Shown here one piece after another: positions 1-64,000 of a stretch of 64,000 nt of DNA (the stretch's first letter is position 1; every line of letters begins with the position of its first letter). The position numbers were made by a program, and so were the translations under genes. This stretch comes from Microcella alkalica (lineage in GTDB: Bacteria; Actinomycetota; Actinomycetes; Actinomycetales; Microbacteriaceae): contig NZ_JACGWX010000005.1 of assembly GCF_014137945.1 (NCBI RefSeq), positions 1 to 64,000 of the forward strand, in the 5' to 3' direction. A model generated the notes under the pieces. That model was not told the origin of the DNA. It worked only from the letters and a program-made list of their open reading frames with translations, and searched no databases.

Positions 1-2225
1 TCGCGGTCCATCATGCGGTCGCGCAGGCGCTTGATGAACAGGTCGACGATCTGCAGCAGCTCGTCCTTGTTCAGCTGCGGGAAGACGATCGTCTCGTCGA
101 CACGGTTGAGGAACTCGGGCTTGAAGTGCTTCTTGAGCTCCTCCACGACCTTGCCGCGCATGGCGCTGTAGTCGGCGGCGGTGTTGCCCTCGAGCGTGAA
201 GCCGACGGGCCCTCCCGTGATGTCCTTCGTACCGAGGTTGGTCGTCATGATGATGACCGTGTTCTTGAAGTCGACGACGCGGCCCTGACCGTCGGTCAGG
301 CGGCCCTCCTCGAGCACCTGCAGCAGCGAGTTGAAGATGTCGGGGTGGGCCTTCTCGATCTCGTCGAAGAGCACGACGCTGAACGGCTTGCGGCGCACCT
401 TCTCGGTGAGCTGTCCGCCCTCCTCGAATCCGACGAATCCGGGAGGGGCGCCGAACAGGCGAGAGACGGTGTGCTTCTCGCCGTACTCCGACATGTCGAG
501 CGCGATGAGCGCGCCCTCGTCGTCGAAGAGGAACTCGGCGAGCGCCTTCGCGAGCTCGGTCTTCCCGACGCCCGTGGGCCCGGCGAAGATGAATGAGCCG
601 CTCGGCCGCTTCGGGTCCTTCAGGCCGGCGCGCGTGCGGCGGATCGTCTTGGCGAGGACCGAAATGGCCTCCTCCTGGCCGATGACCCGCTGGTGCAGGG
701 CCTTCTCCATGAAAATGAGCCGGCTCGACTCCTCCTCGGTCAGCTTGAAGACGGGGATGCCCGTGGCCTGGGCCAGGACTTCGGCGATGACGCCCTCGTC
801 GACGGTGCCGCCGACGCCGGCCTCGCCCGAGCGCCACTGCTTCTCGAGGCGCAGCCGCTCGCCGAGGAGCTTCTTCTCCTCGTCGCGCAGGCTCGCGGCC
901 TTCTCGAAGTCCTGATCCTCGATCGCGGCCTCCTTCTGGGCGCGGACTCCGGCGATCTTCTCATCGAACTCGCGCAGCTCCGGCGGGGCCGACAGGATCG
1001 ACAGGCGCAGGCGGGCGCCCGCCTCGTCGATCAGGTCGATGGCCTTGTCCGGCAGGAAGCGGTCCTGAACGTAGCGGTCGGCGAGGTTGACGGCCGAGAC
1101 GATCGCGCCATCGGTGATCGAGACCTTGTGGAACGCCTCGTACTTGTCGCGAAGCCCCTTGAGGATGTTGATCGCGTGCGGCAGCGACGGCTCCTGCACC
1201 TGAACCGGCTGGAAGCGACGCTCGAGAGCGGCATCCTTCTCGAAGTGCTTGCGGTACTCATCGAGCGTGGTCGCACCGATCGTCTGCAGCTCGCCGCGCG
1301 CGAGCAGCGGCTTGAGGATGCTCGCCGCATCGATCGCGCCCTCGGCGGCACCCGCGCCCACGAGGGTGTGGATCTCGTCGATGAAGACGATGATGTCACC
1401 GCGCGTGCGGATCTCCTTCGTCACCTTCTTCAAGCGCTCCTCGAAGTCACCGCGGTAGCGGGAGCCGGCGATGAGCGAGCCGAGGTCGAGCGAGTAGAGC
1501 TGCTTGTCCTTGAGCGTCTCGGGCACCTCGCCCTTGACGATCGCCTGGGCGAGGCCCTCGACGACGGCGGTCTTGCCGACGCCGGGCTCTCCGATCAGGA
1601 CGGGGTTGTTCTTCGAGCGGCGCGAGAGGATCTGCATGACCCGCTCGGCCTCCTTCTCGCGGCCGATGACGGGGTCGAGCTTGCCGTCGCGCGCGGCCTG
1701 CGTGAGGTTGCGGCCGAACTGGTCGAGCACCTGCGAGCCCTTGTCGGCGCTCGGGGTGTCGCCGCCGACGGCGACGGCCTCCTTGCCCTGGTAGCCCGAC
1801 AGGAGCTGGATGACCTGCTGGCGCACGCGGTTGAGGTCGGCGCCGAGCTTCACGAGCACCTGCGCCGCGACGCCCTCGCCCTCGCGGATGAGGCCGAGGA
1901 GGATGTGCTCGGTGCCGATGTAGTTGTGGCCGAGCTGCAGCGCCTCGCGCAGGCTCAGCTCGAGCACCTTCTTCGCGCGCGGCGTGAACGGGATGTGCCC
2001 GGTCGGCTGTTGCTGGCCCTGGCCGATGATGTCCTGGACCTGCTCGCGCACGGCGTCGAGCGAGATGCTGAGCGACTCGAGCGCCTTCGCGGCGACGCCC
2101 TCGCCCTCGTGGATGAGGCCGAGGAGGATGTGCTCGGTGCCGATGTAGTTGTGGTTGAGCATCTTGGCCTCTTCCTGGGCCAGGACCACCACGCGACGGG
2201 CACGGTCGGTGAAGCGTTCGAACAT
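1..2225 (-). CDS. clpC: ATP-dependent Clp protease ATP-binding subunit ClpC (partial)
   Basis: Hsp100 unfoldase that uses ATP to unfold proteins and feed them to the ClpP protease in the cytoplasm. The gene reads leftwards and leaves the window, so the first 741 codons are present (complete ClpC is about 830-850 residues). Visible in order: two Clp_N repeats, each with the signature [13 protein letters not shown]; a first AAA module with Walker A GEPGVGKT near residue 210 and Walker [10 protein letters not shown]; a UVR-type middle segment ([18 protein letters not shown]); and a second AAA module with Walker A GPTGVGKT near residue 546. The ATG at 2225 is fixed by a near-perfect Shine-Dalgarno, GAGGAGGT, five bases upstream. 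A ClgR-like box lies about 90 bp upstream of the start. The upstream neighbour in related genomes is lsr2, which is missing here. Confidence 0.98.
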
Positions 2226-2308
2226 CGGATACCTCCTCAGGCGCCAGGGCGCTGACGGGGCCCCGGTTGCTATCGAGGGTAACCAGGGGTGCCGGGGAAA
2301 ACTGCCCC

Positions 2309-2326
2309 TGTTCGCCGTAGGCGTGC
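2309..2326 (-). promoter_or_regulatory. Candidate ClgR box upstream of clpC
   Basis: Read on the minus strand the core CGCCTACGGCG followed by AAC matches the central part of the ClgR consensus reported for Corynebacterium (CGC-Y-NAN-R-GCG followed by WWS). It lies about 90 bp upstream of the clpC start codon, a sensible distance for an activator. ClgR is known to activate clp genes in actinobacteria. The match is to a short motif in GC-rich DNA, so a chance hit remains possible; the flank on the other side matches only partly. Confidence 0.45.
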
Positions 2327-2390
2327 GGGATTCCGGGGTCGGCGTTCGCCGGGGCGACATCGACTCTTGCTCAGCAGGGTTGGGGGGCTA

Positions 2391-2427
2391 CCGTATCGAT
2401 ATTCGTTAACAACGATTATCGATACGG
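2391..2427. promoter_or_regulatory. 37-bp near-perfect palindrome, candidate operator
   Basis: Two 17-base arms (CCGTATCGATATTCGTT and its complement with one mismatch) flank the trinucleotide AAC. The outer arm contains TATCGATA-like half-sites twice. It lies about 60 bp upstream of the DUF2975 gene in the space that also serves clpC in the opposite direction. Its AT-rich, symmetrical make-up stands out from its surroundings. A dimeric or tetrameric regulator binding site is the simplest reading; the adjacent HTH gene is an obvious candidate partner but is frameshifted. Confidence 0.5.
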
Positions 2428-2489
2428 ACGCTCATGCCAGCCTCGACCACCGCCCCTGCCGTCCGAACCGCCGCATAAGGGCGCGTTTG

Positions 2490-3209
2490 ATGGATCTGTC
2501 GGTGCTGCTTCTCATCGCCGCCGTCATCGTCGGCGCCGCCGTCATCGTCGGCGTGCTCTCGCCGCGGCGCGCGCCTGCCGAGGGTCGGCGACCGGTGCTG
2601 CCACGGCTCGTCGCTGCCGCCTGCCTGGTCGGCGTCGCTTTGGTGGCGCTCGTCACGGTCATCGGCGTCGCCCAGTCGCTCATCCCGACGAGCCGGGTGA
2701 CGCTCGAGACCCCGGTGAGCTTCACCGTCGAGGAGGTGCCGGTCGAACTTCGCGAGAACCCCGCAGGAAGCCTGACCGACGCCGTCGTCTCCACGCCCGC
2801 CGCCCTCATCGTCGACGGGCTCGGCACCGCGCCCCGGATCTGGGTCGCGGCCTGCACGCTGATCGAGGGCGCGGTAGCCGTGACGCTTCTGCTCGTGACC
2901 GCGCGCTTCGCGCGGCAGTCGATCTCCGACACCCCGTTCACGCCCCGACTGAGCCGGCTGCTCGTGATGGCCGGAGCCACGCTCGCCGTCGGCGGGATCG
3001 CGGGCCAGATCGCCTCGAGCATCGCCGGGATGCTCGCTCACACGCAGCTTTTCGCCCTCTCGCCGGAGGCGCTGGGTGATGGCCTCGCGGTCCCGCCGTC
3101 GCTGACCTTCGACCTCTGGCCGCTCGGCGTCGGACTCGCCCTCGTCGTGGTCGCCGGGCTCGTGCGCAGCGGCGAGCGACTTCAGTGCGAGACCGCCGGG
3201 CTCGTGTGA
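2490..3209 (+). CDS. DUF2975-like membrane protein
   Basis: A 239-residue integral membrane protein of unknown function. Hydrophobic segments are visible at about residues 4-24, 40-62, 120-142, 160-185 and 210-232, with an extracytoplasmic loop between the second and third. The stretch FTPRLSRLLVMAGATLAVGG is typical of DUF2975 proteins, which in many bacteria are paired with a small YozG/XRE-type helix-turn-helix regulator, as here. The ATG at 2490 was chosen because it begins directly with the first membrane helix; longer in-frame extension upstream looks non-coding and would run through the palindrome. The stop codon overlaps the start of the next gene (TGATG), indicating translational coupling. 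Confidence 0.8.
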   Translation: MDLSVLLLIAAVIVGAAVIVGVLSPRRAPAEGRRPVLPRLVAAACLVGVALVALVTVIGVAQSLIPTSRVTLETPVSFTVEEVPVELRENPAGSLTDAVVSTPAALIVDGLGTAPRIWVAACTLIEGAVAVTLLLVTARFARQSISDTPFTPRLSRLLVMAGATLAVGGIAGQIASSIAGMLAHTQLFALSPEALGDGLAVPPSLTFDLWPLGVGLALVVVAGLVRSGERLQCETAGLV

Positions 3210-3446
3210 TGGCGCCAGCACCTGCCATCTCCGACGACGATGAGACGGGCATCCACTGCCGGCTCGACGAGCTGCTCGAGGAACGCGGGCTCACCCTCAC
3301 CCGGCTGAGCGAGCTCGTCGGCGTGAGCCTCGTCAACCTGTCGGTGCTCAAGAACGACCGCGCGCGCGATCAGGTTCTCGACGCTGCGCGCGATCTGCGA
3401 AGTGCTCGAGTGCGACGTCGGCGACCTGCTCGTCGTCGAGCGCTGA
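3209..3446 (+). pseudogene. YozG-type XRE helix-turn-helix regulator, frameshifted
   Basis: The first 54 codons encode a Cro/CI-type helix-turn-helix (LDELLEERGLTLTRLSELVG, then SLVNLSVLKNDRAR). At 3361-3368 the reading frame is lost in a CG-dinucleotide run; the expected continuation RFSTLRAICEVLECDVGDLL and the stop TGA at 3444-3446 are present but in another frame. Adding two bases (one CG unit) restores an uninterrupted 79-residue protein of the normal YozG size. Either the CG run has contracted by one unit in the cell, or the sequence is wrong here. If real, the protein would lack the last helices and carry an arginine-rich tail. Overlaps the DUF2975 stop codon by one base. Confidence 0.8.
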
Positions 3447-3484
3447 CGGCTGGCCCGACGTGCGGCCGACGTGCCCTGCCGGGC

Positions 3485-3572
3485 GTGCACTAACTCCGGA
3501 GATTCGGTGGACCCGACCCGTTGACGCGAGGGCGCGTGGGGCCGGATCGTCGGATCTCCGGAGGTAGTGCAC
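3485..3572. repeat. 88-bp element bounded by 19-bp inverted repeats
   Basis: The arm GTGCACTAACTCCGGAGAT at 3485-3503 is repeated in inverse orientation at 3554-3572 with a single mismatch; the 50-bp interior does not appear to code. It lies between the frameshifted HTH gene and the pirin gene. Size and layout resemble the inverted-repeat element at 7579-7664, though the sequences differ. It could be a small non-autonomous mobile repeat, or a transcription terminator/attenuator hairpin with a very large loop. Confidence 0.6.
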
Positions 3573-3573
3573 G

Positions 3574-3611
3574 GCGCGGCCGGGCAGGCGCGGCCGGGCA
3601 GGCGCGGCCGG
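3574..3611. repeat. 14-bp tandem repeat, 2.7 copies
   Basis: The unit GCGCGGCCGGGCAG occurs twice exactly (3574-3587, 3588-3601) and a third time in part. It is non-coding and sits just ahead of the pirin start. Likely a replication-slippage array. Confidence 0.8.
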
Positions 3612-3649
3612 CGAGGCAACCAGGCCCGCCGCCGACGTACGCTGGCGGC

Positions 3650-4624
3650 ATGAGCAACCTCGAGCCCGACCCGGCCGAAGTCGTCTGCGACGAGCAGCCG
3701 GCGCCGAGCATCCTGCTGCTCGAACCGCGAGAGGTGCCGCTCGGCGGGCCCCGCGCGATGACCGTGCGCCGCACCCTGCCGCAGCGTGCGCGCAGCCTCA
3801 TCGGAGCCTGGTGCTTCGTCGACCACTACGGCCCCGACGACGTCGCCGAGTCGGGCGGGATGGTCGTGCCGCCGCATCCGCACACAGGGCTGCAGACGGT
3901 GAGCTGGCTGTTCGAGGGAGAGATCGAGCACCGCGACTCCACGGGCGCCCACCAGCTCGTGCGCCCCGGCGAGCTCAACCTCATGACCGCGGGCACGGGG
4001 ATCCAGCACAGCGAGATCTCGACCCCGACGACCACGCGCCTGCACGGCGCCCAGCTGTGGGTCGCCCTGCCGGACGCCCACCGCCGCACCGCTCCGTTCT
4101 TCGAGCACACCGAGCCGCGGCCGGTCTCGTGCGGGACCGCGACCGTGCGCGTGTTCATCGGCACTCTGCCCGGGGTCGGCGAGGCTACCGCCCGCGTCTT
4201 CAGTCCGCTCGTCGCGGCGCAGGTCGACCTGCCCGCCGGGGCGTCGGTCGAGCTCGCCGTCGACCCGCTCTTCGAGCACGGCCTGCTCGTGGATGCCGGC
4301 GTCGCCACGATCGACGACGTCGCCGTCCCGACCGCGCATCTCGCGTTCACGCCCACTGGTCGGTCGACGCTGCGGGTCTCGGCGGGGGATGCTCCCCTGC
4401 GGGCCCTCCTCATCGGCGGCGAGCCGCTCGGCGAGCCCATCGTCATGTGGTGGAACTTCATCGGCCGCGACCACGACGAGATCGTCGGATTCCGCGCCGC
4501 GTGGCAGGCCGAGGTGATCGAGGGCACGGCTGCGGCCGAGACCTTCGGCCGGGTCGACGGGTGGCCGGGGTCGGCGCTTCCGGCACCGGTGCTGCCGGGC
4601 ATCCGCCTCAAGCCCCGCGAGTAG
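3650..4624 (+). CDS. Pirin family protein
   Basis: A 324-residue bicupin of the pirin family. Pirins bind a metal ion in the N-terminal cupin; some act as quercetin dioxygenases, others as redox-sensing cofactors, and the cellular role in actinobacteria is not settled. The N-terminal cupin shows the conserved run VVPPHPHTGLQTVSWLFEGE with the metal-binding histidines (around residues 70-90), followed by LMTAGTGIQHSE, and the C-terminal cupin carries the pirin signature GGEPLGEPIVMWWNFIGR near residue 260. The ATG at 3650 gives the normal family length; codons upstream fall in repeat DNA. It stands alone, with no coupled neighbour. Confidence 0.93.
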   Translation: MSNLEPDPAEVVCDEQPAPSILLLEPREVPLGGPRAMTVRRTLPQRARSLIGAWCFVDHYGPDDVAESGGMVVPPHPHTGLQTVSWLFEGEIEHRDSTGAHQLVRPGELNLMTAGTGIQHSEISTPTTTRLHGAQLWVALPDAHRRTAPFFEHTEPRPVSCGTATVRVFIGTLPGVGEATARVFSPLVAAQVDLPAGASVELAVDPLFEHGLLVDAGVATIDDVAVPTAHLAFTPTGRSTLRVSAGDAPLRALLIGGEPLGEPIVMWWNFIGRDHDEIVGFRAAWQAEVIEGTAAAETFGRVDGWPGSALPAPVLPGIRLKPRE

Positions 4625-4658
4625 GCGAACGCCGTCAGAAGCGGATGCTCGCCGCGCG

Positions 4659-4841
4659 CTACTCGTGCGGGTCGGCGGTGAGCTTCTCGAAGCGAGCGCG
4701 CTCCTCGGCCTCGATGTCGCTGTAGGCCCGGCGCTCGGCGCGGTCGGCGCGGATGATCGCGCGCATCGCGAACCAGAAGATGAGGCCGACGACGATCGTC
4801 GGTGTCACGGAGAACACCGCGTTCGTCCAGAAGTCGTCCAC
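4659..4841 (-). CDS. Small single-pass membrane protein
   Basis: A 60-residue protein starting at a GTG codon at 4841. It has one hydrophobic helix (SVTPTIVVGLIFWFAMRAII, about residues 10-30) followed by a charged, Arg/Glu-rich cytoplasmic tail (RADRAERRAYSDIEAEERAR). Small proteins with the same FWTNAV...P...VGLLFWF layout are widespread in Microbacteriaceae (recalled, not searched); no function is known. No strong ribosome binding site is visible before the GTG. It is convergent with the pirin gene, whose stop codon is 35 bases away. Confidence 0.75.
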   Translation of the reverse strand: MDDFWTNAVFSVTPTIVVGLIFWFAMRAIIRADRAERRAYSDIEAEERARFEKLTADPHE

Positions 4842-4981
4842 GAGACCAGGATACGTCTCGCCCGCTCGGAGGATGGTGCCGGCCGGGTCGTCATCCGCTT
4901 GGGGGAATCGGACGACGACCCGGTCGGCGGAGCCTGATCGCGTATCGGGGGGGTAGAGCGATCGGGCTCCCGTCATTCGAG

Positions 4982-5560
4982 CTACGGGCGCATCGGCCTC
5001 CGACCGGAGGCGATGCCGTAGACGGCCACACCGACGGCGAGGATGCCGGCGAGGGCGAAGGCAACGACCGCGATGAACGGGCCGGACTCGGCGGGCACCG
5101 CGGCCTCGATGGCCGAGGCGCCGTCGGTGGGGTCGGGGAGTGACTCGGTGGGGAGCTGGATGAAGCCGCGCAGGATCGCGTTGTCGATGCGGATGTCGGC
5201 CTGGACATCCGACAGCCGACCGCGATCGGCGATCGCGACGAGGCAGTATGTTCCGTCGGCGACGGTCAGGGTGTCGACGAGGGCGCTGAATCCTCGGCTC
5301 GCCGTGACGGTCGTCGAGGTCGATGCGACCGCGGTGCCGCACTCGCCCAGCTGCTGGGGTGCCAGCTGGATCGTGAGCTCGTGCTCGCCGTCGCCGGCGA
5401 TGGTGCCTGCGATGTACAGCTCTCCGGAGACGACCGTCCCCGCGACGGGCGTCGTGATCCGCAGCGCGTCGGCGGCGACGCCGGGCGATGCGACGAGGAC
5501 GAGGCTCGTCGAGAGCGCGGCCGTGACGAGGCCGAGCCGGAGGGCATGAGTGCGCAGCAC
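4982..5560 (-). CDS. Exported, C-terminally membrane-anchored hypothetical protein
   Basis: A 192-residue protein with an N-terminal signal sequence (LRLGLVTAALSTSLVLVASP, cleavage likely after the following GVAA) and a single C-terminal transmembrane helix (about 160-182) ending in a short basic tail, so the middle part should face the outside of the cell. The exposed part is a beta-rich domain (ITTPVAGTVVSGELYIAGTI..., two cysteines that could form a disulphide, around residues 76 and 106). I do not recognise the family; the layout resembles Ig-like or CARDB-type surface proteins. Starts at GTG with GAAGGCG about eight bases upstream. Confidence 0.75.
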   Translation of the reverse strand: MLRTHALRLGLVTAALSTSLVLVASPGVAADALRITTPVAGTVVSGELYIAGTIAGDGEHELTIQLAPQQLGECGTAVASTSTTVTASRGFSALVDTLTVADGTYCLVAIADRGRLSDVQADIRIDNAILRGFIQLPTESLPDPTDGASAIEAAVPAESGPFIAVVAFALAGILAVGVAVYGIASGRRPMRP

Positions 5561-5781
5561 AGGGTTCGCCTTCGGGTCAGGCGATGCTGGCGGCTCGTGG
5601 GGCGAGCTGTCGGCGTCGAATCGGGTGTGGTGCTTCAGAGCCGCGCGGGTGTCCGGTGGGTGGCCGGTCGCGGATCTGCAACACCTTCAGCGTAAAGAGG
5701 TGCGGGTCGGCGTGCTCGCCCCAGATAGGGGGCCACGGTCGCGCGGTGACCGCTAGATGTTGTGGCTGTAGTGGACCATGT

Positions 5782-5808
5782 GGTTCGTGTGACTCGTGTG
5801 ACTCGTGT
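5782..5808. repeat. 9-bp tandem repeat, three copies
   Basis: GGTTCGTGT followed by two exact GACTCGTGT units. It lies immediately downstream of the stop codon of the 50-residue membrane protein and does not code for anything recognisable. Confidence 0.7.
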
Positions 5809-5811
5809 GGA

Positions 5812-5964
5812 TCAGCCCTTGGAGAGGATGCCCAGCAGCCCGGAGATCAGCAGGTACGCGCCGAAGCCGCCGGCGATGAGCCAGATCGCGAGGCGCGTCG
5901 ACGAGATCTCGCGCTTCTTCTTCTCGGCGTCGCCGGGAAGGGGGAGTTCGTTCTTGTCGGCCAT
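5812..5964 (-). CDS. Small membrane protein downstream of lysS
   Basis: A 50-residue protein: a charged N-terminus (ADKNELPLPGDAEKKKREI) and one C-terminal hydrophobic helix (RLAIWLIAGGFGAYLLISGL) ending in a short tail. The ATG at 5964 lies 26 bases after the lysS stop codon on the same strand, so it is probably the last gene of the lysS transcript. Function unknown; similarly sized proteins follow or lie near lysS in other Microbacteriaceae (recalled, not searched). Confidence 0.75.
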   Translation of the reverse strand: MADKNELPLPGDAEKKKREISSTRLAIWLIAGGFGAYLLISGLLGILSKG

Positions 5965-5990
5965 GGTCGCGCGGTCTCCGTCTGCGTCGT

Positions 5991-7514
5991 CTACTTCACG
6001 AGGGGGAAGAGGATGGTCTCTCGGATGCCGAGACCCGTGAGCGCCATGAGCAGGCGATCGATTCCCATGCCCATGCCGCCGCTCGGGGGCATGCCGTGCT
6101 CGAGAGCGGTGAGGAACGCCTCGTCGAGTCGCATGGCCTCGGGATCGCCGCCCGCGGCGAGGGTCGCCTGCGCGACAAAGCGCTCGCGCTGAATGACGGG
6201 GTCGACCAGCTCGGAGTACGCGGTCGCGAGCTCGAAGCCGCGCACATAGAGATCCCACTTCTCGACGCGGCCCGGCAGGCTGCGGTGCTCGCGCACGAGC
6301 GGGCTCGTGTCGACGGGGAAGTCCATGACGAAGGTCGGCCGCACGAGGTCGCCTTTCACGAAGTGCTCCCACAGCTCTTCGACGTACTTGCCCGGCAGCG
6401 GGTGGTCGATCTCGATGTCGACCGCGTCGGCGAGCCTCTTCAGCTCGGCCATGGGGGTCTCGGGCGTGATCTCGACGCCCGCCGCGGCGCTGAGGGAGTC
6501 GTACATGCTCAGGCGATCCCACTCGCCGCCGAGGTCGTACTCGGTGCCGTCAGCCCACGTGACCACGTGCGAGCCCGAGATCGCGGCGGCCGCGCTCTGG
6601 ATCATCTCCTGCGTCAGGTCGGCCATCTGGTGGTAGTCGCCGTACGCCTGGTACGCCTCGAGCATCGCGAACTCGGGGCTGTGCGTGGAGTCGGCGCCCT
6701 CGTTGCGGAAGTTGCGGTTGATCTCGAACACGCGCTCGATGCCGCCGACGACAGCGCGCTTGAGGAACAGCTCGGGCGCGATGCGCAGGAACAGCTCGGT
6801 GTCGAAGGCGTTCGAATGCGTTGTGAAGGGACGGGCGGATGCTCCGCCGTGCATCGTCTGCAGCATCGGCGTCTCGACCTCGAGGTAGCCATGATCGGCG
6901 AAGGTCCTCCGCAGGCTGGCCACGGCGAGCGCCCGGGCGCGGACGGTCTTTCTCGCCTGCTCGCGCACGATCAGGTCGAGGTAGCGCTGGCGGACCCGGG
7001 TCTCCTCGTTGAGCTCGTTGTGCAGGTTCGGCAGCGGCAGGATCGCCTTCGCCGCGATCGCCCAGCTGCTGACCATGATGCTCAGCTCGCCGCGGCGGCT
7101 CGTGATGACCTCGCCCTCGACGAAGACGTGGTCGCCGAGGTCGACGAACTCCTTCCATCGGGCGAGCTCGTCGTCGCCCACCTCGGCGAGGCTCACCATG
7201 ACCTGGATGCGGCTGCCATCGCCGGCCTGGAGCGTCGCGAAGCAGAGCTTGCCCGTGATGCGCGAGAAGACGACGCGGCCGGCGAGGGCCGCGCGCTCCC
7301 CCGTGGCCGTGTCGGGCTCGAGGTCGGGGTGGCGCTCACGGACGGCCGGGATCGTGTCGGTGATCGGCAGGCCGACGGGGTACGCGTCGATGCCGGCGGC
7401 GAGCATCCGCTCGCGCTTGTCGAGACGCACCTGCTTCTGCTCGGCGATCTCGGCGACCGTGGGCTCTATGCCCCTCGGCTCAGCGGCGTCGGGCGCGGGC
7501 GTGGTGTCGGTCAT
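5991..7514 (-). CDS. lysS: Lysine--tRNA ligase (class II)
   Basis: Charges tRNA-Lys with lysine in the cytoplasm. The 507-residue product has the normal length for bacterial class II LysRS: an N-terminal OB-fold anticodon-binding domain (about 60-165, with GRVVFSRITGKLCFATLQ) and the class II catalytic core, with motif 2 FRNEGADSTHSPEF near residue 265 and motif 3 GMGMGIDRLLMAL near residue 485. It follows panC in the pantothenate/folate block. In mycobacteria panD, coaX and then lysS, lsr2 and clpC occur in that order; here the genes on both sides of lysS differ. Confidence 0.97.
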   Translation of the reverse strand: MTDTTPAPDAAEPRGIEPTVAEIAEQKQVRLDKRERMLAAGIDAYPVGLPITDTIPAVRERHPDLEPDTATGERAALAGRVVFSRITGKLCFATLQAGDGSRIQVMVSLAEVGDDELARWKEFVDLGDHVFVEGEVITSRRGELSIMVSSWAIAAKAILPLPNLHNELNEETRVRQRYLDLIVREQARKTVRARALAVASLRRTFADHGYLEVETPMLQTMHGGASARPFTTHSNAFDTELFLRIAPELFLKRAVVGGIERVFEINRNFRNEGADSTHSPEFAMLEAYQAYGDYHQMADLTQEMIQSAAAAISGSHVVTWADGTEYDLGGEWDRLSMYDSLSAAAGVEITPETPMAELKRLADAVDIEIDHPLPGKYVEELWEHFVKGDLVRPTFVMDFPVDTSPLVREHRSLPGRVEKWDLYVRGFELATAYSELVDPVIQRERFVAQATLAAGGDPEAMRLDEAFLTALEHGMPPSGGMGMGIDRLLMALTGLGIRETILFPLVK

Positions 7515-7578
7515 GAAGCTCCTCGGTTCAGCAGTTCAGCCTACCGGCGGGCGCGGGAGGGCCCCGCAGGGGCGGTCA

Positions 7579-7664
7579 TTGCCAAATGCAGGCACTGCGG
7601 GCTTCAGGGTCGAAGAGTTCGGCGATGCGAAGCGATCACGTCTCTGGATGCCTGCATTTGGCAA
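7579..7664. repeat. 86-bp element with perfect 16-bp terminal inverted repeats
   Basis: TTGCCAAATGCAGGCA at 7579-7594 is exactly repeated in inverse orientation at 7649-7664, separated by 54 bp. The element fills most of the gap between lysS and panC, and the arms are much more AT-rich than the surrounding coding DNA. It has the form of a miniature inverted-repeat element or of a bound operator pair. No target-site duplication is obvious at its ends. Confidence 0.65.
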
Positions 7665-7711
7665 CGGGGCGCTGAGTCTGCGGGCGGCGGATGCTCGCGC
7701 CGGCGCGCGCG

Positions 7712-8578
7712 TCAGCCGAGGTGCAGCAGCTGCGTGTCGATGAGCCGCGTCGCGCCGATGCGCGCGGCGACGAGCGCCCGGGCGACTCCGGTGAAGTCGG
7801 GCTCGGCGGGCCGAAACGTGGCCGGGTCGACGACGGCCACGTAGTCGAGCTCGAGCAGCGGCGCGGCGTCGAGCACGGCGAGCGCCGCCTCGAGCGCGGC
7901 CGGCAGCGCGGCGCCGGCCTCGGCTGCGGCCCGCGCGGCCGCGAGCGCGCCCGGGAGCGCGAGCGCCGCCGCCCGCTGCTCCGTCGACAGGTATGCGTTG
8001 CGGCTCGACAGCGCCAGTCCGTCCGAGGCGCGCACGGTCGACACGACATCGATGCGCGTCGGCACGTCGAGGTCGGCGACCATGCGATTCACGAGGAAGA
8101 CCTGCTGGGCGTCCTTCTCGCCGAAGACGGCGACGTCGGGGCCCGCGATGAGCAGCAGCTTCGCGACGACCGTGAGCATGCCGTCGAAGTGGCCGGGGCG
8201 GGAGGCTCCGTCGAGGATCTCGCCGACCGCCCCCGCCGAGACGCGCGTGTTGATGGGGCCGCGCGGGTACATCTCGGCGAGGGTCGGCGCGAAGACGACC
8301 GATACCCCGCGCCCCGACAGAGCGGCGAGGTCGGCGGTCAGGTCGCGCGGGTACCGGTCGTAGTCCTCCGCCGGCCCGAACTGCAGCGGGTTCACGAAGA
8401 TCGACACGACGACGAGGTCTGCGAGCGCCGCCGCGCGGTCGACGAGCGCGAGGTGCCCCTCGTGGAGCGACCCCATCGTCGGCACGAGCGCGACGGTTCG
8501 ACCCGCTGCGCGCTCGGCATCCAGCCGGGCGCGCAGGCCGTCGATCGTCGACTCGACGGGGGGCGGGGCGGGGCTCAT
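7712..8578 (-). CDS. panC: Pantothenate synthetase
   Basis: Joins pantoate and beta-alanine with ATP to give pantothenate (vitamin B5), the precursor of coenzyme A. The 288-residue product shows the HIGH-type nucleotide motif in PTMGSLHEGHLALV (about 32-45), the FVNPLQFGPAEDYDRYPRD segment, the conserved FGEKDAQQ motif and the KMSKS-equivalent LSSRNAYLS near residue 193. The start codon overlaps the stop of the DUF2520 gene (ATGA), so the two are translationally coupled. panD, which supplies beta-alanine and usually follows panC, is not in the window. Confidence 0.96.
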   Translation of the reverse strand: MSPAPPPVESTIDGLRARLDAERAAGRTVALVPTMGSLHEGHLALVDRAAALADLVVVSIFVNPLQFGPAEDYDRYPRDLTADLAALSGRGVSVVFAPTLAEMYPRGPINTRVSAGAVGEILDGASRPGHFDGMLTVVAKLLLIAGPDVAVFGEKDAQQVFLVNRMVADLDVPTRIDVVSTVRASDGLALSSRNAYLSTEQRAAALALPGALAAARAAAEAGAALPAALEAALAVLDAAPLLELDYVAVVDPATFRPAEPDFTGVARALVAARIGATRLIDTQLLHLG

Positions 8579-9366
8579 GCGGCTCCGGAATCGAGGGGGT
8601 CGTCGGGGTGGTCGTCGCGCGGATCGGCCTCGCCGGGAGCATCCGCCCCCGCATCGGCGAGCGCCGCGAGGTCGATGCTATCGACGGCCGCGGATCGTAG
8701 CGCGTTCTCGACCGCCGACCGCACGACGGCGCCGAGCACGCGGCCCGGCTCGTCGACTCCGATGTCGCGGAGGGCTCCCATCGCCTGAGCGACGATCGCG
8801 GTCGAGAAGTCGGACGCGGACTGGATCGCGTCGGCGTAGGCGACGCGGTGCTCCTCCGAGATGACGATCGGCTCGGCGCCCATCTCGACGACGAGGGCCT
8901 GCGCGATCGGCAGCACCGGGCTCGGCGCCGTCACCGCGCACCAGGCCTCGCGCAGTCGGACCAGGTCGATCGACGTGCCGGTGAACGCGAGAGCGGGATG
9001 CACGGCGAGCGGGATGATGCCCGCGGGCCGCGCGGGGTCGAGCACGCGCACGCCGTGCTGCGCCGAGGTGTGCATGACGAGCTGGCCGGGCTGCCACACG
9101 CCGAGGGCCGCGAGTCCGGAGACGAGGCCGGGCAGCTGGTCGTCGGGAACGGCAAGGATGACGAGCTCGCTGCGCTCGATGATGGCCTGCACCTCGAGGT
9201 GGGGGACTCCGGGGAGGATGCTCGCGGAGCGCTCGCGCTCGTCGTCGGTGCTCGCCGAGATGCCGGTGATGGCGTGGCCGGCTCCGGCGAGGGCGGCGCC
9301 GAGGACGGGGCCGACGCGGCCGGCGCCGATGATGCCGACGCCGAGGCGCCCGTCGCGGGTGGTCAT
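8575..9366 (-). CDS. DUF2520 / Rossmann-fold dehydrogenase-like protein
   Basis: A 263-residue protein with an N-terminal NAD(P)-binding motif GIIGAGRVGPVLGAAL (about residues 11-26) and a C-terminal DUF2520 helical domain. The layout resembles ketopantoate reductase and F420-dependent NADP reductase, and the gene sits directly in front of panC in many actinobacteria (Rv3603c is the M. tuberculosis counterpart). A role in pantothenate supply has been suggested from context but is unproven. It overlaps both neighbours by four bases (ATGA), placing it inside one operon. Confidence 0.88.
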   Translation of the reverse strand: MTTRDGRLGVGIIGAGRVGPVLGAALAGAGHAITGISASTDDERERSASILPGVPHLEVQAIIERSELVILAVPDDQLPGLVSGLAALGVWQPGQLVMHTSAQHGVRVLDPARPAGIIPLAVHPALAFTGTSIDLVRLREAWCAVTAPSPVLPIAQALVVEMGAEPIVISEEHRVAYADAIQSASDFSTAIVAQAMGALRDIGVDEPGRVLGAVVRSAVENALRSAAVDSIDLAALADAGADAPGEADPRDDHPDDPLDSGAA

Positions 9367-10916
9367 GCGCGGCTCCCGGCCGCGCTCGCGCGCCAGCGGT
9401 GCGTCGTGTCGGCGGTCGCGGTGCGGATCGACGCCTCGGCGACCTCCGCGAACAGCGCGAGGGCGGCATCCCGGTCGAGCGCCCCGAGCGCCGGCGTGAT
9501 GGGCCCCGAGACGGTGTGCACGTGCACGGCCGCGAGACGCATCGGCCGCAGCACAGGGCCCTGGCGCACGCTCACGCTCTGCATGCGTGGGAAGGGCACG
9601 ATCGTGAGTGCGCGCCAGATCGCGCCCGTGCGCAGCAGGATTCCGGCGTCGGTGAGCGCGAATCCGTTGCGCGGCTGCGAGAACCAGCGCAGCGCCCGCG
9701 CGCGACGCGGCGAGTTGATGAAGCCGTCCTCGCCCCCGGGCGACAGCATCCCGCGCTCGAGGAGCGGCAGGGCGTCGTCGGTCGCGACGTCGGGCAGCAG
9801 CAGGCGCAGCACCGTGCGCACGTCGTCGAGGTTGCCGACCGGGAGTATCGTCGTCTGCTGCTGGCCCGCAGCCCCCTGCTGCGACGAGCGGGATGCGCGG
9901 TTGACCGCGATCTGCCACCACCCGAACGGCCGCCACAGCAGCGGCTGGCTCACGCGCACCGAGTGGATGCGCCCGGGCGGCAGCGTCTCGTTCGAGGTCG
10001 AGAGCAGCCCGAACCCGACCCGCACGCCGTCGGGCGTCGACGCGATCGAGTAGCGCAGCGAGCGCGCGATGCGCGAGACGAGGAACCCGCCGACGCCGAG
10101 CAGGGCGGGCAGGAAGCCGATGAGCAGGAGGATGTCGCCCGTCACGACGACCGCGACCGTGAGTCCGATGCCGGCGATGACGAGGAAGATCATCGCGTCG
10201 GTGAGGATCGTCGAGCCGATCAGCCGGCCGGGGTTCATGCGCAGCACCGACTCTGGCGGCGCGAGCGACGGGTCGAGCTCAGGGGCGAGGAACTCGCGCG
10301 CGCGGTCCTCCAGGAGCGCGCCGACGCCCGGGCCGGGATGCTCGGTCCACTGCTCGGCGTCGCCCGCGATCGCGGACCGACGCGCGCCGGAGGCGAGGAG
10401 CAGGATCTCGCGGCGGAGGGCATCCGCGTCGGCCGATCGCAGGTACGACAGCTGCACGTTCGCGTCGTTGCCCGCGACGGAGATCTCGAGCTTCGCGGCA
10501 CCGAACAGGCGCGGGATGAACGGGCGGGCGATGTTGATGCCCTGGATGCGGTCGAGTCGACCCTTGCGGTTGGTGCGGAAGAGGATGCCCGACCGGACCT
10601 CAACGACCTCGTCGGTGATGCGGAAGGTGTGCAGGCGCCAGGAGAGGTAGAAGCCGCCGACGGCGAGCAGGAGGACGAGCAGGGCGACGCCGAATGCGGC
10701 GAGCACGAGGTTCTCGCGGAGGATGAAGTCGAGCGGGTCACCCCCGAAGTCGCCGTCGGGGTCGCCGAACCCCCGGTCGCCGAAGAAGAGGTCGATGACG
10801 CGATCTCGGAAGCTGCCGAGCACGAGCCCCGCGAGGATGAGCACCGCGAGCCCGCCGCGGAAGAGGGGCGTCGCCCGGTGCAGGCGGTGCCACTCGCCGT
10901 CGGCGAAATCGGTCAC
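9363..10916 (-). CDS. PH domain-containing membrane protein (YdbT-like, DUF304 repeats)
   Basis: A 517-residue membrane protein built from repeated bacterial PH (DUF304/bPH2) domains separated by pairs of hydrophobic helices. Helices are clear at about 20-38, 70-92, 225-245 and 250-270; PH-type beta strands follow each pair (TFRITDEVVEVRSGILFRTN; IASTPDGVRVGFGLLST; FALTDAGILLRTGAIWRALT), giving three PH units. Such proteins in other bacteria are linked to membrane stress and lantibiotic resistance, but the biochemical role is unknown. Coupled by four-base overlaps to the smaller PH gene upstream and the DUF2520 gene downstream. Confidence 0.88.
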   Translation of the reverse strand: MTDFADGEWHRLHRATPLFRGGLAVLILAGLVLGSFRDRVIDLFFGDRGFGDPDGDFGGDPLDFILRENLVLAAFGVALLVLLLAVGGFYLSWRLHTFRITDEVVEVRSGILFRTNRKGRLDRIQGINIARPFIPRLFGAAKLEISVAGNDANVQLSYLRSADADALRREILLLASGARRSAIAGDAEQWTEHPGPGVGALLEDRAREFLAPELDPSLAPPESVLRMNPGRLIGSTILTDAMIFLVIAGIGLTVAVVVTGDILLLIGFLPALLGVGGFLVSRIARSLRYSIASTPDGVRVGFGLLSTSNETLPPGRIHSVRVSQPLLWRPFGWWQIAVNRASRSSQQGAAGQQQTTILPVGNLDDVRTVLRLLLPDVATDDALPLLERGMLSPGGEDGFINSPRRARALRWFSQPRNGFALTDAGILLRTGAIWRALTIVPFPRMQSVSVRQGPVLRPMRLAAVHVHTVSGPITPALGALDRDAALALFAEVAEASIRTATADTTHRWRASAAGSRA

Positions 10917-11452
10917 AGGCCCGCCCGGCGGGTCTCGGCGACCGCGACGAGGTGGTCGCGCAGGCGCTCGGCGTCGGCGAGCGGGAGGCCCGGGATGAGC
11001 ACACCCGTCGATGCGGCCGCGGTCACGAATTTGAGCTCGGCGAGCCCCACGGCCCGCGCGATGGGCCCGCGCGTGATGTCGACGAGCTGCATGCGGCCGT
11101 AAGGCACGGCGACGATGCGCTGGAAGAGGATTCCGCGGCGGAAGAGCAGGTCGTCCTCGCGGAGGGCGTACCCGATCGCGCGCACTCGGCGCGGCGTGAG
11201 GGCGATGACGACGAGGAAGAGCACGCCGAGCGCGATGCCGAGCAGCGCCGATGGCGCCCAGCCGCTCACCCAGAAGGGGATGAACCCGGCGACGGTCATG
11301 ATCGTGCCGAAGACGGCGTACCCGGCGATGTCGACGGCGATGTACTTCGGCGAGACGCGCTGCCAGTCGGTGCCGGGCGGCTCGATCGAGCGCGAGGCGG
11401 GCGCGGACTGCTCGGCGGGCGCGGGCGGCGGCGTCTGCGGCTGGTCGGTCAC
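10913..11452 (-). CDS. PH domain-containing membrane protein (YdbS-like)
   Basis: A 179-residue protein with a Pro/Ala-rich N-terminus, two transmembrane helices (about 40-85) and one DUF304/bPH2 domain (GYALREDDLLFRRGILFQRI ... MQLVDITRGPIARAVGLAEL). It forms the short partner of the neighbouring long PH protein, the same pairing as YdbS-YdbT in Bacillus. The start is the GTG at 11452, preceded by GGGGGAG at a good distance; reading further upstream would overlap the DUF3180 gene. Confidence 0.85.
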   Translation of the reverse strand: MTDQPQTPPPAPAEQSAPASRSIEPPGTDWQRVSPKYIAVDIAGYAVFGTIMTVAGFIPFWVSGWAPSALLGIALGVLFLVVIALTPRRVRAIGYALREDDLLFRRGILFQRIVAVPYGRMQLVDITRGPIARAVGLAELKFVTAAASTGVLIPGLPLADAERLRDHLVAVAETRRAGL

Positions 11453-11490
11453 GGCGTCGGCTCCCCCGGGGTGGTCGGCGACCGCGCGGC

Positions 11491-11955
11491 TCACGGTGCG
11501 GCCGCGGCGGCCTCCTCCTTCTCGTCGTCGTCGGGCGGGAGCCGGCAGAAGTGCTCCGCCACGAGCGCCGCGATCAGGAGGATCACCGCCGCGACGAGCG
11601 TGCCCGCCGCGGTCAGCGTCGAGCCTATCGGCACGACCGCGCGAGACAGCAGATAGACGAGGATACCCGCCCCGCCCCCCGAGAGGAGCGCCGCGGCGAG
11701 CGCGCTCGCCTTCGCGAGCACGACCACGCGCGTGGCGTAGAACGGGTCGATGCGGGTGGCTCCCGCGGCCGCGCGGCGCACCGGCCAGGCGAGGGCGACG
11801 AGCAGCCCGGCGATGAGCACGAGCCCGACCGCGAGCGAGGGCGGTGGCACGAGCACCGGCTGACCGCGCATGGCGAGCGCGATGTCGATGCCGAACGCGA
11901 GCGCGAATCCGACGAGCGCGAGCAGCGCGAGCGGGAGGGGGCGCGAGCGGCTCAC
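11491..11955 (-). CDS. DUF3180 domain-containing membrane protein
   Basis: A 154-residue protein with four predicted transmembrane helices (about 8-26, 36-56, 78-102, 108-130) and an acidic/alanine-rich tail. DUF3180 is an actinobacterial family that nearly always follows folK, as in M. tuberculosis Rv3605c. Function is unknown. The start overlaps the folK stop by four bases. Confidence 0.9.
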   Translation of the reverse strand: MSRSRPLPLALLALVGFALAFGIDIALAMRGQPVLVPPPSLAVGLVLIAGLLVALAWPVRRAAAGATRIDPFYATRVVVLAKASALAAALLSGGGAGILVYLLSRAVVPIGSTLTAAGTLVAAVILLIAALVAEHFCRLPPDDDEKEEAAAAAP

Positions 11956-12464
11956 GCGGAGGCTCCCGCGTCGCCGTCCGGGGCCTCGCGCTGCGGTCGC
12001 AGGCCCGCCAGCAGGTCAGCGACGCGTCCGTGACCGGCGAGCTCGGCATCCGGCTGCACCTCGAGCCACGGGGCGAGCACGAAGTCGCGCTCGTGCGCCC
12101 GAGGGTGCGGCACCTGCAACTGGTCGGAGTCGATCTCGAGCGCCCCGAAGGCGACGAGGTCGAGGTCGAGGGTGCGGTCTCCCCAGCGCTGGGCGCGCTC
12201 GCGACCGTGCAGGTTCTCGATCGCGCGCAGCCCGTCGAGCAGCTGGAACGGGTCGAGGCCCGTATCGAGCAGCGCGACGCCGTTGAGGTACTCGGGCCTG
12301 TCCGGGTCCGGGCCGTCGAGGGTGAGGGCGACAGTTCCGTGCCACGACGACACGGCGCGGATGCTCGACTCGGGCAGCGCGCCGAGCGCGCCCACGGCGC
12401 TCATGAGCGTGGCCTCGCGGTCGCCGAGGTTGCTGCCGAGGGCGATGACGGCGAGGGCGGTCAT
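11952..12464 (-). CDS. folK: 2-amino-4-hydroxy-6-hydroxymethyldihydropteridine diphosphokinase
   Basis: Transfers pyrophosphate from ATP to 6-hydroxymethyl-dihydropterin, the step before FolP. The 170-residue product starts with the family motif VIALGSNLGDREATL and contains YLNGVALLDT and the RWGDRTLDLDLVAFG signature that binds ATP and magnesium. It lies in the folE-folP-folB-folK operon, overlapping folB and DUF3180 by four bases each. Confidence 0.96.
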   Translation of the reverse strand: MTALAVIALGSNLGDREATLMSAVGALGALPESSIRAVSSWHGTVALTLDGPDPDRPEYLNGVALLDTGLDPFQLLDGLRAIENLHGRERAQRWGDRTLDLDLVAFGALEIDSDQLQVPHPRAHERDFVLAPWLEVQPDAELAGHGRVADLLAGLRPQREAPDGDAGASA

Positions 12465-12823
12465 GCGCGACTCCGGTCGATCGCGACGGCGACGTCGGCG
12501 AACGGCACCGGGATCGGCGCCTCGGGCTTATGCACCGTGACCTCGACGCGCTCGATCGCACGGTGGGCGAGCACGACGGCGGCGACGCGCTCGGCGACGG
12601 TCTCGATGAGGTCGACGGGGTCGCGCTCGACGGATTCGACGATCTCGACGGCGAGCTCGCCGTAGTGCACGGTGTCGGCCACGTCGTCGGTACCGGCGGC
12701 GCGCGCGAGATCGAGGTGGGCGACGACGTCGATGACGAACGGCTGGCCGTCGCGGCGCTCGTACTCGTAGACGCCGTGGTGGGCCTGCGCGCGCAGGCCG
12801 GCGAGGATGATCCGGTCGCTCAT
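12461..12823 (-). CDS. folB: Dihydroneopterin aldolase
   Basis: Cleaves dihydroneopterin to 6-hydroxymethyl-dihydropterin and glycolaldehyde. The 120-residue product has the usual length and the expected blocks: LAGLRAQAHHGVYEYERRDG near the start, VHYGELAVEIVE in the middle and VEVTVHKPEAPIPVPFADV at the end, with the conserved catalytic lysine in VHKP. The ATG at 12823 overlaps the end of folP. Confidence 0.96.
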   Translation of the reverse strand: MSDRIILAGLRAQAHHGVYEYERRDGQPFVIDVVAHLDLARAAGTDDVADTVHYGELAVEIVESVERDPVDLIETVAERVAAVVLAHRAIERVEVTVHKPEAPIPVPFADVAVAIDRSRA

Positions 12824-13701
12824 GCGGCTCCCCTCCCGGTGCCGACGTCCGTGCCGACGTCGGTGCCGACGCCCATGCCGACGCCCGCCCCGCGCCACGA
12901 CGCCCACACGTCGAGCGCGCGGCTCGTCGCGGCGACGTCGTGCACGCGCACTGCCCTGACCCCGGCGTCGGCGCACAGCGCGCTCACGACGGCGGTCGGC
13001 AGATCGCGCTCCTCGACCCCGGCGCCCTCCGGCAGGAGCGCGCCGAGGAACCGCTTCCGCGATGCCCCCACGAGCAGCGGATGACCCAGCTCGGCGAGCG
13101 CCGGCAGTCCGCGCAGCAGCGCCCAGTTGGCGTCGGCGCGCTTGGCGAAGCCGATGCCGGGGTCGAGCCAGAGGCGCTCCGGCGCTAGACCTGCGGCGAG
13201 CGCGGCGTCGCGGCGCGATCGCAGCTCGTCGCGCACCTCGGCGAGGGGGTCGGCGTAGTCGCTCACGGCATCCCATCGATCGCTGCGGCCGCGCCAGTGC
13301 ATCGCGACGTAGCCGACGCCGAGCTCCGCGACGAGGGCCAGCATCGCGTCGTCCTCGAGCCCGCCGCTCACGTCGTTCACGATCGACGCGCCGGCCTCGA
13401 CGGCGGCGCGCGCGGTCGACGCGTTCATCGTGTCGATCGACACGCGGATGCCCGCCCCGGCGAGCGCGCGCACGACCGGCACCACGCGCGAGGTCTCCTC
13501 GATCGCGGTCACGGGCTCGGCTCCTGGCCGGGTCGACTCGCCCCCGACGTCGATGACGTCGGCGCCGTCGTCGACGAGCCGGCGGGCCTGCGCGACCGCG
13601 GCCTCGGGCTCGAGGTAGCGCCCGCCGTCGCTGAACGAGTCGGGCGTGACGTTGAGCACGCCCCACACCTCGGGCCGCACGTGCCCGGGCGCGGTGGTCA
13701 C
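12820..13701 (-). CDS. folP: Dihydropteroate synthase
   Basis: Condenses the activated pterin with p-aminobenzoate to dihydropteroate; the target of sulfonamides. The 293-residue product shows the pterin-binding signatures WGVLNVTPDSFSDGG (about 13-27), DVGGESTRPGA, the loop VNDVSGG, and the C-terminal LVGASRKRFLG. It starts at GTG 13701, overlapping the folE stop. The last residues are an unusual Gly/Val/Thr/Asp repeat (GVGTDVGTDVGTG) encoded by four 12-bp tandem repeats, beyond the conserved domain. Confidence 0.96.
   Translation of the reverse strand: MTTAPGHVRPEVWGVLNVTPDSFSDGGRYLEPEAAVAQARRLVDDGADVIDVGGESTRPGAEPVTAIEETSRVVPVVRALAGAGIRVSIDTMNASTARAAVEAGASIVNDVSGGLEDDAMLALVAELGVGYVAMHWRGRSDRWDAVSDYADPLAEVRDELRSRRDAALAAGLAPERLWLDPGIGFAKRADANWALLRGLPALAELGHPLLVGASRKRFLGALLPEGAGVEERDLPTAVVSALCADAGVRAVRVHDVAATSRALDVWASWRGAGVGMGVGTDVGTDVGTGRGAA
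12839..12886. repeat. 12-bp tandem repeat, four copies, in the folP 3' end
   Basis: Unit GTGCCGACGTCC with small variations, four consecutive copies. It encodes the (V/M)GTD-type tail of FolP, so copy-number changes would stay in frame. Confidence 0.85.
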
Positions 13702-14282
13702 GCGCGGCTCCGGCCGATGAGCGCCATGATCTCGGCGCGCTGCACGGGGTCGGCGAGTGCGCCGCGCGAGGCGACCGTCACGGTCGTCGACTCCGCATAG
13801 CGCACGCCGCGCGCGGCGACGCAGCCGTGCCGGGCCTCGATGACGACGAGAGCACCGGCGGGGGCGATGGCGCGGTCGAGTGCGTCGGCGACGTCCTCGC
13901 CGAGTCGCTCCTGCAGCTGCGGGCGGGCCGACACGATCTCGACGAGCCGCGGGATGCGCCCGAGCCCGATGATCCGCTCGGCCGGCACGTACGCGACGTG
14001 CGCGACGCCTGTGAACGGCAGCAGGTGGTGCTCGCACATCGACCGCAGCGCGATATCGCGCAGCAGGACGAGCTCGCCCCGCTCGCCTGGCTCGGTCGCC
14101 ATCTCGGCGCCGTCCTGAAGCTCGGGCACGGGGTCGACGCCGACGCCGGCGAAGAAGTCGGAGTAGGCGCGCGCGATGCGCTCAGGCGTCGTCGCGAGCC
14201 CTGGCCGCTCGACGTCCTCGCCGATGGCGGCGAGGATCTCGGCGACCGCCGCCTCGATGCGGGGGATGTCGATGGACGCCAT
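13698..14282 (-). CDS. folE: GTP cyclohydrolase I
   Basis: Converts GTP to dihydroneopterin triphosphate, the first step of the pterin branch of folate synthesis. The 194-residue product contains the zinc and substrate motifs SMCEHHLLPFTGVAHVAY, GLGRIPRLVEI and RPQLQERL, and the second zinc cysteine in EARHGCVAARG. It begins six bases after ftsH ends and overlaps folP by four bases. Confidence 0.97.
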   Translation of the reverse strand: MASIDIPRIEAAVAEILAAIGEDVERPGLATTPERIARAYSDFFAGVGVDPVPELQDGAEMATEPGERGELVLLRDIALRSMCEHHLLPFTGVAHVAYVPAERIIGLGRIPRLVEIVSARPQLQERLGEDVADALDRAIAPAGALVVIEARHGCVAARGVRYAESTTVTVASRGALADPVQRAEIMALIGRSRA

Positions 14283-14287
14283 GCGCG

Positions 14288-16309
<2,022 letters not shown>

Positions 16310-16433
16310 GAGGCGAGCCGCACCTTTCTGCGAGCGTTCGTCCGGTGACTCGGGATCCGAGCGGAACGGTTAACGCTATCGGGCGCCTCTTGGGGGGTGC
16401 TGATCTGTTCGCGGTCGGCGCAGACGCGCGCGA

Positions 16434-16985
16434 CTACTCGTAGACGTGCGGCGCGAGAACGCCGATCGCCCGCAGGTTGCGGTAGCGCTCGGCGAAGTCG
16501 AGACCGTAGCCCACCACGAACGCGGGCGGGATGTCGAAGCCGACGTACGCGACGTCGACATCGACCTTGATCGACTCGGGCTTGCGCAGCAGGGCGAGGA
16601 TCTTCACGCTCTTCGCGCCGCGGGACCGCAGGTTCTGCAGCAGCCACGACAGCGTGAGCCCGGAGTCGATGATGTCTTCCACGATAAGCACGTCGCGGCC
16701 GGCGATGTCGGTGTCGAGATCCTTGAGGATGCGGACGACGCCGCTCGACTCGGTGCCTGCGCCGTAGCTGGAGACGGCCATCCAGTCCATATCGATGTGG
16801 ATCCGCAGCTCGCGCGCGAAGTCGGCCATGACCATCACGGCGCCTTTGAGCACGCCGACGAGCAGGGGCGTCGTGTCCGCGTAGTCGGCCTCGACCCTCC
16901 GCGCGAGCTCGGCGAGCTTGGCGTGGATCTCCTCCTCGGTGATGAGCACCTCGGTCAGATCGGCGCGGATGTCCTCGACGTCCAT
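16434..16985 (-). CDS. hpt: Hypoxanthine phosphoribosyltransferase
   Basis: Salvages hypoxanthine and guanine to IMP and GMP with PRPP. The 183-residue product has the PRPP-binding motif [18 protein letters not shown] near residues 98-115 and the family blocks [18 protein letters not shown] and [14 protein letters not shown]. It lies between tilS and ftsH on the same strand, a gene order conserved widely in bacteria. A gap of 124 bp separates it from ftsH, which may hold an ftsH promoter. Confidence 0.96.
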
Positions 16986-17003
16986 CGGTCTCCCAGTCGC
17001 ATG

Positions 17004-18041
17004 TCAGCTCTCGGCGGGCGAAGACGCGGGCTCGGGCGCCAGCGTGAAGACGATCCGGCCCGCGGTGCGTTCCACCCTAATGCCGGGCAGGTGCACAGCT
17101 TTCTGCCCGTGCCAGTCGGTGGCCAGGCGCGCGACCTCGAGCGTCTGCGCGCGGCTGAGCGCGACGCCGAACTCGCCTCGGGCGACGAGCCGGATCATCC
17201 GGTTCCCCAGCGCGGCGGGGTTCGCCGCGAGCCAGGCCGCGGGCAGCGAGCACCCGCCCTCCTCGAGCTCGACGAGCTCCTCGGCGACCTCGTCGACCAT
17301 CTGGTCGAGCGCCTCGGCGTCCTCCCGCGCGATCTCCGCGGTGCGGGCGAGCGCCTCCGTCGCGCCCGCATCGAGCTCCTTCTCGAGCATCGGCAGGATG
17401 CTGTGCCGCACCCGCACGCGCGCGAACCTCTCCTCGTCGTTGTGAGGGTCGTGCCACGGCTGAAGCCGCGCGTCGGCGCACGCCTGCGCGAGCACCGATC
17501 GGCGCAGCCCGAGCAGAGGCCGCCGGTAGAGGCCAGCACGCGCGGCCATTCCCGCGACGCTCGCCGTGCCGCTGCCGCGCGCGAGGCCGAGCAGCACGGT
17601 CTCCGCCTGGTCGTCCATCGTGTGCCCGAGCAGCACGGCCGATGCGTCGAGCTCGGTCGCCGCCGCGTCGAGCGCACCGTAGCGGGCCGCGCGCGCCGCC
17701 GCCTCGGGGCCGCCCATCGCCCCGACGTCGACGCGTCGCACGAGCACCGGGTCGAGCCCCAGGTCGCGCGCGGACTCCGCCGCCCGCTCGGCCACCTCCG
17801 CCGAGCCCGGCTGCAGGCCGTGGTCGACGATCACCGCGCCGGCGCGCAGCCCGGCCCGCGGCGCCTCGAACGCGGCGGCTGCGGCGAGCGCGAGGGAGTC
17901 GGGCCCGCCGCTGAGGGCGACGAGCAGCAGGTCGCCTGCCGCCAGGTCGGCGAGGTGCTCGCGCACGGCGCGGCGCGCGTCGGCGATCGCGGGTGTCAGG
18001 CGCGGGCGCCTGGGGCTCTCTGCGGGCCGCTCGGGGGGCAT
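17004..18041 (-). CDS. tilS: tRNA(Ile)-lysidine synthase
   Basis: Modifies C34 of tRNA-Ile2 to lysidine so that it reads AUA. The 345-residue product has the PP-loop ATP-binding motif [12 protein letters not shown] (about 42-53), the [17 protein letters not shown] segment, [19 protein letters not shown], and a C-terminal substrate-binding domain ending in a Pro/Ser tail. It is 18 bases upstream of hpt on the same strand and diverges from ppa. Confidence 0.95.
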
Positions 18042-18110
18042 CCACTAAGGTTAGAGCCGCCTCAGGCCGCGCCGAGGCCGTCATCTTCCCCCCTGAAGTC
18101 AGGAGCGTTC

Positions 18111-18602
18111 ATGAGCGCCTACCCCGTGACCATCGAGGTGCCCAAGGGCAGCCGCAACAAGTACGAGTTCGACCATGAGACCGGCCGCGTCTTCCTCGAC
18201 CGCGTGCTCTTCACCGCGTTCGTCTACCCGACCGACTACGGCTTCTTCGAGAACACGCTCGGCCTCGACGGCGACCCGGTCGACGCGCTCGTGCTTCTCG
18301 AGTTCCCGGTCTTCCCCGGCGTCGGCGTGCAGGTGCGCCCGGTCGGCGTGTTCAAGATGACCGACGACGGCGGCAGCGACGCGAAAGTGATCTGCGTCCC
18401 CGCGAAGGACCCGCGCTGGGCGCACATCCAGGACCTCGCGGACGTTCCGGAGCAGACACGCAAGGAGATCGAGCACTTCTTCGAGCACTACAAGGACCTC
18501 GAGCCCGGCAAGTGGGTCAAGACCGAGGGCTGGGGCGACGCGGCCGAGGCCGAGGCGGTCGTGCAGGCGGGTATCGACGCCTTCGTGCCGCACGCGCACT
18601 AG
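18111..18602 (+). CDS. ppa: Inorganic pyrophosphatase
   Basis: Hydrolyses pyrophosphate to phosphate and drives biosynthetic reactions. The 163-residue product is the soluble family I enzyme, with the signature [20 protein letters not shown] around residues 46-66 and the conserved [16 protein letters not shown] near the start. ATG at 18111, preceded by TCAGGAG about five bases upstream. Shares a 69-bp divergent promoter region with tilS. Confidence 0.97.
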
Positions 18603-18631
18603 CCCACGGTCGCCGGGCGAACCGGGCGCCG

Positions 18632-20002
18632 CTACAGCATGATCAGGCTGAGCACCCAGACGGCGATGAAGCCGGCGATTCCCTGGACGGCCGTCGCCGG
18701 CGTGAGAGTGCGGTACGCCGTCGCGACCGGGAGTCGGCTGAACTGCGAGACGACCCAGAAGTAGCTGTCGTTGGCGTGCGAGACCACCATCGCGCCCGCG
18801 CCCGTCGCCAGCACCGCGAGGACGGCGCCGATCGTGCTGTCGAGGCCGAGCGAGGGCAGCAGCGGGTACAGCAGCGTCGATGTCGTTACGAGGGCGACCG
18901 TCGAGGAGCCCTGCGCCGACTTGAGGGCGGCTGCGACGAGGAAGGGCACGGCGATCCCGAGCCCCAGCCCGGCAAGGGTCTCGCCGAGGACGTCGTCGAG
19001 CGTGGAGGCCGCGAGCACGGCGCCGAAGCTCGCGCCCGCCGCCGTGATGAGCAGGATGGGGGCCGACACCCGGATTCCCTCTGCGACGCGGTCGGCGAAA
19101 CCGTCCTTCTCACCCCGTGAGCCGCCGAGGGTGAGAGCGGCGACGATCACGCCGATCGCGAGCGCGACCGCGGGCGTGCCGAGGAGGCGGAGTGCGACGG
19201 TGAGCACGGACTCCTCGCCGAACGGCGTCGTCGGCAGCGCCGCGACCGACCCGATCGCGATGAGCACGATCGGGAGGAGGATCGGCAGGAAGGCCACGAA
19301 GGCGCTCGGCAGACGTCCGTAGGACGCGCGCAGCTCCTCCCACGACGCGTTCGCGGCGACGGCATCCTCCGACTCCTCCGGCAGCAGGGGAAGATCGCGG
19401 TTCCGGTAGAGCTGTGCGAAGGCGAGACCCGCGGCGGCGGACACGGCCGCCACGATGAGGCCGAGTCCGATGATGAGCCCGAGATGGTCGACGACGTCGT
19501 AATTCTCGGCGGCGGCGATCGGCCCGGGAGTCGGCGGAACGAAGACGTGCGTCGAGTACAGCCCGGTCATGAGGGCGATCGTCATGACGACCGGGTTGGC
19601 TGCCGCGCGGATCGTCACCGCCTTCTTGAGCGAGTTCAGAATGACGAATCCGGAGTCGCAGAAGACCGGGATCGAGACGATGTAGCCGATGATCGTCATC
19701 GTCAGGCCGGGGAAGCGGTGACCGATCACTCGGATGATCGCCTCGGCCATGGAGAGGGCCGCGCCGGTGCGCTCGAGGATCACCCCGATGATCGTGCCGA
19801 AGAGGATCACGATCCCGATGTTGCCGAGCGTACGACCGAATGCCTCGGTGATCGTCGGGACGACGTCGAGCGGGGCGAGACGGAGGGCGAAGGCGCCGAT
19901 GAACGCGGCGGCCAGCAGCGCGAGGAACGGATGGAGCCGGAATCGTGCGGTCGCGACGACGATCGCTGCGATGAGCACGACGAGGATGAGGACGTCGATC
20001 AT
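18632..20002 (-). CDS. GntP-family gluconate/glycerate permease
   Basis: Proton-coupled uptake of a small sugar acid; the neighbouring glycerate kinase makes glycerate the likeliest substrate (inference). The 456-residue protein has about 12-14 hydrophobic helices and the GntP signatures VSIPVFCDSGFVILNSLKKA, THVFVPPTPGPIAAAE and AMVVSHANDSYFWVVSQF. Two ATGs lie six bases apart; 20002 was chosen because the AAGGAG ribosome binding site is then seven bases away and the start overlaps the kinase stop as ATGA. Confidence 0.93.
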   Translation of the reverse strand: MIDVLILVVLIAAIVVATARFRLHPFLALLAAAFIGAFALRLAPLDVVPTITEAFGRTLGNIGIVILFGTIIGVILERTGAALSMAEAIIRVIGHRFPGLTMTIIGYIVSIPVFCDSGFVILNSLKKAVTIRAAANPVVMTIALMTGLYSTHVFVPPTPGPIAAAENYDVVDHLGLIIGLGLIVAAVSAAAGLAFAQLYRNRDLPLLPEESEDAVAANASWEELRASYGRLPSAFVAFLPILLPIVLIAIGSVAALPTTPFGEESVLTVALRLLGTPAVALAIGVIVAALTLGGSRGEKDGFADRVAEGIRVSAPILLITAAGASFGAVLAASTLDDVLGETLAGLGLGIAVPFLVAAALKSAQGSSTVALVTTSTLLYPLLPSLGLDSTIGAVLAVLATGAGAMVVSHANDSYFWVVSQFSRLPVATAYRTLTPATAVQGIAGFIAVWVLSLIML

Positions 20003-21237
20003 GAACATTCTCCTTCGAGAGTTCGGTCGGTGACGCCGGCGTCGTCGCCGGTGCCGGGGGTCGAACGGTGCACGAGCGCACCGCCCAGGTCGATGAGTGC
20101 GCCGACGCGGCGCGCGGCGGCGGCGAGCAGATCAGGAGCTCGATCGATGAGCGACTCCACCGTCGCGGGGCCGTCGGCCAGCGAGATAGCGACGGCGATC
20201 CCGGCGCGGACGAGCTCGTCGGCGCTCAGGTCCACGGCGCCCGCGATGACCACGACGGGCACTCCTGCGCGCGAGGCGCTCGAGGCGACGGTGGCGGGGA
20301 CCTTGCCACGGAGCGACTGCGCATCTAGGGAGCCCTCGCCGGTGATCACGAGGTCGGCGTCGGCGATCGCCGAAGCGAGTCCGAGGGCGTCGGCGACGAG
20401 CTCCGCGCCGGGCACGAGCTCGGCACCGAGAACGGCGTGGAGCGATGCGGGGATGCCTCCCGCTGCACCAGCCCCGGGCATCCCCGCCACGGAGACGCCG
20501 GTGGCGGACTCGAGAGCCGCCGCGAGTCGCGCGAGCCCCGCGTCGAGTCGGGCGATGTCGCTCGCATCCGCACCCTTCTGCGGGCCGAACACGGCTGCGG
20601 CCCCCGTGCTCCCCGTGAGTGGATTGTCTACATCGCACGCGATTCGCCAGTGCGCCCGGGCGGCTCGGGGGTCGAGGCCGCGAAGATCGATGCGATCGAG
20701 TCTCTCGAGCCCTACTCCTCCGAGGGGGATGTCGTCGCCGGCTTCGTCCAGGAACCGGACGCCGAGCCCGCGCAGCAGCCCCGCGCCGCCGTCGGTCGTC
20801 GCCGACCCGCCGACGGTGAGCAGGATGGACGCCACGCCCGAGTCGAGCGCGTCGATCACGAGCGGTGCCGCGCCGCCGCTGTCGGCGGTGAGCGGGCGGA
20901 GGGGCACGTCCGTGACGAGGGGGAGTCCGATCGCCTCGGCCGCCTCGATGACCGCGCGTCCGTCGAGGAGCAGCCCGAATCGCGCCTGGCGCGGGCGGCC
21001 GAGCGCGTCGCTCGTCAGGACGGTGCGCTCCTGCGCGCCCGCCACCGCGAGCAGAGCATCCAGAGTCCCCTCGCCGCCATCGGCCATCGGGAGCGATGCG
21101 ATGCGCACCCGTGGTCCGAGCGCCTCGAGGAGGCCGCGTGCGATCGCCGTGGCGGCCGCTCCCGCGTCGAGACTGCCCTTGAAGGAGTCGGGCGCGATGA
21201 GCACCCGGAGGGGGACGGCCGACCACGATGTGAGCAC
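19999..21237 (-). CDS. glxK: Glycerate kinase (GarK/GlxK family)
   Basis: Phosphorylates D-glycerate, feeding it into glycolysis. The 412-residue product has the family blocks RVLIAPDSFKGSLDAGAAA at the start, PMADGGEGTLDAL, VGGSATTDGGAGLLRGLG, ACDVDNPLTGSTGAAAVFGP and VITGEGSLDAQSLRGK. It is translationally coupled to the downstream permease (ATGA overlap). The CdaR-type regulator upstream is the normal partner of glycerate genes. The C-terminus carries about 30 extra residues beyond the usual family end. Confidence 0.94.
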   Translation of the reverse strand: MLTSWSAVPLRVLIAPDSFKGSLDAGAAATAIARGLLEALGPRVRIASLPMADGGEGTLDALLAVAGAQERTVLTSDALGRPRQARFGLLLDGRAVIEAAEAIGLPLVTDVPLRPLTADSGGAAPLVIDALDSGVASILLTVGGSATTDGGAGLLRGLGVRFLDEAGDDIPLGGVGLERLDRIDLRGLDPRAARAHWRIACDVDNPLTGSTGAAAVFGPQKGADASDIARLDAGLARLAAALESATGVSVAGMPGAGAAGGIPASLHAVLGAELVPGAELVADALGLASAIADADLVITGEGSLDAQSLRGKVPATVASSASRAGVPVVVIAGAVDLSADELVRAGIAVAISLADGPATVESLIDRAPDLLAAAARRVGALIDLGGALVHRSTPGTGDDAGVTDRTLEGECS

Positions 21238-21346
21238 ACCCGAACGCTACGGACGCCCGTCCGGTGCGTCATCGTGCGTCCTGCACATACCTGATCTACT
21301 TATGGGCGTCGTGACTGTGCAAGAAGCCCAGTAACGGACGAACGGC

Positions 21347-22480
21347 TCAGCCGGGGAACTCCTCGGCTGCGGTCGCCCGCGCGGCCAGCAGACCGAGAGC
21401 GAGCCGTCGGAGCTCCGCGGGAGCTCGCGGGTCTCGACCGGTCGCGCGGGCGAGCGCCGCGACCCTCGCCGCGAGCGAGTTCCGGTGCAGTCCGAGCTCG
21501 GCGGCCGTCAGGGAGAGGGATCCGCCGGCCTCGACCAGCGCTCGCGCGGTCGCCCGCTCGAGGCGACCCAGCGGGGCGATCACGCGAGCGGCGAGGGATC
21601 GCCGCTCCGCGGGCGAGATCGCTGCGACCAGCGACTCCGCCTCGAGGTCGCGGAGCTCTCCGCCTGCCGACGGGACGAGCGCAGGCACCGCGAGGAGAAG
21701 CCGGACCCGACGCACCGCGCCCGCGAACCCCTCCGGCTCGCGCACGATGCCCGAGTCGAGGACCGCGGCGTCGAGCTCGGCCGCACGCCGCCGGAGCCGT
21801 TCGCCTGCACCGGAATCGGCCCCACCCTGCAGCACCCAGAGAGCGTCGTGCTCGACGACGGCGATGCACCCCGGGTCGGCGCGCGCGGCGCGCTGGAGTC
21901 GAGCCGCGGCCACCGGCGGAGCGGGAGCCCGCCGCGCGGGGCTGCCGTCGATCCCCGACCGCGGCGCGGCCGGGGGCTCGAACAGCGCCATGACCCGGTA
22001 CGGCGGCTCAAGCGCCGCCCCGGCCGCGACCGATCTCGCCCTCAGCAGCTCGGCCTCGACGGGCCCAGCCGCGAGGGCGGCCAGGAGCTCTCGTGCCTGA
22101 CCGTCGCGCGCGGCGCGCGCATCCTGCTCCTGCTCGACGTCCAGGATGAGCCTGAGCGAAAGGAGCACGAGGGACGCGAGCTCGCCCACCTCGTCCGGAT
22201 CCCCCGTGACACCGACGACGCCCAGTACGTCCCCGTCGACCACGAGCGGCAGGTTGACGCCCGGTCGGACGAACTCCGTCGCCTCCGCCGAGGAGATTCG
22301 CACCGGCCGGCGGCTGGTCGCCGCGCGCGCCGCGCCCTCGTGCGGCGTTCCCACCCGATCCGGGTCGCGCGACCCGATGATGAGCCCGTCGGCGTCCATC
22401 AGATTGACGTTGTGCGCGATGGAGGCGCCGACCTGGTCCACGAGCCGCTGAGCGAGCGAGGGATCCAGACCGCGGCTCAT
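21347..22480 (-). CDS. CdaR-family sugar-diacid/glycerate transcriptional regulator
   Basis: A 377-residue regulator with an N-terminal sugar-diacid recognition domain (LAQRLVDQVGASIAHNVNLM, then ADGLIIGSRDPDRVGTPHEG) and a C-terminal PucR-type helix-turn-helix (RATARALVEAGGSLSLTAAE then LGLHRNSLAARV, about 315-350). CdaR proteins activate glycerate, galactarate and glucarate genes; the adjacent glycerate kinase and permease on the same strand are the likely targets. Its start overlaps the stop of the squalene-cyclase-like gene by four bases. Confidence 0.9.
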   Translation of the reverse strand: MSRGLDPSLAQRLVDQVGASIAHNVNLMDADGLIIGSRDPDRVGTPHEGAARAATSRRPVRISSAEATEFVRPGVNLPLVVDGDVLGVVGVTGDPDEVGELASLVLLSLRLILDVEQEQDARAARDGQARELLAALAAGPVEAELLRARSVAAGAALEPPYRVMALFEPPAAPRSGIDGSPARRAPAPPVAAARLQRAARADPGCIAVVEHDALWVLQGGADSGAGERLRRRAAELDAAVLDSGIVREPEGFAGAVRRVRLLLAVPALVPSAGGELRDLEAESLVAAISPAERRSLAARVIAPLGRLERATARALVEAGGSLSLTAAELGLHRNSLAARVAALARATGRDPRAPAELRRLALGLLAARATAAEEFPG

Positions 22481-23442
22481 CCGTCCCACCACGCGAGCGC
22501 CCGCGTGCCGAGGAACGTCAGCCACGGCGAGCGCTCGCCCACCGGCACGTCGAGCTCGAACCACACGCGGCCCGGGTAGCGGCGCTCCTGCAGCCACGTG
22601 CCATCGGACTGCCGCGCCTCCCGCACCGTCGCCACCGCCTCGGCGAGCCGGGGGTCGGGAGGGGTCCCGTCGTGGAGCGATGCGGCTCGGAAGTAGTCCA
22701 GCGCGCGGAACGCCGTGTGCCTCCAGCGGAACGGGTACGCGATGCGCGTCACCCAGTCGCCCAGCAGTTCGCCCGTCGACTCGCGGAACAGGATGCGGCG
22801 GCGCAGCAGGTACTCCTCGGCGCGGTGGCGCGCGTCGCGCAGGCGCGCGTCGCCCGTGCGCCGCTCCCAGTCGAGGATGCCCGTGAGGGCATTGAGGGTC
22901 GAGTGCACGGAGGCGCGCGTCGAGCCCTCGACCCAGTCGCAGTTCCAGCCGCCCTCGGCCATCTCGTGCTCGGCGAACCAGTCGGCGAGCGCCGCCATGT
23001 CGACGCCGAGCCAGGCGCCGTTCGCGAGGGTCCAGCCGTTGATGCACGCGTCGACCTCGCCGCCCCAGTAGGGCAGGTCGTCGTACTCCCATCGTGCGCT
23101 CGTGGCGAGCTTGTCGGCCGTCCCGGCGAGCGCGGAGGGGTCGAGGCCCCAGTCGCGGAGCGTCGACAGCGTCCACGTCGTCGCCGTCCACGGCTGGCCC
23201 GCGCCGTCCGCCGCCTCGGGGCCCTCGACGTCGAAGTCGGCGGGGAAGTAAGCGCCCCCCGCCCACTGGCCATCGTCATCCTGATGGGCGAGCAGCGCCG
23301 CCCCCATGCCCTCGGCTGCGATGCGCGCGCGGCTCGCCTCCCACACTGCGGGCGGCTCGCCTCCCAGGTCGCGCTCGACCTGCCAGCGCAGCGCCGGGTC
23401 GGTGTCGAGCATCCACTGCAGCGGAGCGGCGTCGGTCGGCAT
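22477..23442 (-). CDS. Squalene-cyclase-like (prenyltransferase-fold) protein
   Basis: A 321-residue soluble protein with the look of an alpha/alpha toroid (terpene-cyclase/prenyltransferase) fold: repeated helical pairs with Gly-Trp-rich turns such as QDDDGQWAGGAYFP, EGGWNCDWVEGSTRASVHST and QSDGTWLQERRYPGRVWFEL, resembling QW motifs. The DxDD motif of true squalene-hopene cyclases is not visible and there is no membrane segment, so terpene cyclisation is unlikely. Actinobacterial genomes carry such proteins annotated as hypothetical squalene cyclases, function unknown. Overlaps cdaR by four bases (ATGA). Confidence 0.75.
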   Translation of the reverse strand: MPTDAAPLQWMLDTDPALRWQVERDLGGEPPAVWEASRARIAAEGMGAALLAHQDDDGQWAGGAYFPADFDVEGPEAADGAGQPWTATTWTLSTLRDWGLDPSALAGTADKLATSARWEYDDLPYWGGEVDACINGWTLANGAWLGVDMAALADWFAEHEMAEGGWNCDWVEGSTRASVHSTLNALTGILDWERRTGDARLRDARHRAEEYLLRRRILFRESTGELLGDWVTRIAYPFRWRHTAFRALDYFRAASLHDGTPPDPRLAEAVATVREARQSDGTWLQERRYPGRVWFELDVPVGERSPWLTFLGTRALAWWDG

Positions 23443-23482
23443 GCCCGGAGCCTAGCGACGACCCCCGACGCGCGGAACGCCC

Positions 23483-24850
23483 CTACCCCGTGGGGCGAGC
23501 GACGTACGGCACGAGGTCATAGGTGTACACGGGCCACTCACGAACCGTCTTGCCCGGCGAGGGTGCCTCGATCATGCGGTTGCCGCCGATGTAGAGCGCG
23601 ACGTGGTACTTCGAGCCGGAGGTTGAGCCGCCCGCGGAGTAGAAGATCAGATCGCCCGCCTGGCGCAGCGAGTATGGCACGAGCCTGCCGCTGCTCTCGG
23701 CGTGCCGATACTGCATCGTCGCTCCGTGGCCGCCGATGGAGACCCCCGCCGCGGCGTAGGACTGCATCGTGAGGCCGGAGCAGTCCCACGAGTCAGGGCC
23801 GCGGCCGCCGAAAGCATAGGGCTCGCCCAGTTGCTGCCTCGCGAAGGCGATCGCCGCCGAGACCGCCGCTGCGTTGGGCGTCGCGTACACCGGCGCGGGA
23901 GCCGGATCGGCCGGCTCCGGCGACGGAGACGTCGTCGGAACAGCAAAGCCCGGTCGCGTCACCGACGGCGACGGTGACGGCGCGCTCGGCTCGAGCGGGG
24001 CCGGCTCCTCGGGCGCAGGGGGGGCGTCGAGTTGCGGCTCCGTGGTCGGGTCGGCCGCCGGGTCCAGTCTCGGCTCGGTAGTCGAGCCGACTGTCGATTC
24101 GGCACTCTCCTCGGCCGCGATCGCCTCGAGGTAGGCGCGCGCGACCTCAGCCGAGCGACCCGTGAGCACGGAGAGCTGCTGCGACATCTCGTCCATGGCG
24201 GCGGTCTGCTCGGTCACGCGCTGCTCGGCTACGGCGACGAGCTCGACCGCGCGATCGAAGGCGGTCTGCGCGTCCACGGAACGGGCCTCGAGGACGCCGC
24301 GGGCGACATCCGCCTGCTCTGCGAGGGAAGCAGCCGTGTTCTGGTCGTGCGTCGCGAGGGCCATGAGCGAGGCGGAGTGCTCGCCGAGCTTAGTCATGGA
24401 GCCCAGGCGGTAGAGCAGACCGTCGACGTCGCCGCCCACGAGGAGACTCGCGGTGATGTCGCCGTGCCCGGCCCTGAGGAGCTGCGTCGCGAGAATGCCG
24501 ACGCGCTGCGCGGACTCTTCGGCTCGGGCGCCGGCCGCCGCCCCACGCCGCTCGAGCGAGGCGAGCGTCAACGCGGCGTCGTCGAGATCGACGATCGCGA
24601 GGGCGTAGTCCTCTGCCGACTGCTGGGCCGCGCGGGCGGCGACTGCGTAGTCGGCCTCCAGCTGCCGCACGACGTCGGCGATGCGCTCGATCGCTGCTTC
24701 CGTCGCGGCGACATCACCACGGGCATTCTGCACCTCGTCCCACGACGGGGCATCGGTGGGGGCCGCGTGCGACGGGGTGACCCCGAGCCCAAGCGTCAGA
24801 ACCGCCGCGAGAGCGGCGGCTCCGATGGCCTGGCGCTCGGGGCGCCGCAT
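23483..24850 (-). CDS. Secreted NlpC/P60 peptidoglycan endopeptidase
   Basis: Cell-wall hydrolase of the RipA type that cuts stem peptides. The 455-residue product has a signal peptide (about 1-29, GAAALAAVLTLGLGVTPSHA), a long coiled-coil N-domain (about 35-230) starting PSWDEVQNARGDVAATEAA, a Pro/Ser/Thr linker (about 235-330) and a C-terminal NlpC/P60 domain with catalytic Cys in DSWDCSGLTMQSY (near 356) and His in KYHVALYIGG (near 415). The coiled-coil part is homologous to that of the M23 protein encoded next door. Separated from it by nine bases, so probably co-transcribed. Confidence 0.93.
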   Translation of the reverse strand: MRRPERQAIGAAALAAVLTLGLGVTPSHAAPTDAPSWDEVQNARGDVAATEAAIERIADVVRQLEADYAVAARAAQQSAEDYALAIVDLDDAALTLASLERRGAAAGARAEESAQRVGILATQLLRAGHGDITASLLVGGDVDGLLYRLGSMTKLGEHSASLMALATHDQNTAASLAEQADVARGVLEARSVDAQTAFDRAVELVAVAEQRVTEQTAAMDEMSQQLSVLTGRSAEVARAYLEAIAAEESAESTVGSTTEPRLDPAADPTTEPQLDAPPAPEEPAPLEPSAPSPSPSVTRPGFAVPTTSPSPEPADPAPAPVYATPNAAAVSAAIAFARQQLGEPYAFGGRGPDSWDCSGLTMQSYAAAGVSIGGHGATMQYRHAESSGRLVPYSLRQAGDLIFYSAGGSTSGSKYHVALYIGGNRMIEAPSPGKTVREWPVYTYDLVPYVARPTG

Positions 24851-24859
24851 CAGCGCCGC

Positions 24860-26245
24860 CTAGCCAAGATAGACACCTCTGGCCGCCATGAAGGGCGCAG
24901 GGTCGATCGCGTTGCCGTTCGTCCGGACCTCGAAGTGCAGGTGGCAGCCGTTGGACGCGCCGGTCGTGCCGACGAGAGCGATAGTCTGCCCGGCCGAGAC
25001 GCTCTGGCCGAAGTCGACACGGATCCCGCCGTTGGAGATGTGCGCGTAGCCGGTCGTCAGTCCGTTGCCGTGATTGATCATCACGAAGTTGCCGTAGGTG
25101 CCGTTCCATCCCGCGTAGGTCACTGTGCCTCCCGCGGCGGCGGCGATGGGCTGGCCGCAGCTGGCCGCGACGTCGGTCCCGGTGTGCAGGCGGTACGTCC
25201 CGTAGACGGGGTGGATGCGGTATCCGTAGTGGGAGGAGATCCAGCCGTAGGCGGGCTGAGCCCAGCCGCTCGCGGCGGGGGCTCCACCACCACCACCGCC
25301 ACCACCACCACCACCAGAGCTACTGCCGGCGTTCTGAGCCGCGCGGGCAGCGGCCTCCGCGGCAGCGGCGGCCTCGGCGGCAGCGGCGGCCTCGGCGGCG
25401 CGGCGGCGCTCCTCGCGCAGGCGAGCCTCCTCGGCAGCCTTCCGGCGGGCCTCCTCCTCCTTGCGCTTGCGCTCACCCTCCTGATACTCCGCCTCGGTGA
25501 TGACGAGGTCCTCCTCGAGGACCTGGATCTGAACCTCGAGGCGGCGCTTGTTCTCCTCCTCGGCGGCGACCGCTGCGGCGGCCGCCGCAGCGGCCTCCTG
25601 CGCCTGCTGGAAGGCGGCTTCGGCGGCGATACGGAGCTCCTCGCGCTTCTGCTTGGCGACGACGGCCTGATCGGCGAACGACTGCGCGGTCTGCTGGTCG
25701 CGCATCGCGGCATCGTAGATGCCCTCGGCCTGCTCGGAGATCTTGCTCGCATAGCCGAGGCGCGACAGCAGGCTCTCCGCCTGGTCGGGGTTCGTGAAGA
25801 GCGACGCGGAGAGGTCGGCGCCGCCGGCGCGCGAGAGTTCGGCGACGAACTGGCCGGCGCGCAAGCGCGACTCCTCGGCCTTGGCGGCTGCCTCGTCGGA
25901 CTTCCGCTGCAGTTCATCGGCCTGGAAGGAGGCCTCGTCGAACGCGAGCTGGGCCTCCTCGAAGAGGGTGCCCAGGCGCTGGGCCTCGGCCTGCGCGGCC
26001 GCGGAGGCGTCGGCGAGCTGCTGGATCAGAGCGCGGATCTCATCGGCCTTCGCCTTCGCGCCCGAGACGTTCTTGCGAGCGTCGAGCACGTCGTCCCACG
26101 ACGGGTAGGTGACGGCGAACGCGGGGCGCTCCGTCGCCGTGACGCCCGTCGTGACGAGAAGGAGCGCGGCTGCGACGCCGGCGACGAGAGCCGTCCACCG
26201 GGCTCGACGAGGCGCGGCGGCGCTCGTCGTCGTGCTCCGGCTCAT
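24860..26245 (-). CDS. Secreted M23 (LytM-type) peptidoglycan endopeptidase
   Basis: Zinc-dependent cell-wall endopeptidase or divisome activator. The 461-residue product has a signal peptide (ALVAGVAAALLLVTTGVTA, cleavage near residue 44), a long coiled-coil region beginning YPSWDDVLDARKNV (about 48-310), an Ala/Glu-rich then poly-Gly linker encoded by a GGT-type run at about 25285-25318, and a C-terminal LytM domain with HTGTD (near 357) and HLHFEV (near 436) holding the zinc ligands, so it looks catalytically competent. The ATG at 26245 was preferred over upstream ATGs because GGGGGAG lies just in front of it and it leads directly into the signal peptide. Confidence 0.93.
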   Translation of the reverse strand: MSRSTTTSAAAPRRARWTALVAGVAAALLLVTTGVTATERPAFAVTYPSWDDVLDARKNVSGAKAKADEIRALIQQLADASAAAQAEAQRLGTLFEEAQLAFDEASFQADELQRKSDEAAAKAEESRLRAGQFVAELSRAGGADLSASLFTNPDQAESLLSRLGYASKISEQAEGIYDAAMRDQQTAQSFADQAVVAKQKREELRIAAEAAFQQAQEAAAAAAAAVAAEEENKRRLEVQIQVLEEDLVITEAEYQEGERKRKEEEARRKAAEEARLREERRRAAEAAAAAEAAAAAEAAARAAQNAGSSSGGGGGGGGGGGAPAASGWAQPAYGWISSHYGYRIHPVYGTYRLHTGTDVAASCGQPIAAAAGGTVTYAGWNGTYGNFVMINHGNGLTTGYAHISNGGIRVDFGQSVSAGQTIALVGTTGASNGCHLHFEVRTNGNAIDPAPFMAARGVYLG

Positions 26246-26562
26246 TCCGCTCCCCCAGCGTGTGTTCTCGCGCATGGCAAGATTCCCATCCGGCGTTCGC
26301 GCGTTATGTCGCAACATTCACACGCGCACCATCATCAACAGTAACAACGGATGCTCGCCAGCGCGAGGCACCCGAACAGGGGAGTGTGCGAACCGCGCAA
26401 TCCCGTCGTTCCGGGCACCGTAACCCGGAGCCTCGCGCCGACGTGGGAGGCGGCCCGGACGGTCGCGGAACCGGCCCCAGCGGTGCATCCCGGCCGGTTT
26501 GGCGTTTCGCGCGGATGGCGGGTATGCTCGTGCCTCGGTTGCTGTACGGCTCGCGCCGCTTC
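26246..26562. other. Intergenic stretch without a gene
   Basis: About 317 bp between the start of the M23 gene and tRNA-Glu. It must contain the promoter of the cell-wall operon (leftward) and that of the tRNA cluster (rightward). I see no convincing coding sequence, long repeat or hairpin in it. Short AT-richer patches occur around 26275-26350. Confidence 0.6.
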
Positions 26563-26638
26563 GGCCCCATCGTTTAGTGGCCTAGGACACCGCCCTTTCA
26601 CGGCGGCAGCACGGGTTCGAATCCCGTTGGGGTCACCA
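26563..26638 (+). tRNA. tRNA-Glu (anticodon TTC)
   Basis: 76 bases with the 3' CCA encoded. The acceptor stem pairs GGCCCCA with TGGGGTC, the anticodon loop reads CCTTTCACG with anticodon TTC, and the T arm has the normal GGTTCGAATCC. Confidence 0.97.
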
Positions 26639-26666
26639 GACCGCAGCACTACAATTCAATACGCAT

Positions 26667-26743
26667 GGCCCTGTAGCGCAGTTGGTTAGCGTGCCGCCCT
26701 GTCACGGCGGAGGTCGCGGGTTCAAGTCCCGTCAGGGTCGCCA
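26667..26743 (+). tRNA. tRNA-Asp (anticodon GTC)
   Basis: 77 bases with encoded CCA. Acceptor stem GGCCCTG pairs with CAGGGTC, anticodon loop CCTGTCACG with anticodon GTC, T loop TTCAAGT. Glu-Asp-Phe is a common tRNA order in actinobacteria. Confidence 0.97.
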
Positions 26744-26748
26744 CGGCG

Positions 26749-26776
26749 ACGAGCCCGCTCCTCGGAGGGGGCTCGT
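26749..26776 (+). terminator. Hairpin between tRNA-Asp and tRNA-Phe
   Basis: ACGAGCCC pairs with GGGCTCGT, with an inner CTCC/GGAG extension. Followed directly by a second stem at 26783-26798. Probably an intrinsic terminator or processing hairpin after the first two tRNAs; no T run follows, as is common in actinobacteria. Confidence 0.5.
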
Positions 26777-26782
26777 TCCGTC

Positions 26783-26798
26783 CGGGGCGAAAGCCCCG
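26783..26798 (+). terminator. Second hairpin with GAAA tetraloop
   Basis: CGGGGC, loop GAAA, GCCCCG: a 6-bp GC stem with a stable tetraloop 19 bases before tRNA-Phe. Could be part of a tandem terminator or a processing signal. Confidence 0.45.
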
Positions 26799-26816
26799 TG
26801 GGCGGCAACGCCCTAC

Positions 26817-26892
26817 GGCTCTGTAGCTCAGTTGGTAGAGCGCACGACTGAAAATCGTGAGGTCACGGGATCGACGCCCGTCGGAGCCACCA
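26817..26892 (+). tRNA. tRNA-Phe (anticodon GAA)
   Basis: 76 bases with encoded CCA. Acceptor stem GGCTCTG pairs with CGGAGCC allowing a G-T pair, anticodon stem CACGA/TCGTG with anticodon GAA. The T loop reads ATCGACG, so position 54 is A where almost all tRNAs have T. The 3' end is the probable chromosomal attachment site of the neighbouring integrase gene, whose stop codon begins at the next base. Confidence 0.96.
26865..26892 (+). other. Probable integration site (attL core) in the 3' end of tRNA-Phe
   Basis: The tyrosine recombinase gene ends one base after the tRNA CCA. Elements with this layout integrate into the 3' half of the tRNA and restore it. I looked for a second copy of the tRNA 3' end to the right, up to 34100, and did not find one, so the right-hand junction is lost, diverged or outside the window. 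Confidence 0.45.
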
Positions 26893-27897
26893 CTAAATCA
26901 CCAGGCCAGAGGCGGAACTTGCCGCAGACTCACCCCCTCCAAGTTGACCTCTCGACTGGGAGCCCAGGAACCGCGACAGCGCCGGAACAGCGCGCTGCGC
27001 AGCGAGGCGCCGCGTATCCGCGTAGAGTTGCGTCACGAGCAGCGACGAGTGCCCGAGGATCGCCTGCACGTCCGGCGCGGGTAACCCCGCCTCGAATAAG
27101 AACACCGCCGCCGTGTGCCGCAGGTCATGCCAATGCAGCGCAGGCTCGCCCGGGCCGAACGTCTTGACCCGATCGCGGATCGAGTGCCAGCCGAGCGCGC
27201 GGCTGAGATTCTTCGAGCTGATGAAGCCCCCGCGCGGCCCCGTGAAGAGATAGTCGTGCTCGCCCTTGCCTTCTGATGCCTCGCGCAGAATCGGCACCAG
27301 ATCATCGACCACCGGCACGCTCCGCCTTCGCCGCCCCTTCGTCGGCCCGACCACCAGCTCACCCTGAAACTCGGGTGACGCCGTGCGACTGACCTTGATC
27401 GTGCGTTCAGCCCAATCGACATCACCGACCCGGAGGCCCGCAACCTCGCCCAGCCGACAGCCGGTAAAGACCATTGCGAGAACGAACCGCCGGTACGGGC
27501 CCGACGCCGGGAGTACATCGAGCAACCGCCCGTACTCCGGAATCGTCAGGGCGCGCGCCGCAACGTCGGGAGCCTGGCCCCGACGCCGATCGATCCCCAC
27601 GCACGGATTCGACGGAATCAGACCGCCCTTCACCGCGACCCGGCACAGCGCGGACAGTGCCCCGAGCGCATCCGCTCGCGTGGACTCTGACCCCGTCCAC
27701 GAGGCGAACGCCTCTTCCACGTCAAGAGTCGTCAGCGAGTTGATCGGGCGCTCCGCGAACCATGGGGCGACCCGAAGGCGCCAGGCGTACGAGTAAGCAC
27801 GCTGCGTTCCTGGCGCGATCTTCGAGAACACGACGACGCGATAGCGATCCCAGAGCTCACCCACCCGGGGCGAGGTAATGTTTTCGTTCGCGAACAT
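26893..27897 (-). CDS. Tyrosine recombinase / integrase
   Basis: A 334-residue site-specific recombinase. An N-terminal SAM-like core-binding domain (about 5-95) precedes the catalytic domain, which has the catalytic Arg in FTGCRLGEVAGL (near 148), the HxxR motif HWHDLRHTAA (near 256) and the nucleophile Tyr in TQLYADTRR (near 290), so it appears active. Its 3' end abuts tRNA-Phe. A TTCGCGAA palindrome overlaps its start codon, suggesting repression by a local regulator. Confidence 0.95.
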   Translation of the reverse strand: MFANENITSPRVGELWDRYRVVVFSKIAPGTQRAYSYAWRLRVAPWFAERPINSLTTLDVEEAFASWTGSESTRADALGALSALCRVAVKGGLIPSNPCVGIDRRRGQAPDVAARALTIPEYGRLLDVLPASGPYRRFVLAMVFTGCRLGEVAGLRVGDVDWAERTIKVSRTASPEFQGELVVGPTKGRRRRSVPVVDDLVPILREASEGKGEHDYLFTGPRGGFISSKNLSRALGWHSIRDRVKTFGPGEPALHWHDLRHTAAVFLFEAGLPAPDVQAILGHSSLLVTQLYADTRRLAAQRAVPALSRFLGSQSRGQLGGGESAASSASGLVI

Positions 27898-27956
27898 GTA
27901 CGCAGACTACATGCTTTGTTCATGTTCGCGAACATCAACAGTTCGTGTTCGCGAAC
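27886..27956. promoter_or_regulatory. Three GTTCGCGAAC palindromes between divergent genes
   Basis: Copies at 27886-27895 (overlapping the integrase start), 27924-27933 (extended to the 14-bp palindrome ATGTTCGCGAACAT at 27922-27935) and 27947-27956. The centres are 38 and 23 bp apart. The arrangement, straddling both promoters, is typical of a repressor controlling excision genes. It differs from the actinobacterial SOS box, which has a longer centre. Confidence 0.7.
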
Positions 27957-27994
27957 GCGTGTCCAGCGTCGAACTTCGGGTCTACCCTTGGGCC

Positions 27995-28405
27995 ATGACC
28001 ATAGAGCCCGATCCGAAGGCGACCGAACCTACGGCAGGAGCCCGGCAGGTCGACGACGTGAACTTCCATGAGCTGGGGAAGCGACTCGTGGACCTAGGCG
28101 AGCAACTCCGACTCATCGGAAGCCACACGGCCGCGCACAAGTTCGAGGACGCCTTCGATCGCGCGGTGCAAATCGATGTTCCCGAAGTATGGGCCGAGTA
28201 CAACGCGACCGTCAGCGACGCGATCCGCCGCACGCTCGCTGGCATGGGCAGCTTCCGAAAGGACTACGCGAACTGGGAGCGCATCGTCGTGGAGTACGCG
28301 CTCACCAAAGACGTCTTCACACAGCGGGAGGTCGCCCGCCTACTTGGGGTCGGCTTGAGCACCGTCAATCGCTGGGCACAGCACCCCCTGAGCTACGAGG
28401 ACTAG
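27995..28405 (+). CDS. Putative DNA-binding protein, divergent from the integrase
   Basis: A 136-residue soluble protein I cannot assign to a named family. The last 30 residues (FTQREVARLLGVGLSTVNRW) form a clear helix-turn-helix, while the rest is helical (FHELGKRLVDLGEQLRLIGS and a following Ala-rich segment). The position opposite the integrase, with palindromic repeats in between, suggests it regulates the element or assists excision (inference). Its stop codon TAG is completed by the first G of the adjacent IS element, but the same stop would exist without the insertion, so the gene is not truncated. Confidence 0.75.
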   Translation: MTIEPDPKATEPTAGARQVDDVNFHELGKRLVDLGEQLRLIGSHTAAHKFEDAFDRAVQIDVPEVWAEYNATVSDAIRRTLAGMGSFRKDYANWERIVVEYALTKDVFTQREVARLLGVGLSTVNRWAQHPLSYED

Positions 28406-29345
28406 GGCGTGTCTCGTAACCTCTGCGGGATGTTGCGGCAGGCTGGGAGCGTGACGCGTACTCGTACTTTGTCGGATTCTGCTTGGGCTCGGATCGAGCC
28501 TTTGATGCCGATCGCTTCCCGCAAGGGCGGGCGACCGTTTCAGGAGCATCGTCGGGTGCTGGAGGGGATCGTGTGGCGGTATCGGACGGGTTCGCCGTGG
28601 CGTGATCTGCCCGCCGAGTTCGGGCCGTGGCAGACCGCGTGGAAGCGTCATCGCCGGTTCAGCGGAGACGGCACTTGGGATCGTATCTACGCCGAGATCC
28701 TCGCTGACGCGGACGCAGCGGGCGAGATCGAATGGGCCGTCAGCGTGGACTCCACCATCAACCGTGCGCATCAGCACGCAACGAACCTCCCGCGCGACAC
28801 AGGGGGCTCTATCGAGTTACAAGAATTTGCGGGAGGAGCCGCCTGACCACGCGATTGGCAGGTCACGCGGAGGGTTGAGCACGAAGATCCACCACCTCGT
28901 CGACGGCCGCGGGCTACCGCTGGTCGTGCTGGTCGGCCCCGGGCAGGCCGGCGATGCCCCGATGTTCCCCGTGCTCATGGACCACCTCAAAGTTGGCCGG
29001 CGTGGCCCGGGCAGGCCCCGCTCGAGACCGGACCGCGTCCGCGGCGACAAGGCGTATTCCTCGCGTGCCATCCGCACCCGCCTGCGCGAACGCGGGATCG
29101 TCGCCGTGATCCCCGAGCCCTCCGACCAGCAGGGACACCGGCAGCGTCGCGGCTCCCGTGGCGGGCGACCAGTCAGCTACGACGTCGAGGACTACAAGGG
29201 TCGCAACGTTGTCGAACGCGGCTTCAACGAAGACAAGCAATGGCGTGGGCTCGCCACCAGATACGACAAACTCGCGCTCACCTACCGCGGCGGCGCGGTC
29301 CTGCGAGCCATCACACTCTGGCTCAAACGCTTAGGAGACACGCCC
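28405..29345 (+). mobile_element. IS5-family (IS427-like) insertion sequence
   Basis: About 941 bp. Terminal inverted repeats GGGCGTGTCTCGTAA (left) and GGGCGTGTCTCCTAA (right, read inwards) differ at one position. A TA dinucleotide flanks each end, consistent with the TA/CTAG target preference of this group. It carries a transposase in two overlapping frames. Confidence 0.88.
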
Positions 29346-29348
29346 TAG
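28451..29348 (+). CDS. IS5-family transposase in two overlapping frames
   Basis: The first frame (from about 28451, GTG, to 28846) encodes the N-terminal DUF4096-type part (SDSAWARIEPLMP, GRPFQEHRRVLEGIVWRYRT, catalytic Asp in VDSTINRAHQHA). The second frame, in use after about 28800 and ending at 29348, encodes the DDE core (DHAIGRSRGGLSTKIHHLVD, RGDKAYSS, YKGRNVVERGFNEDKQWRGL). The frames overlap around the GGGGG run near 28803; the shift needed is +1 (or -2). IS427-group elements often use programmed frameshifting, so this may be a working gene rather than a broken one. The stop codon TAG uses the flanking target TA. Confidence 0.8.
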
Positions 29349-29422
29349 GGCTCCCGAAATTTCCCCCACAAGATCAAGACCAAACCTCAGGCCGAGAATC
29401 GCCCCTTGCGCTGGCGCTAACT

Positions 29423-29593
29423 TCAGCGCCGGTGATACAGAAGACCGCGGATCACCCAAAGCGTGCCGAAACCAGCGCAGAGAAGGCCAAGGAAGTAGAC
29501 GGGCCCAGCAGCCTGCATTCCGATGTTAACTCCAACTACCACGATTAGGAGAGCAACGACCAGCAGACCGATACCTGTCCAGAACATGCCCAC
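29423..29593 (-). CDS. Small two-helix membrane protein
   Basis: A 56-residue protein with two hydrophobic helices (FWTGIGLLVVALLIVVVGV and VYFLGLLCAGFGTLWVIRGL) and a basic C-terminus. The start was placed at the GTG at 29593, five bases after AGGAGG; an ATG two codons later is the alternative. Function unknown; within the island. Confidence 0.6.
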   Translation of the reverse strand: MGMFWTGIGLLVVALLIVVVGVNIGMQAAGPVYFLGLLCAGFGTLWVIRGLLYHRR

Positions 29594-29671
29594 GATGACC
29601 TCCTCTAGTTTGCCCGAACTGTATCGACGAAGCCTGAGGCAACGCAAGAGCCGGGCTCAAGAGTCGGCGAT

Positions 29672-30169
29672 TCAGCCAGCAGTCGGAAACTTGGGGCGCT
29701 TGTTCTTCCAGGGCCCCCTGTCGCCTGCCAAGGGGTTCCCGAGGAAGGCGCCCTGCATAACAAAACTTATTCCCCATGGGAACTCCGACTGATAAATGGT
29801 TTCGTACCGATACTCGATCTCCCATGGAACCCAGAGGCCCCGCGCGACCTGTCCGCTTGGTGATCCAATAGCGTTCAGCCGGTCGACTCGAGACCGCACC
29901 AGACTCACCCCCCGCGAGACAGCACCAATGCCGTCATTACGCCGCGCCTCCCCCAACTCCAAGGGCGAATGAGAAAAGAACCAGAGGTCGAAGTCGAAGA
30001 GGTGCTGGCCGGTAAGTTGCATCGACTCATCGTCGAGCTGCTCGATCAACCAAACGGCAGCCTCCTCCGGGGAAGCGCTCTGCGCATCGGAATGCAGGAG
30101 ATCGTTCAACGCTGGCATCAACATGGCCGTGTCCGACATAGGGGTATCGCGAAACTGGAACTCGGGCAT
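29672..30169 (-). CDS. Hypothetical protein of the island
   Basis: A 165-residue soluble, acidic and aromatic-rich protein (LFDFDLWFFSHSPLELGEAR, VPWEIEYRYETIYQ). No signal peptide, membrane helix or catalytic motif recognised. The ATG at 30169 has no clear ribosome binding site; ATGs 10 and 15 codons further in are alternatives. Codon use is less GC-biased than in the core genes, in keeping with horizontal origin. Downstream on the same strand lies the small membrane protein. Confidence 0.6.
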   Translation of the reverse strand: MPEFQFRDTPMSDTAMLMPALNDLLHSDAQSASPEEAAVWLIEQLDDESMQLTGQHLFDFDLWFFSHSPLELGEARRNDGIGAVSRGVSLVRSRVDRLNAIGSPSGQVARGLWVPWEIEYRYETIYQSEFPWGISFVMQGAFLGNPLAGDRGPWKNKRPKFPTAG

Positions 30170-30315
30170 AGCTCAAACTAAGCCCTGCGCGGTTAACAGT
30201 AAAGCGGCTCATCGCATTTGGGGGTGTAGCAACGGTCTAAAGCCTCCGGCCTCGAGCAGGGATCGGGCGATGTAGTTGGTGAGGTTCCGGAAGCCGAGGG
30301 CGGAGCCGCGGAGGT

Positions 30316-30319
30316 GCTC
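30316..30319. repeat. Target-site duplication GCTC of the nested IS (left copy)
   Basis: GCTC precedes the IS at 30316-30319 and follows it at 31667-31670; the uninterrupted ISL3 gene has it once. Confidence 0.85.
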
Positions 30320-30392
30320 TGTCGCGCGTCAGAATGTTTGGCAGGGGTAGTTAGTTGCTGATGCAACGCCCCAGCTGAAAGGTCTGAATGTC

Positions 30393-30710
30393 ATGAGTCG
30401 TCCCCCCACGATCCCCGCGGAGAAGAAGCTCCGCATCGTGTTGTCCGTGCTGCAGGGCGAGATCACGATCGCCGAGGCAGCCCGCCGTGAGAAGGTCTCC
30501 GAGCAAGCGATCGGGAACTGGAAGCGCCAGTTCCTCGAGGGCGGCAAGGCTGGGATCGAGGCGGGCAAGTCCAAGCCCTCGACCCGGGAGCAGCAACTCG
30601 AGGACGAGGTCGCCGAGCTCACCCAGGCTCTGGGTGAGGCAGCGGTTGAGATCCGCGTCTGGAAGAAGAGCGCCGAGGGCCGCTTGGGCCCTTCGAGGAC
30701 CTCGAGGTGA
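30393..30710 (+). CDS. IS3-type transposase OrfA (helix-turn-helix)
   Basis: A 105-residue DNA-binding subunit. A helix-turn-helix (ITIAEAARREKVSEQAIGNW) recognises the IS ends, followed by a Glu/Leu-rich coiled coil (QQLEDEVAELTQALGEAAVE) for dimerisation. The stop overlaps the start of orfB (GTGA), and orfB is in the -1 frame, so a fusion by frameshifting or coupled reinitiation are both possible. Confidence 0.85.
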   Translation: MSRPPTIPAEKKLRIVLSVLQGEITIAEAARREKVSEQAIGNWKRQFLEGGKAGIEAGKSKPSTREQQLEDEVAELTQALGEAAVEIRVWKKSAEGRLGPSRTSR

Positions 30711-31657
30711 TCCGCGTCGAGGCGGGCATGTCGACTTCGAGGTTCTGCCAGCTGATCGACATGCCCGAACGCACCTGGCGGCGCTGGCAGGCCAAAGCGA
30801 AGCAGTCCCGACCGCCGAAGGGCCCGTGGCCGCAGCCGGCGAGGGAGGCGGCCCGCGAGCTCGCCACGAAACACGCCTTGGCGCATCCGGCGTGGGGTCA
30901 TCGGAAGATCTGGGCGATGACGCGGCATGACGGTCATAAGGTGTCGCAGGCGACTGTGCTGCGGCTGCTGCGCGATGACGGGCTGATCCTGCCGTCCGAG
31001 TACCAGAGGCAGCGCCGCCAGCTCGCGGCGGATCGCAAGGCCGCGTTCGCGAGGAACCCGACGGGGCCCAATCAGGTGTGGCAGCTGGACTTCAGCGAGT
31101 TCGAGACCACGACCGGTGGCACCTGGCGGATCGCCGGGTGCCGGGACTGGTTCTCCAAGGTCGAGCATCCGTTCCACGTGTCGCCGACAGCGAATCAGCA
31201 CGACGCGATCGCGGCGATAGAGCTCGCCTTGGTCGATTACGAAGCGATGTTCGGGCACCCGCTCGTCGACACCTGCCCTATCGATCCCGAGACCGGTGAG
31301 CTGCTGCCGGTGGTGACGATCGTGACGGACAACGGCGGCCCGTTCCGGTCGCTGAATTTCGAGCTGTTCATCATGCGCCACCCCGAGCTACGTCACGTCC
31401 GCACCCGAGTGAGATCACCGGGTCAGAACGGGTCACGCGAACGCGGATTCGGAACATTGAAATACGAGCGGCTGTTCCTCGACGACATCCCCGACGCGCT
31501 CACCCTCGTCGAACGCGCAGAGGACTACCGCATCGAGTACAACACCGAACGTCCTCACGAAGCGATCGCCTGGAACCGGCCGATCGACGTGCACCTCGGC
31601 CTGGCCGACCCCACCATCCCCAACTTCGAAATCGAAGAAACCCTGCCAACTACTTGA
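30707..31657 (+). CDS. IS3-type transposase OrfB (DDE integrase core)
   Basis: A 316-residue transposase with an IS3-like HTH_21 region (HPAWGHRKIWAMTRHD, VLRLLRDDGLILPSEYQRQR) and an rve/DDE core: first Asp in QLDFSEFE, second in IVTDNGGPF, Glu in GSRERGFGTLKYE. All three catalytic residues are present. Starts at GTG 30707. The first Asp context, LDFSEFETTTGG, is not the usual IS3 DITY, so subgroup assignment is uncertain. Confidence 0.87.
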   Translation: MIRVEAGMSTSRFCQLIDMPERTWRRWQAKAKQSRPPKGPWPQPAREAARELATKHALAHPAWGHRKIWAMTRHDGHKVSQATVLRLLRDDGLILPSEYQRQRRQLAADRKAAFARNPTGPNQVWQLDFSEFETTTGGTWRIAGCRDWFSKVEHPFHVSPTANQHDAIAAIELALVDYEAMFGHPLVDTCPIDPETGELLPVVTIVTDNGGPFRSLNFELFIMRHPELRHVRTRVRSPGQNGSRERGFGTLKYERLFLDDIPDALTLVERAEDYRIEYNTERPHEAIAWNRPIDVHLGLADPTIPNFEIEETLPTT

Positions 31658-33162
31658 CGCGGGACAGCTCGAGACGGCCATTGATCGCCTCGGTCGGCCC
31701 GTTCGAGGTGCCGGGCCGGTCGAAGTAGGCGAGCACGTCGGCGGCGCGCTGTTTCAGCGTCCGGCCGAGGGCGATGACCTCGCGGAGCGCCCCGGGGACG
31801 CCGACGCTGACCGTGTCGATCAGCTCGATCATCAGCTGCTTGCCCGCGGCTCGGTCGGGGTCGCGGTAGGAGGCGACCATGTGCTGGTAGATGCCCCAGG
31901 TGACCTCGACGGCGGCATGCCGCTCGTCGGCGAAGAGCGCGTCGAGCCGCTGCTGCTGGCGCGGCGTGTGGAACGCGGCACCGGTGTGGAGGGTGCGGCG
32001 GGCGGCGTAGAGCGGATCGCCCTTGCGGCCGCGGTGGCCGTGGATCTGCTGCTGGACGCGCCGCCGGCAGCTGTCGAGCGCGTTGCCGGCGAGGCGGACG
32101 ACGTGGAACGGATCCATGACGGCCACCGCCTCGGGCAGCTCCTCGACGGTGGCGGTCTTGAAGCCGGAGAAGCCGTCCATCGCGACAACTTCGACGCCGT
32201 CTCGCCACGCCTGAGGTCGGGCGGCGAGCCACTGCTGGAACGCGTGCTTGGAGCGGCCCTCGACCATGTCCAGCAGCCTGGCTGGCCCCGTCTTGTCGCG
32301 GATCGGGGTGAGGTCGATGATGACGGTCACGTAGCGGTCGCCGCGGCGCGTGTGACGCCAGACGTGCTCGTCCACGCCCAGCACCGCGACCCCCTCGAAC
32401 CGTGCCGGGTCGTCGAGCAGGCGGCGCCTGCCCTCCTCGAGCACGGCGGTGTTGGCGGTGTGCCAGGCGACGCCCAGGCCGGCCGCGACGCGCGAGACGG
32501 TGAGATGGTCGAGCACCAGCGCGTCCAGCGCCCAGCGCAGTCCCGCGCGAGAGATCTTCGCACGCGGCTCCGCCGCCGCGGCCGTGTCCTGCCGCCAGAC
32601 GCGGCCGCAGCCGCTGCAGCGATACCGGCGCAGGCGCAGCAGCAAGGTCGTCGGCCGATGCCCGAACGGCGCATGCGCCAAGCTACGCGTGACCGTGTCG
32701 CGCGGCACGCCCCGGCAGCCGCAGGCGCGGCACCAGTCGTCGGCCTCGATGACCCGGCAGGCGAGCACCGCCCGGTCGCGCTCAAGCCGTTGACCCGTCA
32801 CCTCCAGACCGAGCTCGTCGAGCCGGCAGAACGTGGTGAGGCAGGGCGCGTCGAAGGTAGCGTTGAGCACGTCGAGGTCTTTCGGACGGTGAGCGTAGGA
32901 ACTCCCATCCTGGAAGACCTCGACCTCTACCCCGGCAACGACGCGGCACGGAGGTCTACACCCTCAACTGCGAAGAGCCGAGTAACCTTCGAGGGATTCC
33001 TCTAGATCTCAACCTCTTCGAAATGGACCCCGTACTCGCTTTGTGGGGCCACTTGCTCTGGGGGAGGCCTTTTGGTTGACAAGGCAGGCGATGGTTGACT
33101 GCAGATGCAAGGAAGACCCCGGCTGACTCTCGCCGGGACCGCACTAGTCACGAGAGAACACC

Positions 33163-34062
33163 TTGGACACTGACAGCGACCGAATCTTGATCCCTGGTGA
33201 GAACTTCCCGCCATGGCCGTCCATCAAGTTGGACTATGCCCAGAGCCTCGGTCGTGAGCTGAACGATCGAGTGAACGCTTGGCGTGAGAGGCTCGGCGCG
33301 GAGTCGGCCTCTGAGATTGCCGCTGACGGTAAGTCAGGAATCGTTCGTGCACGACTAATAGAACCTCCACCAATCATCGAATGGGCTCTTCTCTTTGGTG
33401 ACGTCCTTCACAATTACAGATCGGCGCTCGACGCCCTCGTCTGGGAACTTGCGCACCTGGACGGCCTTATCCCCCACGAGCGCGTCGTCCGAAGCATCTA
33501 CTTCCCCCTCGCGACCTCAAGAACGCAGTGGAAGAAGATCTCCGAGAGACAACTGGCGAGTGTGCCGCAGTTCGCGCTGGATCGCCTGGCACGTGTGCAG
33601 CCCTTTCACGCCCAGCCAGTAGAGAAGGGGATCGGCCTCACCTTGCATCGTTTGGACATCGAAAACAAGCACAGATCAGTTGTCGATATGACGCTCAGCG
33701 CCGTGGACAAGTCTTCTTTCGCCGTCGTCGTCAAACACCGGGAGGAGCCTCCTGTCGGAGTAGACGGTGAGCCTGACTGGGAGTGGAACGCTCCTGAATC
33801 CGGCATCACAGACGGCGACGAGGTACTTCACTTTTGGAGTGAGGACGCGATCGAAGAGTTCCTGGTCCCTCATCTGCCGCTTTCTGTGGTTGTTCGAGAC
33901 GGGGAGGATCCACGCGAACTCTGGGATCTTCTGCGGCATGTTGACGCACAGGTGGTGGCGACGTTCAACACTGTCTACCTTGGGTACGACACGGAAGATC
34001 ACATTCAATTCATAAGTGACCGAGGCCTCCGACTTGGAGCCCCCTCAATAGACCCGGAGTAG
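33163..34062 (+). CDS. Hypothetical protein of the island, HEPN-like in outline
   Basis: A 299-residue soluble protein starting at a TTG codon with GAGAG eight bases upstream. No named family is recognised. The segment LLFGDVLHNYRSALDALVWE (about residues 75-95) resembles a helix found in many uncharacterised bacterial proteins with the pattern GD-x-LHN-x-RSALD. The later part contains ENKHRSVVDM. GC content is clearly below that of the core genes, marking it as foreign. It is the last island gene before core DNA resumes. Confidence 0.7.
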   Translation: MDTDSDRILIPGENFPPWPSIKLDYAQSLGRELNDRVNAWRERLGAESASEIAADGKSGIVRARLIEPPPIIEWALLFGDVLHNYRSALDALVWELAHLDGLIPHERVVRSIYFPLATSRTQWKKISERQLASVPQFALDRLARVQPFHAQPVEKGIGLTLHRLDIENKHRSVVDMTLSAVDKSSFAVVVKHREEPPVGVDGEPDWEWNAPESGITDGDEVLHFWSEDAIEEFLVPHLPLSVVVRDGEDPRELWDLLRHVDAQVVATFNTVYLGYDTEDHIQFISDRGLRLGAPSIDPE

Positions 34063-34098
34063 GGCGAGTTGATTCCGGGCCCAACTCAGGGAGTACTC

Positions 34099-34530
34099 AT
34101 GGCCGACGGATTCAGCGCCGAGGAGCGCGCCGCGATGAAGGAGCGCGCCACCGAGCTGCGCGCAGAGGCGAAGCGCGAGAAGGGCGCGGCGAAGGCCGCC
34201 GCCGAGCTGCAGGACGTGCTCGACGCGATCGCGAAGCTCGACGGCGACGACCGCCCGCTCGCGACGCGGGTGCACGAGCTCGTGACCGCCGCCGAGCCGC
34301 GGCTCGCCCCGCGCACCTGGTACGGCATGCCCGCGTACGCCCTCGACGGCAAGGTCGTGTGCTTCTTCAAGGCGGCGGGAAAGTTTGAGGGCCGGTACTG
34401 CGAGCTGGGCTTCAACGACCCCGCGAAGCTGGATGACGGCAGCATGTGGCCGACGGTGTTCGCCATCACGGCGATCGGCCCAGCCGAGGAGACCGCGATC
34501 ACTGAGCTCGTCACGCGCGCCGTCGGCTGA
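34099..34530 (+). CDS. DUF1801 (YdhG-like) domain protein
   Basis: A 143-residue protein. The N-terminal third is a charged helix (EERAAMKERATELRAEAKRE), the rest a DUF1801 domain (RTWYGMPAYALDGKVVCFF, YCELGFNDPAKLDDGSMWPT). Relatives have been called iron-chaperone-like by fold similarity to frataxin; that role is not established here. Starts at the ATG at 34099 after GGGAG. Confidence 0.85.
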   Translation: MADGFSAEERAAMKERATELRAEAKREKGAAKAAAELQDVLDAIAKLDGDDRPLATRVHELVTAAEPRLAPRTWYGMPAYALDGKVVCFFKAAGKFEGRYCELGFNDPAKLDDGSMWPTVFAITAIGPAEETAITELVTRAVG

Positions 34531-34581
34531 ACTCCCCGCACCCCGTCACGCCGCACGTTCGGGGCCGAATAACCTGATCAC

Positions 34582-35391
34582 GTGATCGTCGGCCTCGGCA
34601 CCCTGCTCAACGTGACCACCATCGTCGTCGGCGCCGCCATCGGCGTCCTGATCGGCCACCGCCTACAGGAGCGCACGACCCGCGTCGTCACCGACGCCCT
34701 CGGCCTCATCGTGATCGTCCTCGGCGGCCTGAACCTCGTCTCGCTCTCCGACCCCGCCCTCGTCGGCGCCGTCGGCGCTGGCGGCGCCTTCCTCGTTGTC
34801 ATCGGCGCCCTCCTCATCGGCAGCATTATCGGATCCCTCGCGGGCATCGAGAGCCGCCTCGAGGGCTTCGGTGGGTGGCTGCAGTCGCGCTTCACGCGGA
34901 AGAGCGCGAGCGCAGCATCCGCCGGCCCGATCGACCCCGCGATCGTGGATGCTCCGCTCGTGCTCTCGCCCCGCGAGCGCTTCATCACCGGGTTCGTCGA
35001 CGCGTCGCTCGTGTTCGCGATCGGCCCCCTCGCGATCCTCGGCGCCTTCCAGGACGGCACGGGCCAGGGCTTCGACCAGCTCGCCCTCAAGGCGACGCTC
35101 GACGGCTTCGCGTCGATCGCGTTCGCGGCCTCGCTCGGTTGGGGCGTCGCGGCGTCGGCCCTGCCGGTCGGCATCTGGCAGGGGCTGCTGACGGCGCTCG
35201 CGTTCCTGCTCGGCTCGGTGATGTCGGGCGCAGCGATCGCGGCGCTCACCGCGACGGGCGGCGTGCTGCTGCTCGGCGTCGGAGTCCGCCTGCTCAACCT
35301 GCGCCACATCGCCGTCGGCGACATGCTGCCCGCGCTCGTCATCGCTCCCCTGCTCGCGGTGGGCATCCAGTCTCTCGGCATCGCAGGCTGA
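34582..35391 (+). CDS. DUF554 domain-containing membrane protein
   Basis: A 269-residue integral membrane protein with about seven helices. It begins with the family pattern GLGTLLNVTTIVVGAAIGVL and continues VTDALGLIVIVLGGLNL and FVDASLVFAIGPLAILGAFQ. DUF554 proteins are thought to be transporters; in some species they are called putative cation or polyamine permeases, unproven. Starts at GTG 34582. Helical segment 85-130 carries a hydrophilic, charged insertion. Confidence 0.9.
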   Translation: MIVGLGTLLNVTTIVVGAAIGVLIGHRLQERTTRVVTDALGLIVIVLGGLNLVSLSDPALVGAVGAGGAFLVVIGALLIGSIIGSLAGIESRLEGFGGWLQSRFTRKSASAASAGPIDPAIVDAPLVLSPRERFITGFVDASLVFAIGPLAILGAFQDGTGQGFDQLALKATLDGFASIAFAASLGWGVAASALPVGIWQGLLTALAFLLGSVMSGAAIAALTATGGVLLLGVGVRLLNLRHIAVGDMLPALVIAPLLAVGIQSLGIAG

Positions 35392-35409
35392 CCCGGCGCG
35401 CCGCCACGC

Positions 35410-35865
35410 TCAGCAGTCGCAGCTGATCGCGGGCTCGACCGGCGCCGTCAGCGGGTCGACCGCGCGATGGATCGGCCCGCTCGACCCCTCAACCGGGTAG
35501 CCCTCGCGCGCCCAGTACTCGAAGCCGCCGAGCATCTCCTTCACCGCGACGCCGAAGCCGGCCAGATCGCGGGCCGCCTTGGCTGCGCCGTTGCAGCCGG
35601 GCCCCCAGCAGTACACGACGACCGGGATGCCCGCCTCGAGCTCGCCGATGCGCACGACGAGCTCCTGCCGCGGGAGGTGCCGCGCGCCCACGGCGTGACC
35701 CTGATCCCACGCGACCTGCCCGCGCACGTCGACGAAGTGGAAGCGCTCGCCCGACTCGAGAGCGGCGGCCACGTCGGAGGCGTCGGTCTCGAACGCCAGG
35801 CGCGCGGCGTAGTGGGCCGCGGTCGCCGCCGGGTCGGCGAAGAGGCCAAGGGCGCTGTCGATCAT
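35410..35865 (-). CDS. Rhodanese-like protein
   Basis: A 151-residue single rhodanese domain, with HFVDVRGQVAWDQGHAVGAR (about 41-60) and the active-site loop VVVYCWGPGCNGAAKAA, the catalytic cysteine being the first in CWGPGC (near 87). It may transfer sulfur or act in thiol redox chemistry. Starts at ATG 35865; no strong ribosome binding site. The C-terminus ends in a CDC motif. Diverges from the glutaredoxin gene 58 bases away. Confidence 0.88.
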   Translation of the reverse strand: MIDSALGLFADPAATAAHYAARLAFETDASDVAAALESGERFHFVDVRGQVAWDQGHAVGARHLPRQELVVRIGELEAGIPVVVYCWGPGCNGAAKAARDLAGFGVAVKEMLGGFEYWAREGYPVEGSSGPIHRAVDPLTAPVEPAISCDC

Positions 35866-35923
35866 GGCGCCATGATGGCACGCGGCGGGAACACTTCCGG
35901 GGTCCGCGCAGTTGACTGATTGC

Positions 35924-36190
35924 ATGACCGACACCTCCTCCATCACTCCCGTCGACGGCGCCATCACGATGTACGGCGCCGACTGGTGCCGCGACTGCCG
36001 CCGCACCGAGGCCCTGCTCAACGACCTCGGTGTCGAGTGGACCAAGATCGACGTCGAGGCCTCGGCCGAGGCCGCCGCGCAGGCGCAGGCGATCAGCGGC
36101 CGCATGAACATCCCCGTCGTCGTCTTCCCCGACGGCTCGCACCTGGTCGAGCCGAGCGACGCGGCCGTGCGCGAGAAGCTCGCGGTGTAG
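35924..36190 (+). CDS. Glutaredoxin / mycoredoxin-like protein
   Basis: An 88-residue thioredoxin-fold protein. The redox motif is WCRDC (Cys22 and Cys25), different from the classical CPYC and the mycoredoxin CGYC. Downstream residues (MNIPVVVFPDGSHLVEPSD) contain the cis-proline of the fold. In actinobacteria, which use mycothiol, such proteins reduce mycothiol mixed disulfides; the variant motif leaves the activity open. Chosen start is ATG 35924 rather than a TTG upstream. Confidence 0.87.
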   Translation: MTDTSSITPVDGAITMYGADWCRDCRRTEALLNDLGVEWTKIDVEASAEAAAQAQAISGRMNIPVVVFPDGSHLVEPSDAAVREKLAV

Positions 36191-36196
36191 CGACCA

Positions 36197-36209
36197 CCCC
36201 CGAAGGGGG
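36197..36209 (+). terminator. Short hairpin after the glutaredoxin gene
   Basis: CCCCC, loop GAA, GGGGG, seven bases after the stop codon. Small but all-GC. Confidence 0.4.
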
Positions 36210-36259
36210 CGTACGCTCAGCCCGACAGGGTCGCCACGGCTCTCGATTGGAGAGACATC

Positions 36260-36406
36260 ATGGGTGAGAAGTCAGTGCGCAAGAGCTCGGGCAAGACCGC
36301 GGCCTCGAAGACGCTCAAGGAGAAGCGCGTCGCCAAGGCCGACAAGAAGGCCGCGAGCGACCGCCAGCAGAACCACGACGCCGTATCGCGCGCAGCGAAG
36401 AACTGA
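36260..36406 (+). CDS. Small lysine-rich basic protein
   Basis: A 48-residue protein, too small for most gene finders: GEKSVRKSSGKTAASKTLKE, then KRVAKADKKAASDRQQ. Very basic at the start and middle, with no membrane segment. Starts at ATG 36260 with GGAGAG seven bases upstream. Proteins with this exact opening are common in Microbacteriaceae (recalled, not searched); function unknown, nucleic-acid binding is plausible. Confidence 0.75.
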   Translation: MGEKSVRKSSGKTAASKTLKEKRVAKADKKAASDRQQNHDAVSRAAKN

Positions 36407-36578
36407 GAGCCATCAGCGCTCGCACCATCGAGCGAGGGTCCGCATCGCCTGACGGCGATCTAGGCTCCGCTCCTCTTCGGGCCAAAGGGCTCTAATACGA
36501 CGCTTCGAGCCTCCCTACGCTGTGGCCAGCCGACCGGATTCTGCCGGAACGGGCACCACAGGATCGAGGAGGAACGAA

Positions 36579-37319
36579 ATGGGAAAGCTCGATGGACGCG
36601 TCGCCCTGATCACCGGCGGCGCACGCGGGATGGGGGCCGCGCACGCGCGGCTCATGGTCGAGGAGGGCGCGACCGTCGTCATCACCGATGTGCTCGATGA
36701 CGAGGGCGCTGCGCTCGCCGAGGAGATCGGCGCGGTGTATCACCGCCTCGACGTCACGGACGAGGACGCCTGGGCGTCGGTGGTCTCCTCCGTGCACGCG
36801 GAGCAGGGCGCGATCAGCATCCTGATCAACAACGCCGGGGTCGTCGGATTCTCGCCGATCGCGACGGCGACCACCGAGGAGTGGAACCGCGTCATCGGCA
36901 TCAATCTCACCGGCACCTTCTTCGGGATGCGCGCGGTGATCGAATCCATGTCGAGCGCCGGCGACGGCGTCATCATCAACATCTCATCGACCGCCGGGAT
37001 CCAGGGCTACTCGAACCTGAGCGCCTACGTCGCCAGCAAGTGGGGCGTCCGCGGCCTCACGAAGTCGGCGGCGCTCGACCTCGGTCACCGCGGGATCCGT
37101 GTCGTGTCCATCCACCCCGGCCCGATCCGCACGCCGATGACCGACGGATTCGGCGACGAGATGACTCAGTCGCAGCCCATCGCCCGCTTCGGCGAGTCGG
37201 AGGAAGTGGCCAAGCTCGCGCTCTTCCTGGCGGCCGACGCGACGTACTCGACCGGCACCGAGTTCATCATCGACGGCGGAGCGACCGTCGGACAGGCGCT
37301 GCAGCCTCCCCAGGAGTGA
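36579..37319 (+). CDS. SDR-family NAD(P)-dependent oxidoreductase
   Basis: A 246-residue classical short-chain dehydrogenase. It has the cofactor motif TGGARGMGAAHAR (about 12-24), NNAG, the catalytic Ser in ISSTAG, the YVASK motif (Tyr and Lys of the triad) and the C-terminal TEFIIDGGAT. Closest in pattern to 3-alpha/20-beta-hydroxysteroid dehydrogenase-type enzymes, but the substrate cannot be read from sequence. Strong ribosome binding site GAGGAGG before ATG 36579. Convergent with the acyl-CoA oxidase, with a large hairpin in between. Confidence 0.93.
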   Translation: MGKLDGRVALITGGARGMGAAHARLMVEEGATVVITDVLDDEGAALAEEIGAVYHRLDVTDEDAWASVVSSVHAEQGAISILINNAGVVGFSPIATATTEEWNRVIGINLTGTFFGMRAVIESMSSAGDGVIINISSTAGIQGYSNLSAYVASKWGVRGLTKSAALDLGHRGIRVVSIHPGPIRTPMTDGFGDEMTQSQPIARFGESEEVAKLALFLAADATYSTGTEFIIDGGATVGQALQPPQE

Positions 37320-37326
37320 GGGGATG

Positions 37327-37366
37327 CGCGACGCGCCGCCGTCCACCACAGAGACGGCGCGTCGCG
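37327..37366. terminator. Bidirectional terminator hairpin between convergent genes
   Basis: Perfect 12-bp stem CGCGACGCGCCG / CGGCGCGTCGCG with a 16-base loop, in the 87-bp gap between the SDR gene and the acyl-CoA oxidase gene. Serves both strands. Confidence 0.75.
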
Positions 37367-37406
37367 AGCTCGGGGTCGCCGAGCAGCTCGTGACGAGCGA
37401 CCGCGC

Positions 37407-39545
37407 CTAGCGGCGCGAGCCCTTCGCCGCGACGAGATCCTTCTCGTCGATCGGCGCGAGACCGCGAGACCGCTGGTCGGCGAAGTAGGCCCGGGCCTCC
37501 TCCTGCCGGATGTGCTCGACGCCCGTCGCGATCTCGGCGCGGATGTGCTCGGGGCGAAGCCCGAACGCCTCGGTGAGGGCGAGCGCGTGCGGGCGGAGGC
37601 GCGGCAGAAGTCGGCCATCGATGTACTCGGTGATCGCCTGCGCGCGCTGGCCGGAGAGCCGACCGTGGATGAGGTACCAGGCGAGGTTCTTCTCGATGAG
37701 GGTGAACCCGAACAGGTCGCGCAGCCACGTGAGCACCTGCTTCGTGCCGTCGTCGGCCACGTCGTCGAGAGCGTCGGTGAAGGCCTCCCACTGCAGCAGC
37801 TCGGCGTGCGCGCGGGCGGCCTCGATGAGCTCGTTCTGGTGGCGGTTGAACAGCGCAGCGGCCTCGGCCTTCGGCAGCTTCGAGGCGGGCCGCAGGCGGC
37901 CGGCGAGCTCGGCGACCATCGTCTCGACGCGGTCGGTGAGCAGCTGGCGCTGGGCCGCGCTCCCGCGGACGTAGCCGACCGAGCGCGCGGTCGAGCCGAA
38001 GTCGGCCACCTGCTGCACGAGGCGGCGAAGACCCGTGCGGTGCACGGCGGCGTCTCCGACCTGCTCGACCATGTACGCGGCGAGCGCGCCTGCGTCGGCC
38101 TTCGCGAACTTGCGCGAGTAGTCGGTGAGCAGCCGCTTGGCGACGAGCTGCAGCAGAACGTTGTTGTCGCCCTCGAAGGTCGCGTAGACGTCGAGGTCGG
38201 CGCGCAGCTGCACGAGACGGTTCTCGGCGAGGAAACCCTGCCCGCCGCACGCCTCGCGCGACTCCTGGATGATGTCGAGAGCGTTCCACGTGCTGAGCGG
38301 CTTGAGCGCCGCAGCAAGGGTCTCGAGATCCTGCCGCGCCTCGTCGGTGTCCTCCGCGCCCGAGAAGACGGCGTCGAACTTGGTCAGGAACACCTCGTGC
38401 GCGAACGACATCGCGTAGGTCGTCGCGAGGCGCGGCAGCAGGCGACGCTGGTGGCGCTGATAGTCGAGCAGCACGACCTCGTCGTCGCTGTCGGCGGTGA
38501 ACTGGCGGCGCTCGCTGCCGTAGCGCAGCGCGATCGTGAGGGCGAGCTTGCTCGCGACGACGCACGCGCCGTCGAGCGAAATGCGGCCCTGCACGAGCGT
38601 GCCGAGCATCGTGAAGAAGCGGCGGCCCGGGCTCGCGATCGGCGAGGTGTAGACGCCCTGTGCGTCGACGTCGCCGTACCGGTTGAGGAGGTTCGTGCGC
38701 GGCACGCGCACGTTCGTGAAGTGCAGGCGGCCGTTGTCGATGCCGTTGAGCCCTCCCTTGAGGCCGTCGTCGTCGCCGCCGATGCCGGGGAGGAACTCGC
38801 CGTTCTCATCGCGGATGGGCACGTAGATCGCGTGCACGCCGTGGTTCACGCCGCGCGTTATGAGCTGGGCGAATACGACGGCGGCCTTGGCGTGGATGGC
38901 CGCGTTGCCGAGGTAGTCCTTCCAGGCGGCGCGGAACGGAGTGTCGATGACCCACTCGTCGGTCGCCGCATCGAAGGTCGCCGTCGTCCCCACAGCCGAG
39001 ACGTCGGAGCCATGTCCCGTCTCCGTCATCGCGAACGCGCCGGGAACGGCGAGGCTGAGCGCATCGGGGAGGAGTGCCGCGTGGTGGGCCTCAGTGCCCA
39101 GGTGCTGGATCGCGGCGGCGAAGAGCCCCCACTGCACGCCCGACTTGATCTGCATGCTCGGGTCGCCGAGCACGAGCTCCTCGAAGCTCGCGATGTTGCC
39201 GCCGTTGTCCTCCTGGCCTCCGACCGATTTCGGGAAGGCGCGGTGTACGGAGCCGTTCTCGACGAGCAGGTGCAGCTGGCCGAGCACGCGCTCGCGGTGC
39301 TCGTGCATGCCGAGCTCCGGGTCGCGGTGGAACTCAGGGCGGGCCATGAGCTCGCGCGCGTGCTCACGGGCGTAGGCCCACTGCCCGAGGAGCTGCCGGC
39401 CGAGGTTTTCGACGTCAACGGAAACAGCTTCGGGCTCAGGGGCCGCGGGCGAGGCGGGAAGGTCGGCGTCGGCTGCGGCCGCGGGTCCGGCCACGCCGGC
39501 GGGCGCGGTCGTGCGAGCGGTCGTGGAGTCGGCGAGCGGAGTCAT
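37407..39545 (-). CDS. Acyl-CoA oxidase / acyl-CoA dehydrogenase family protein
   Basis: A 712-residue flavoprotein of the ACOX type, oxidising acyl-CoA at the alpha-beta bond in fatty-acid degradation. The N-terminal 40 residues are Ala/Pro-rich and variable. Then come the ACOX/ACAD blocks: FAMTETGHGSDVSAVGTTAT, NGRLHFTNVRVPRTNLLNRY, FTMLGTLVQGRISLDGACVV, ESREACGGQGFLAENRL and TFEGDNNVLLQLVAKRLL. Length and order fit acyl-CoA oxidases rather than the 400-residue dehydrogenases. ATG 39545 preceded by GGGACAGAG. Gap of 258 bp to trxA holds both promoters. Confidence 0.9.
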   Translation of the reverse strand: MTPLADSTTARTTAPAGVAGPAAAADADLPASPAAPEPEAVSVDVENLGRQLLGQWAYAREHARELMARPEFHRDPELGMHEHRERVLGQLHLLVENGSVHRAFPKSVGGQEDNGGNIASFEELVLGDPSMQIKSGVQWGLFAAAIQHLGTEAHHAALLPDALSLAVPGAFAMTETGHGSDVSAVGTTATFDAATDEWVIDTPFRAAWKDYLGNAAIHAKAAVVFAQLITRGVNHGVHAIYVPIRDENGEFLPGIGGDDDGLKGGLNGIDNGRLHFTNVRVPRTNLLNRYGDVDAQGVYTSPIASPGRRFFTMLGTLVQGRISLDGACVVASKLALTIALRYGSERRQFTADSDDEVVLLDYQRHQRRLLPRLATTYAMSFAHEVFLTKFDAVFSGAEDTDEARQDLETLAAALKPLSTWNALDIIQESREACGGQGFLAENRLVQLRADLDVYATFEGDNNVLLQLVAKRLLTDYSRKFAKADAGALAAYMVEQVGDAAVHRTGLRRLVQQVADFGSTARSVGYVRGSAAQRQLLTDRVETMVAELAGRLRPASKLPKAEAAALFNRHQNELIEAARAHAELLQWEAFTDALDDVADDGTKQVLTWLRDLFGFTLIEKNLAWYLIHGRLSGQRAQAITEYIDGRLLPRLRPHALALTEAFGLRPEHIRAEIATGVEHIRQEEARAYFADQRSRGLAPIDEKDLVAAKGSRR

Positions 39546-39803
39546 CTCTGTCCCATCGTGTGAAGCCGGAAGTGTGGAGGGCCTGGCCGGAACGGCGGCG
39601 AGCATCCCCGATTTCGACAGTAGGAGCGCGAGTGCCGGCCCGGGCGATCGTGGTGCCCGAGGCACGAAGGGGCGACGGATGCCCGCGGGGCGCCTTGTAG
39701 GAATCCCTCGGTTCCGTAGCGAACGCATGGTGGACTCCCCACGGCTGTTCGCCCTGCGCGCATACCCCTCGGGGTATCCGCGCAGCTGTGGCACGATGGA
39801 TGC

Positions 39804-40184
39804 ATGGCAACCGTAGACCTGACCTCGGCCGACTTCGAGCAGACCGTGACGGCCCCTGGGATCACCCTCGTGGACTTCTGGGCGGAGTGGTGCGGCCCGT
39901 GCCGCCAGTTCGCGCCCGTCTACGACAGGGCGAGCGAGCAGCACCCGGACGTGACCTTCGGCAGGGTCGACACCGAGGCCGAGCAGGCTCTCGCGTCGGC
40001 GGCGAACATACGCTCGATCCCGACCCTCATGGCCTTCCGCGACGGCATCCTCGTCTTCGCGCAGCCGGGCGCACTGCCCGGTCCCGCGCTCGAGCAGGTC
40101 ATCACCGCCGTTAAGGGCCTCGAGATGGACGACGTCCGCGCGAAGGTCGCCGCCGCTCAGGCGGAGGCCTCGAGCGGCGCGTAG
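39804..40184 (+). CDS. trxA: Thioredoxin
   Basis: A 126-residue thioredoxin with the active site WCGPC at residues 29-33 and the cis-Pro loop RSIPTLMAFRDG. The C-terminal 15 residues extend beyond a standard thioredoxin (VAAAQAEASSGA). Reduces protein disulfides in the cytoplasm. ATG 39804. Confidence 0.95.
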   Translation: MATVDLTSADFEQTVTAPGITLVDFWAEWCGPCRQFAPVYDRASEQHPDVTFGRVDTEAEQALASAANIRSIPTLMAFRDGILVFAQPGALPGPALEQVITAVKGLEMDDVRAKVAAAQAEASSGA

Positions 40185-40215
40185 CCTCTGCGCGGCCGTC
40201 GCCGCGGGTCGAGCC

Positions 40216-40926
40216 CTAGAGCTCGCCGGGCGAGCGGAACGCCCTCCGCACCTTCTCGACCATGCCGTGAGCGGGCGGCTCGTTGTAGACGCCCGCGTAC
40301 TCCTGGCCGGACATCCTCTGGATCTCGGCCATGATCGCGTCGGTCGCCTGACGTCGCGCGCGCCCCGAGCTCGCGGGCCCGAACCCGCTCACGTCGATCG
40401 GGTCGCCGAACTCGACGCGGATGCGCGCGAGACGGATGCGCCTGGAGCCGACCGGCTGGAGGTCCTGCGTACCCCGTAGAGCCACGGGCACGACCGGGAC
40501 GCCGGCCGTCAGCGCGAGCCACGCGACGCCGGTCTTGCCGCGGTACAGACGGCCGTCGCGCGAGCGCGTGCCCTCCGGGTAGATCGAGAACGGCTGACCC
40601 GCCTGCAGTCGGGCGAGCCCCGCGTCGAGCGCGTCCTGCGCCGCCTTGCCGGCGCCGCGCTCGACCGGGATCGCCCCGACGCCCGTGAAGAACGCCCGCG
40701 ACAGGGCACCTTTGAGTCCGCGTCCGGTGAAGTAGTCGGCCTTCGCGAGGAAGCTGACCGGGCGCCGCGCGAGAAGGCTGATCACGACGCTGTCGATGAA
40801 CGACAGGTGGTTGCTCGCGACGACGACGCCCCCCGTCCTCGGCATCCGCCGTCGCCCGATCACGACGGGACGGAAGACGAGTCGCGCGATCGGCGTGAGC
40901 ACGAGTCGAGCGAGCAGGTTCAGCAC
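40216..40926 (-). CDS. 1-acyl-sn-glycerol-3-phosphate acyltransferase (PlsC type)
   Basis: A 236-residue enzyme adding the second acyl chain to make phosphatidic acid. It has the catalytic HX4D motif in NHLSFID (His40, Asp45), the FTGVGAIPVERGAG block and the substrate-binding YPEGTRSRDG. One N-terminal hydrophobic segment anchors it in the membrane. Convergent with trxA. Confidence 0.92.
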   Translation of the reverse strand: MLNLLARLVLTPIARLVFRPVVIGRRRMPRTGGVVVASNHLSFIDSVVISLLARRPVSFLAKADYFTGRGLKGALSRAFFTGVGAIPVERGAGKAAQDALDAGLARLQAGQPFSIYPEGTRSRDGRLYRGKTGVAWLALTAGVPVVPVALRGTQDLQPVGSRRIRLARIRVEFGDPIDVSGFGPASSGRARRQATDAIMAEIQRMSGQEYAGVYNEPPAHGMVEKVRRAFRSPGEL

Positions 40927-40947
40927 CGGGTCATCCTGGCAGGAGAC

Positions 40948-41595
40948 TCATTCCGCCCTCGGAATGCTCACCGCCGTGTCGCCACCGGCTGCCGCGGGAG
41001 GTCGCCAGCGGTGGAGGACGTGCGGGCGCAGCGAGCTCCCCTCGGGCACGCGAGGATGCTCGAAGTCGCCGTCGAGATCGCGCACCATCCCGATGCGCTC
41101 CATCACGGCCGCCGAGCGCGCGTTGCTCGTCGCGGTGAACGACAGCACCTCGTCGATGCCGAAGCCGGGAGCCGCTGCGAGCGCCCGGCGTGCCGCCGTC
41201 GTCGCCGCGCGACCCCAGGCCCAGCGGGCGAGCCGCCAGCCGATCTCGACGGCGGGGGTGAACGGGGCGGGGAAGCTCGCGATCGCGAAGCCGACGAAGC
41301 CGGCGAAGCGGCCGTCGACCTGCAGCGCCCACAGCCCGAAGCCGTGCTCGGCATGGTGGGCGACGACCCGATCGACGAGCGCGTCGCTCTGCTCGGGCGA
41401 GAGCAGGGCGGGGAAGTACTGCATGACTTCAGGGTCCGCGTTGAGCGCCGCGAAAGGCTCTCGGTCTTCGTTGCGCCAGGCGCGCATCCGGATCGGATCG
41501 CCGTCGACGCCCGCGAGGAGCACCGGCGGTTCGGGGTGCAGCGCCGCGGACGACGACCCGCCCGATGGGTCGTCGCCGCCCGGCTCAGTAGTCAT
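40948..41595 (-). CDS. GNAT-family N-acetyltransferase (RimJ/RimL-like)
   Basis: A 215-residue acetyltransferase with the order typical of Acetyltransf_3: [63 protein letters not shown] (acetyl-CoA loop) and [20 protein letters not shown]. The substrate is unknown. Its ATG at 41595 overlaps the recQ stop by 11 bases, so it is translated from the recQ message. Confidence 0.88.
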
Positions 41596-43714
41596 CGGGC
41601 GGCGGAGGGAAGAACTCGTCGTCGGGCGGCATCTCGTCGAAGGGGATGTCGGAATAGTCGGGATTGACCGCGGCGGCGCGGGCGCTCGCCCCGAATCGCG
41701 GCCCGGCCGCCGAGGAGCCGCCGGCCCGCGCTGCGCGGGTCGCGGTGGTCCGCGACCGACCGGGAGCATACGTCGTCGGCGTTCCGGTGGCGCCGGGAGG
41801 GGACACGGCGCCGGGAGTGGACACGGCGCCGGGAGTGGACACGGCGCCGTCCGCGGACTCGGGAGCCGGCGGCTCCTCGCCGCGGACGATCGCGAGGACG
41901 GCCTGGCCGAACTGGTCGAGCTTCTTCGCGCCGACGCCGCTGATCTGGCCGAGCTCGTCGAGCGTTGTCGGGGTCGTCAGCGCAATGCCGCGCAGGGTCG
42001 CGTCGCCGAAGACGATGTAGGCGGGGGCGTTGAGCCCGCGGGCCGTCGCGCCGCGCCACGCGCGCAGCCGCTCGAAGAGCGGCGCTGCACTGGCCGGGAG
42101 GTCGGAGGGCGCGCTGCGCTTGGACGACCGCGTGGGCCTGGCGACCTCGCGCCGCAGCCGCACGACGCGCCCGCCGGTGAGCACCTCGGCGCTCGCCTCG
42201 GTGATGACGAGAGTGCCGTAGCCGTCGCCGTGCACGGCGAGCAGCCCCTGGGCGAGCAGCTGGCGTACGACGCCGCGCCACTCCTGCTCGGTGAGCTCGG
42301 TGCCGATCCCGAAGGTCGCGAGGTCGGCGTGCCCGAGCTGCTCGACGCGGGGCGTGCGCTTGCCGAGCAGGATGTCGATGAGCTGGCCGGCGCCGTAGCG
42401 CTGCCGGCGCTCCCGGTCGAGGCGCACGATCGTGGAGAGCAGCTTCTGCGCCGGCACCGTGCCGTCGAAGCTCTCGGGCGGGGCGAGGCACGTGTCGCAG
42501 TTGCCGCACGGCTCGGACTGCTGGCCGAAGTAGGCGAGCAGCTGCACGCGACGGCACTCGACCGTCTCGCACAGCGCGAGCATCGCGTCGAGCAGCTGAC
42601 CCATGCGGCGCTTGTAGGCGGCGTTGCCCTCGGAGCGGTCGATCATCTGGCGCTGCTGCACGACGTCCTGCAGACCGTAGGCGAGCCACGCGGTCGACGG
42701 CAGCCCGTCTCGGCCGGCGCGCCCGGTTTCCTGGTAGTAGCCCTCGACACTCTTGGGCAGGTCGAGGTGGGCGACGAAGCGCACGTCCGGCTTGTCGATG
42801 CCCATGCCGAAGGCGATCGTCGCGACCATGACGATGCCGTCCTCCCGCAGAAAGCGCGACTGGTGGTCGGAGCGCGTCCGCGCGTCGAGCCCCGCGTGGT
42901 ACGGCAGGGCAGAGATGCCATTGTCGACGAGCGCCGCGGCGGTCTTCTCGACGGATGCCCGCGACAGGCAGTACACGATGCCTGCGTCGCCAGGGTGCTC
43001 GGTTCTGATGAGCTGCAGAAGCTGCTGGACAGGCTGGTTCTTCGGCTCGATCCGGTACTGGATGTTGGGCCGATCGAAGCTCGACACGAACGTGCGCGCC
43101 TGCTCGAGCTGGAGGCGCTGCTGGATCTCCGTCGCCGTCGCCGCCGTCGCGGTCGCCGTGAGGGCGATGCGCGGCACGCGCGGCCAGTGCTCGTGCAGCA
43201 TCGACAGCGCGAGATAGTCGGGCCGGAAGTCGTGCCCCCACTGCGAGACGCAGTGCGCCTCGTCGATCGCGAAGAGCGAGACGGTCAGGCGATCGAGGAG
43301 CTCGCCCGTCGAGGGCACGGTGACGCGCTCGGGCGCCATGTACAGCAGGTCGACCTCGCCGGCGGCGAGAGCGCTCTCGACCTCGCGCCGGTCGTCGGGC
43401 CCCTGCGTGGAGTTGAGGAACGCGGCGCGCACGCCGACCGCCTCGAGGGCATCCACCTGATCCTTCATGAGAGCGATGAGGGGCGAGATGACGACGCCCA
43501 CGCCCTCGCGCACGAGCGCGGGGATCTGGTAGCAGAGCGACTTGCCGCCGCCCGTCGGCATGAGCACGAGCGCATCGCCGCCGGCGACGACGTGGTCGAT
43601 GATCTGCTGCTGGTCGCCGCGGAAGGCCGGATAGCCGAAGACCGTCTCGAGGATGGCCTGGGGCGACCCGGCGGGGTTGCGCGCCGGCGGTGTTCGGAGC
43701 TCGGTCGACGTCAC
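41585..43714 (-). CDS. recQ: ATP-dependent DNA helicase RecQ
   Basis: A 709-residue 3'-5' DNA helicase for recombination and repair. Visible: Walker [16 protein letters not shown] (about 54-68), the DEAH box [19 protein letters not shown], the arginine-finger region [15 protein letters not shown] ... [14 protein letters not shown], the zinc-binding domain ([23 protein letters not shown]), a winged helix, and an HRDC domain (about 525-600). After the HRDC domain there is a 3 x 18-bp repeat-coded linker (GAVSTP repeats) and a Pro/Asp/Phe-rich tail. Starts at GTG 43714. Confidence 0.96.
41791..41844. repeat. 18-bp tandem repeat, three copies, in recQ
   Basis: Unit CGCCGGGAGTGGACACGG, two exact copies and one with a single change. 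It encodes the GAVSTP linker repeats in frame. Confidence 0.85.
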
Positions 43715-43778
43715 CGGTACAGGCTAGTCGCCGCCTCCGACGGCGCCGACGAGAGCGGCGCGATCGGGGGAGGGCCGA

Positions 43779-44345
43779 CTAGATGTGGATGGCCGGGTCG
43801 ACCCAGAAGCCGTCGGGCCCCGTGCCGCGCGCGCCGCGATCGAGAGGGCGGGAGGTCGCGGGGATGCCGGTCGCGACCGAGTCGGGCGGGACATCCTTCG
43901 TCACGAGGGCGAGCGCGCCGATCTGCGAGCCCGCCCCGATCGTGACGGGTCCGAGCACCGTCGCGTTGGCTCCGATGAGCACGCCGTCGCCGACCGTGGG
44001 GTGGCGCTTGCCTTTCTGGAGGGTGCGCCCGCCGAGCGTGACGCCGTGGTACAGCATGACGTCGTCGCCGATCTCGGCCGTCTCGCCGATCACGACGCCC
44101 ATGCCGTGGTCGATGAAGAAGCGTCGGCCGATGCGGGCGCCGGGGTGGATCTCGACGCCCGTCCACCAGCGGGCACCCTGCGCGACGATCCGGCCGAGCA
44201 GCTTGGCTCGGTGGGTCCAAAGCCAGTGCGCGACGCGGTGCCACCAGATCGCGTGCAGCCCCGCCGACGTGAGGAAGACCTCGAGGCTCGACCGCGCAGC
44301 CGGGTCGCGGAGCCGGGCCGTGGCGATGTCCTCGCGAACGCCCAT
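43779..44345 (-). CDS. cysE: Serine O-acetyltransferase
   Basis: Acetylates serine for cysteine synthesis. The 188-residue product is the short SAT form: an N-terminal helical part ([21 protein letters not shown]) then the left-handed beta helix with hexapeptide repeats ([40 protein letters not shown]). It starts directly at the base before the cysK stop codon, so the pair is translated together. Confidence 0.95.
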
Positions 44346-45281
44346 CTAGGCGCGGAGGTCTTCGTACAGCACGCTCGAGAGGTAGCGCTCGCCGTAGCTG
44401 GCGACGATCACGACGATCGTCTTCCCAGCGTTCTCGGGGCGCTTGGCGAGCTCGGCTGCGGCGTGGAGCGTCGCACCGGACGAGATGCCGGCGAGGATGC
44501 CCTCCTCCTTCGCCGCGCGGCGGGCCATCGAGATCGCCTGAGCGATGTTGACGTCGATGATCTCGTCGTAGATGCCGCGGTCGAGCACACCGGGCACGAA
44601 GTTGGCGCCGATGCCGGCGATCTTGTGCGGGCCGGGGGCGCCGCCGTTGAGGATGGGGCTCTCCTCCGGCTCGACGCCGACGATCCGCACGCCCGGCTTC
44701 TGCTCCTTGAGGTACTGGCCGGTGCCCGTGAGGGTGCCTCCCGTGCCGATGCCCGAGACGAAGATATCGACGGCGCCGTCGGTGTCGTTCCAGACCTCGG
44801 GGCCCGTGGTCGCACGGTGGATGGCGGCGTTCGCCTCGTTCTCGAACTGGCGGGCGAGGATGGCGCCCGGGCGCTCGGCGACGATCTGCTCGGCGCGGGC
44901 GACGGCGCCCTTCATGCCCTCGGAGCCGGGCGTGAGGACGAGCTCGGCGCCGTAGGCCCTTAGGAGCATCTTGCGCTCCTCGCTCATCGTCTCGGGCATC
45001 GTCAGCACGACGTCATAGCCACGCGCGGCGCCGATCATCGCGAGGGCGATGCCCGTGTTGCCGCTCGTCGCCTCGACCAGAGTGCCCCCGGCGGTGAGCT
45101 CGCCGCTCGCCTCGGCCGCATCGACGATCGCGACGCCCAGGCGGTCCTTCACGCTCGAGGAGGGGTTGAAGAACTCGAGCTTCGCGAGCACAGTGGCATC
45201 AGCGCCGTCGGTGATCGCGTTGAGCTGCACGAGGGGCGTATTGCCGAACACCTTCGTGATGTCGGAATAGATGCGGGCCAT
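44346..45281 (-). CDS. cysK: Cysteine synthase A (O-acetylserine sulfhydrylase)
   Basis: Combines O-acetylserine with sulfide to give cysteine. The 311-residue PLP enzyme has the cofactor lysine in [11 protein letters not shown] (near 43), the substrate loop [13 protein letters not shown], and the phosphate-binding [17 protein letters not shown]. The C-terminus can take up CysE into the cysteine synthase complex. ATG 45281 preceded by AGAGGAG. Confidence 0.97.
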
Positions 45282-45353
45282 GGCGTTCTCCTCTGGGAAA
45301 GTCGTGGTGGGCGAGCCGACGGCGGGTCGCCTCTCAGCGTAGAGCTCGCGAGC

Positions 45354-46232
45354 CTAGAGCTCGTCGCCCGCGACGGCGAAGGTGTCGCACGCGGTGACGC
45401 CGCGCTCGAATCCGGTCGTGAACCAGCGCTGGCGCTGCTCGCTCGACCCGTGCGTCCAGGTCTCAGGCGAGACCTGTCCGCTCGTCTGCTCCTGGATGCG
45501 GTCGTCGCCGATGGCCTCCGCAGCACCGAGGGCCTGCTCGACCTGCTCGGCGGTGATCGGCTCGAGCAGGGCATCCGGCCCGTCGGATGCGGCGCCCGCC
45601 CAGGCGCCGCCGAAGCAGTCGGCCTGCAGCTCGAGGCGGACGGCGTCGGAGGTCGGACCGGAATCCTGCCGGTCGGCGGATTCCAGAGCGCCGGTGATCT
45701 TCTGCATATGGTGGCCCCATTCGTGGGCGACGACGTACATCTCCGCGAGCGGACCGCCCTCGGCCCCGAATCGCGTGCGCAGGTCGTCGTAGAAGCCCGT
45801 GTCGAGGTACACGGTCTCGTCTGCCGGGCAGTAGAACGGCCCGACGGCGCTCGTCGCCTGCCCGCAGCCCGTGTTCACCGACTGCTCGAAGATGATGGCT
45901 CCGGGGCCGCGGTACTGCACGCCGATCTCGGGTGCGGCGTCGATCCAGAACTGCTCGAGCGAGACGGCGGCACCGGCGACGCGGCAGTCGACGCTCGCGT
46001 TGGCGTCGGCGCCCGTGTCGCACTCGGCGAGCTCGCTCGCCTCGGGGGCGGGGCCGGGGTCCATCCCTCCGCCGCCGAGGATTCCGCTCAGGTCGACCCC
46101 CGTGAACTGGGAGATCAGGAAGACGGCGACGATGCCGATGAGGCCACCACCGCCTCCGATGGCGAGACCGCGCCCGCGGCCGGAGCGGCGGACGGAGGAG
46201 CCGGAGATGTCAGCATCGTCTCGGAAGGTCAC
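45354..46232 (-). CDS. Neutral zinc metallopeptidase (YpfJ family)
   Basis: A 292-residue protein with one N-terminal membrane anchor (LAIGGGGGLIGIVAVFLIS, about 25-45), a low-complexity Gly/Pro stretch, and the peptidase domain with the zinc motif HEWGHHMQ (near 169) preceded by MYVVA. The family is COG2321; substrates are unknown. The catalytic domain should face outwards. Confidence 0.9.
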   Translation of the reverse strand: MTFRDDADISGSSVRRSGRGRGLAIGGGGGLIGIVAVFLISQFTGVDLSGILGGGGMDPGPAPEASELAECDTGADANASVDCRVAGAAVSLEQFWIDAAPEIGVQYRGPGAIIFEQSVNTGCGQATSAVGPFYCPADETVYLDTGFYDDLRTRFGAEGGPLAEMYVVAHEWGHHMQKITGALESADRQDSGPTSDAVRLELQADCFGGAWAGAASDGPDALLEPITAEQVEQALGAAEAIGDDRIQEQTSGQVSPETWTHGSSEQRQRWFTTGFERGVTACDTFAVAGDEL

Positions 46233-46285
46233 GGCGCGAACCTACTCCCCCCGGTCGGAGGCGCGAAGGGGGTTGCGCACACGCG

Positions 46286-46321
46286 GAGGCGGGGCGGAGA
46301 GCACGCTCTCCGCCCCGCCTC
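46286..46321 (-). terminator. Strong intrinsic terminator after the nuclease/nucleotidase gene
   Basis: A perfect 16-bp stem (GAGGCGGGGCGGAGAG and its complement) with the four-base loop CACG, 16 bases after the stop codon of the 1328-residue gene. It separates that gene from the metallopeptidase gene downstream. Confidence 0.9.
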
Positions 46322-46336
46322 GCTGCGGGATGCCTG

Positions 46337-49300
46337 CTAGGCCGCCCGGGGCACGCTCGCCGGCTTGCCGGCCACCCTGCGCTCCGCGCTCTCGCTGCTC
46401 GCCGACTCGTAGCCGGGAGCGTTCGCGGTCGCGACGACCGCGATGCGAGCACCGGCGTCGTCGGCGGTCACACGGTAGGTCGCCCCCGTGGCGCCCTCGA
46501 TCGGCTCTCCGTCGCGCAGCCACTGGTAGGCCAGCTCGGCGAACTCGACGGAGAGGACGGGGGCCTTGGCCCGCGCCTCCTTGCCGATCACGACCGGGCC
46601 GACGACCTTCGCCGGCTCCACGACCTCGATCGAACCGAGGGTCTCGACGATCTCGAGCGGTACCCGCGCTTCCGTGCCGTTGGCGGGGACGGCGATGACG
46701 AGTTCCTGCGGCCCAGCGAGACCCTCGGGGACGATGAACGTGATGGACGCTCGACCCGTTTCGTCTGTTCGGTTCAGGATCGTCGCGTCGATCGCGGCCG
46801 ACCCGACGACCGTTCCGCCCAGACTGACGACCACCTGCGCGTCGCGGGCGCCCTGGTTGGTGAACAGGAGCGAGCTGAGCGCGAGCGTGATCTCGTCGCC
46901 CGATGCGTAGCCGTCGGCGGGCGGCGCGCTGAACGACACACCCACAGAGCGCTGAGCGAAGTCGGGGCTGATCGGCGAGAAGGCTCCGACGAAGTCGACG
47001 AAGGCTTGAAGGTCGATGCGCCCGGAATCTGCGCGGTCGGTGCCCTGCGCGAGGGTGGCGAAGTTGTCGCCGCCCGCGGCGAGGAAGGAGTTCACCACGG
47101 TGCGCACCTGCTGATCCGCCCCCACCGGAACGCCGTTGAGCAGTATCGTGCCGATCCGCTCGCCTCGCGGTCTGTTCGGGTCGTAGTCGTACGTCAGCGA
47201 CTTCGATGCGCCCAGCTTGAGGAACGGGCGACTGCTGCCATCCGGCTGCCACTGCTGCTCCAGCACCGTGCGGAGCTGATCGCCTGTGAGCGTCATGACC
47301 ACCAGGGTGTTGGCGAATGGTTGGACGTTGGCAGCCTCGCGGAAGGTGAGGTTGCCCGCCGGGTCATTCGGCCCGCTCGACGCGTAGACCAGGTTGGCGC
47401 GCAGTCCTCCGGGGTTCATGAGTGCAACCTCGGTGCCCAGATCGCGCGTCGCCCACAGCTGCGCATCCGCGACGACGTTTCCGAGAGTCGACTCGGCTCC
47501 GCGATTCTCGTTCACGGTCCCGTTCTGCCCTGTGAGGTCGATGCCTCGCAGGAAATCGTCCGTGATGGCGCCGAGGCTGCGGTTTCCGGCGATCGCCGCG
47601 AACGCGACGGCGTCGGCGACGATCGCCGCGATTGCGGGAGCGGGGGCCGCTGAACCGACGAGCGGCTTGACTCCCGCCGCAATGCTGACAAGCTCCTTGG
47701 ACTGCGGATCGACCGAGAACTCGAGGTGCCCGTAGGCCTCGCCGTACTGACCGGCTTGGATGACCGGCATGACCCGGTTGCTGCCCGGGACGGGGACGTC
47801 GATGTCGTACCGCAGGTGCGTGTGCCCTGACACGACAGCGTCGACCTTGCCGGTGACGCCGGCGATCAGGTCGCCGAACTGGCTGTCCCCGGTCACCGCC
47901 TCGAGCGTGCCCGCCGGGGCCCCCTCGTGAGCGAGCAGGATGATGACGTCTGCTTCGCCATTGGCCGGGTCGCCATCCTGCAGTCGGTCTGCGACGCGCA
48001 CAGCGGCCTCGGTCATGTCCCCGAAGTCGAGCGTCTCGATGCCGGCCGGGCTCACGAGGGACGGCATGCTCTCGGTGAGCACGCCGATGAAGCCGACCGC
48101 GACTCCGTCGACCATGACGACCTCGTACTCCTGGTACGCGGGGGTGGAAGTGCCCTTCTCGTAGATGTTCGCACCGAGATAGGGGAAGGCGGAGTTCGGT
48201 ACGACGCGGCCGTCGAGGTCGGCGCGGCCCTGATCGAACTCGTGGTTGCCGAGCGCGCTGACGTCGAGACCCATGGCATTGAGCGCGTCGAGCGTGGGCT
48301 CGTCGTTCTGGATGAACGAGGTGAACGTCGAGGCCCCGATGCTGTCGCCCGCCGACACGAAGAGCGTGTTCGGGTTGGCCGCGCGTGTGGCCTCGACGAG
48401 GCCGCCGAGCACGGCGACGCCCGCCGCGGGCCCGTTGGCCTCGAGACGGCCGTGCAGGTCGTTGATGGTCAGGATGTCGATCTCGACGGGCGGCGGCGTC
48501 GTGCTCAGGCCGACGACGACGGGGTCGTGGTCGCTCGAGCGGTAGACGGTTCCGGCCTCGGTCGCGCCGAAGCGGTACTGGCGGTCATTCCACTCGGCCG
48601 AGTTGACGCCCCAGACTCCGACCCCGGTCACCTGCGCCGCGATACCGGGGCTCGCGATGACGTGGTCGAGCGAGCCGAGCTCGCCGTCGAAGGTGTAGGT
48701 GTACTGCCCCGCGCTGAGATCCGGGACGAGGTTGCTCCAACCGGCATCGGTGAAGACGCGGATGGGATCCTCCTGGCTGTAGGAGTTGAAGTCCCCCATG
48801 AGGAGCACGTTCTCACCTGCCTCGCCGGGGATCGTCGCGGCGAGCCGCGCGAGCGCAGTGGACTGCTCGACGCGCTCGGCGTTGAAGAAGCCCTGACCGT
48901 CGGCGGGTTGCGTGCCCGAGCCGCTCTTGGACTTGAAGTGGTTCGCGATGACGGTGAACTCGATGCCCCCGGCCGCGAATACCTGAGCGATCGGCTCGCG
49001 CGCGATGTCCCACACGGTCTCGTCGACCTGGGTGAAGCTCTCGCCGACGGGCGTGACAGACGCGGGCTTGAAGATGATCGCGTTCGTGATGACGTCGACG
49101 ATCGATGGGTCGTTGAGCACGGCGGGCGTGCGGACGTAGTCCCACGTCCCGGCGCCGGCCTGGGCGTTGAGCGCGGAGACGAGCGACTGCAGGGCCTCGT
49201 CGATGGGCTCGCCGAGCTTGACCGAGTTCTCGATCTCCTGGAGTGCGACGACATCAGCCCCGAGGCCGTTGATGGCCGCGACGATCTTCGACTCCTGGAC

Positions 49301-50323
49301 AGCGAACTCCTCGGCCGTGCGAGCTCCGCGTGCGGCGGAGTTCTGCGCCGTGAGCGTCGTGAAGTAGTTCAGCACGTTGTACGCGGCGACCCGGATGTCG
49401 CCGCCGACGGCGGGGGCCATCGCGGGGCGCGGGTTGCGGGTCTCGAACGTGACGCCCGACTGCGCTGCCGTCTCGGTCGACGTCGGGACCTGCGGCTGGA
49501 GACGCCACTGGTTGAAGCCGTAGGAGAGCACGAACGCGCCGTCGCCGAAGACGACCTTGTCGCCGTTTCGGACGACCCTGTCCTTCGCGAAGTACGGCTG
49601 CGTACCGGGGTAGGCCGAATTGGTGACCTGGATGCTGAATCCGTCGTCGAGCAGGATGCGCGACGCGCGGTTCGCGGCGGCGATCGCGTCGGCCTCGGGG
49701 CCGGGCGGCACGACCTCGGTGCTCTTGACCGCGAGCCCGGCAGGGCTGAGCCACAGCGCGCCGAAGCGGAACAGCTCGTGGCTGGAGGAGATGAGGTAGT
49801 CGCCCTCCGGCGCGACGAGCATGCCCTCGAAGGCCTCGCGAGCATCGCCGGTGACGTTCGTCGGCAGCGGCGTGGGCGCGGGGATCCCTGCGTCGGCCTG
49901 CACGAGGGTCACCTGGCCGGCGGTCGTCGCGCTCACCTGGGTCTGGCCGAAGTTCTCGGAGGCGACGCCGGTCACCTCGACGAGGTCTCCGATTGCCACG
50001 GCGTGGGTCTGGCTCCCCGTGAAGACGAACAGGCCGTCGGAGATGCCGGGGGTGGTGTCGGGGCCGGGGGTCTGGATGAAGAAGCCGCCGTACCCGCCCG
50101 CGCCGCGGTGATCGGCGGTGATCACGCCCTGCACGGTGACGGTCTGATCCTGGAAGGGCGTCGTCGCCCCTGGGCCCTGGACATCGGCGATGGGGATGTG
50201 GGTGCTGGCCATCGCCGGCGTCGCGGTGAGGCCTGCGAGACCGAGGCCCACGCAGACGGCGGTCGTGAACGCCGTCGCGCGTGCGGCCGCGCGTGCGCGA
50301 CCGCTGAATGTGATGGATGACAT
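46337..50323 (-). CDS. Secreted ExeM/NucH-type endonuclease fused to a 5'-nucleotidase
   Basis: A 1328-residue exported enzyme. After a signal peptide (about 1-39, ending ATPAMA) come an OB-fold-like region (about 45-200), an endonuclease/exonuclease/phosphatase domain (about 300-610; ADVVALQEIEN near 361, LMGDFNSYSQEDP near 512, SSDHDPVVVGL near 600), a calcineurin-type 5'-nucleotidase (from ILTINDLHGRLEANG near 625; GNHEFDQG, HTHLRYD), the 5'-nucleotidase C-domain (ENRGAESTLGNVVADAQ near 940) and Ig-like repeats (about 1160-1328). It could cut extracellular DNA and dephosphorylate the nucleotides. No sortase signal is seen. Confidence 0.93.
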   Translation of the reverse strand: MSSITFSGRARAAARATAFTTAVCVGLGLAGLTATPAMASTHIPIADVQGPGATTPFQDQTVTVQGVITADHRGAGGYGGFFIQTPGPDTTPGISDGLFVFTGSQTHAVAIGDLVEVTGVASENFGQTQVSATTAGQVTLVQADAGIPAPTPLPTNVTGDAREAFEGMLVAPEGDYLISSSHELFRFGALWLSPAGLAVKSTEVVPPGPEADAIAAANRASRILLDDGFSIQVTNSAYPGTQPYFAKDRVVRNGDKVVFGDGAFVLSYGFNQWRLQPQVPTSTETAAQSGVTFETRNPRPAMAPAVGGDIRVAAYNVLNYFTTLTAQNSAARGARTAEEFAVQESKIVAAINGLGADVVALQEIENSVKLGEPIDEALQSLVSALNAQAGAGTWDYVRTPAVLNDPSIVDVITNAIIFKPASVTPVGESFTQVDETVWDIAREPIAQVFAAGGIEFTVIANHFKSKSGSGTQPADGQGFFNAERVEQSTALARLAATIPGEAGENVLLMGDFNSYSQEDPIRVFTDAGWSNLVPDLSAGQYTYTFDGELGSLDHVIASPGIAAQVTGVGVWGVNSAEWNDRQYRFGATEAGTVYRSSDHDPVVVGLSTTPPPVEIDILTINDLHGRLEANGPAAGVAVLGGLVEATRAANPNTLFVSAGDSIGASTFTSFIQNDEPTLDALNAMGLDVSALGNHEFDQGRADLDGRVVPNSAFPYLGANIYEKGTSTPAYQEYEVVMVDGVAVGFIGVLTESMPSLVSPAGIETLDFGDMTEAAVRVADRLQDGDPANGEADVIILLAHEGAPAGTLEAVTGDSQFGDLIAGVTGKVDAVVSGHTHLRYDIDVPVPGSNRVMPVIQAGQYGEAYGHLEFSVDPQSKELVSIAAGVKPLVGSAAPAPAIAAIVADAVAFAAIAGNRSLGAITDDFLRGIDLTGQNGTVNENRGAESTLGNVVADAQLWATRDLGTEVALMNPGGLRANLVYASSGPNDPAGNLTFREAANVQPFANTLVVMTLTGDQLRTVLEQQWQPDGSSRPFLKLGASKSLTYDYDPNRPRGERIGTILLNGVPVGADQQVRTVVNSFLAAGGDNFATLAQGTDRADSGRIDLQAFVDFVGAFSPISPDFAQRSVGVSFSAPPADGYASGDEITLALSSLLFTNQGARDAQVVVSLGGTVVGSAAIDATILNRTDETGRASITFIVPEGLAGPQELVIAVPANGTEARVPLEIVETLGSIEVVEPAKVVGPVVIGKEARAKAPVLSVEFAELAYQWLRDGEPIEGATGATYRVTADDAGARIAVVATANAPGYESASSESAERRVAGKPASVPRAA

Positions 50324-50617
50324 GGTGCGCTGAGCTCCTTGGGGTGGAGGGCGAGATGGTGCGTCCCCCTTAACGGGGGTCAGAACGAACCATAGGCACA
50401 GACCGGTCGATGCAGCTAGTGCTCAGATGAGTGGTAATGCGCTGTTCATCTGCTCGCTGGCGCGAGCGGTTCGCACTCGACCCCGGTCGTCGGGCGCCCG
50501 TCACGGTACGGCGGCCGCGTGAACGCGCGGCGGCGCCGAGGTGGGCCGCGGATGCCAGGATGATGGCACGCGGGGGAACCGGGCTCCCCGGCGCCGCCCC
50601 CAGCCCACGGAGGCCCC
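50324..50617. other. Divergent intergenic region of the nuclease and DMT genes
   Basis: 294 bp holding two divergent promoters. A 5-bp GC hairpin (CCCCC TTAAC GGGGG) is at 50367-50381 and a 7-bp inverted repeat CAGATGA...TCATCTG at about 50425-50453. One GTTCATC resembles a PHO-box half, but a second correctly spaced half is absent. Confidence 0.5.
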
Positions 50618-51580
50618 ATGCTCACGGTCGTTCTCGGACTCGCCGGAGCGCTCGTCTACGGAGCGGCCGACTTCGTCGGAGGGCTCGCCGCCCGCCGCAT
50701 CTCGGCGCTGCGGGTGACCGCGCTCGGCGCGGGATCGGGCGTCGTGCTCCTCGCCGCGGGTGCGCTCGTCATCCCGGGCCGCTGGTCCGCCGAGGCGTTG
50801 CTGTGGGGCGGCATCTCAGGGCTCACCGGCGCCGTCGCGATCGCCCTTCTCTACGCGTGCCTCGCGATCGGGCCGATGAGCATCCTCTCGCCGCTGACGG
50901 CCGTGACCTCGGCCATCGTGCCGCTCACCTGGGGCCTCGCCACCGGATCGCAGCTCGGCGCTCTCGCCTATCCCGCTTTCGCGCTCGCGCTCGTCGCGGT
51001 CGTGCTCGTCGGCTTCGTGCCGAGCCAGGGCGCCGTGCGCCCGACCGCGCGCGGCCTCGTCATGGCGACGATCTCGGGCACGCTGATCGGCGCCTTCTAC
51101 ATCCTCATGGCGCAGACGCCCGATGACAGCGGCCTCGTTCCGCTCATCGCCAACCGCGCCGTCAACGCGACGCTCATGGTGACGGTGATCGTGCTCCTCG
51201 CGATCGCCGCGGGGCAGAGGGGCATGGCGGCGGATGCCCGGCTCGCCGTGCTCGACGGAGCCCACGGCGCGCCGCACGCCGTCGACGGCCCGCGCGCGCC
51301 GGGCGGCGCCGTCGGCGCGAGCGCCGCCGCCCTCCGCGGAGGGTGGCGAGGGGGGATCGCGCTCGGCCTCCTGTGCGGCGTGCTCGACGCGGGGGCGAAC
51401 GTCATCGCGCTCCTCGGGCTGCGGCTGGGCGACCTGGAGGTCGTGTCGGTGCTCACCGCGCTGTATCCCGCCGGCACGATCCTGCTCGCGGCGCTCGTGC
51501 TGCGCGAGCGCATCGCGCGGCTGCTGTGGGTGGGGCTGGGGCTCGCTCTCGCGGCGAGCGCGATGCTCGCGCTGGCCTGA
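50618..51580 (+). CDS. DMT-family (EamA) transporter
   Basis: A 320-residue membrane protein with ten predicted helices in two EamA repeats (VLGLAGALVYGAADFVGGLA ... and GIALGLLCGVLDAGANVIAL ...). A hydrophilic loop of about 45 residues, rich in Ala/Gly/Pro (around 205-245), joins the two halves and is longer than usual. Substrate unknown. ATG 50618 with GGAGG five bases upstream. Confidence 0.9.
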   Translation: MLTVVLGLAGALVYGAADFVGGLAARRISALRVTALGAGSGVVLLAAGALVIPGRWSAEALLWGGISGLTGAVAIALLYACLAIGPMSILSPLTAVTSAIVPLTWGLATGSQLGALAYPAFALALVAVVLVGFVPSQGAVRPTARGLVMATISGTLIGAFYILMAQTPDDSGLVPLIANRAVNATLMVTVIVLLAIAAGQRGMAADARLAVLDGAHGAPHAVDGPRAPGGAVGASAAALRGGWRGGIALGLLCGVLDAGANVIALLGLRLGDLEVVSVLTALYPAGTILLAALVLRERIARLLWVGLGLALAASAMLALA

Positions 51581-51726
51581 GCCGGGCATCCGCCCCCTGG
51601 AGGGTCGGGCGCATGACATGTCTCCTCGTTCGCAACTCAGGCCACGGCCGCCGAACCTGCCGGAGAAACGGCAGGTCGGCCGTGTGAGCCTGCGTCACGG
51701 ACGGGCGCGGACGGAGGGGGACGCGA

Positions 51727-51757
51727 ACGGCCCGGACCCCGTGCGGGGGCCGGGCCG
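51727..51757. terminator. Terminator hairpin between convergent DMT and DEAD-box genes
   Basis: ACGGCCCGG.CCCC, loop GTGC, GGGG.CCGGGCCGT: a 13-bp stem with one mismatch, 16 bases from the stop codon of the helicase gene. Confidence 0.85.
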
Positions 51758-51772
51758 TCGACGCGCTGTCGG

Positions 51773-53647
51773 CTAGAGGGCCGCGAGCTCGTCGAGGACG
51801 CGGTCGCCCGCGCGCACCTCGGTCGTGTCGGCCGAGATCTCGGCGCGGTCGAGGAGCTCCTCGAAGCGACGGCGGCGCGGTCTGGTGATGAGCGTCACGA
51901 CGGTGCCGACCTTGCCCGCGCGGCCCGTGCGGCCCGAGCGGTGCAGGTACGTCTTGTACTCGTCGGGCGCGTCGGCCTGGATCACGAGCGAGATGTCGTC
52001 GACGTGGATGCCGCGCGCGGCGACATCGGTGGCGACGAGCACGTTCACGCGGCCGCTCGTGAGCTTGTCGAGGTTGCGCTGGCGGTTGCGCTGGTTGAGG
52101 TCGCCGTGCAGGCTCGTCGCCGGGATGCCGGCGTCGTCGAGCTGCTCGGCGAGCTCCTCGGCGAAGGCGCGGGTGCGGGCGAAGACGAGGGTCTTGCCGG
52201 CGCCCGAGGCGAGCTGCTCGATGACCGCGCGCTTCTCGCGCTGCTCGACGAGCAGCACCTTGTGGTCGATCGTCGACGACTGCTGGTCCTCGCCGGCGAC
52301 CTCGTAGACCGAGGGGTCGTGGAGGAACTCGGTGACCAGGTTCGCGACGCCCGAGTCGAGGGTCGCCGAGAAGAGCAGCTTCTGCCCGCCGTCGGCCGTC
52401 TCGCGCAGGATGCGCTGCACGGGCTCGAGGAAGCCGAGCTCGCACATGTGATCGGCCTCGTCGAGCACCGTGATGACGACTTCGCTGAGGTCGAGGCGGC
52501 CCTGCTGGATGAGGTCCTCGATGCGACCCGGCGTGCCGATGATGATGTCGACGCCCCGCTGGAGGGCGCCGACCTGACGACCCTGGGGCACGCCGCCGTA
52601 GATCTGCGTCGTGAACAGGCCGACGCTGCGCGCGATGGGCTGGACGGTCGCATCGATCTGCAGGGCCAGCTCGCGCGTCGGGGCGAGGATGAGCGCCCGC
52701 GGGCGGCGACCGGGCTGACGCCGACGGCCTCCGCCGTTCTCCATGAGCCGCTCGACCAGGGGAGCGCCGAATGCGATGGTCTTGCCAGAGCCCGTGCGAC
52801 CGCGGCCCAGGACATCGCGGCCTGCGAGCACATCGGGGATCGTCGCGGCCTGGATCGGGAACGGGCTCACCGCGCCGAGCTCGGCGAGAGTGCGGCTGAT
52901 GTTGTCGCCCAGACCGAGGTCGCCGAAGGTCACTCCCTCGACGTCGGTCGCGAGCACGGCGTCGGCCGTCAGGCGCGCGAGCACCACGTCGTCCTGCGGG
53001 CCGGTGTGCTGCGCGCGCGTCGGGTAGAACTCGGAGTCGCGACGTGCAGGGCGCTCGTCGCGGTCGAGCTCGCGGCGGGCGGGGCGGGCGTCGCGGTCGA
53101 ACGAGCGGGCGGGACGGGCATCGCGATCGAACGAGCGCGCGCCGCGGTCGGCATCACGAGCCGGGCGGGCCGGGCGCGCCGGGCTCTCCGAGCCGCGCGG
53201 CCGCCACTCCGGACGGTGGGCCGTGCGGCCCGTGCCGGTGCGGTCGACGTGCACGTCCCGGCTGGGGCGACCGGTGCGGGCGCCTGTGCCGCGACCGACG
53301 GCGCCGCTGCGCGGAGCCGAGCGGTCGAAGCGGTCCGCGCGGTCGAAGCGGTCGTTCGCGCGGGCAGGACGCTCGTCGCGACCGGTCGAGCGGGCGGGAC
53401 GCGCATCCCGGTCGAAGCGATCGTTCGAGCGAACGGGGCGCTCGTCGCGGTCGCCGGGGCGCGAACGCTCGGGAGCGTGGCCGCGGTCGACGCGCTCGTC
53501 GCGGGACCAGCGCGCCTTCTTGGCCGGGGCATCCGCGTCATCGGGGCGGTGGCCGCGGTGCTTGGGGCTGCGCGAGCCGGCCGCTGCGGCGATCGAACGG
53601 GCGGGGGCGTGGGCGCGCGAAGGGCGGCCCTTGTTGTTCTGGGGCAT
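51773..53647 (-). CDS. DEAD/DEAH-box ATP-dependent RNA helicase
   Basis: A 624-residue RNA helicase, likely in ribosome assembly, RNA turnover or cold adaptation. The first 235 residues are low-complexity, rich in Arg/Asp/Pro with repeated RDxRPAR units. The helicase core follows: Q motif (FGDLGLGDNISRTLAELGAV), Walker A GRGRTGSGKT (near 289), PTRELALQ, VLDEADHM (near 397), SAT, and the second RecA domain with VLVATDVAARGIHVDDI and HRSGRTGRAGKVG. The basic-acidic repeat tail is at the N-terminus here, whereas most relatives carry it at the C-terminus. Start ATG 53647 after GGAAAG. Confidence 0.94.
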   Translation of the reverse strand: MPQNNKGRPSRAHAPARSIAAAAGSRSPKHRGHRPDDADAPAKKARWSRDERVDRGHAPERSRPGDRDERPVRSNDRFDRDARPARSTGRDERPARANDRFDRADRFDRSAPRSGAVGRGTGARTGRPSRDVHVDRTGTGRTAHRPEWRPRGSESPARPARPARDADRGARSFDRDARPARSFDRDARPARRELDRDERPARRDSEFYPTRAQHTGPQDDVVLARLTADAVLATDVEGVTFGDLGLGDNISRTLAELGAVSPFPIQAATIPDVLAGRDVLGRGRTGSGKTIAFGAPLVERLMENGGGRRRQPGRRPRALILAPTRELALQIDATVQPIARSVGLFTTQIYGGVPQGRQVGALQRGVDIIIGTPGRIEDLIQQGRLDLSEVVITVLDEADHMCELGFLEPVQRILRETADGGQKLLFSATLDSGVANLVTEFLHDPSVYEVAGEDQQSSTIDHKVLLVEQREKRAVIEQLASGAGKTLVFARTRAFAEELAEQLDDAGIPATSLHGDLNQRNRQRNLDKLTSGRVNVLVATDVAARGIHVDDISLVIQADAPDEYKTYLHRSGRTGRAGKVGTVVTLITRPRRRRFEELLDRAEISADTTEVRAGDRVLDELAAL

Positions 53648-53713
53648 GGTGCTTTCCGGGGTAGAGCAAGAAGCAGCGTCGACGCGGCAGCGTCGTTCCC
53701 GGGCACTCATCGA

Positions 53714-53773
53714 CCGGGCCGATACATCCTGAAATGGTGTGTTCCGCGCCTTCTGGCGGGGAAATCGGCCCGG
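53714..53773 (-). promoter_or_regulatory. Structured 5' leader of the DEAD-box helicase gene
   Basis: CCGGGCCGAT at 53714-53723 pairs with ATCGGCCCGG at 53764-53773, enclosing a second small stem (CGCC...GGCG). It lies 67-126 bases upstream of the helicase start. Long structured leaders are known for RNA-helicase mRNAs in other bacteria; function here is inferred. It could also belong to the divergent gene's promoter region. Confidence 0.35.
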
Positions 53774-53878
53774 GAGACGCACACAGTGGCACGCGGATCG
53801 CTCCGCGCCGCCTCCCAACCGACCCCTCAGCATACCCGACGCCCCGGCTTAAGCCCAGGCCGTCCAACCCTTACCCTG

Positions 53879-54904
53879 GTGTCCACCGTGCCAGCCCGAG
53901 CCCTGACCTCCCCTGCCGCGCGCGCTCTCCTCGCCGCGACGGCCATCGGCGCGCTCGCGGTCGGATTGCTCGCCGGCTGCGCAGCGACCGGGCAGGAGGC
54001 CGCGCGCGATCAGACGATCGCCGCTGCGGCGCCGGAGAGCGCCGTGTTCCCGCTCTCCGCCCAGCCCGAGGCCGCGATCACCGAGGATGTGCCGATCTCG
54101 GCGTTCGGCGCGGGCGACGGGGTCACGGTCGATGTCTGCCGGCCGCGCGACGACGCCTCAGCGGCGGAGGCCCGACCCGCGGTGCTGGCCGTCCACGGCG
54201 GCAGCTGGGCGCGCGGCGACAAGGCGCACCCGACCTGGCGCACGATCTGCCAGTGGCTCGCGAGCTCGGGCTTCGTGGGCGTCTCGGTCAACTACCGTCT
54301 CGCGCCCGCCCACCCCTACCCGGCGGCCGCGGAGGACGTGACGGCGGCGGTCGCCTGGGCGCAGGATCCGACGACCGCGGCCGAGCACGGCATCGACCCG
54401 GAGTCGATGGCCCTTCTCGGCGGCAGCGCGGGCGGCAACCTCGTGTCGCTCGTCGGCCTGCGCAGCGTCGCTTCCGATCGCATCGAGGCGGTGGATGCCG
54501 TGGTCACCCTCTCGGCCCCGCTCGACCTGACGGTCGGCTCGGCCGCCAATCCCGTCTTCGAGCCCTCGATGCTCGACTACCTCGCCTGCGCCGATCGTGC
54601 CGAGTGCGATGCCGCGATCGAGGCGTCGCCGCAGTTCGCGATCGTGCGCGGCGGGCCCGACTTCCTCGTCGTGCACGGCACGGAGGAGGAGCTGATCCCG
54701 GTCGGCCAGGCGACGCCGTTCGCGCTCGCGCTGCGCGAGGCGGGCATCCGCGTCGAACTGGCTCTCGTCGACTCGAGCGCGCACTCGGTGGGCCTCCTCG
54801 ATGATGCGCTCGCGGAGCGCATCGCGGCGTTCCTGCACGAGCGCCTGCAGCCCTCGACGGCTCTCGCGCTCGAGCAGCCGGGAACGGAGGAGCCAGCGCC
54901 GTGA
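53879..54904 (+). CDS. Lipoprotein alpha/beta hydrolase (esterase)
   Basis: A 341-residue exported lipoprotein: N-terminal signal with lipobox LLAGC (Cys34), then an alpha/beta hydrolase of the BD-FAE/HSL type with the oxyanion motif VHGGSWARGD (about 103-112), nucleophile Ser in GGSAGGN (near 183), and a C-terminal His in SSAHSVG. It probably hydrolyses acyl esters outside the membrane. The start is GTG 53879; a GTG three codons later is equally possible. No strong ribosome binding site. Confidence 0.87.
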   Translation: MSTVPARALTSPAARALLAATAIGALAVGLLAGCAATGQEAARDQTIAAAAPESAVFPLSAQPEAAITEDVPISAFGAGDGVTVDVCRPRDDASAAEARPAVLAVHGGSWARGDKAHPTWRTICQWLASSGFVGVSVNYRLAPAHPYPAAAEDVTAAVAWAQDPTTAAEHGIDPESMALLGGSAGGNLVSLVGLRSVASDRIEAVDAVVTLSAPLDLTVGSAANPVFEPSMLDYLACADRAECDAAIEASPQFAIVRGGPDFLVVHGTEEELIPVGQATPFALALREAGIRVELALVDSSAHSVGLLDDALAERIAAFLHERLQPSTALALEQPGTEEPAP

Positions 54905-55114
54905 TGCCGCCCGCCGGCGACGAGCTCCGCAGCCGCACTGAAGTGGAACTCTCGACTCCTAGCACCTGAGCGCAAGCTGTGCCAAGGGTTGTCGGTCAAC
55001 CCCGCTCAGGCGTACCGTGGCCGTCGCGCGTGATCAAGGGGCGGTTGCGCGTCCTCCCCGCCGCGAGCGGACGAGGGTCATCGAAGGACTGCCGACGATG
55101 TCTCAAGGTCGATC

Positions 55115-55450
55115 ATGCTTATTACGAAACTTCACGTGAACCTCACCTCCTACGTACTGGACGCGAGCGTCGCCCTCGCCGCGCTCTCCCGAGACATCGA
55201 GGGCGCGGCGCGCTCCGGCGGGGCCTTCGTGCCCGTCCGCACCTGCGACGGCATCGAGCGATCGGTGCTCATCACTCCCTCCCTGCTGGTCGAGATCGAA
55301 CCGCTGGAGCTCGCAGACGAGGTGGAGGGCCAGCCTGCGAGCGCGGGCGAGGTCGGCACCGGCGACTGGGAGACCCACTCCGGCGAGCTCGCCACATTCA
55401 GCGGGCTCGAGCGCTACGAGGCCCGCAACCCCAGCTACTTCAGCTGGTGA
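55115..55450 (+). CDS. Hypothetical protein
   Basis: A 111-residue protein, mildly acidic, with no membrane helix. The sequence (VNLTSYVLDASVALAALSRD, ITPSLLVEIEPLELADEVEG) gives no family match I recognise. It starts at ATG 55115 without a clear ribosome binding site. Its last 11 bases overlap the end of the convergent ion-channel gene. A gap of 210 bp precedes it, in which I see no gene. Confidence 0.55.
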   Translation: MLITKLHVNLTSYVLDASVALAALSRDIEGAARSGGAFVPVRTCDGIERSVLITPSLLVEIEPLELADEVEGQPASAGEVGTGDWETHSGELATFSGLERYEARNPSYFSW

Positions 55451-56444
55451 CCTCAGGCGTCTGACCCTCGCGCATCCGGCCGATCTCCTCGCGGATCCGT
55501 CGGATGTGATCGGGGGATGCCCGGCCCGCGCGCTCCGCCTCGTCGAGCTCAGCGGTGAGCGAGTCCAGCTCGGCGCTCACAGCCTCCTCGCCGCGTTCCT
55601 GACTCGCGCCGCGCAGCTGGATCGTGCCCGTCGTGGTCGGGAGCCCCGCCGCCGCGCGCTCCGCCGTGACCTCCTCGCGTGCGCTGTCCATCGCCGTGAG
55701 GACGATCCCGATCAGCACGTTGAGCACGGTGAAGACGATGAAGAACATGTAACTGAGGAAGTACAGCAGCGCCCACGGCGTGATCTCCAGGCCGGCGGTG
55801 AACGAGTCGGGGAAGTTCTCCAGGGTGAGCAGGATGACGAGCGTGACCATCGCCGCGCCGATGTTCCCCCACTCGGCGGGCGCGTCCGCTCCGAAGAGGT
55901 ACACCCCCGCCATGGCGTAGATGAACATGAGGAACCCGATGAGGACGGCCAGGTTCGCGAGCGGCGCGATCGACTTGAGCATCGAGAGCATGAGGATGCG
56001 CGCCTCGGGGAGGAAGCGGAAGATCCGCAGGATCCGCAGGAGCCGCAGGAGGCGGAAGATCACCGTTCCGCCGTCGAGGAAGGGGATCGCGACGACGATG
56101 ACGAAGTCGAACACGTTCCAGGGGTTGCGGAAGAACATCCAGGGCTTGCGCCCGTATGAGATGAGCCGGAGGACGACCTCGACGGTGTAGAACACGATCG
56201 CCGCCCGGTCGACGGTGTGGGCGATCGTCTCGGTGGTCGGATCGAGCCCGTCGAACGTGAGCACGGCGAGCGCCGCGGCGTTGGCGATGATGACCGCCAT
56301 CACGAGGAACTCGAAGGGGTTCCCGTACATGAGCCGGGCGAGCCATTGGATGCGGTACGGCGCGAGCTGCACCGTCTGGGAGGTGAAGAGTCCGGGGGAG
56401 ACCGTGGCGACGCCCGCTGTCGATCGTGAGTCGCGAGCGGTCAT
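55440..56444 (-). CDS. Single-domain voltage-gated ion channel (ion transporter)
   Basis: A 334-residue membrane protein with six helices. S4 is clear, with arginines every third residue (VIFRLLRLLRILRIFRFLPE, about 130-150). The pore loop reads ILLTLENFPDSF, resembling the TLESW filter of bacterial sodium channels but with Asn-Phe-Pro after the Glu. The C-terminus is a long charged helix (about 270-330, DSLTAELDEAERAG) likely to form a coiled-coil tetramer, as in NaChBac. Ion preference is not readable from sequence. ATG 56444. Confidence 0.9.
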   Translation of the reverse strand: MTARDSRSTAGVATVSPGLFTSQTVQLAPYRIQWLARLMYGNPFEFLVMAVIIANAAALAVLTFDGLDPTTETIAHTVDRAAIVFYTVEVVLRLISYGRKPWMFFRNPWNVFDFVIVVAIPFLDGGTVIFRLLRLLRILRIFRFLPEARILMLSMLKSIAPLANLAVLIGFLMFIYAMAGVYLFGADAPAEWGNIGAAMVTLVILLTLENFPDSFTAGLEITPWALLYFLSYMFFIVFTVLNVLIGIVLTAMDSAREEVTAERAAAGLPTTTGTIQLRGASQERGEEAVSAELDSLTAELDEAERAGRASPDHIRRIREEIGRMREGQTPEVTS

Positions 56445-56472
56445 GATGAGTCGCTTTCGGGTCGGGTGCGGC

Positions 56473-59400
56473 TCACGCTAGCAAACGCTTCGCCTCCCGT
56501 CGCTCCTTGGCGCCCTCGACCAGGTAGTAGAGCGCGGGCAGCACGACGAGCGTGAGCAGCGTCGACGACACGAGCCCGCCGATCACGATGATCGCGAGCG
56601 GCTGCGAGATGAACCCGCCGGAGCCGGTCAGGCCCAGGCCGAGCGGGAGCAGCGCGAAGATCGTCGCGGCGGCCGTCATCAGGATGGGTCGAAGACGTCG
56701 CGAGGAGCCCTCGATGACCGCCTCCCTGGCTCGCATCCCCCGCTCGCGGTACTGGTTCACGAGATCGACGAGCACGATCGCGTTCGTCACGACGATTCCG
56801 ATGAGCATGAGCACGCCGATGAGCGACGGCACCCCCAGCGGGATGTCGGCGATGAGCTGCAGGGCGATCGCGCCCGTCGCGGCGAACGGGATCGAGACGA
56901 GCAGCAGCAGCGGCTGACGGAGCGACTTGAACGTCGCGACCATGACGACGTAGACGATGAGGATCGCCGCGAGCAGGGCCAGCCCGAGCTGGCCGAACGC
57001 GTCGGCCTGCTGCGAGGTGACGCCCCCGAGCGAGGCGCTGGCACTGTCGGGAAGCTCGAGCTCGTCGATGGCGGCCTGCACGACGGCCGACGCCGAGCCG
57101 ACGTCGTCCGTGCCGGGCGTGATCGTGATGGTGGCGCTGCGGGTGCCGCGGATCGTCGTGATCGATGCTGGGCCATCCTCCTGCTCGACGCTCGCGAGCT
57201 CGCTGAGCGGGAGGGGCCCCTGCGCGGTCGGGATGGGGAAGTCGCGGAGCTCCTGGACGGTGGTCGGGGCATCCGGGTTCGGGATGAAGATCGAGAGGTT
57301 GCGCTCGTCGATGACGACCGACCCGACGGACGCGGGGAACATCGCGGCGGTGACGATGCCGCCCACCGCGACCTCGCTCAGGCCGAGCTCGGCGGCGCGC
57401 GCCCGGTCGACCTGGATCGCGAGGTACGGCTGGGTGTCGGAGAGGTTGCTGCGCGCCTCGGCGGTGACGTCGAGCTCGCGCACCTCGTCGAGGACGGTCT
57501 GGGCGGCCTCCTCGAGATCGCTCTGGCCGACGGCCGTGATATCGACCTCGATGTCGGAGGAGGCGAAGCCGCCGCCGGCCGCCTGCACGCTCAGCTCGCC
57601 GGCGCCCTCGAGGCCCTCGATCGCCTCGCGCACGTCGGCCTGCAGCTGCGTCTGGTCGACGTCGGGGTCGGTCGTGATCGAGTAGGTGATGTCGCTGCCG
57701 CCGCCGAACACCGCGCGGATCGACGTGCCGTCGGAGCCGATCGACGCCTGCACGGTCTCGACGCCGTCGACGTCGGCGAGCGCGTCCTCCACGAGCGATG
57801 CGGCGTCGTCGAGCGTCTCGAGGCTCGCGCCGTTGTCGAGCGCCTGAGTGACGGTGAGCGTGTTCTGGCCCGAGTCGCCGATGAAGTTGGTCTTGAGGCC
57901 CGTCGCGAGGGCGCCCGTGCCGACGAGCACGAGGACGGCGAGCAGGAGCGTCGCGACCGGGCGGCGGAGGGTCCATCGGATGACCGGCAGGTAGCCGCGC
58001 TGAAGGCGGGTCGGGCGCGCTGACTCCTCCTCGATCGACACGGGCCGGGCATCCGCCCCCTCGGCGACCGCCGCGACGCTCTTCGGGGCCCTCAGGAACC
58101 AGTACGCCAGCACCGGGACGATCGTGAGCGAGACGAAGAGCGACGCGGCGAGCGCGATCGCCGTCGTGAGGGCGAACGGGCGGAAGAGCTCGCCCGTGAT
58201 GTCGCCCACGAGAGCGAGGGGCAGGAAGACGGCGATCGTCGTGACGGTGGATGCCGTGATCGCCGTCGCGACCTCCTTGACGCCGACGAGGATGGCGGTC
58301 TTCCTGTCCTCGCCGAGGCCGAGATGCCTCTTGATGTTCTCGACGACCACGATCGAGTCGTCGACGACGCGGCCGATAGAGATCGTGAGCGCGCCGAGCG
58401 TGAGGATGTTGAGCGTGTAGCCGGAGGCCTGCATCCCGATGAAGGTCAGCAGGACCGAGGTCGGGATGGAGATCGCCGTCACGAGCGTCGAACGGATCGA
58501 CAGCAGGAAGACGAGGATGACGATGACGGCGAAGAACAGGCCCAGCAGGCCCTCGGTCGCGAGCGACTCGATCGACTTCTCGATGAACGGGGCCTGGTCG
58601 AAGACGATCGTGAACTCGGTGCCGCTGCCGATCGAGTCGGCGAGCGCCGGCAGCGCCCCCTGCACGGCGCGCGAGACGTCGACGGTGTTGCCGGCCGGGG
58701 TCTTGGTGACGCCGAGCGTCAGGGCGTCCTCGCCGTTGACGCGCGAGTAGCTCGTCAGGGGGTCGCTCACGATCGCGACATCGGCGACATCAGCGATCGT
58801 CGTGATCGCGCCATCGGTGGGGGGCTCCGCGGCGAGGAGGGGGAGGGCGGCGAGCTCATCCGTGCTACCGATGCGGACTCCGGACAGGACGGCGAGCGTG
58901 CGGGCGTCCTCGGTGATCGTCCCTGCGGGCAGGAGCACCCCGTTCGCGTCGAGGGCGTCGGTGATGTCGGCGTTCGTGAGCCCGCGCGCGGCAAGAGCAG
59001 CGGCATCCGGCGTGATCGTCACGCGATCGCCCACCGCGCCCTGGATCGAGACCTCGCGGACCCCCTCGAGGTCGGTGAGGTCTGTGACCGCCTGCTCTTC
59101 GAGCGCCTCGGCGAGCTCACCGGGCTCGAGGTCGCTCGTGACCGCGATCTGGAGGACGGGGAAGTCGTCGATCGTACCGGTGAGCACTTGCGGGTCGACG
59201 TCGGCGGGCAGGTCGAGGCGATTGACGGCGAGCTGCACGCGCTGCTCGGCGCGCGAGATGTCGGTGCCGAAGGCGAACTGCGCCGTGACGACGGAGAAGC
59301 CCGTGCTCGAGGTGGCGTTGGAGGCCTCGAGCCCCGCGACGCCCTGGATGGCGGTCTCGATGGGCGTCGAGACGTCCTGCTCGACGATCGCGGGCGCGGC

Positions 59401-59562
59401 GCCCTGGTACTGCGTCAGCACGATGACCTGCGGGAAGCTGACCGAGGGGATGAGCTCCTGCTTCAGGCTCGTCAGCGCGATGCCGCCGAAGAGGCCGACC
59501 ACGATCGTGATGAGCGCGATGAGGGCTCGGTTGCGAAGGCTGAACACCGACAGCAGATGCAC
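56473..59562 (-). CDS. RND-family efflux permease (AcrB/HAE1 type)
   Basis: A 1029-residue proton-driven exporter with two halves, each one helix plus a large external loop plus five helices. TM4 carries the paired aspartates in ISIGRVVDDSIVVVENIKRH (near 395-405), and QGAAPAIVEQDVSTPIETAI (near 52-71) matches the porter domain of HAE1 pumps. No membrane-fusion or outer-membrane partner lies next to it, which is normal for actinobacterial members but leaves substrates unknown. ATG 59562. Confidence 0.93.
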   Translation of the reverse strand: MHLLSVFSLRNRALIALITIVVGLFGGIALTSLKQELIPSVSFPQVIVLTQYQGAAPAIVEQDVSTPIETAIQGVAGLEASNATSSTGFSVVTAQFAFGTDISRAEQRVQLAVNRLDLPADVDPQVLTGTIDDFPVLQIAVTSDLEPGELAEALEEQAVTDLTDLEGVREVSIQGAVGDRVTITPDAAALAARGLTNADITDALDANGVLLPAGTITEDARTLAVLSGVRIGSTDELAALPLLAAEPPTDGAITTIADVADVAIVSDPLTSYSRVNGEDALTLGVTKTPAGNTVDVSRAVQGALPALADSIGSGTEFTIVFDQAPFIEKSIESLATEGLLGLFFAVIVILVFLLSIRSTLVTAISIPTSVLLTFIGMQASGYTLNILTLGALTISIGRVVDDSIVVVENIKRHLGLGEDRKTAILVGVKEVATAITASTVTTIAVFLPLALVGDITGELFRPFALTTAIALAASLFVSLTIVPVLAYWFLRAPKSVAAVAEGADARPVSIEEESARPTRLQRGYLPVIRWTLRRPVATLLLAVLVLVGTGALATGLKTNFIGDSGQNTLTVTQALDNGASLETLDDAASLVEDALADVDGVETVQASIGSDGTSIRAVFGGGSDITYSITTDPDVDQTQLQADVREAIEGLEGAGELSVQAAGGGFASSDIEVDITAVGQSDLEEAAQTVLDEVRELDVTAEARSNLSDTQPYLAIQVDRARAAELGLSEVAVGGIVTAAMFPASVGSVVIDERNLSIFIPNPDAPTTVQELRDFPIPTAQGPLPLSELASVEQEDGPASITTIRGTRSATITITPGTDDVGSASAVVQAAIDELELPDSASASLGGVTSQQADAFGQLGLALLAAILIVYVVMVATFKSLRQPLLLLVSIPFAATGAIALQLIADIPLGVPSLIGVLMLIGIVVTNAIVLVDLVNQYRERGMRAREAVIEGSSRRLRPILMTAAATIFALLPLGLGLTGSGGFISQPLAIIVIGGLVSSTLLTLVVLPALYYLVEGAKERREAKRLLA

Positions 59563-59677
59563 GGAGGACTCCGGTCAGGAAGGTTCGCCGAACGCCGGCG
59601 CAGGGTGAGAACGCTGGCCAGCATCCCAGCGTTCTCTGTACGTTGGCAAAGCGAGGGATGCACGCGACCCTCGAATG

Positions 59678-59691
59678 TGACCGATCGGTCA
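59678..59691. promoter_or_regulatory. Candidate TetR-type operator upstream of the RND pump
   Basis: TGACCGATCGGTCA, a perfect 14-bp palindrome in the 219-bp divergent promoter region of the RND and YczE genes. The ACCG..CGGT form is frequent among TetR-family operators. No TetR gene is present in the window, so the regulator would act from elsewhere. Confidence 0.5.
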
Positions 59692-59781
59692 GGATGCTCG
59701 GGCGACATCGCGCGCGATGCTCGAGCGACGCCGCGCGTCCCCCGATTTGTCCCGCAGGGCGCTTCAGGATGGACTGGGCGC

Positions 59782-60465
59782 ATGACCACCGCCCGCCCCG
59801 ACTCGAGGCGCATCGCCGTCCGCCGCTGGGGTCAGCTGCTGCTCGGGCTCTTTCTGTTCGGCGTGGCCGTCTCGCTCATGATCCGCGCCGAGATCGGCCT
59901 CGACCCCTGGACGGTATTCGCGCAGGGCCTGGAGAAGCAGACCGGCGTCTCGATCGGCGTCGTCGTGGTCCTCCTGGGGGCCGGAGTGCTGCTCCTGTGG
60001 ATCCCGCTGCGGCAGCGCCCCGGCATCGGGACCGTCCTCAACGTGCTGCTCATCGGCCCGGTGATGGATCTCGTGCTGCCGCTCATCGCGACGCCCGAGC
60101 CGCTGTGGGGGCGCATCCTGCTCTTCGGCGGCGGACTGCTGCTGCTCTCGATCGCGACGGGCCTCTACATCGGCGCGCGCTTCGGGCCGGGCCCGCGCGA
60201 CGGCCTCATGACGGGCGCCCACGCGCGGTTCGGCTGGGCGATCTGGAAGGTGCGCACGGGCGTCGAGCTCACCGTGCTCGCGATCGGCTGGCTGCTCGGC
60301 GGCACGGTCGGCGTCGGGACGGTCGCGTTCGCGCTGCTCATCGGGCCGATGGTCGGGCAGACGCTTCCGCGCCTGCGCGTGCCGGAGGCGGTCGACCCCG
60401 CGGGTGCGGGAACGGCGCCCGGGGCGACGGATGCCGACACGGATGAGGCGCCGACGGGCGGGTAG
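59782..60465 (+). CDS. YczE/YitT-type membrane protein
   Basis: A 227-residue protein with five to six helices, starting with a basic stretch and GQLLLGLFLFGVAVSLMIRA. The blocks GLDPWTVFAQGLEKQTG and GARFGPGPRDGLMTGAHARF are the family signature of YczE/YyaS/YitT proteins. Function unknown, sometimes called putative transporter or integral membrane protein. The C-terminal 25 residues are Ala/Asp/Gly-rich. ATG 59782. Confidence 0.88.
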   Translation: MTTARPDSRRIAVRRWGQLLLGLFLFGVAVSLMIRAEIGLDPWTVFAQGLEKQTGVSIGVVVVLLGAGVLLLWIPLRQRPGIGTVLNVLLIGPVMDLVLPLIATPEPLWGRILLFGGGLLLLSIATGLYIGARFGPGPRDGLMTGAHARFGWAIWKVRTGVELTVLAIGWLLGGTVGVGTVAFALLIGPMVGQTLPRLRVPEAVDPAGAGTAPGATDADTDEAPTGG

Positions 60466-60485
60466 GCGGGCGAGCAAGACGGGGT

Positions 60486-60906
60486 TTGGCCTTCGGCGTC
60501 GTCACCGCTGATGCCCTCCTCAGCGGCCTGCACGACGACGCGAGCATCAGCACCGTGAGGGGCGACATCGTCGTCGACGGCGTCGTCGGCGACCTCCGGC
60601 TGCAGAACGTCAGCGGCGAGATCTCGGTGCGCGGCCACCACGGCGACGTCACCGCGCGCACCGTCGGCGGCGACGTCAGAGCGGCGACCTCACCGTGCGC
60701 CTCGACGCGGGCGCCCCCGCGCAGTACACGGTCAGCACCGTCGTCGGCACGCTGCAGCTCGACGACGCGCGCGCCACGGGCATCAAGGGCAGTACTCGAG
60801 CCGCTACGGCGAGCTCGCCGGCTCGTTCACCGAGGTGCGCGCGAGCGGCATCGCCGGCGACGTCTCGGTCGTGCACACCGAGCGCGCCGCGGCGGGCGCC
60901 TCGTGA
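60486..60906 (+). pseudogene. DUF4097 beta-repeat protein, truncated and frameshifted
   Basis: A beta-strand repeat protein read in three successive frames: LHDDASISTVRGDIVVDGVV and VSGEISVRGHHGDVTARTVG (to about 60680), SGDLTVRLDAGAPAQYTVST and VVGTLQLDDARATGIKG (to about 60795), then RYGELAGSFTEVRASGIAGD and VSVVHTERA to a stop at 60904-60906. Each change needs one inserted base to repair. The 5' part with the start codon is missing. The stop overlaps the padR start (GTGA), the usual arrangement of this gene pair. Confidence 0.8.
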
Positions 60907-61518
60907 CGCCCGCCGTCTTCGGCCACGGACACCTCCGTCTCTATCTGCTGCACGTGCTCGCCGTGCAGCCCATGCACGGGTACGAGATCATCCAGGCGCT
61001 CAGCGACCGGTTCGGGGGCACCTACGTGCCCTCCGCCGGCACGGTCTACCCGCGCCTCGGCAAGCTCGAGGCCGACGGGCTCGTCTCGCGGCTCCCCGAC
61101 GGGCGGCGCACGACCTACGCGCTCACCCCGGAGAGGCGCGCCGAGCTCGCCGCCCGGTCGGCCGAGCTGGACGAGATCGAGGCGGGAGTCGGCGACTCGG
61201 TGCGCCGGCTCGCGGACGAGGTGCGGGCATCCGTCGGCGAGGCGATGACGTCGCTGCGAGCGGAACTCGCCGCGGCGACGCGGGAGGCCCGCGACGAGGC
61301 GCGCGCGACCGGCCGCCGCGTCGACGAGAACGTCTCGGTCGTGCGCGGGGAGGGGCGCGAGCGCCTGCACCGCGCCGATCGGCGCTAGCTGGCGCGCGCC
61401 TGGACCTGCGCACCGAGCTGCGGCGGGCGACGCCCGCCTGACCGAGGAGGTCGTGGCTCTGCTCGAGAAGCGGCTGCGCGCGCTCGTCGACGATGTGCGG
61501 GCGGAGCTGCAGTGCTAG
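60903..61518 (+). pseudogene. padR: PadR-family regulator with frameshifted C-terminus
   Basis: The first 161 codons (GTG 60903 to 61388) are an intact PadR helix-turn-helix: LLHVLAVQPMHGYEIIQALS, YVPSAGTVYPRLGKLEADGL and RRTTYALTPERRAELAARSA, followed by a helical domain. The expected tail continues in two other frames: LDLRTELRRA (about 61399-61428) and DARLTEEVVALLEKRLRALV ending in VDDVRAELQC-stop at 61516. Two single-base deletions would explain this. The DNA-binding part may still be made. It normally controls the neighbouring DUF4097 gene or a transporter. Confidence 0.8.
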
Positions 61519-61594
61519 GTCGAGACCGAGCGCCCACGACAGCGCGTCGCCGAACCGGCGCGCTGCACGCCGATCGTGGCGAGCCGGTCCGGCG

Positions 61595-62515
61595 CTATCC
61601 CTTCTCGGCCCCCGCGGTCGTGTTCATGATGCGGCGCTGGAAGATGAAGAAGAGCACGGCGACCGGGATCGTCATGAGCACCGCGGCGGCGAGCTGCAGC
61701 GGGAACTGGTTGCCCGAGCCCAACTGACCGGATACGAGTGAGGCGACACCGGTCGTGAGCGTGTTCAGCTCGGGGCTCTGCCTCGAGACGATGAAGTGAC
61801 CGAGCTCGTTCCACGAGCCCTGGAACGACAGGATGAACAGCGTCACGAGCGCCGGTCGCGCCATGGGGAGCACGATCGTCCAGAACACCCGGAAGGTGCT
61901 CGCGCCGTCGATGCGCGCGGCCTCCTCGATGCTCACGGGGATCGAGTCGAAGAACTGCTTCATGATGAACACCCCGGCCGCGGTCGACAGCAGCGGGATG
62001 ATCATGCCGCCGTACGTGTCGTAGAGGCCGAGCTGCTGGAGGATCAGGAAGCGCGGGATGAGCAGCACGACGCCCGGCACCGACAGGATCGCGATGAAGG
62101 CGACGAAGACGACCGTCCGGCCGCGGAACTGAAGGCGTGACAGCGCGTACCCGGCGAGCGAGTCGAAGAAGACGCGACCCGTCGTCACGACGACCGAGAT
62201 GAGCAGCGTGTTGCCCGCCCACTGCGGGAAGGGCACGTCGCCGAACAGCCGCTCGTACGCCGCGTAGGTGATCGTGTCCGGGATGAGCGACAGCGCGTTC
62301 TGCGTCGCCTCGGCGTCGGTCTTGAGCGAGGCCGAGATCGAGATCAGGAACGGGTAGATGTAGATGAGCGCGAGTCCGATGAGGATCAGGTAGCCGAGCA
62401 GGATGTTCGCGCGCGCCCGACCGCCGATCTGCTTCTTGCGGCGGAAGGGGCGCTCGGGGGTGCGGATGCTCGACCCGCTCTTCGTCCCGGTGGCGGGTGT
62501 CACGGCGGCGGTCAT
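61595..62515 (-). CDS. Carbohydrate ABC transporter permease (MalG type)
   Basis: A 306-residue inner-membrane permease with six helices. The EAA loop that contacts the ATPase reads EEAARIDGASTFRVFWTIVL (about 210-230). It belongs to the CUT1 sugar-uptake group together with the permease and binding protein upstream. The ATPase gene is not in the window; many actinobacterial CUT1 systems share a distant MsiK-type ATPase. Its ATG overlaps the end of the previous gene by four bases. Confidence 0.94.
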   Translation of the reverse strand: MTAAVTPATGTKSGSSIRTPERPFRRKKQIGGRARANILLGYLILIGLALIYIYPFLISISASLKTDAEATQNALSLIPDTITYAAYERLFGDVPFPQWAGNTLLISVVVTTGRVFFDSLAGYALSRLQFRGRTVVFVAFIAILSVPGVVLLIPRFLILQQLGLYDTYGGMIIPLLSTAAGVFIMKQFFDSIPVSIEEAARIDGASTFRVFWTIVLPMARPALVTLFILSFQGSWNELGHFIVSRQSPELNTLTTGVASLVSGQLGSGNQFPLQLAAAVLMTIPVAVLFFIFQRRIMNTTAGAEKG

Positions 62516-63627
62516 CGGAGCCCTCCGGAGGTCGAGTCGTTCGCGGCGATCTTCTCGGTCGCCGCGACGCGATTGCGCTTGCGCGGCGTGCGCTCCTTCA
62601 GCACCCAGCGCTGCACGAGCGTCAGCAGGATGATGAAGACGAAGAGGATGAAGGCGATGGCCGCGCCCTGGCCCCACTGCAGGTCGACGAACGAGCTGCG
62701 GTAGGCGAGGAAGGCCGGGGTCGAGATCGTGCCGCCGGCGCTGCCGCCGCCGATCACGTAGATCTGGTCGAACACCTGCCACGAGCCGATGAGGCCGAGG
62801 GTCAGGACGGTGAAGAGCGTCGGGCGGAGCATCGGCACCGTCACGGAGAAGAACTTCCGGAACGGCCCCGCTCCGTCCATGAGGGTCGCCTCGTCGATCT
62901 CGGAGCCGATGCTCTGCAGCGCGGCGAGGAAGAGCAGCATGAACGTTCCCGAGGTCGTGAAGATCGCGAGGATGATGAGCGAGGTCATCGCGACCGAGGG
63001 GCCGGCGAGCCACTCCCAGCCCGAGATGCCGAGGAATCCGGGCTCGGCGAGGGCCGGCGACGGAGAGTCGATGCCGAACGCCGAGAGCGCGCCATGCACG
63101 AGCCCGGTCGAGTCGTTGAACCAGTCGGGCCCGCGGATGCCGAGCGCGCCGATCGCGGCGTTGACCGCGCCGGAGGCGGTGAAGAGGAACTGGAAGACGA
63201 CGACGATCGCGACGGTGCTCGTGACCGACGGGAAGTAGAAGGCGGTGCGGAAGAACCCGCGCCCGCGGAGGGCCGCCCGGTTCACCTGGATGGCGAGGAG
63301 CAGCGAGATGATCGTCTGCAGAGGAACGACGAGCAGAACGTAGTAGAGGTTGTTGCGCACGGCCGTGCCGAAGTTGCGCTGATCGAGGCCGTCCTCGACC
63401 GTGATCGCCGCGTAGTTCTCGAGCCCGACGAAGTTGACGCGCGGGTTGAGCGGCGACTGGAAGCCGTTCCAGTCGCTCATGCTGACCCAGAGCGCGAGCG
63501 CGATCGGGATCACCAGGAAGACAGCGGTGATGAACACGGCGGGGGCGATGAAGAGCCACCCCGCGCGGGCCTCGCCGCGGCGGATTCCTCCGCCGCGGCG
63601 AGGCCGTGGTGCGGCGTTGACGGCCAC
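62512..63627 (-). CDS. Carbohydrate ABC transporter permease (MalF type)
   Basis: A 371-residue permease, longer than usual because of an extended periplasmic loop (about 150-210, from GAVNAAIGALGIRGPDWFND). The EAA loop reads EIDEATLMDGAGPFRKFFSV, and the N-terminus WLFIAPAVFITAVFLVIPIA is typical of MalF/UgpA-like proteins. Starts at GTG 63627, five bases after the binding-protein stop. Confidence 0.93.
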   Translation of the reverse strand: MAVNAAPRPRRGGGIRRGEARAGWLFIAPAVFITAVFLVIPIALALWVSMSDWNGFQSPLNPRVNFVGLENYAAITVEDGLDQRNFGTAVRNNLYYVLLVVPLQTIISLLLAIQVNRAALRGRGFFRTAFYFPSVTSTVAIVVVFQFLFTASGAVNAAIGALGIRGPDWFNDSTGLVHGALSAFGIDSPSPALAEPGFLGISGWEWLAGPSVAMTSLIILAIFTTSGTFMLLFLAALQSIGSEIDEATLMDGAGPFRKFFSVTVPMLRPTLFTVLTLGLIGSWQVFDQIYVIGGGSAGGTISTPAFLAYRSSFVDLQWGQGAAIAFILFVFIILLTLVQRWVLKERTPRKRNRVAATEKIAANDSTSGGLR

Positions 63628-63632
63628 GGTGG

Positions 63633-64000
63633 TTATCCGTTCACCTCGTCGTAGGCGGCCTCGAGGTTGCCCTGGAGGGTTCCGAGAAGGCTCGCCGGCT
63701 CAGCACTGCCGATCGACTCGAGCTGGGTGTTGAAGTCGGCGAAGGCCGCGGCGGCGCCCTGGAAGGCGACCGGGCTCTCGGCGTACTCGACACCGGCGAC
63801 GAAGGCCGAGTTGTCCGGGAACTGCTCGGCGTAGGCCGCCGCGCCCGACTCGGTCGACGGGATGACGCCGAAGGCCTCGGCGAACGCGAGCTGCTGCTCG
63901 TCGCTCGTCAGGAACTCGATGAGATCCATCGTGGCATCCTTGGTCTCCGAGCCGACCGGCATGCCCCAGCAGTTGCTGAAGGCGTAGGTCGACGGGCCGG
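63633..64000 (-). CDS. Extracellular solute-binding protein (partial)
   Basis: The C-terminal 121 residues of a family 1 sugar-binding lipoprotein; the start lies beyond the window. Typical blocks are MDLIEFLTSDEQQLAFAEAF, GVIPSTESGAAAYAEQFPD and SLLGTLQGNLEAAYDEVNG. It delivers a sugar to the two permeases that follow on the same strand. Confidence 0.88.
   Translation of the reverse strand, partial: GPSTYAFSNCWGMPVGSETKDATMDLIEFLTSDEQQLAFAEAFGVIPSTESGAAAYAEQFPDNSAFVAGVEYAESPVAFQGAAAAFADFNTQLESIGSAEPASLLGTLQGNLEAAYDEVNG

Follow-up and report, generated by a model that had tools for sequence, protein, structure and literature searches.

A candidate regulator-operator cassette between a tRNA-associated integrase gene and a divergent helix-turn-helix gene in Microcella alkalica

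In the DNA analysed here, a stretch of 64,000 nucleotides from Microcella alkalica (hereafter the window), an integrase gene and a small gene transcribed away from it are separated by a short region containing repeated copies of one palindrome. This raises the question of which protein reads these palindromes, and what that protein controls. From the comparison of related loci, we consider it likely that the product of the divergent gene, a helix-turn-helix (HTH) protein, binds the palindromes and controls the integrase gene (int), which it would repress through the two copies closest to int. The locus is a real regulatory locus of a generally known kind, with an uncharacterised regulator-operator pair that is swapped as a cassette.

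Three palindromes between two divergent genes

A previous inspection of the same DNA, the sequence-only reading, had reported three copies of GTTCGCGAAC, one of them extended and one touching the integrase start codon, and all of this was confirmed in the window (Table 1). The middle copy extends to the 14-bp perfect palindrome ATGTTCGCGAACAT, and base 27895 is common to the first copy and the start codon of int (27895-27897, minus strand), the first copy, O1, lying within codons 1-4 of the integrase, which read ATG TTC GCG AAC (Met-Phe-Ala-Asn). Three exact copies within the 109-bp intergenic stretch were reached in 0 of 2000 dinucleotide shuffles. Across the window, TTCGCGAA is found 5 times against an expectation of 1.12 (at least 5 in 0 of 100 shuffles), and GTTCGCGAAC with at most one mismatch 9 times against 4.38 (at least 9 in 4 of 100 shuffles); it is thus the clustering that is striking, and the window-wide one-mismatch total less so.

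Table 1 Features of the window and of related loci (positions are those of the window unless a locus is named)
Feature	Position	Strand	Remarks
tRNA-Phe gene	26817..26892	+	ARAGORN
Tyrosine integrase gene (int), 334 aa	26893..27897	-	Pfam Phage_integrase 4e-24; PHROG integrase 2e-59
Operator O1 (putative), GTTCGCGAAC	27886..27895		exact; same place in L006/L128
Putative int -10, TAGTCT	27904..27909	-	6 nt before int ATG
Operator O2 (putative), ATGTTCGCGAACAT, 14-bp palindrome	27922..27935		exact GTTCGCGAAC at 27924-27933; one-mismatch counterpart in L006
Operator O3 (putative), GTTCGCGAAC	27947..27956		exact; ends 38 nt before HTH start codon
Putative HTH-gene -10, TACCCT	27983..27988	+	6 nt before ATG
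HTH regulator gene (regulator A), 136 aa	27995..28405	+	divergent from int
Insertion sequence, GGGCGTGTCTC ends (approximate)	28406..29346	+	overlapping transposase-like frames; behind HTH stop codon
26-nt sequence TCCCGAAATTTCCCCCACAAGATCAA	29352..29377	+	beyond regulator gene as seen from int
Two more transposase-like regions	30393-31657; 31650-32870		in stretch absent from relatives
Intact elements	L005 4878-9860; L006 4768-9597; L020 (G312) 8474-13143; L021 (G080) 6028-9750
Protein B genes	L127 998-1438; L130 2534-2941; L131 1042-1434; L133 1013-1414	L130 -

The tRNA-Phe gene adjoins the 3' end of int, and its 3' part is presumed to be the attachment (att) core on the attL side. Residues R148, H257, R260, H283 and Y292 of the integrase, which we take to be the catalytic ones, are common to the three integrases that were compared. 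The divergent gene proved real as well, with a product of 136 residues; its open frame extends back to 27878, and the start codon was picked by conservation. As for the C-terminal HTH ascribed to this protein by the sequence-only reading, it is seen in an AlphaFold2 model built from five sequences, which is helical (mean pLDDT 82) with a long helix at 63-104 and HTH helices at 110-117 and 121-129, but the Pfam and NCBIfam matches of this part are weak and all lie under the curated cut-offs, including that to the BldC-type regulator NF033787 (18.2 bits, cut-off 77). A Foldseek search with the model against pdb and viral structures returned no match at E <= 0.001, the fold search giving a weak, HTH-level likeness.

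A scan for consensus sigma-70 promoters across the region found none, and the -10 assignments in Table 1 therefore depend on spacing and conservation. The position of TAGTCT, 6 nt ahead of the int ATG, suggests that the int mRNA is leaderless, and both the window and the L006 integrases have a -10-like hexamer 6-7 nt ahead of an ATG that adjoins a palindrome. On the other side, TAC[CG]CT followed after 6-7 nt by ATG stands ahead of the HTH gene in all five homologues, a layout that would suit a leaderless promoter whose operator has its centre near -43. If int is leaderless, O1 would occupy +3 to +12 and O2 would cover the -35 region of its promoter; relative to a leaderless start of the HTH gene, the centre of O3 would fall at about -43.5.

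Our preferred reading, which we consider likely, is that the 71-bp stretch from 27886 to 27956 is a divergent control region, and that the three GTTCGCGAAC operators are bound by the 136-residue protein, which probably dimerises. Because O1 coincides with the point at which transcription and translation of int would begin, and O2 with the -35 region, such binding would silence int once the element is established; an element that has newly entered a cell would contain no regulator yet, and its integrase would be free to act. Phage lambda CI, when bound at O_R2, activates its own gene. A protein bound at O3, at about -43 of the regulator's promoter, could act on its own gene in either direction; auto-activation, as by CI at O_R2, is one possibility, repression the other, and we infer that the HTH protein controls its own gene through O3 in one of these two ways.

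The palindrome follows the regulator

Homologues of the HTH protein (regulator A) were detected at E <= 0.001 in 5 of 398 family genomes, including the window's own, Naasia sp. SYSU D00057 and a Salinibacterium MAG; the five loci, all from one bacterial family, were obtained after counting L008 and L010, duplicates of L005 and L006, once. The HTH gene is divergent from the integrase gene in each of them. The homologues are 36-51% identical to the window protein over the alignment, and LGV..[ST]T.NRWAQ.PL, in the recognition-helix region, is nearly invariant among the five sequences. In addition to the three exact sites of the window, the intergenic regions hold one exact site and two with one mismatch in L006, two exact sites in L009, and one exact site, situated inside a 26-bp perfect palindrome, plus one with one mismatch in L011; L005 has none with up to one mismatch and one with two. 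The distance from the O3-type site to the HTH start codon is 38, 38, 37, 38 and 37 nt in the window, L005, L006, L009 and L011, respectively; the HTH start codons were picked by conservation throughout, and the value for L011 hinges on this choice, longer open frames being present there too. The half GTTCGC at O3 is kept in all five loci, one of the five sites being degenerate. L009 retains ATGTTCGCGAAC even though its ATG runs into an in-frame stop after 13 codons, and conservation of the motif is thus not due to coding. The sequence-only reading would have been undermined by an absence of the motif near homologues; it is present in four of the five, the degenerate exception being the Naasia locus (L005/L129), whose regulator is 52% identical with the same recognition helix apart from an S to T change, and whose O3 position holds GTTCGCTATC alone, a match equalled by 61 of 2000 shuffles. 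Of the three copies of TTCGCGAA in L006, one falls within the HTH gene and another outside the element.

Plasmids and phages gave no relatives of the HTH protein at E <= 0.01, and of 52 stretches in viral contigs that fit a pattern none was confirmed. Profile searches of 396 genomes of the order and of 398 relatives yielded seven weak, partial matches outside the family (L012-L018, E 2.8e-12 to 9.7e-4), which were omitted from all counts; no palindrome cluster occurs near any of the seven, two of which hold one distant TTCGCGAA.

The association can also be viewed from the side of the integrase, which has 55 matches at E <= 1e-30 in 49 of 369 family genomes. For the best 30 of these 55, the stretch from -250 to +40 of int was searched for the motif with at most one mismatch, and loci of roughly 4 kb were searched for regulators. 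A palindrome precedes int in four of the five loci that have regulator A and in none of the 25 that lack it, the 25 including six loci (L134 and L151-L155) of which L134, L151 and L152, and to a lesser degree L153-L155, have a match that begins late in the protein, so that the presumed int start, and with it the stretch searched, was extrapolated. Fisher's test gives 1.8e-4, or 1.1e-3 when the window is left out, with kin loci that are not fully independent.

Seven of the 25 loci that lack regulator A (L127, L130, L131, L133, L142, L143 and L150) have instead a small protein, B, and the repeats TAGTC[GT]C / G[AC]GACTA. Protein B, with 130-146 residues in the five cases measured and PSPEGEGRAK near its N-terminal start, is encoded directly before int and in the same direction in all seven. 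Its repeats are found in 7 of 7 B loci, in one to four copies (a single one in L143), and in 0 of 23 others; the motif having been derived from L127, L130, L131 and L133, the independent cases are L142, L143 and L150, three out of three. In L127, L130 and L131 the int start is spanned by inverted repeats whose arms measure 7 bp, and in L133 such a repeat lies just ahead of the aligned int start. Three members of protein B compared with Pfam had no match above cut-off, and its role as a regulator is our inference. Motif A is absent from all seven B loci and motif B from all five A loci, and the 18 remaining loci have neither protein and neither motif. A distant relationship between A and B was considered and found unsupported, hhalign giving a probability of 4.5% (E 0.009) for an alignment over the HTH part.

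The integrase tree places these two arrangements side by side. The window (L126, A) forms a clade with L127 (B), L128 (A) and L129 (A) (support 100/99), as does L149 (A) with L150 (B) (support 96/87); in that tree L142, L143 and L150 bear the label 'none', their B assignment coming from a later search. The closest integrase found, that of L127 (77% identical), carries B, and the 39% identical L149 carries A. Integrases that are close relatives thus bear either A or B, and the operator tracks the regulator rather than the integrase, which indicates that regulator and operators are exchanged as one cassette before the same integrase type. Of the evidence on which protein binds which site, this association, obtained from comparative data, is the strongest. 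Together with the spacing of O3, fixed in five of five loci, it makes the neighbouring HTH protein, proposed as binder by the sequence-only reading, the best candidate by far.

Other proteins that could read the palindromes

The region had originally been described as an excision switch, a designation that we do not retain: the HTH protein scores below the excisionase cut-off, the palindromes are about 1 kb from the att core, and a right-hand attachment site (attR) was not found. One could nevertheless speculate that the main role of the protein is that of a recombination directionality factor (excisionase), with repression of int in addition. Its gene sits beside int in compact elements in which we noticed no other xis candidate, and it has a weak similarity to the family, at 17.4 bits for Xis/excisionase TIGR01764 (cut-off 28.8) and E 0.003 for PHROG 66. 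Its presumed sites, however, are remote from the att core, and across the five elements scanned no site with up to one mismatch occurs near the int 3' end or anywhere else beyond the int-HTH intergenic region, and we regard this explanation as doubtful.

Another possibility is that a host-encoded regulator binds the palindromes and that the HTH protein serves a different role. In its favour are palindrome pairs beside other genes in viral contigs, where two close palindromes occur in 12 stretches; nine were judged coding, and three look non-coding (L031 3664-3701 and 3802, L030 6157-6213, L037 503-532, pairs or triplets with other neighbours). In L031 they are flanked on one side by a small protein whose HTH_17 match is sub-threshold and on the other by a 138-codon frame that matches nothing in Pfam; a Phage_integrase gene is nearby. 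A 15-base extended motif is found in 26 viral stretches, all of which except L030 were judged coding; ten distant integrase relatives in viral contigs were kept outside the motif counts. Against it, of 24 exact copies of GTTCGCGAAC in the whole 2.74-Mb genome, three are at the window locus, 18 of the remaining 21 are in frames of coding type by our own GC-phase rule, used in place of a gene caller, and the other three are in open frames of 531, 547 and 531 codons. (In two contigs of this genome, L058 and L065, the palindrome falls within a stretch that is 99.8% identical over 1661 bp and has an open frame of 531 codons in each; either the genome or the assembly is duplicated here.) Pairs of exact palindromes with a separation of 8-38 bp were found in 4 of 398 family genomes, two of this locus type (the window and G312) and two with pairs in open frames judged coding, and a reversed control pattern was hit in 3 of the 398. 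As the motif moreover tracks the HTH gene across genera, we consider a host regulator improbable.

Known sites of related appearance were compared as well. The LexA/SOS box consensus has its half-sites in the order opposite to that of GTTC-GC-GAAC and was ruled out on this ground; the ClgR-type site, GTTCGC-N5-GCGAAC, was ruled out by its spacing. A paper on plasmid RA3 that contains GTTCGCGAAC is irrelevant, the string belonging to a mutated oligonucleotide (PMC9455977). Searches of the open-access literature on the motif and on the control of integrases in actinobacterial elements turned up no account of regulator A or its operator, and as far as these searches reach the description of the switch as uncharacterised holds.

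The integrase itself might bind the palindromes and regulate its own gene, as in KplE1. Negative autoregulation has been proposed to be common among tRNA-associated integrases (PMC2951348), and one palindrome touches the int start codon. Against this, the att core is at the int 3' end, about 1 kb from the int promoter, and L127 lacks the motif, which is present at the much more distant L149, at a tRNA-Met; autoregulation by the integrase is therefore quite improbable in our judgement. Finally, chance clustering or a Met-Phe-Ala-Asn coding coincidence with no regulatory role, to which the overlap of O1 with integrase residues 1-4 and the mostly coding copies elsewhere in the genome might point, is scarcely credible given the shuffles, the conserved position in homologues, the location of O2 and O3 outside both genes as we read them and the L009 copy kept outside the integrase frame, and was already unlikely because of the co-occurrence data.

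The surrounding element and its resemblance to known systems

Four relatives could be delimited as intact elements of about 4943, 4790, 4625 and 3678 bp (L005, L006, L020 and L021), all bounded by exact tRNA-end repeats of at least 40 bp. L005, L006 and L020 repeat the same tRNA end as the window; the site is tRNA-Phe in three relatives and tRNA-Met in the fourth. In each of them int and the HTH gene are accompanied by one to three cargo frames, and the far end is occupied by an initiator of the RepSA type, with PF20199 above cut-off in all four. The cargo includes, in L005, an AAA_15 ATPase whose match to an OLD-like TOPRIM is sub-threshold, in L006 an AIPR protein, and in L020 DUF6941 together with a ribbon-helix-helix protein (RHH_3 29.2 bits, cut-off 21.6), the latter being another possible DNA-binder candidate there; the AAA_15/OLD-like and AIPR proteins are presumably of kinds met in phage defence. 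With respect to actinomycete integrative and conjugative elements (AICEs), which have a tyrosine or serine integrase, a RepSA/RepAM/Prim-Pol replication module and an FtsK/SpoIIIE-type Tra protein, an integrase at a tRNA att site is present in the window and the four relatives, and an FtsK/SpoIIIE-type Tra protein was not found in the four delimited relatives, whose main frames (at least 70 codons) gave no Pfam match for a transfer gene or FtsK. Intact elements of 3.7-4.9 kb in which no transfer gene was found are perhaps hitch-hikers on other elements.

The window copy is most likely a remnant, and it looks immobile, with int and regulator frames still open. A search of the window and the whole genome for attR with up to three mismatches yielded the tRNA alone, and the copy should therefore be unable to excise via attL x attR. 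The RepSA-type protein of L005, compared with the window for a replication module as in AICEs, gave no match below E 0.4. Three transposase-like regions follow the HTH gene (Table 1); the first, outside the switch, we assume to be IS5-like, and the other two IS3- and ISL3-like, respectively. The stretch from about 26893 to 34102 is absent from five genus relatives, which have 0.3 to 5.6 kb of other DNA instead and re-align from 34102-34105; as a conserved gene begins at this point, the right border can only be placed somewhere before it. It is the missing rep match, the transposase-like regions, the missing attR and the relatives without the stretch that together point to a remnant. In one genus relative (G137 C1:2411180-2422719), the tRNA-Phe end recurs twice downstream of the tRNA gene, with matches of 51 and 44 nt, which suggests two tandem elements at this hotspot.

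The 26-nt sequence of Table 1 recurs at L005 6421, L006 6413 and L009 1221 (minus), and the pattern TCCCGAAATNTYCYNYACARGATCAA, derived from the five regulator-A loci, is present on the far side of the regulator gene from int in 12 of 12 A or B loci and 0 of 18 other integrase loci. Our guess would be that it marks a nick or origin region for the RepSA-type initiator.

What the exchange of cassettes might mean can be stated tentatively. One reading, which we put forward as a conjecture that may well not hold, is that cassettes A (HTH protein, GTTCGCGAAC) and B (PSPEGEGR protein) are exchanged on one integrase lineage, in tiny RepSA-type elements that share their tRNA sites, and act like phage immunity groups. 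A resident regulator would then silence incoming integrases bearing the same operator, operator type rather than integrase type would decide which elements can share a tRNA locus, and remnants whose int and regulator frames are still open could keep newcomers out. More generally, an uncharacterised HTH family gains a concrete, testable DNA target, and integrase control appears to be swappable as a cassette with integrase and tRNA target staying in place. If true, the latter bears on how small elements that use one tRNA site avoid mutual eviction or crowding, and an int switch that is compact and predictable would be on offer.

Compared with known systems, the arrangement first recalls the lambda CI/O_R switch, in which three operators separate the gene of the regulator from a gene that diverges from it. 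The three putative operators here are likewise placed between the presumed regulator's gene and a divergent one, O3 near -43 resembling an activating position, but the controlled gene is the integrase gene and not cro. The tyrosine integrase at a tRNA gene and, in the four relatives, the RepSA-type initiator are reminiscent of pSAM2, where int, xis and repSA make up a single operon that Pra activates, and the GntR-type KorSA represses pra (PMC3218068). In contrast to pSAM2, int here stands alone; the gene from which it diverges encodes a different HTH regulator, which has a presumed operator of its own, rep lies at the opposite end, and a transfer gene was not found in the scanned frames of the 3.7-4.9 kb relatives. 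With KplE1 intS the locus shares a tRNA-associated integrase gene and a tight negative control by element-encoded proteins (PMC2951348 for KplE1), which for our locus is the predicted behaviour. In KplE1, attL overlaps the int promoter, and Int and RDF (IntS/TorI) repress it; such an overlap is absent from the window, where the tRNA and att core occupy 26817-26892 and the promoter side of int is at about 27900. The att core thus lies at the opposite end of int, and the operators track a separate regulator.
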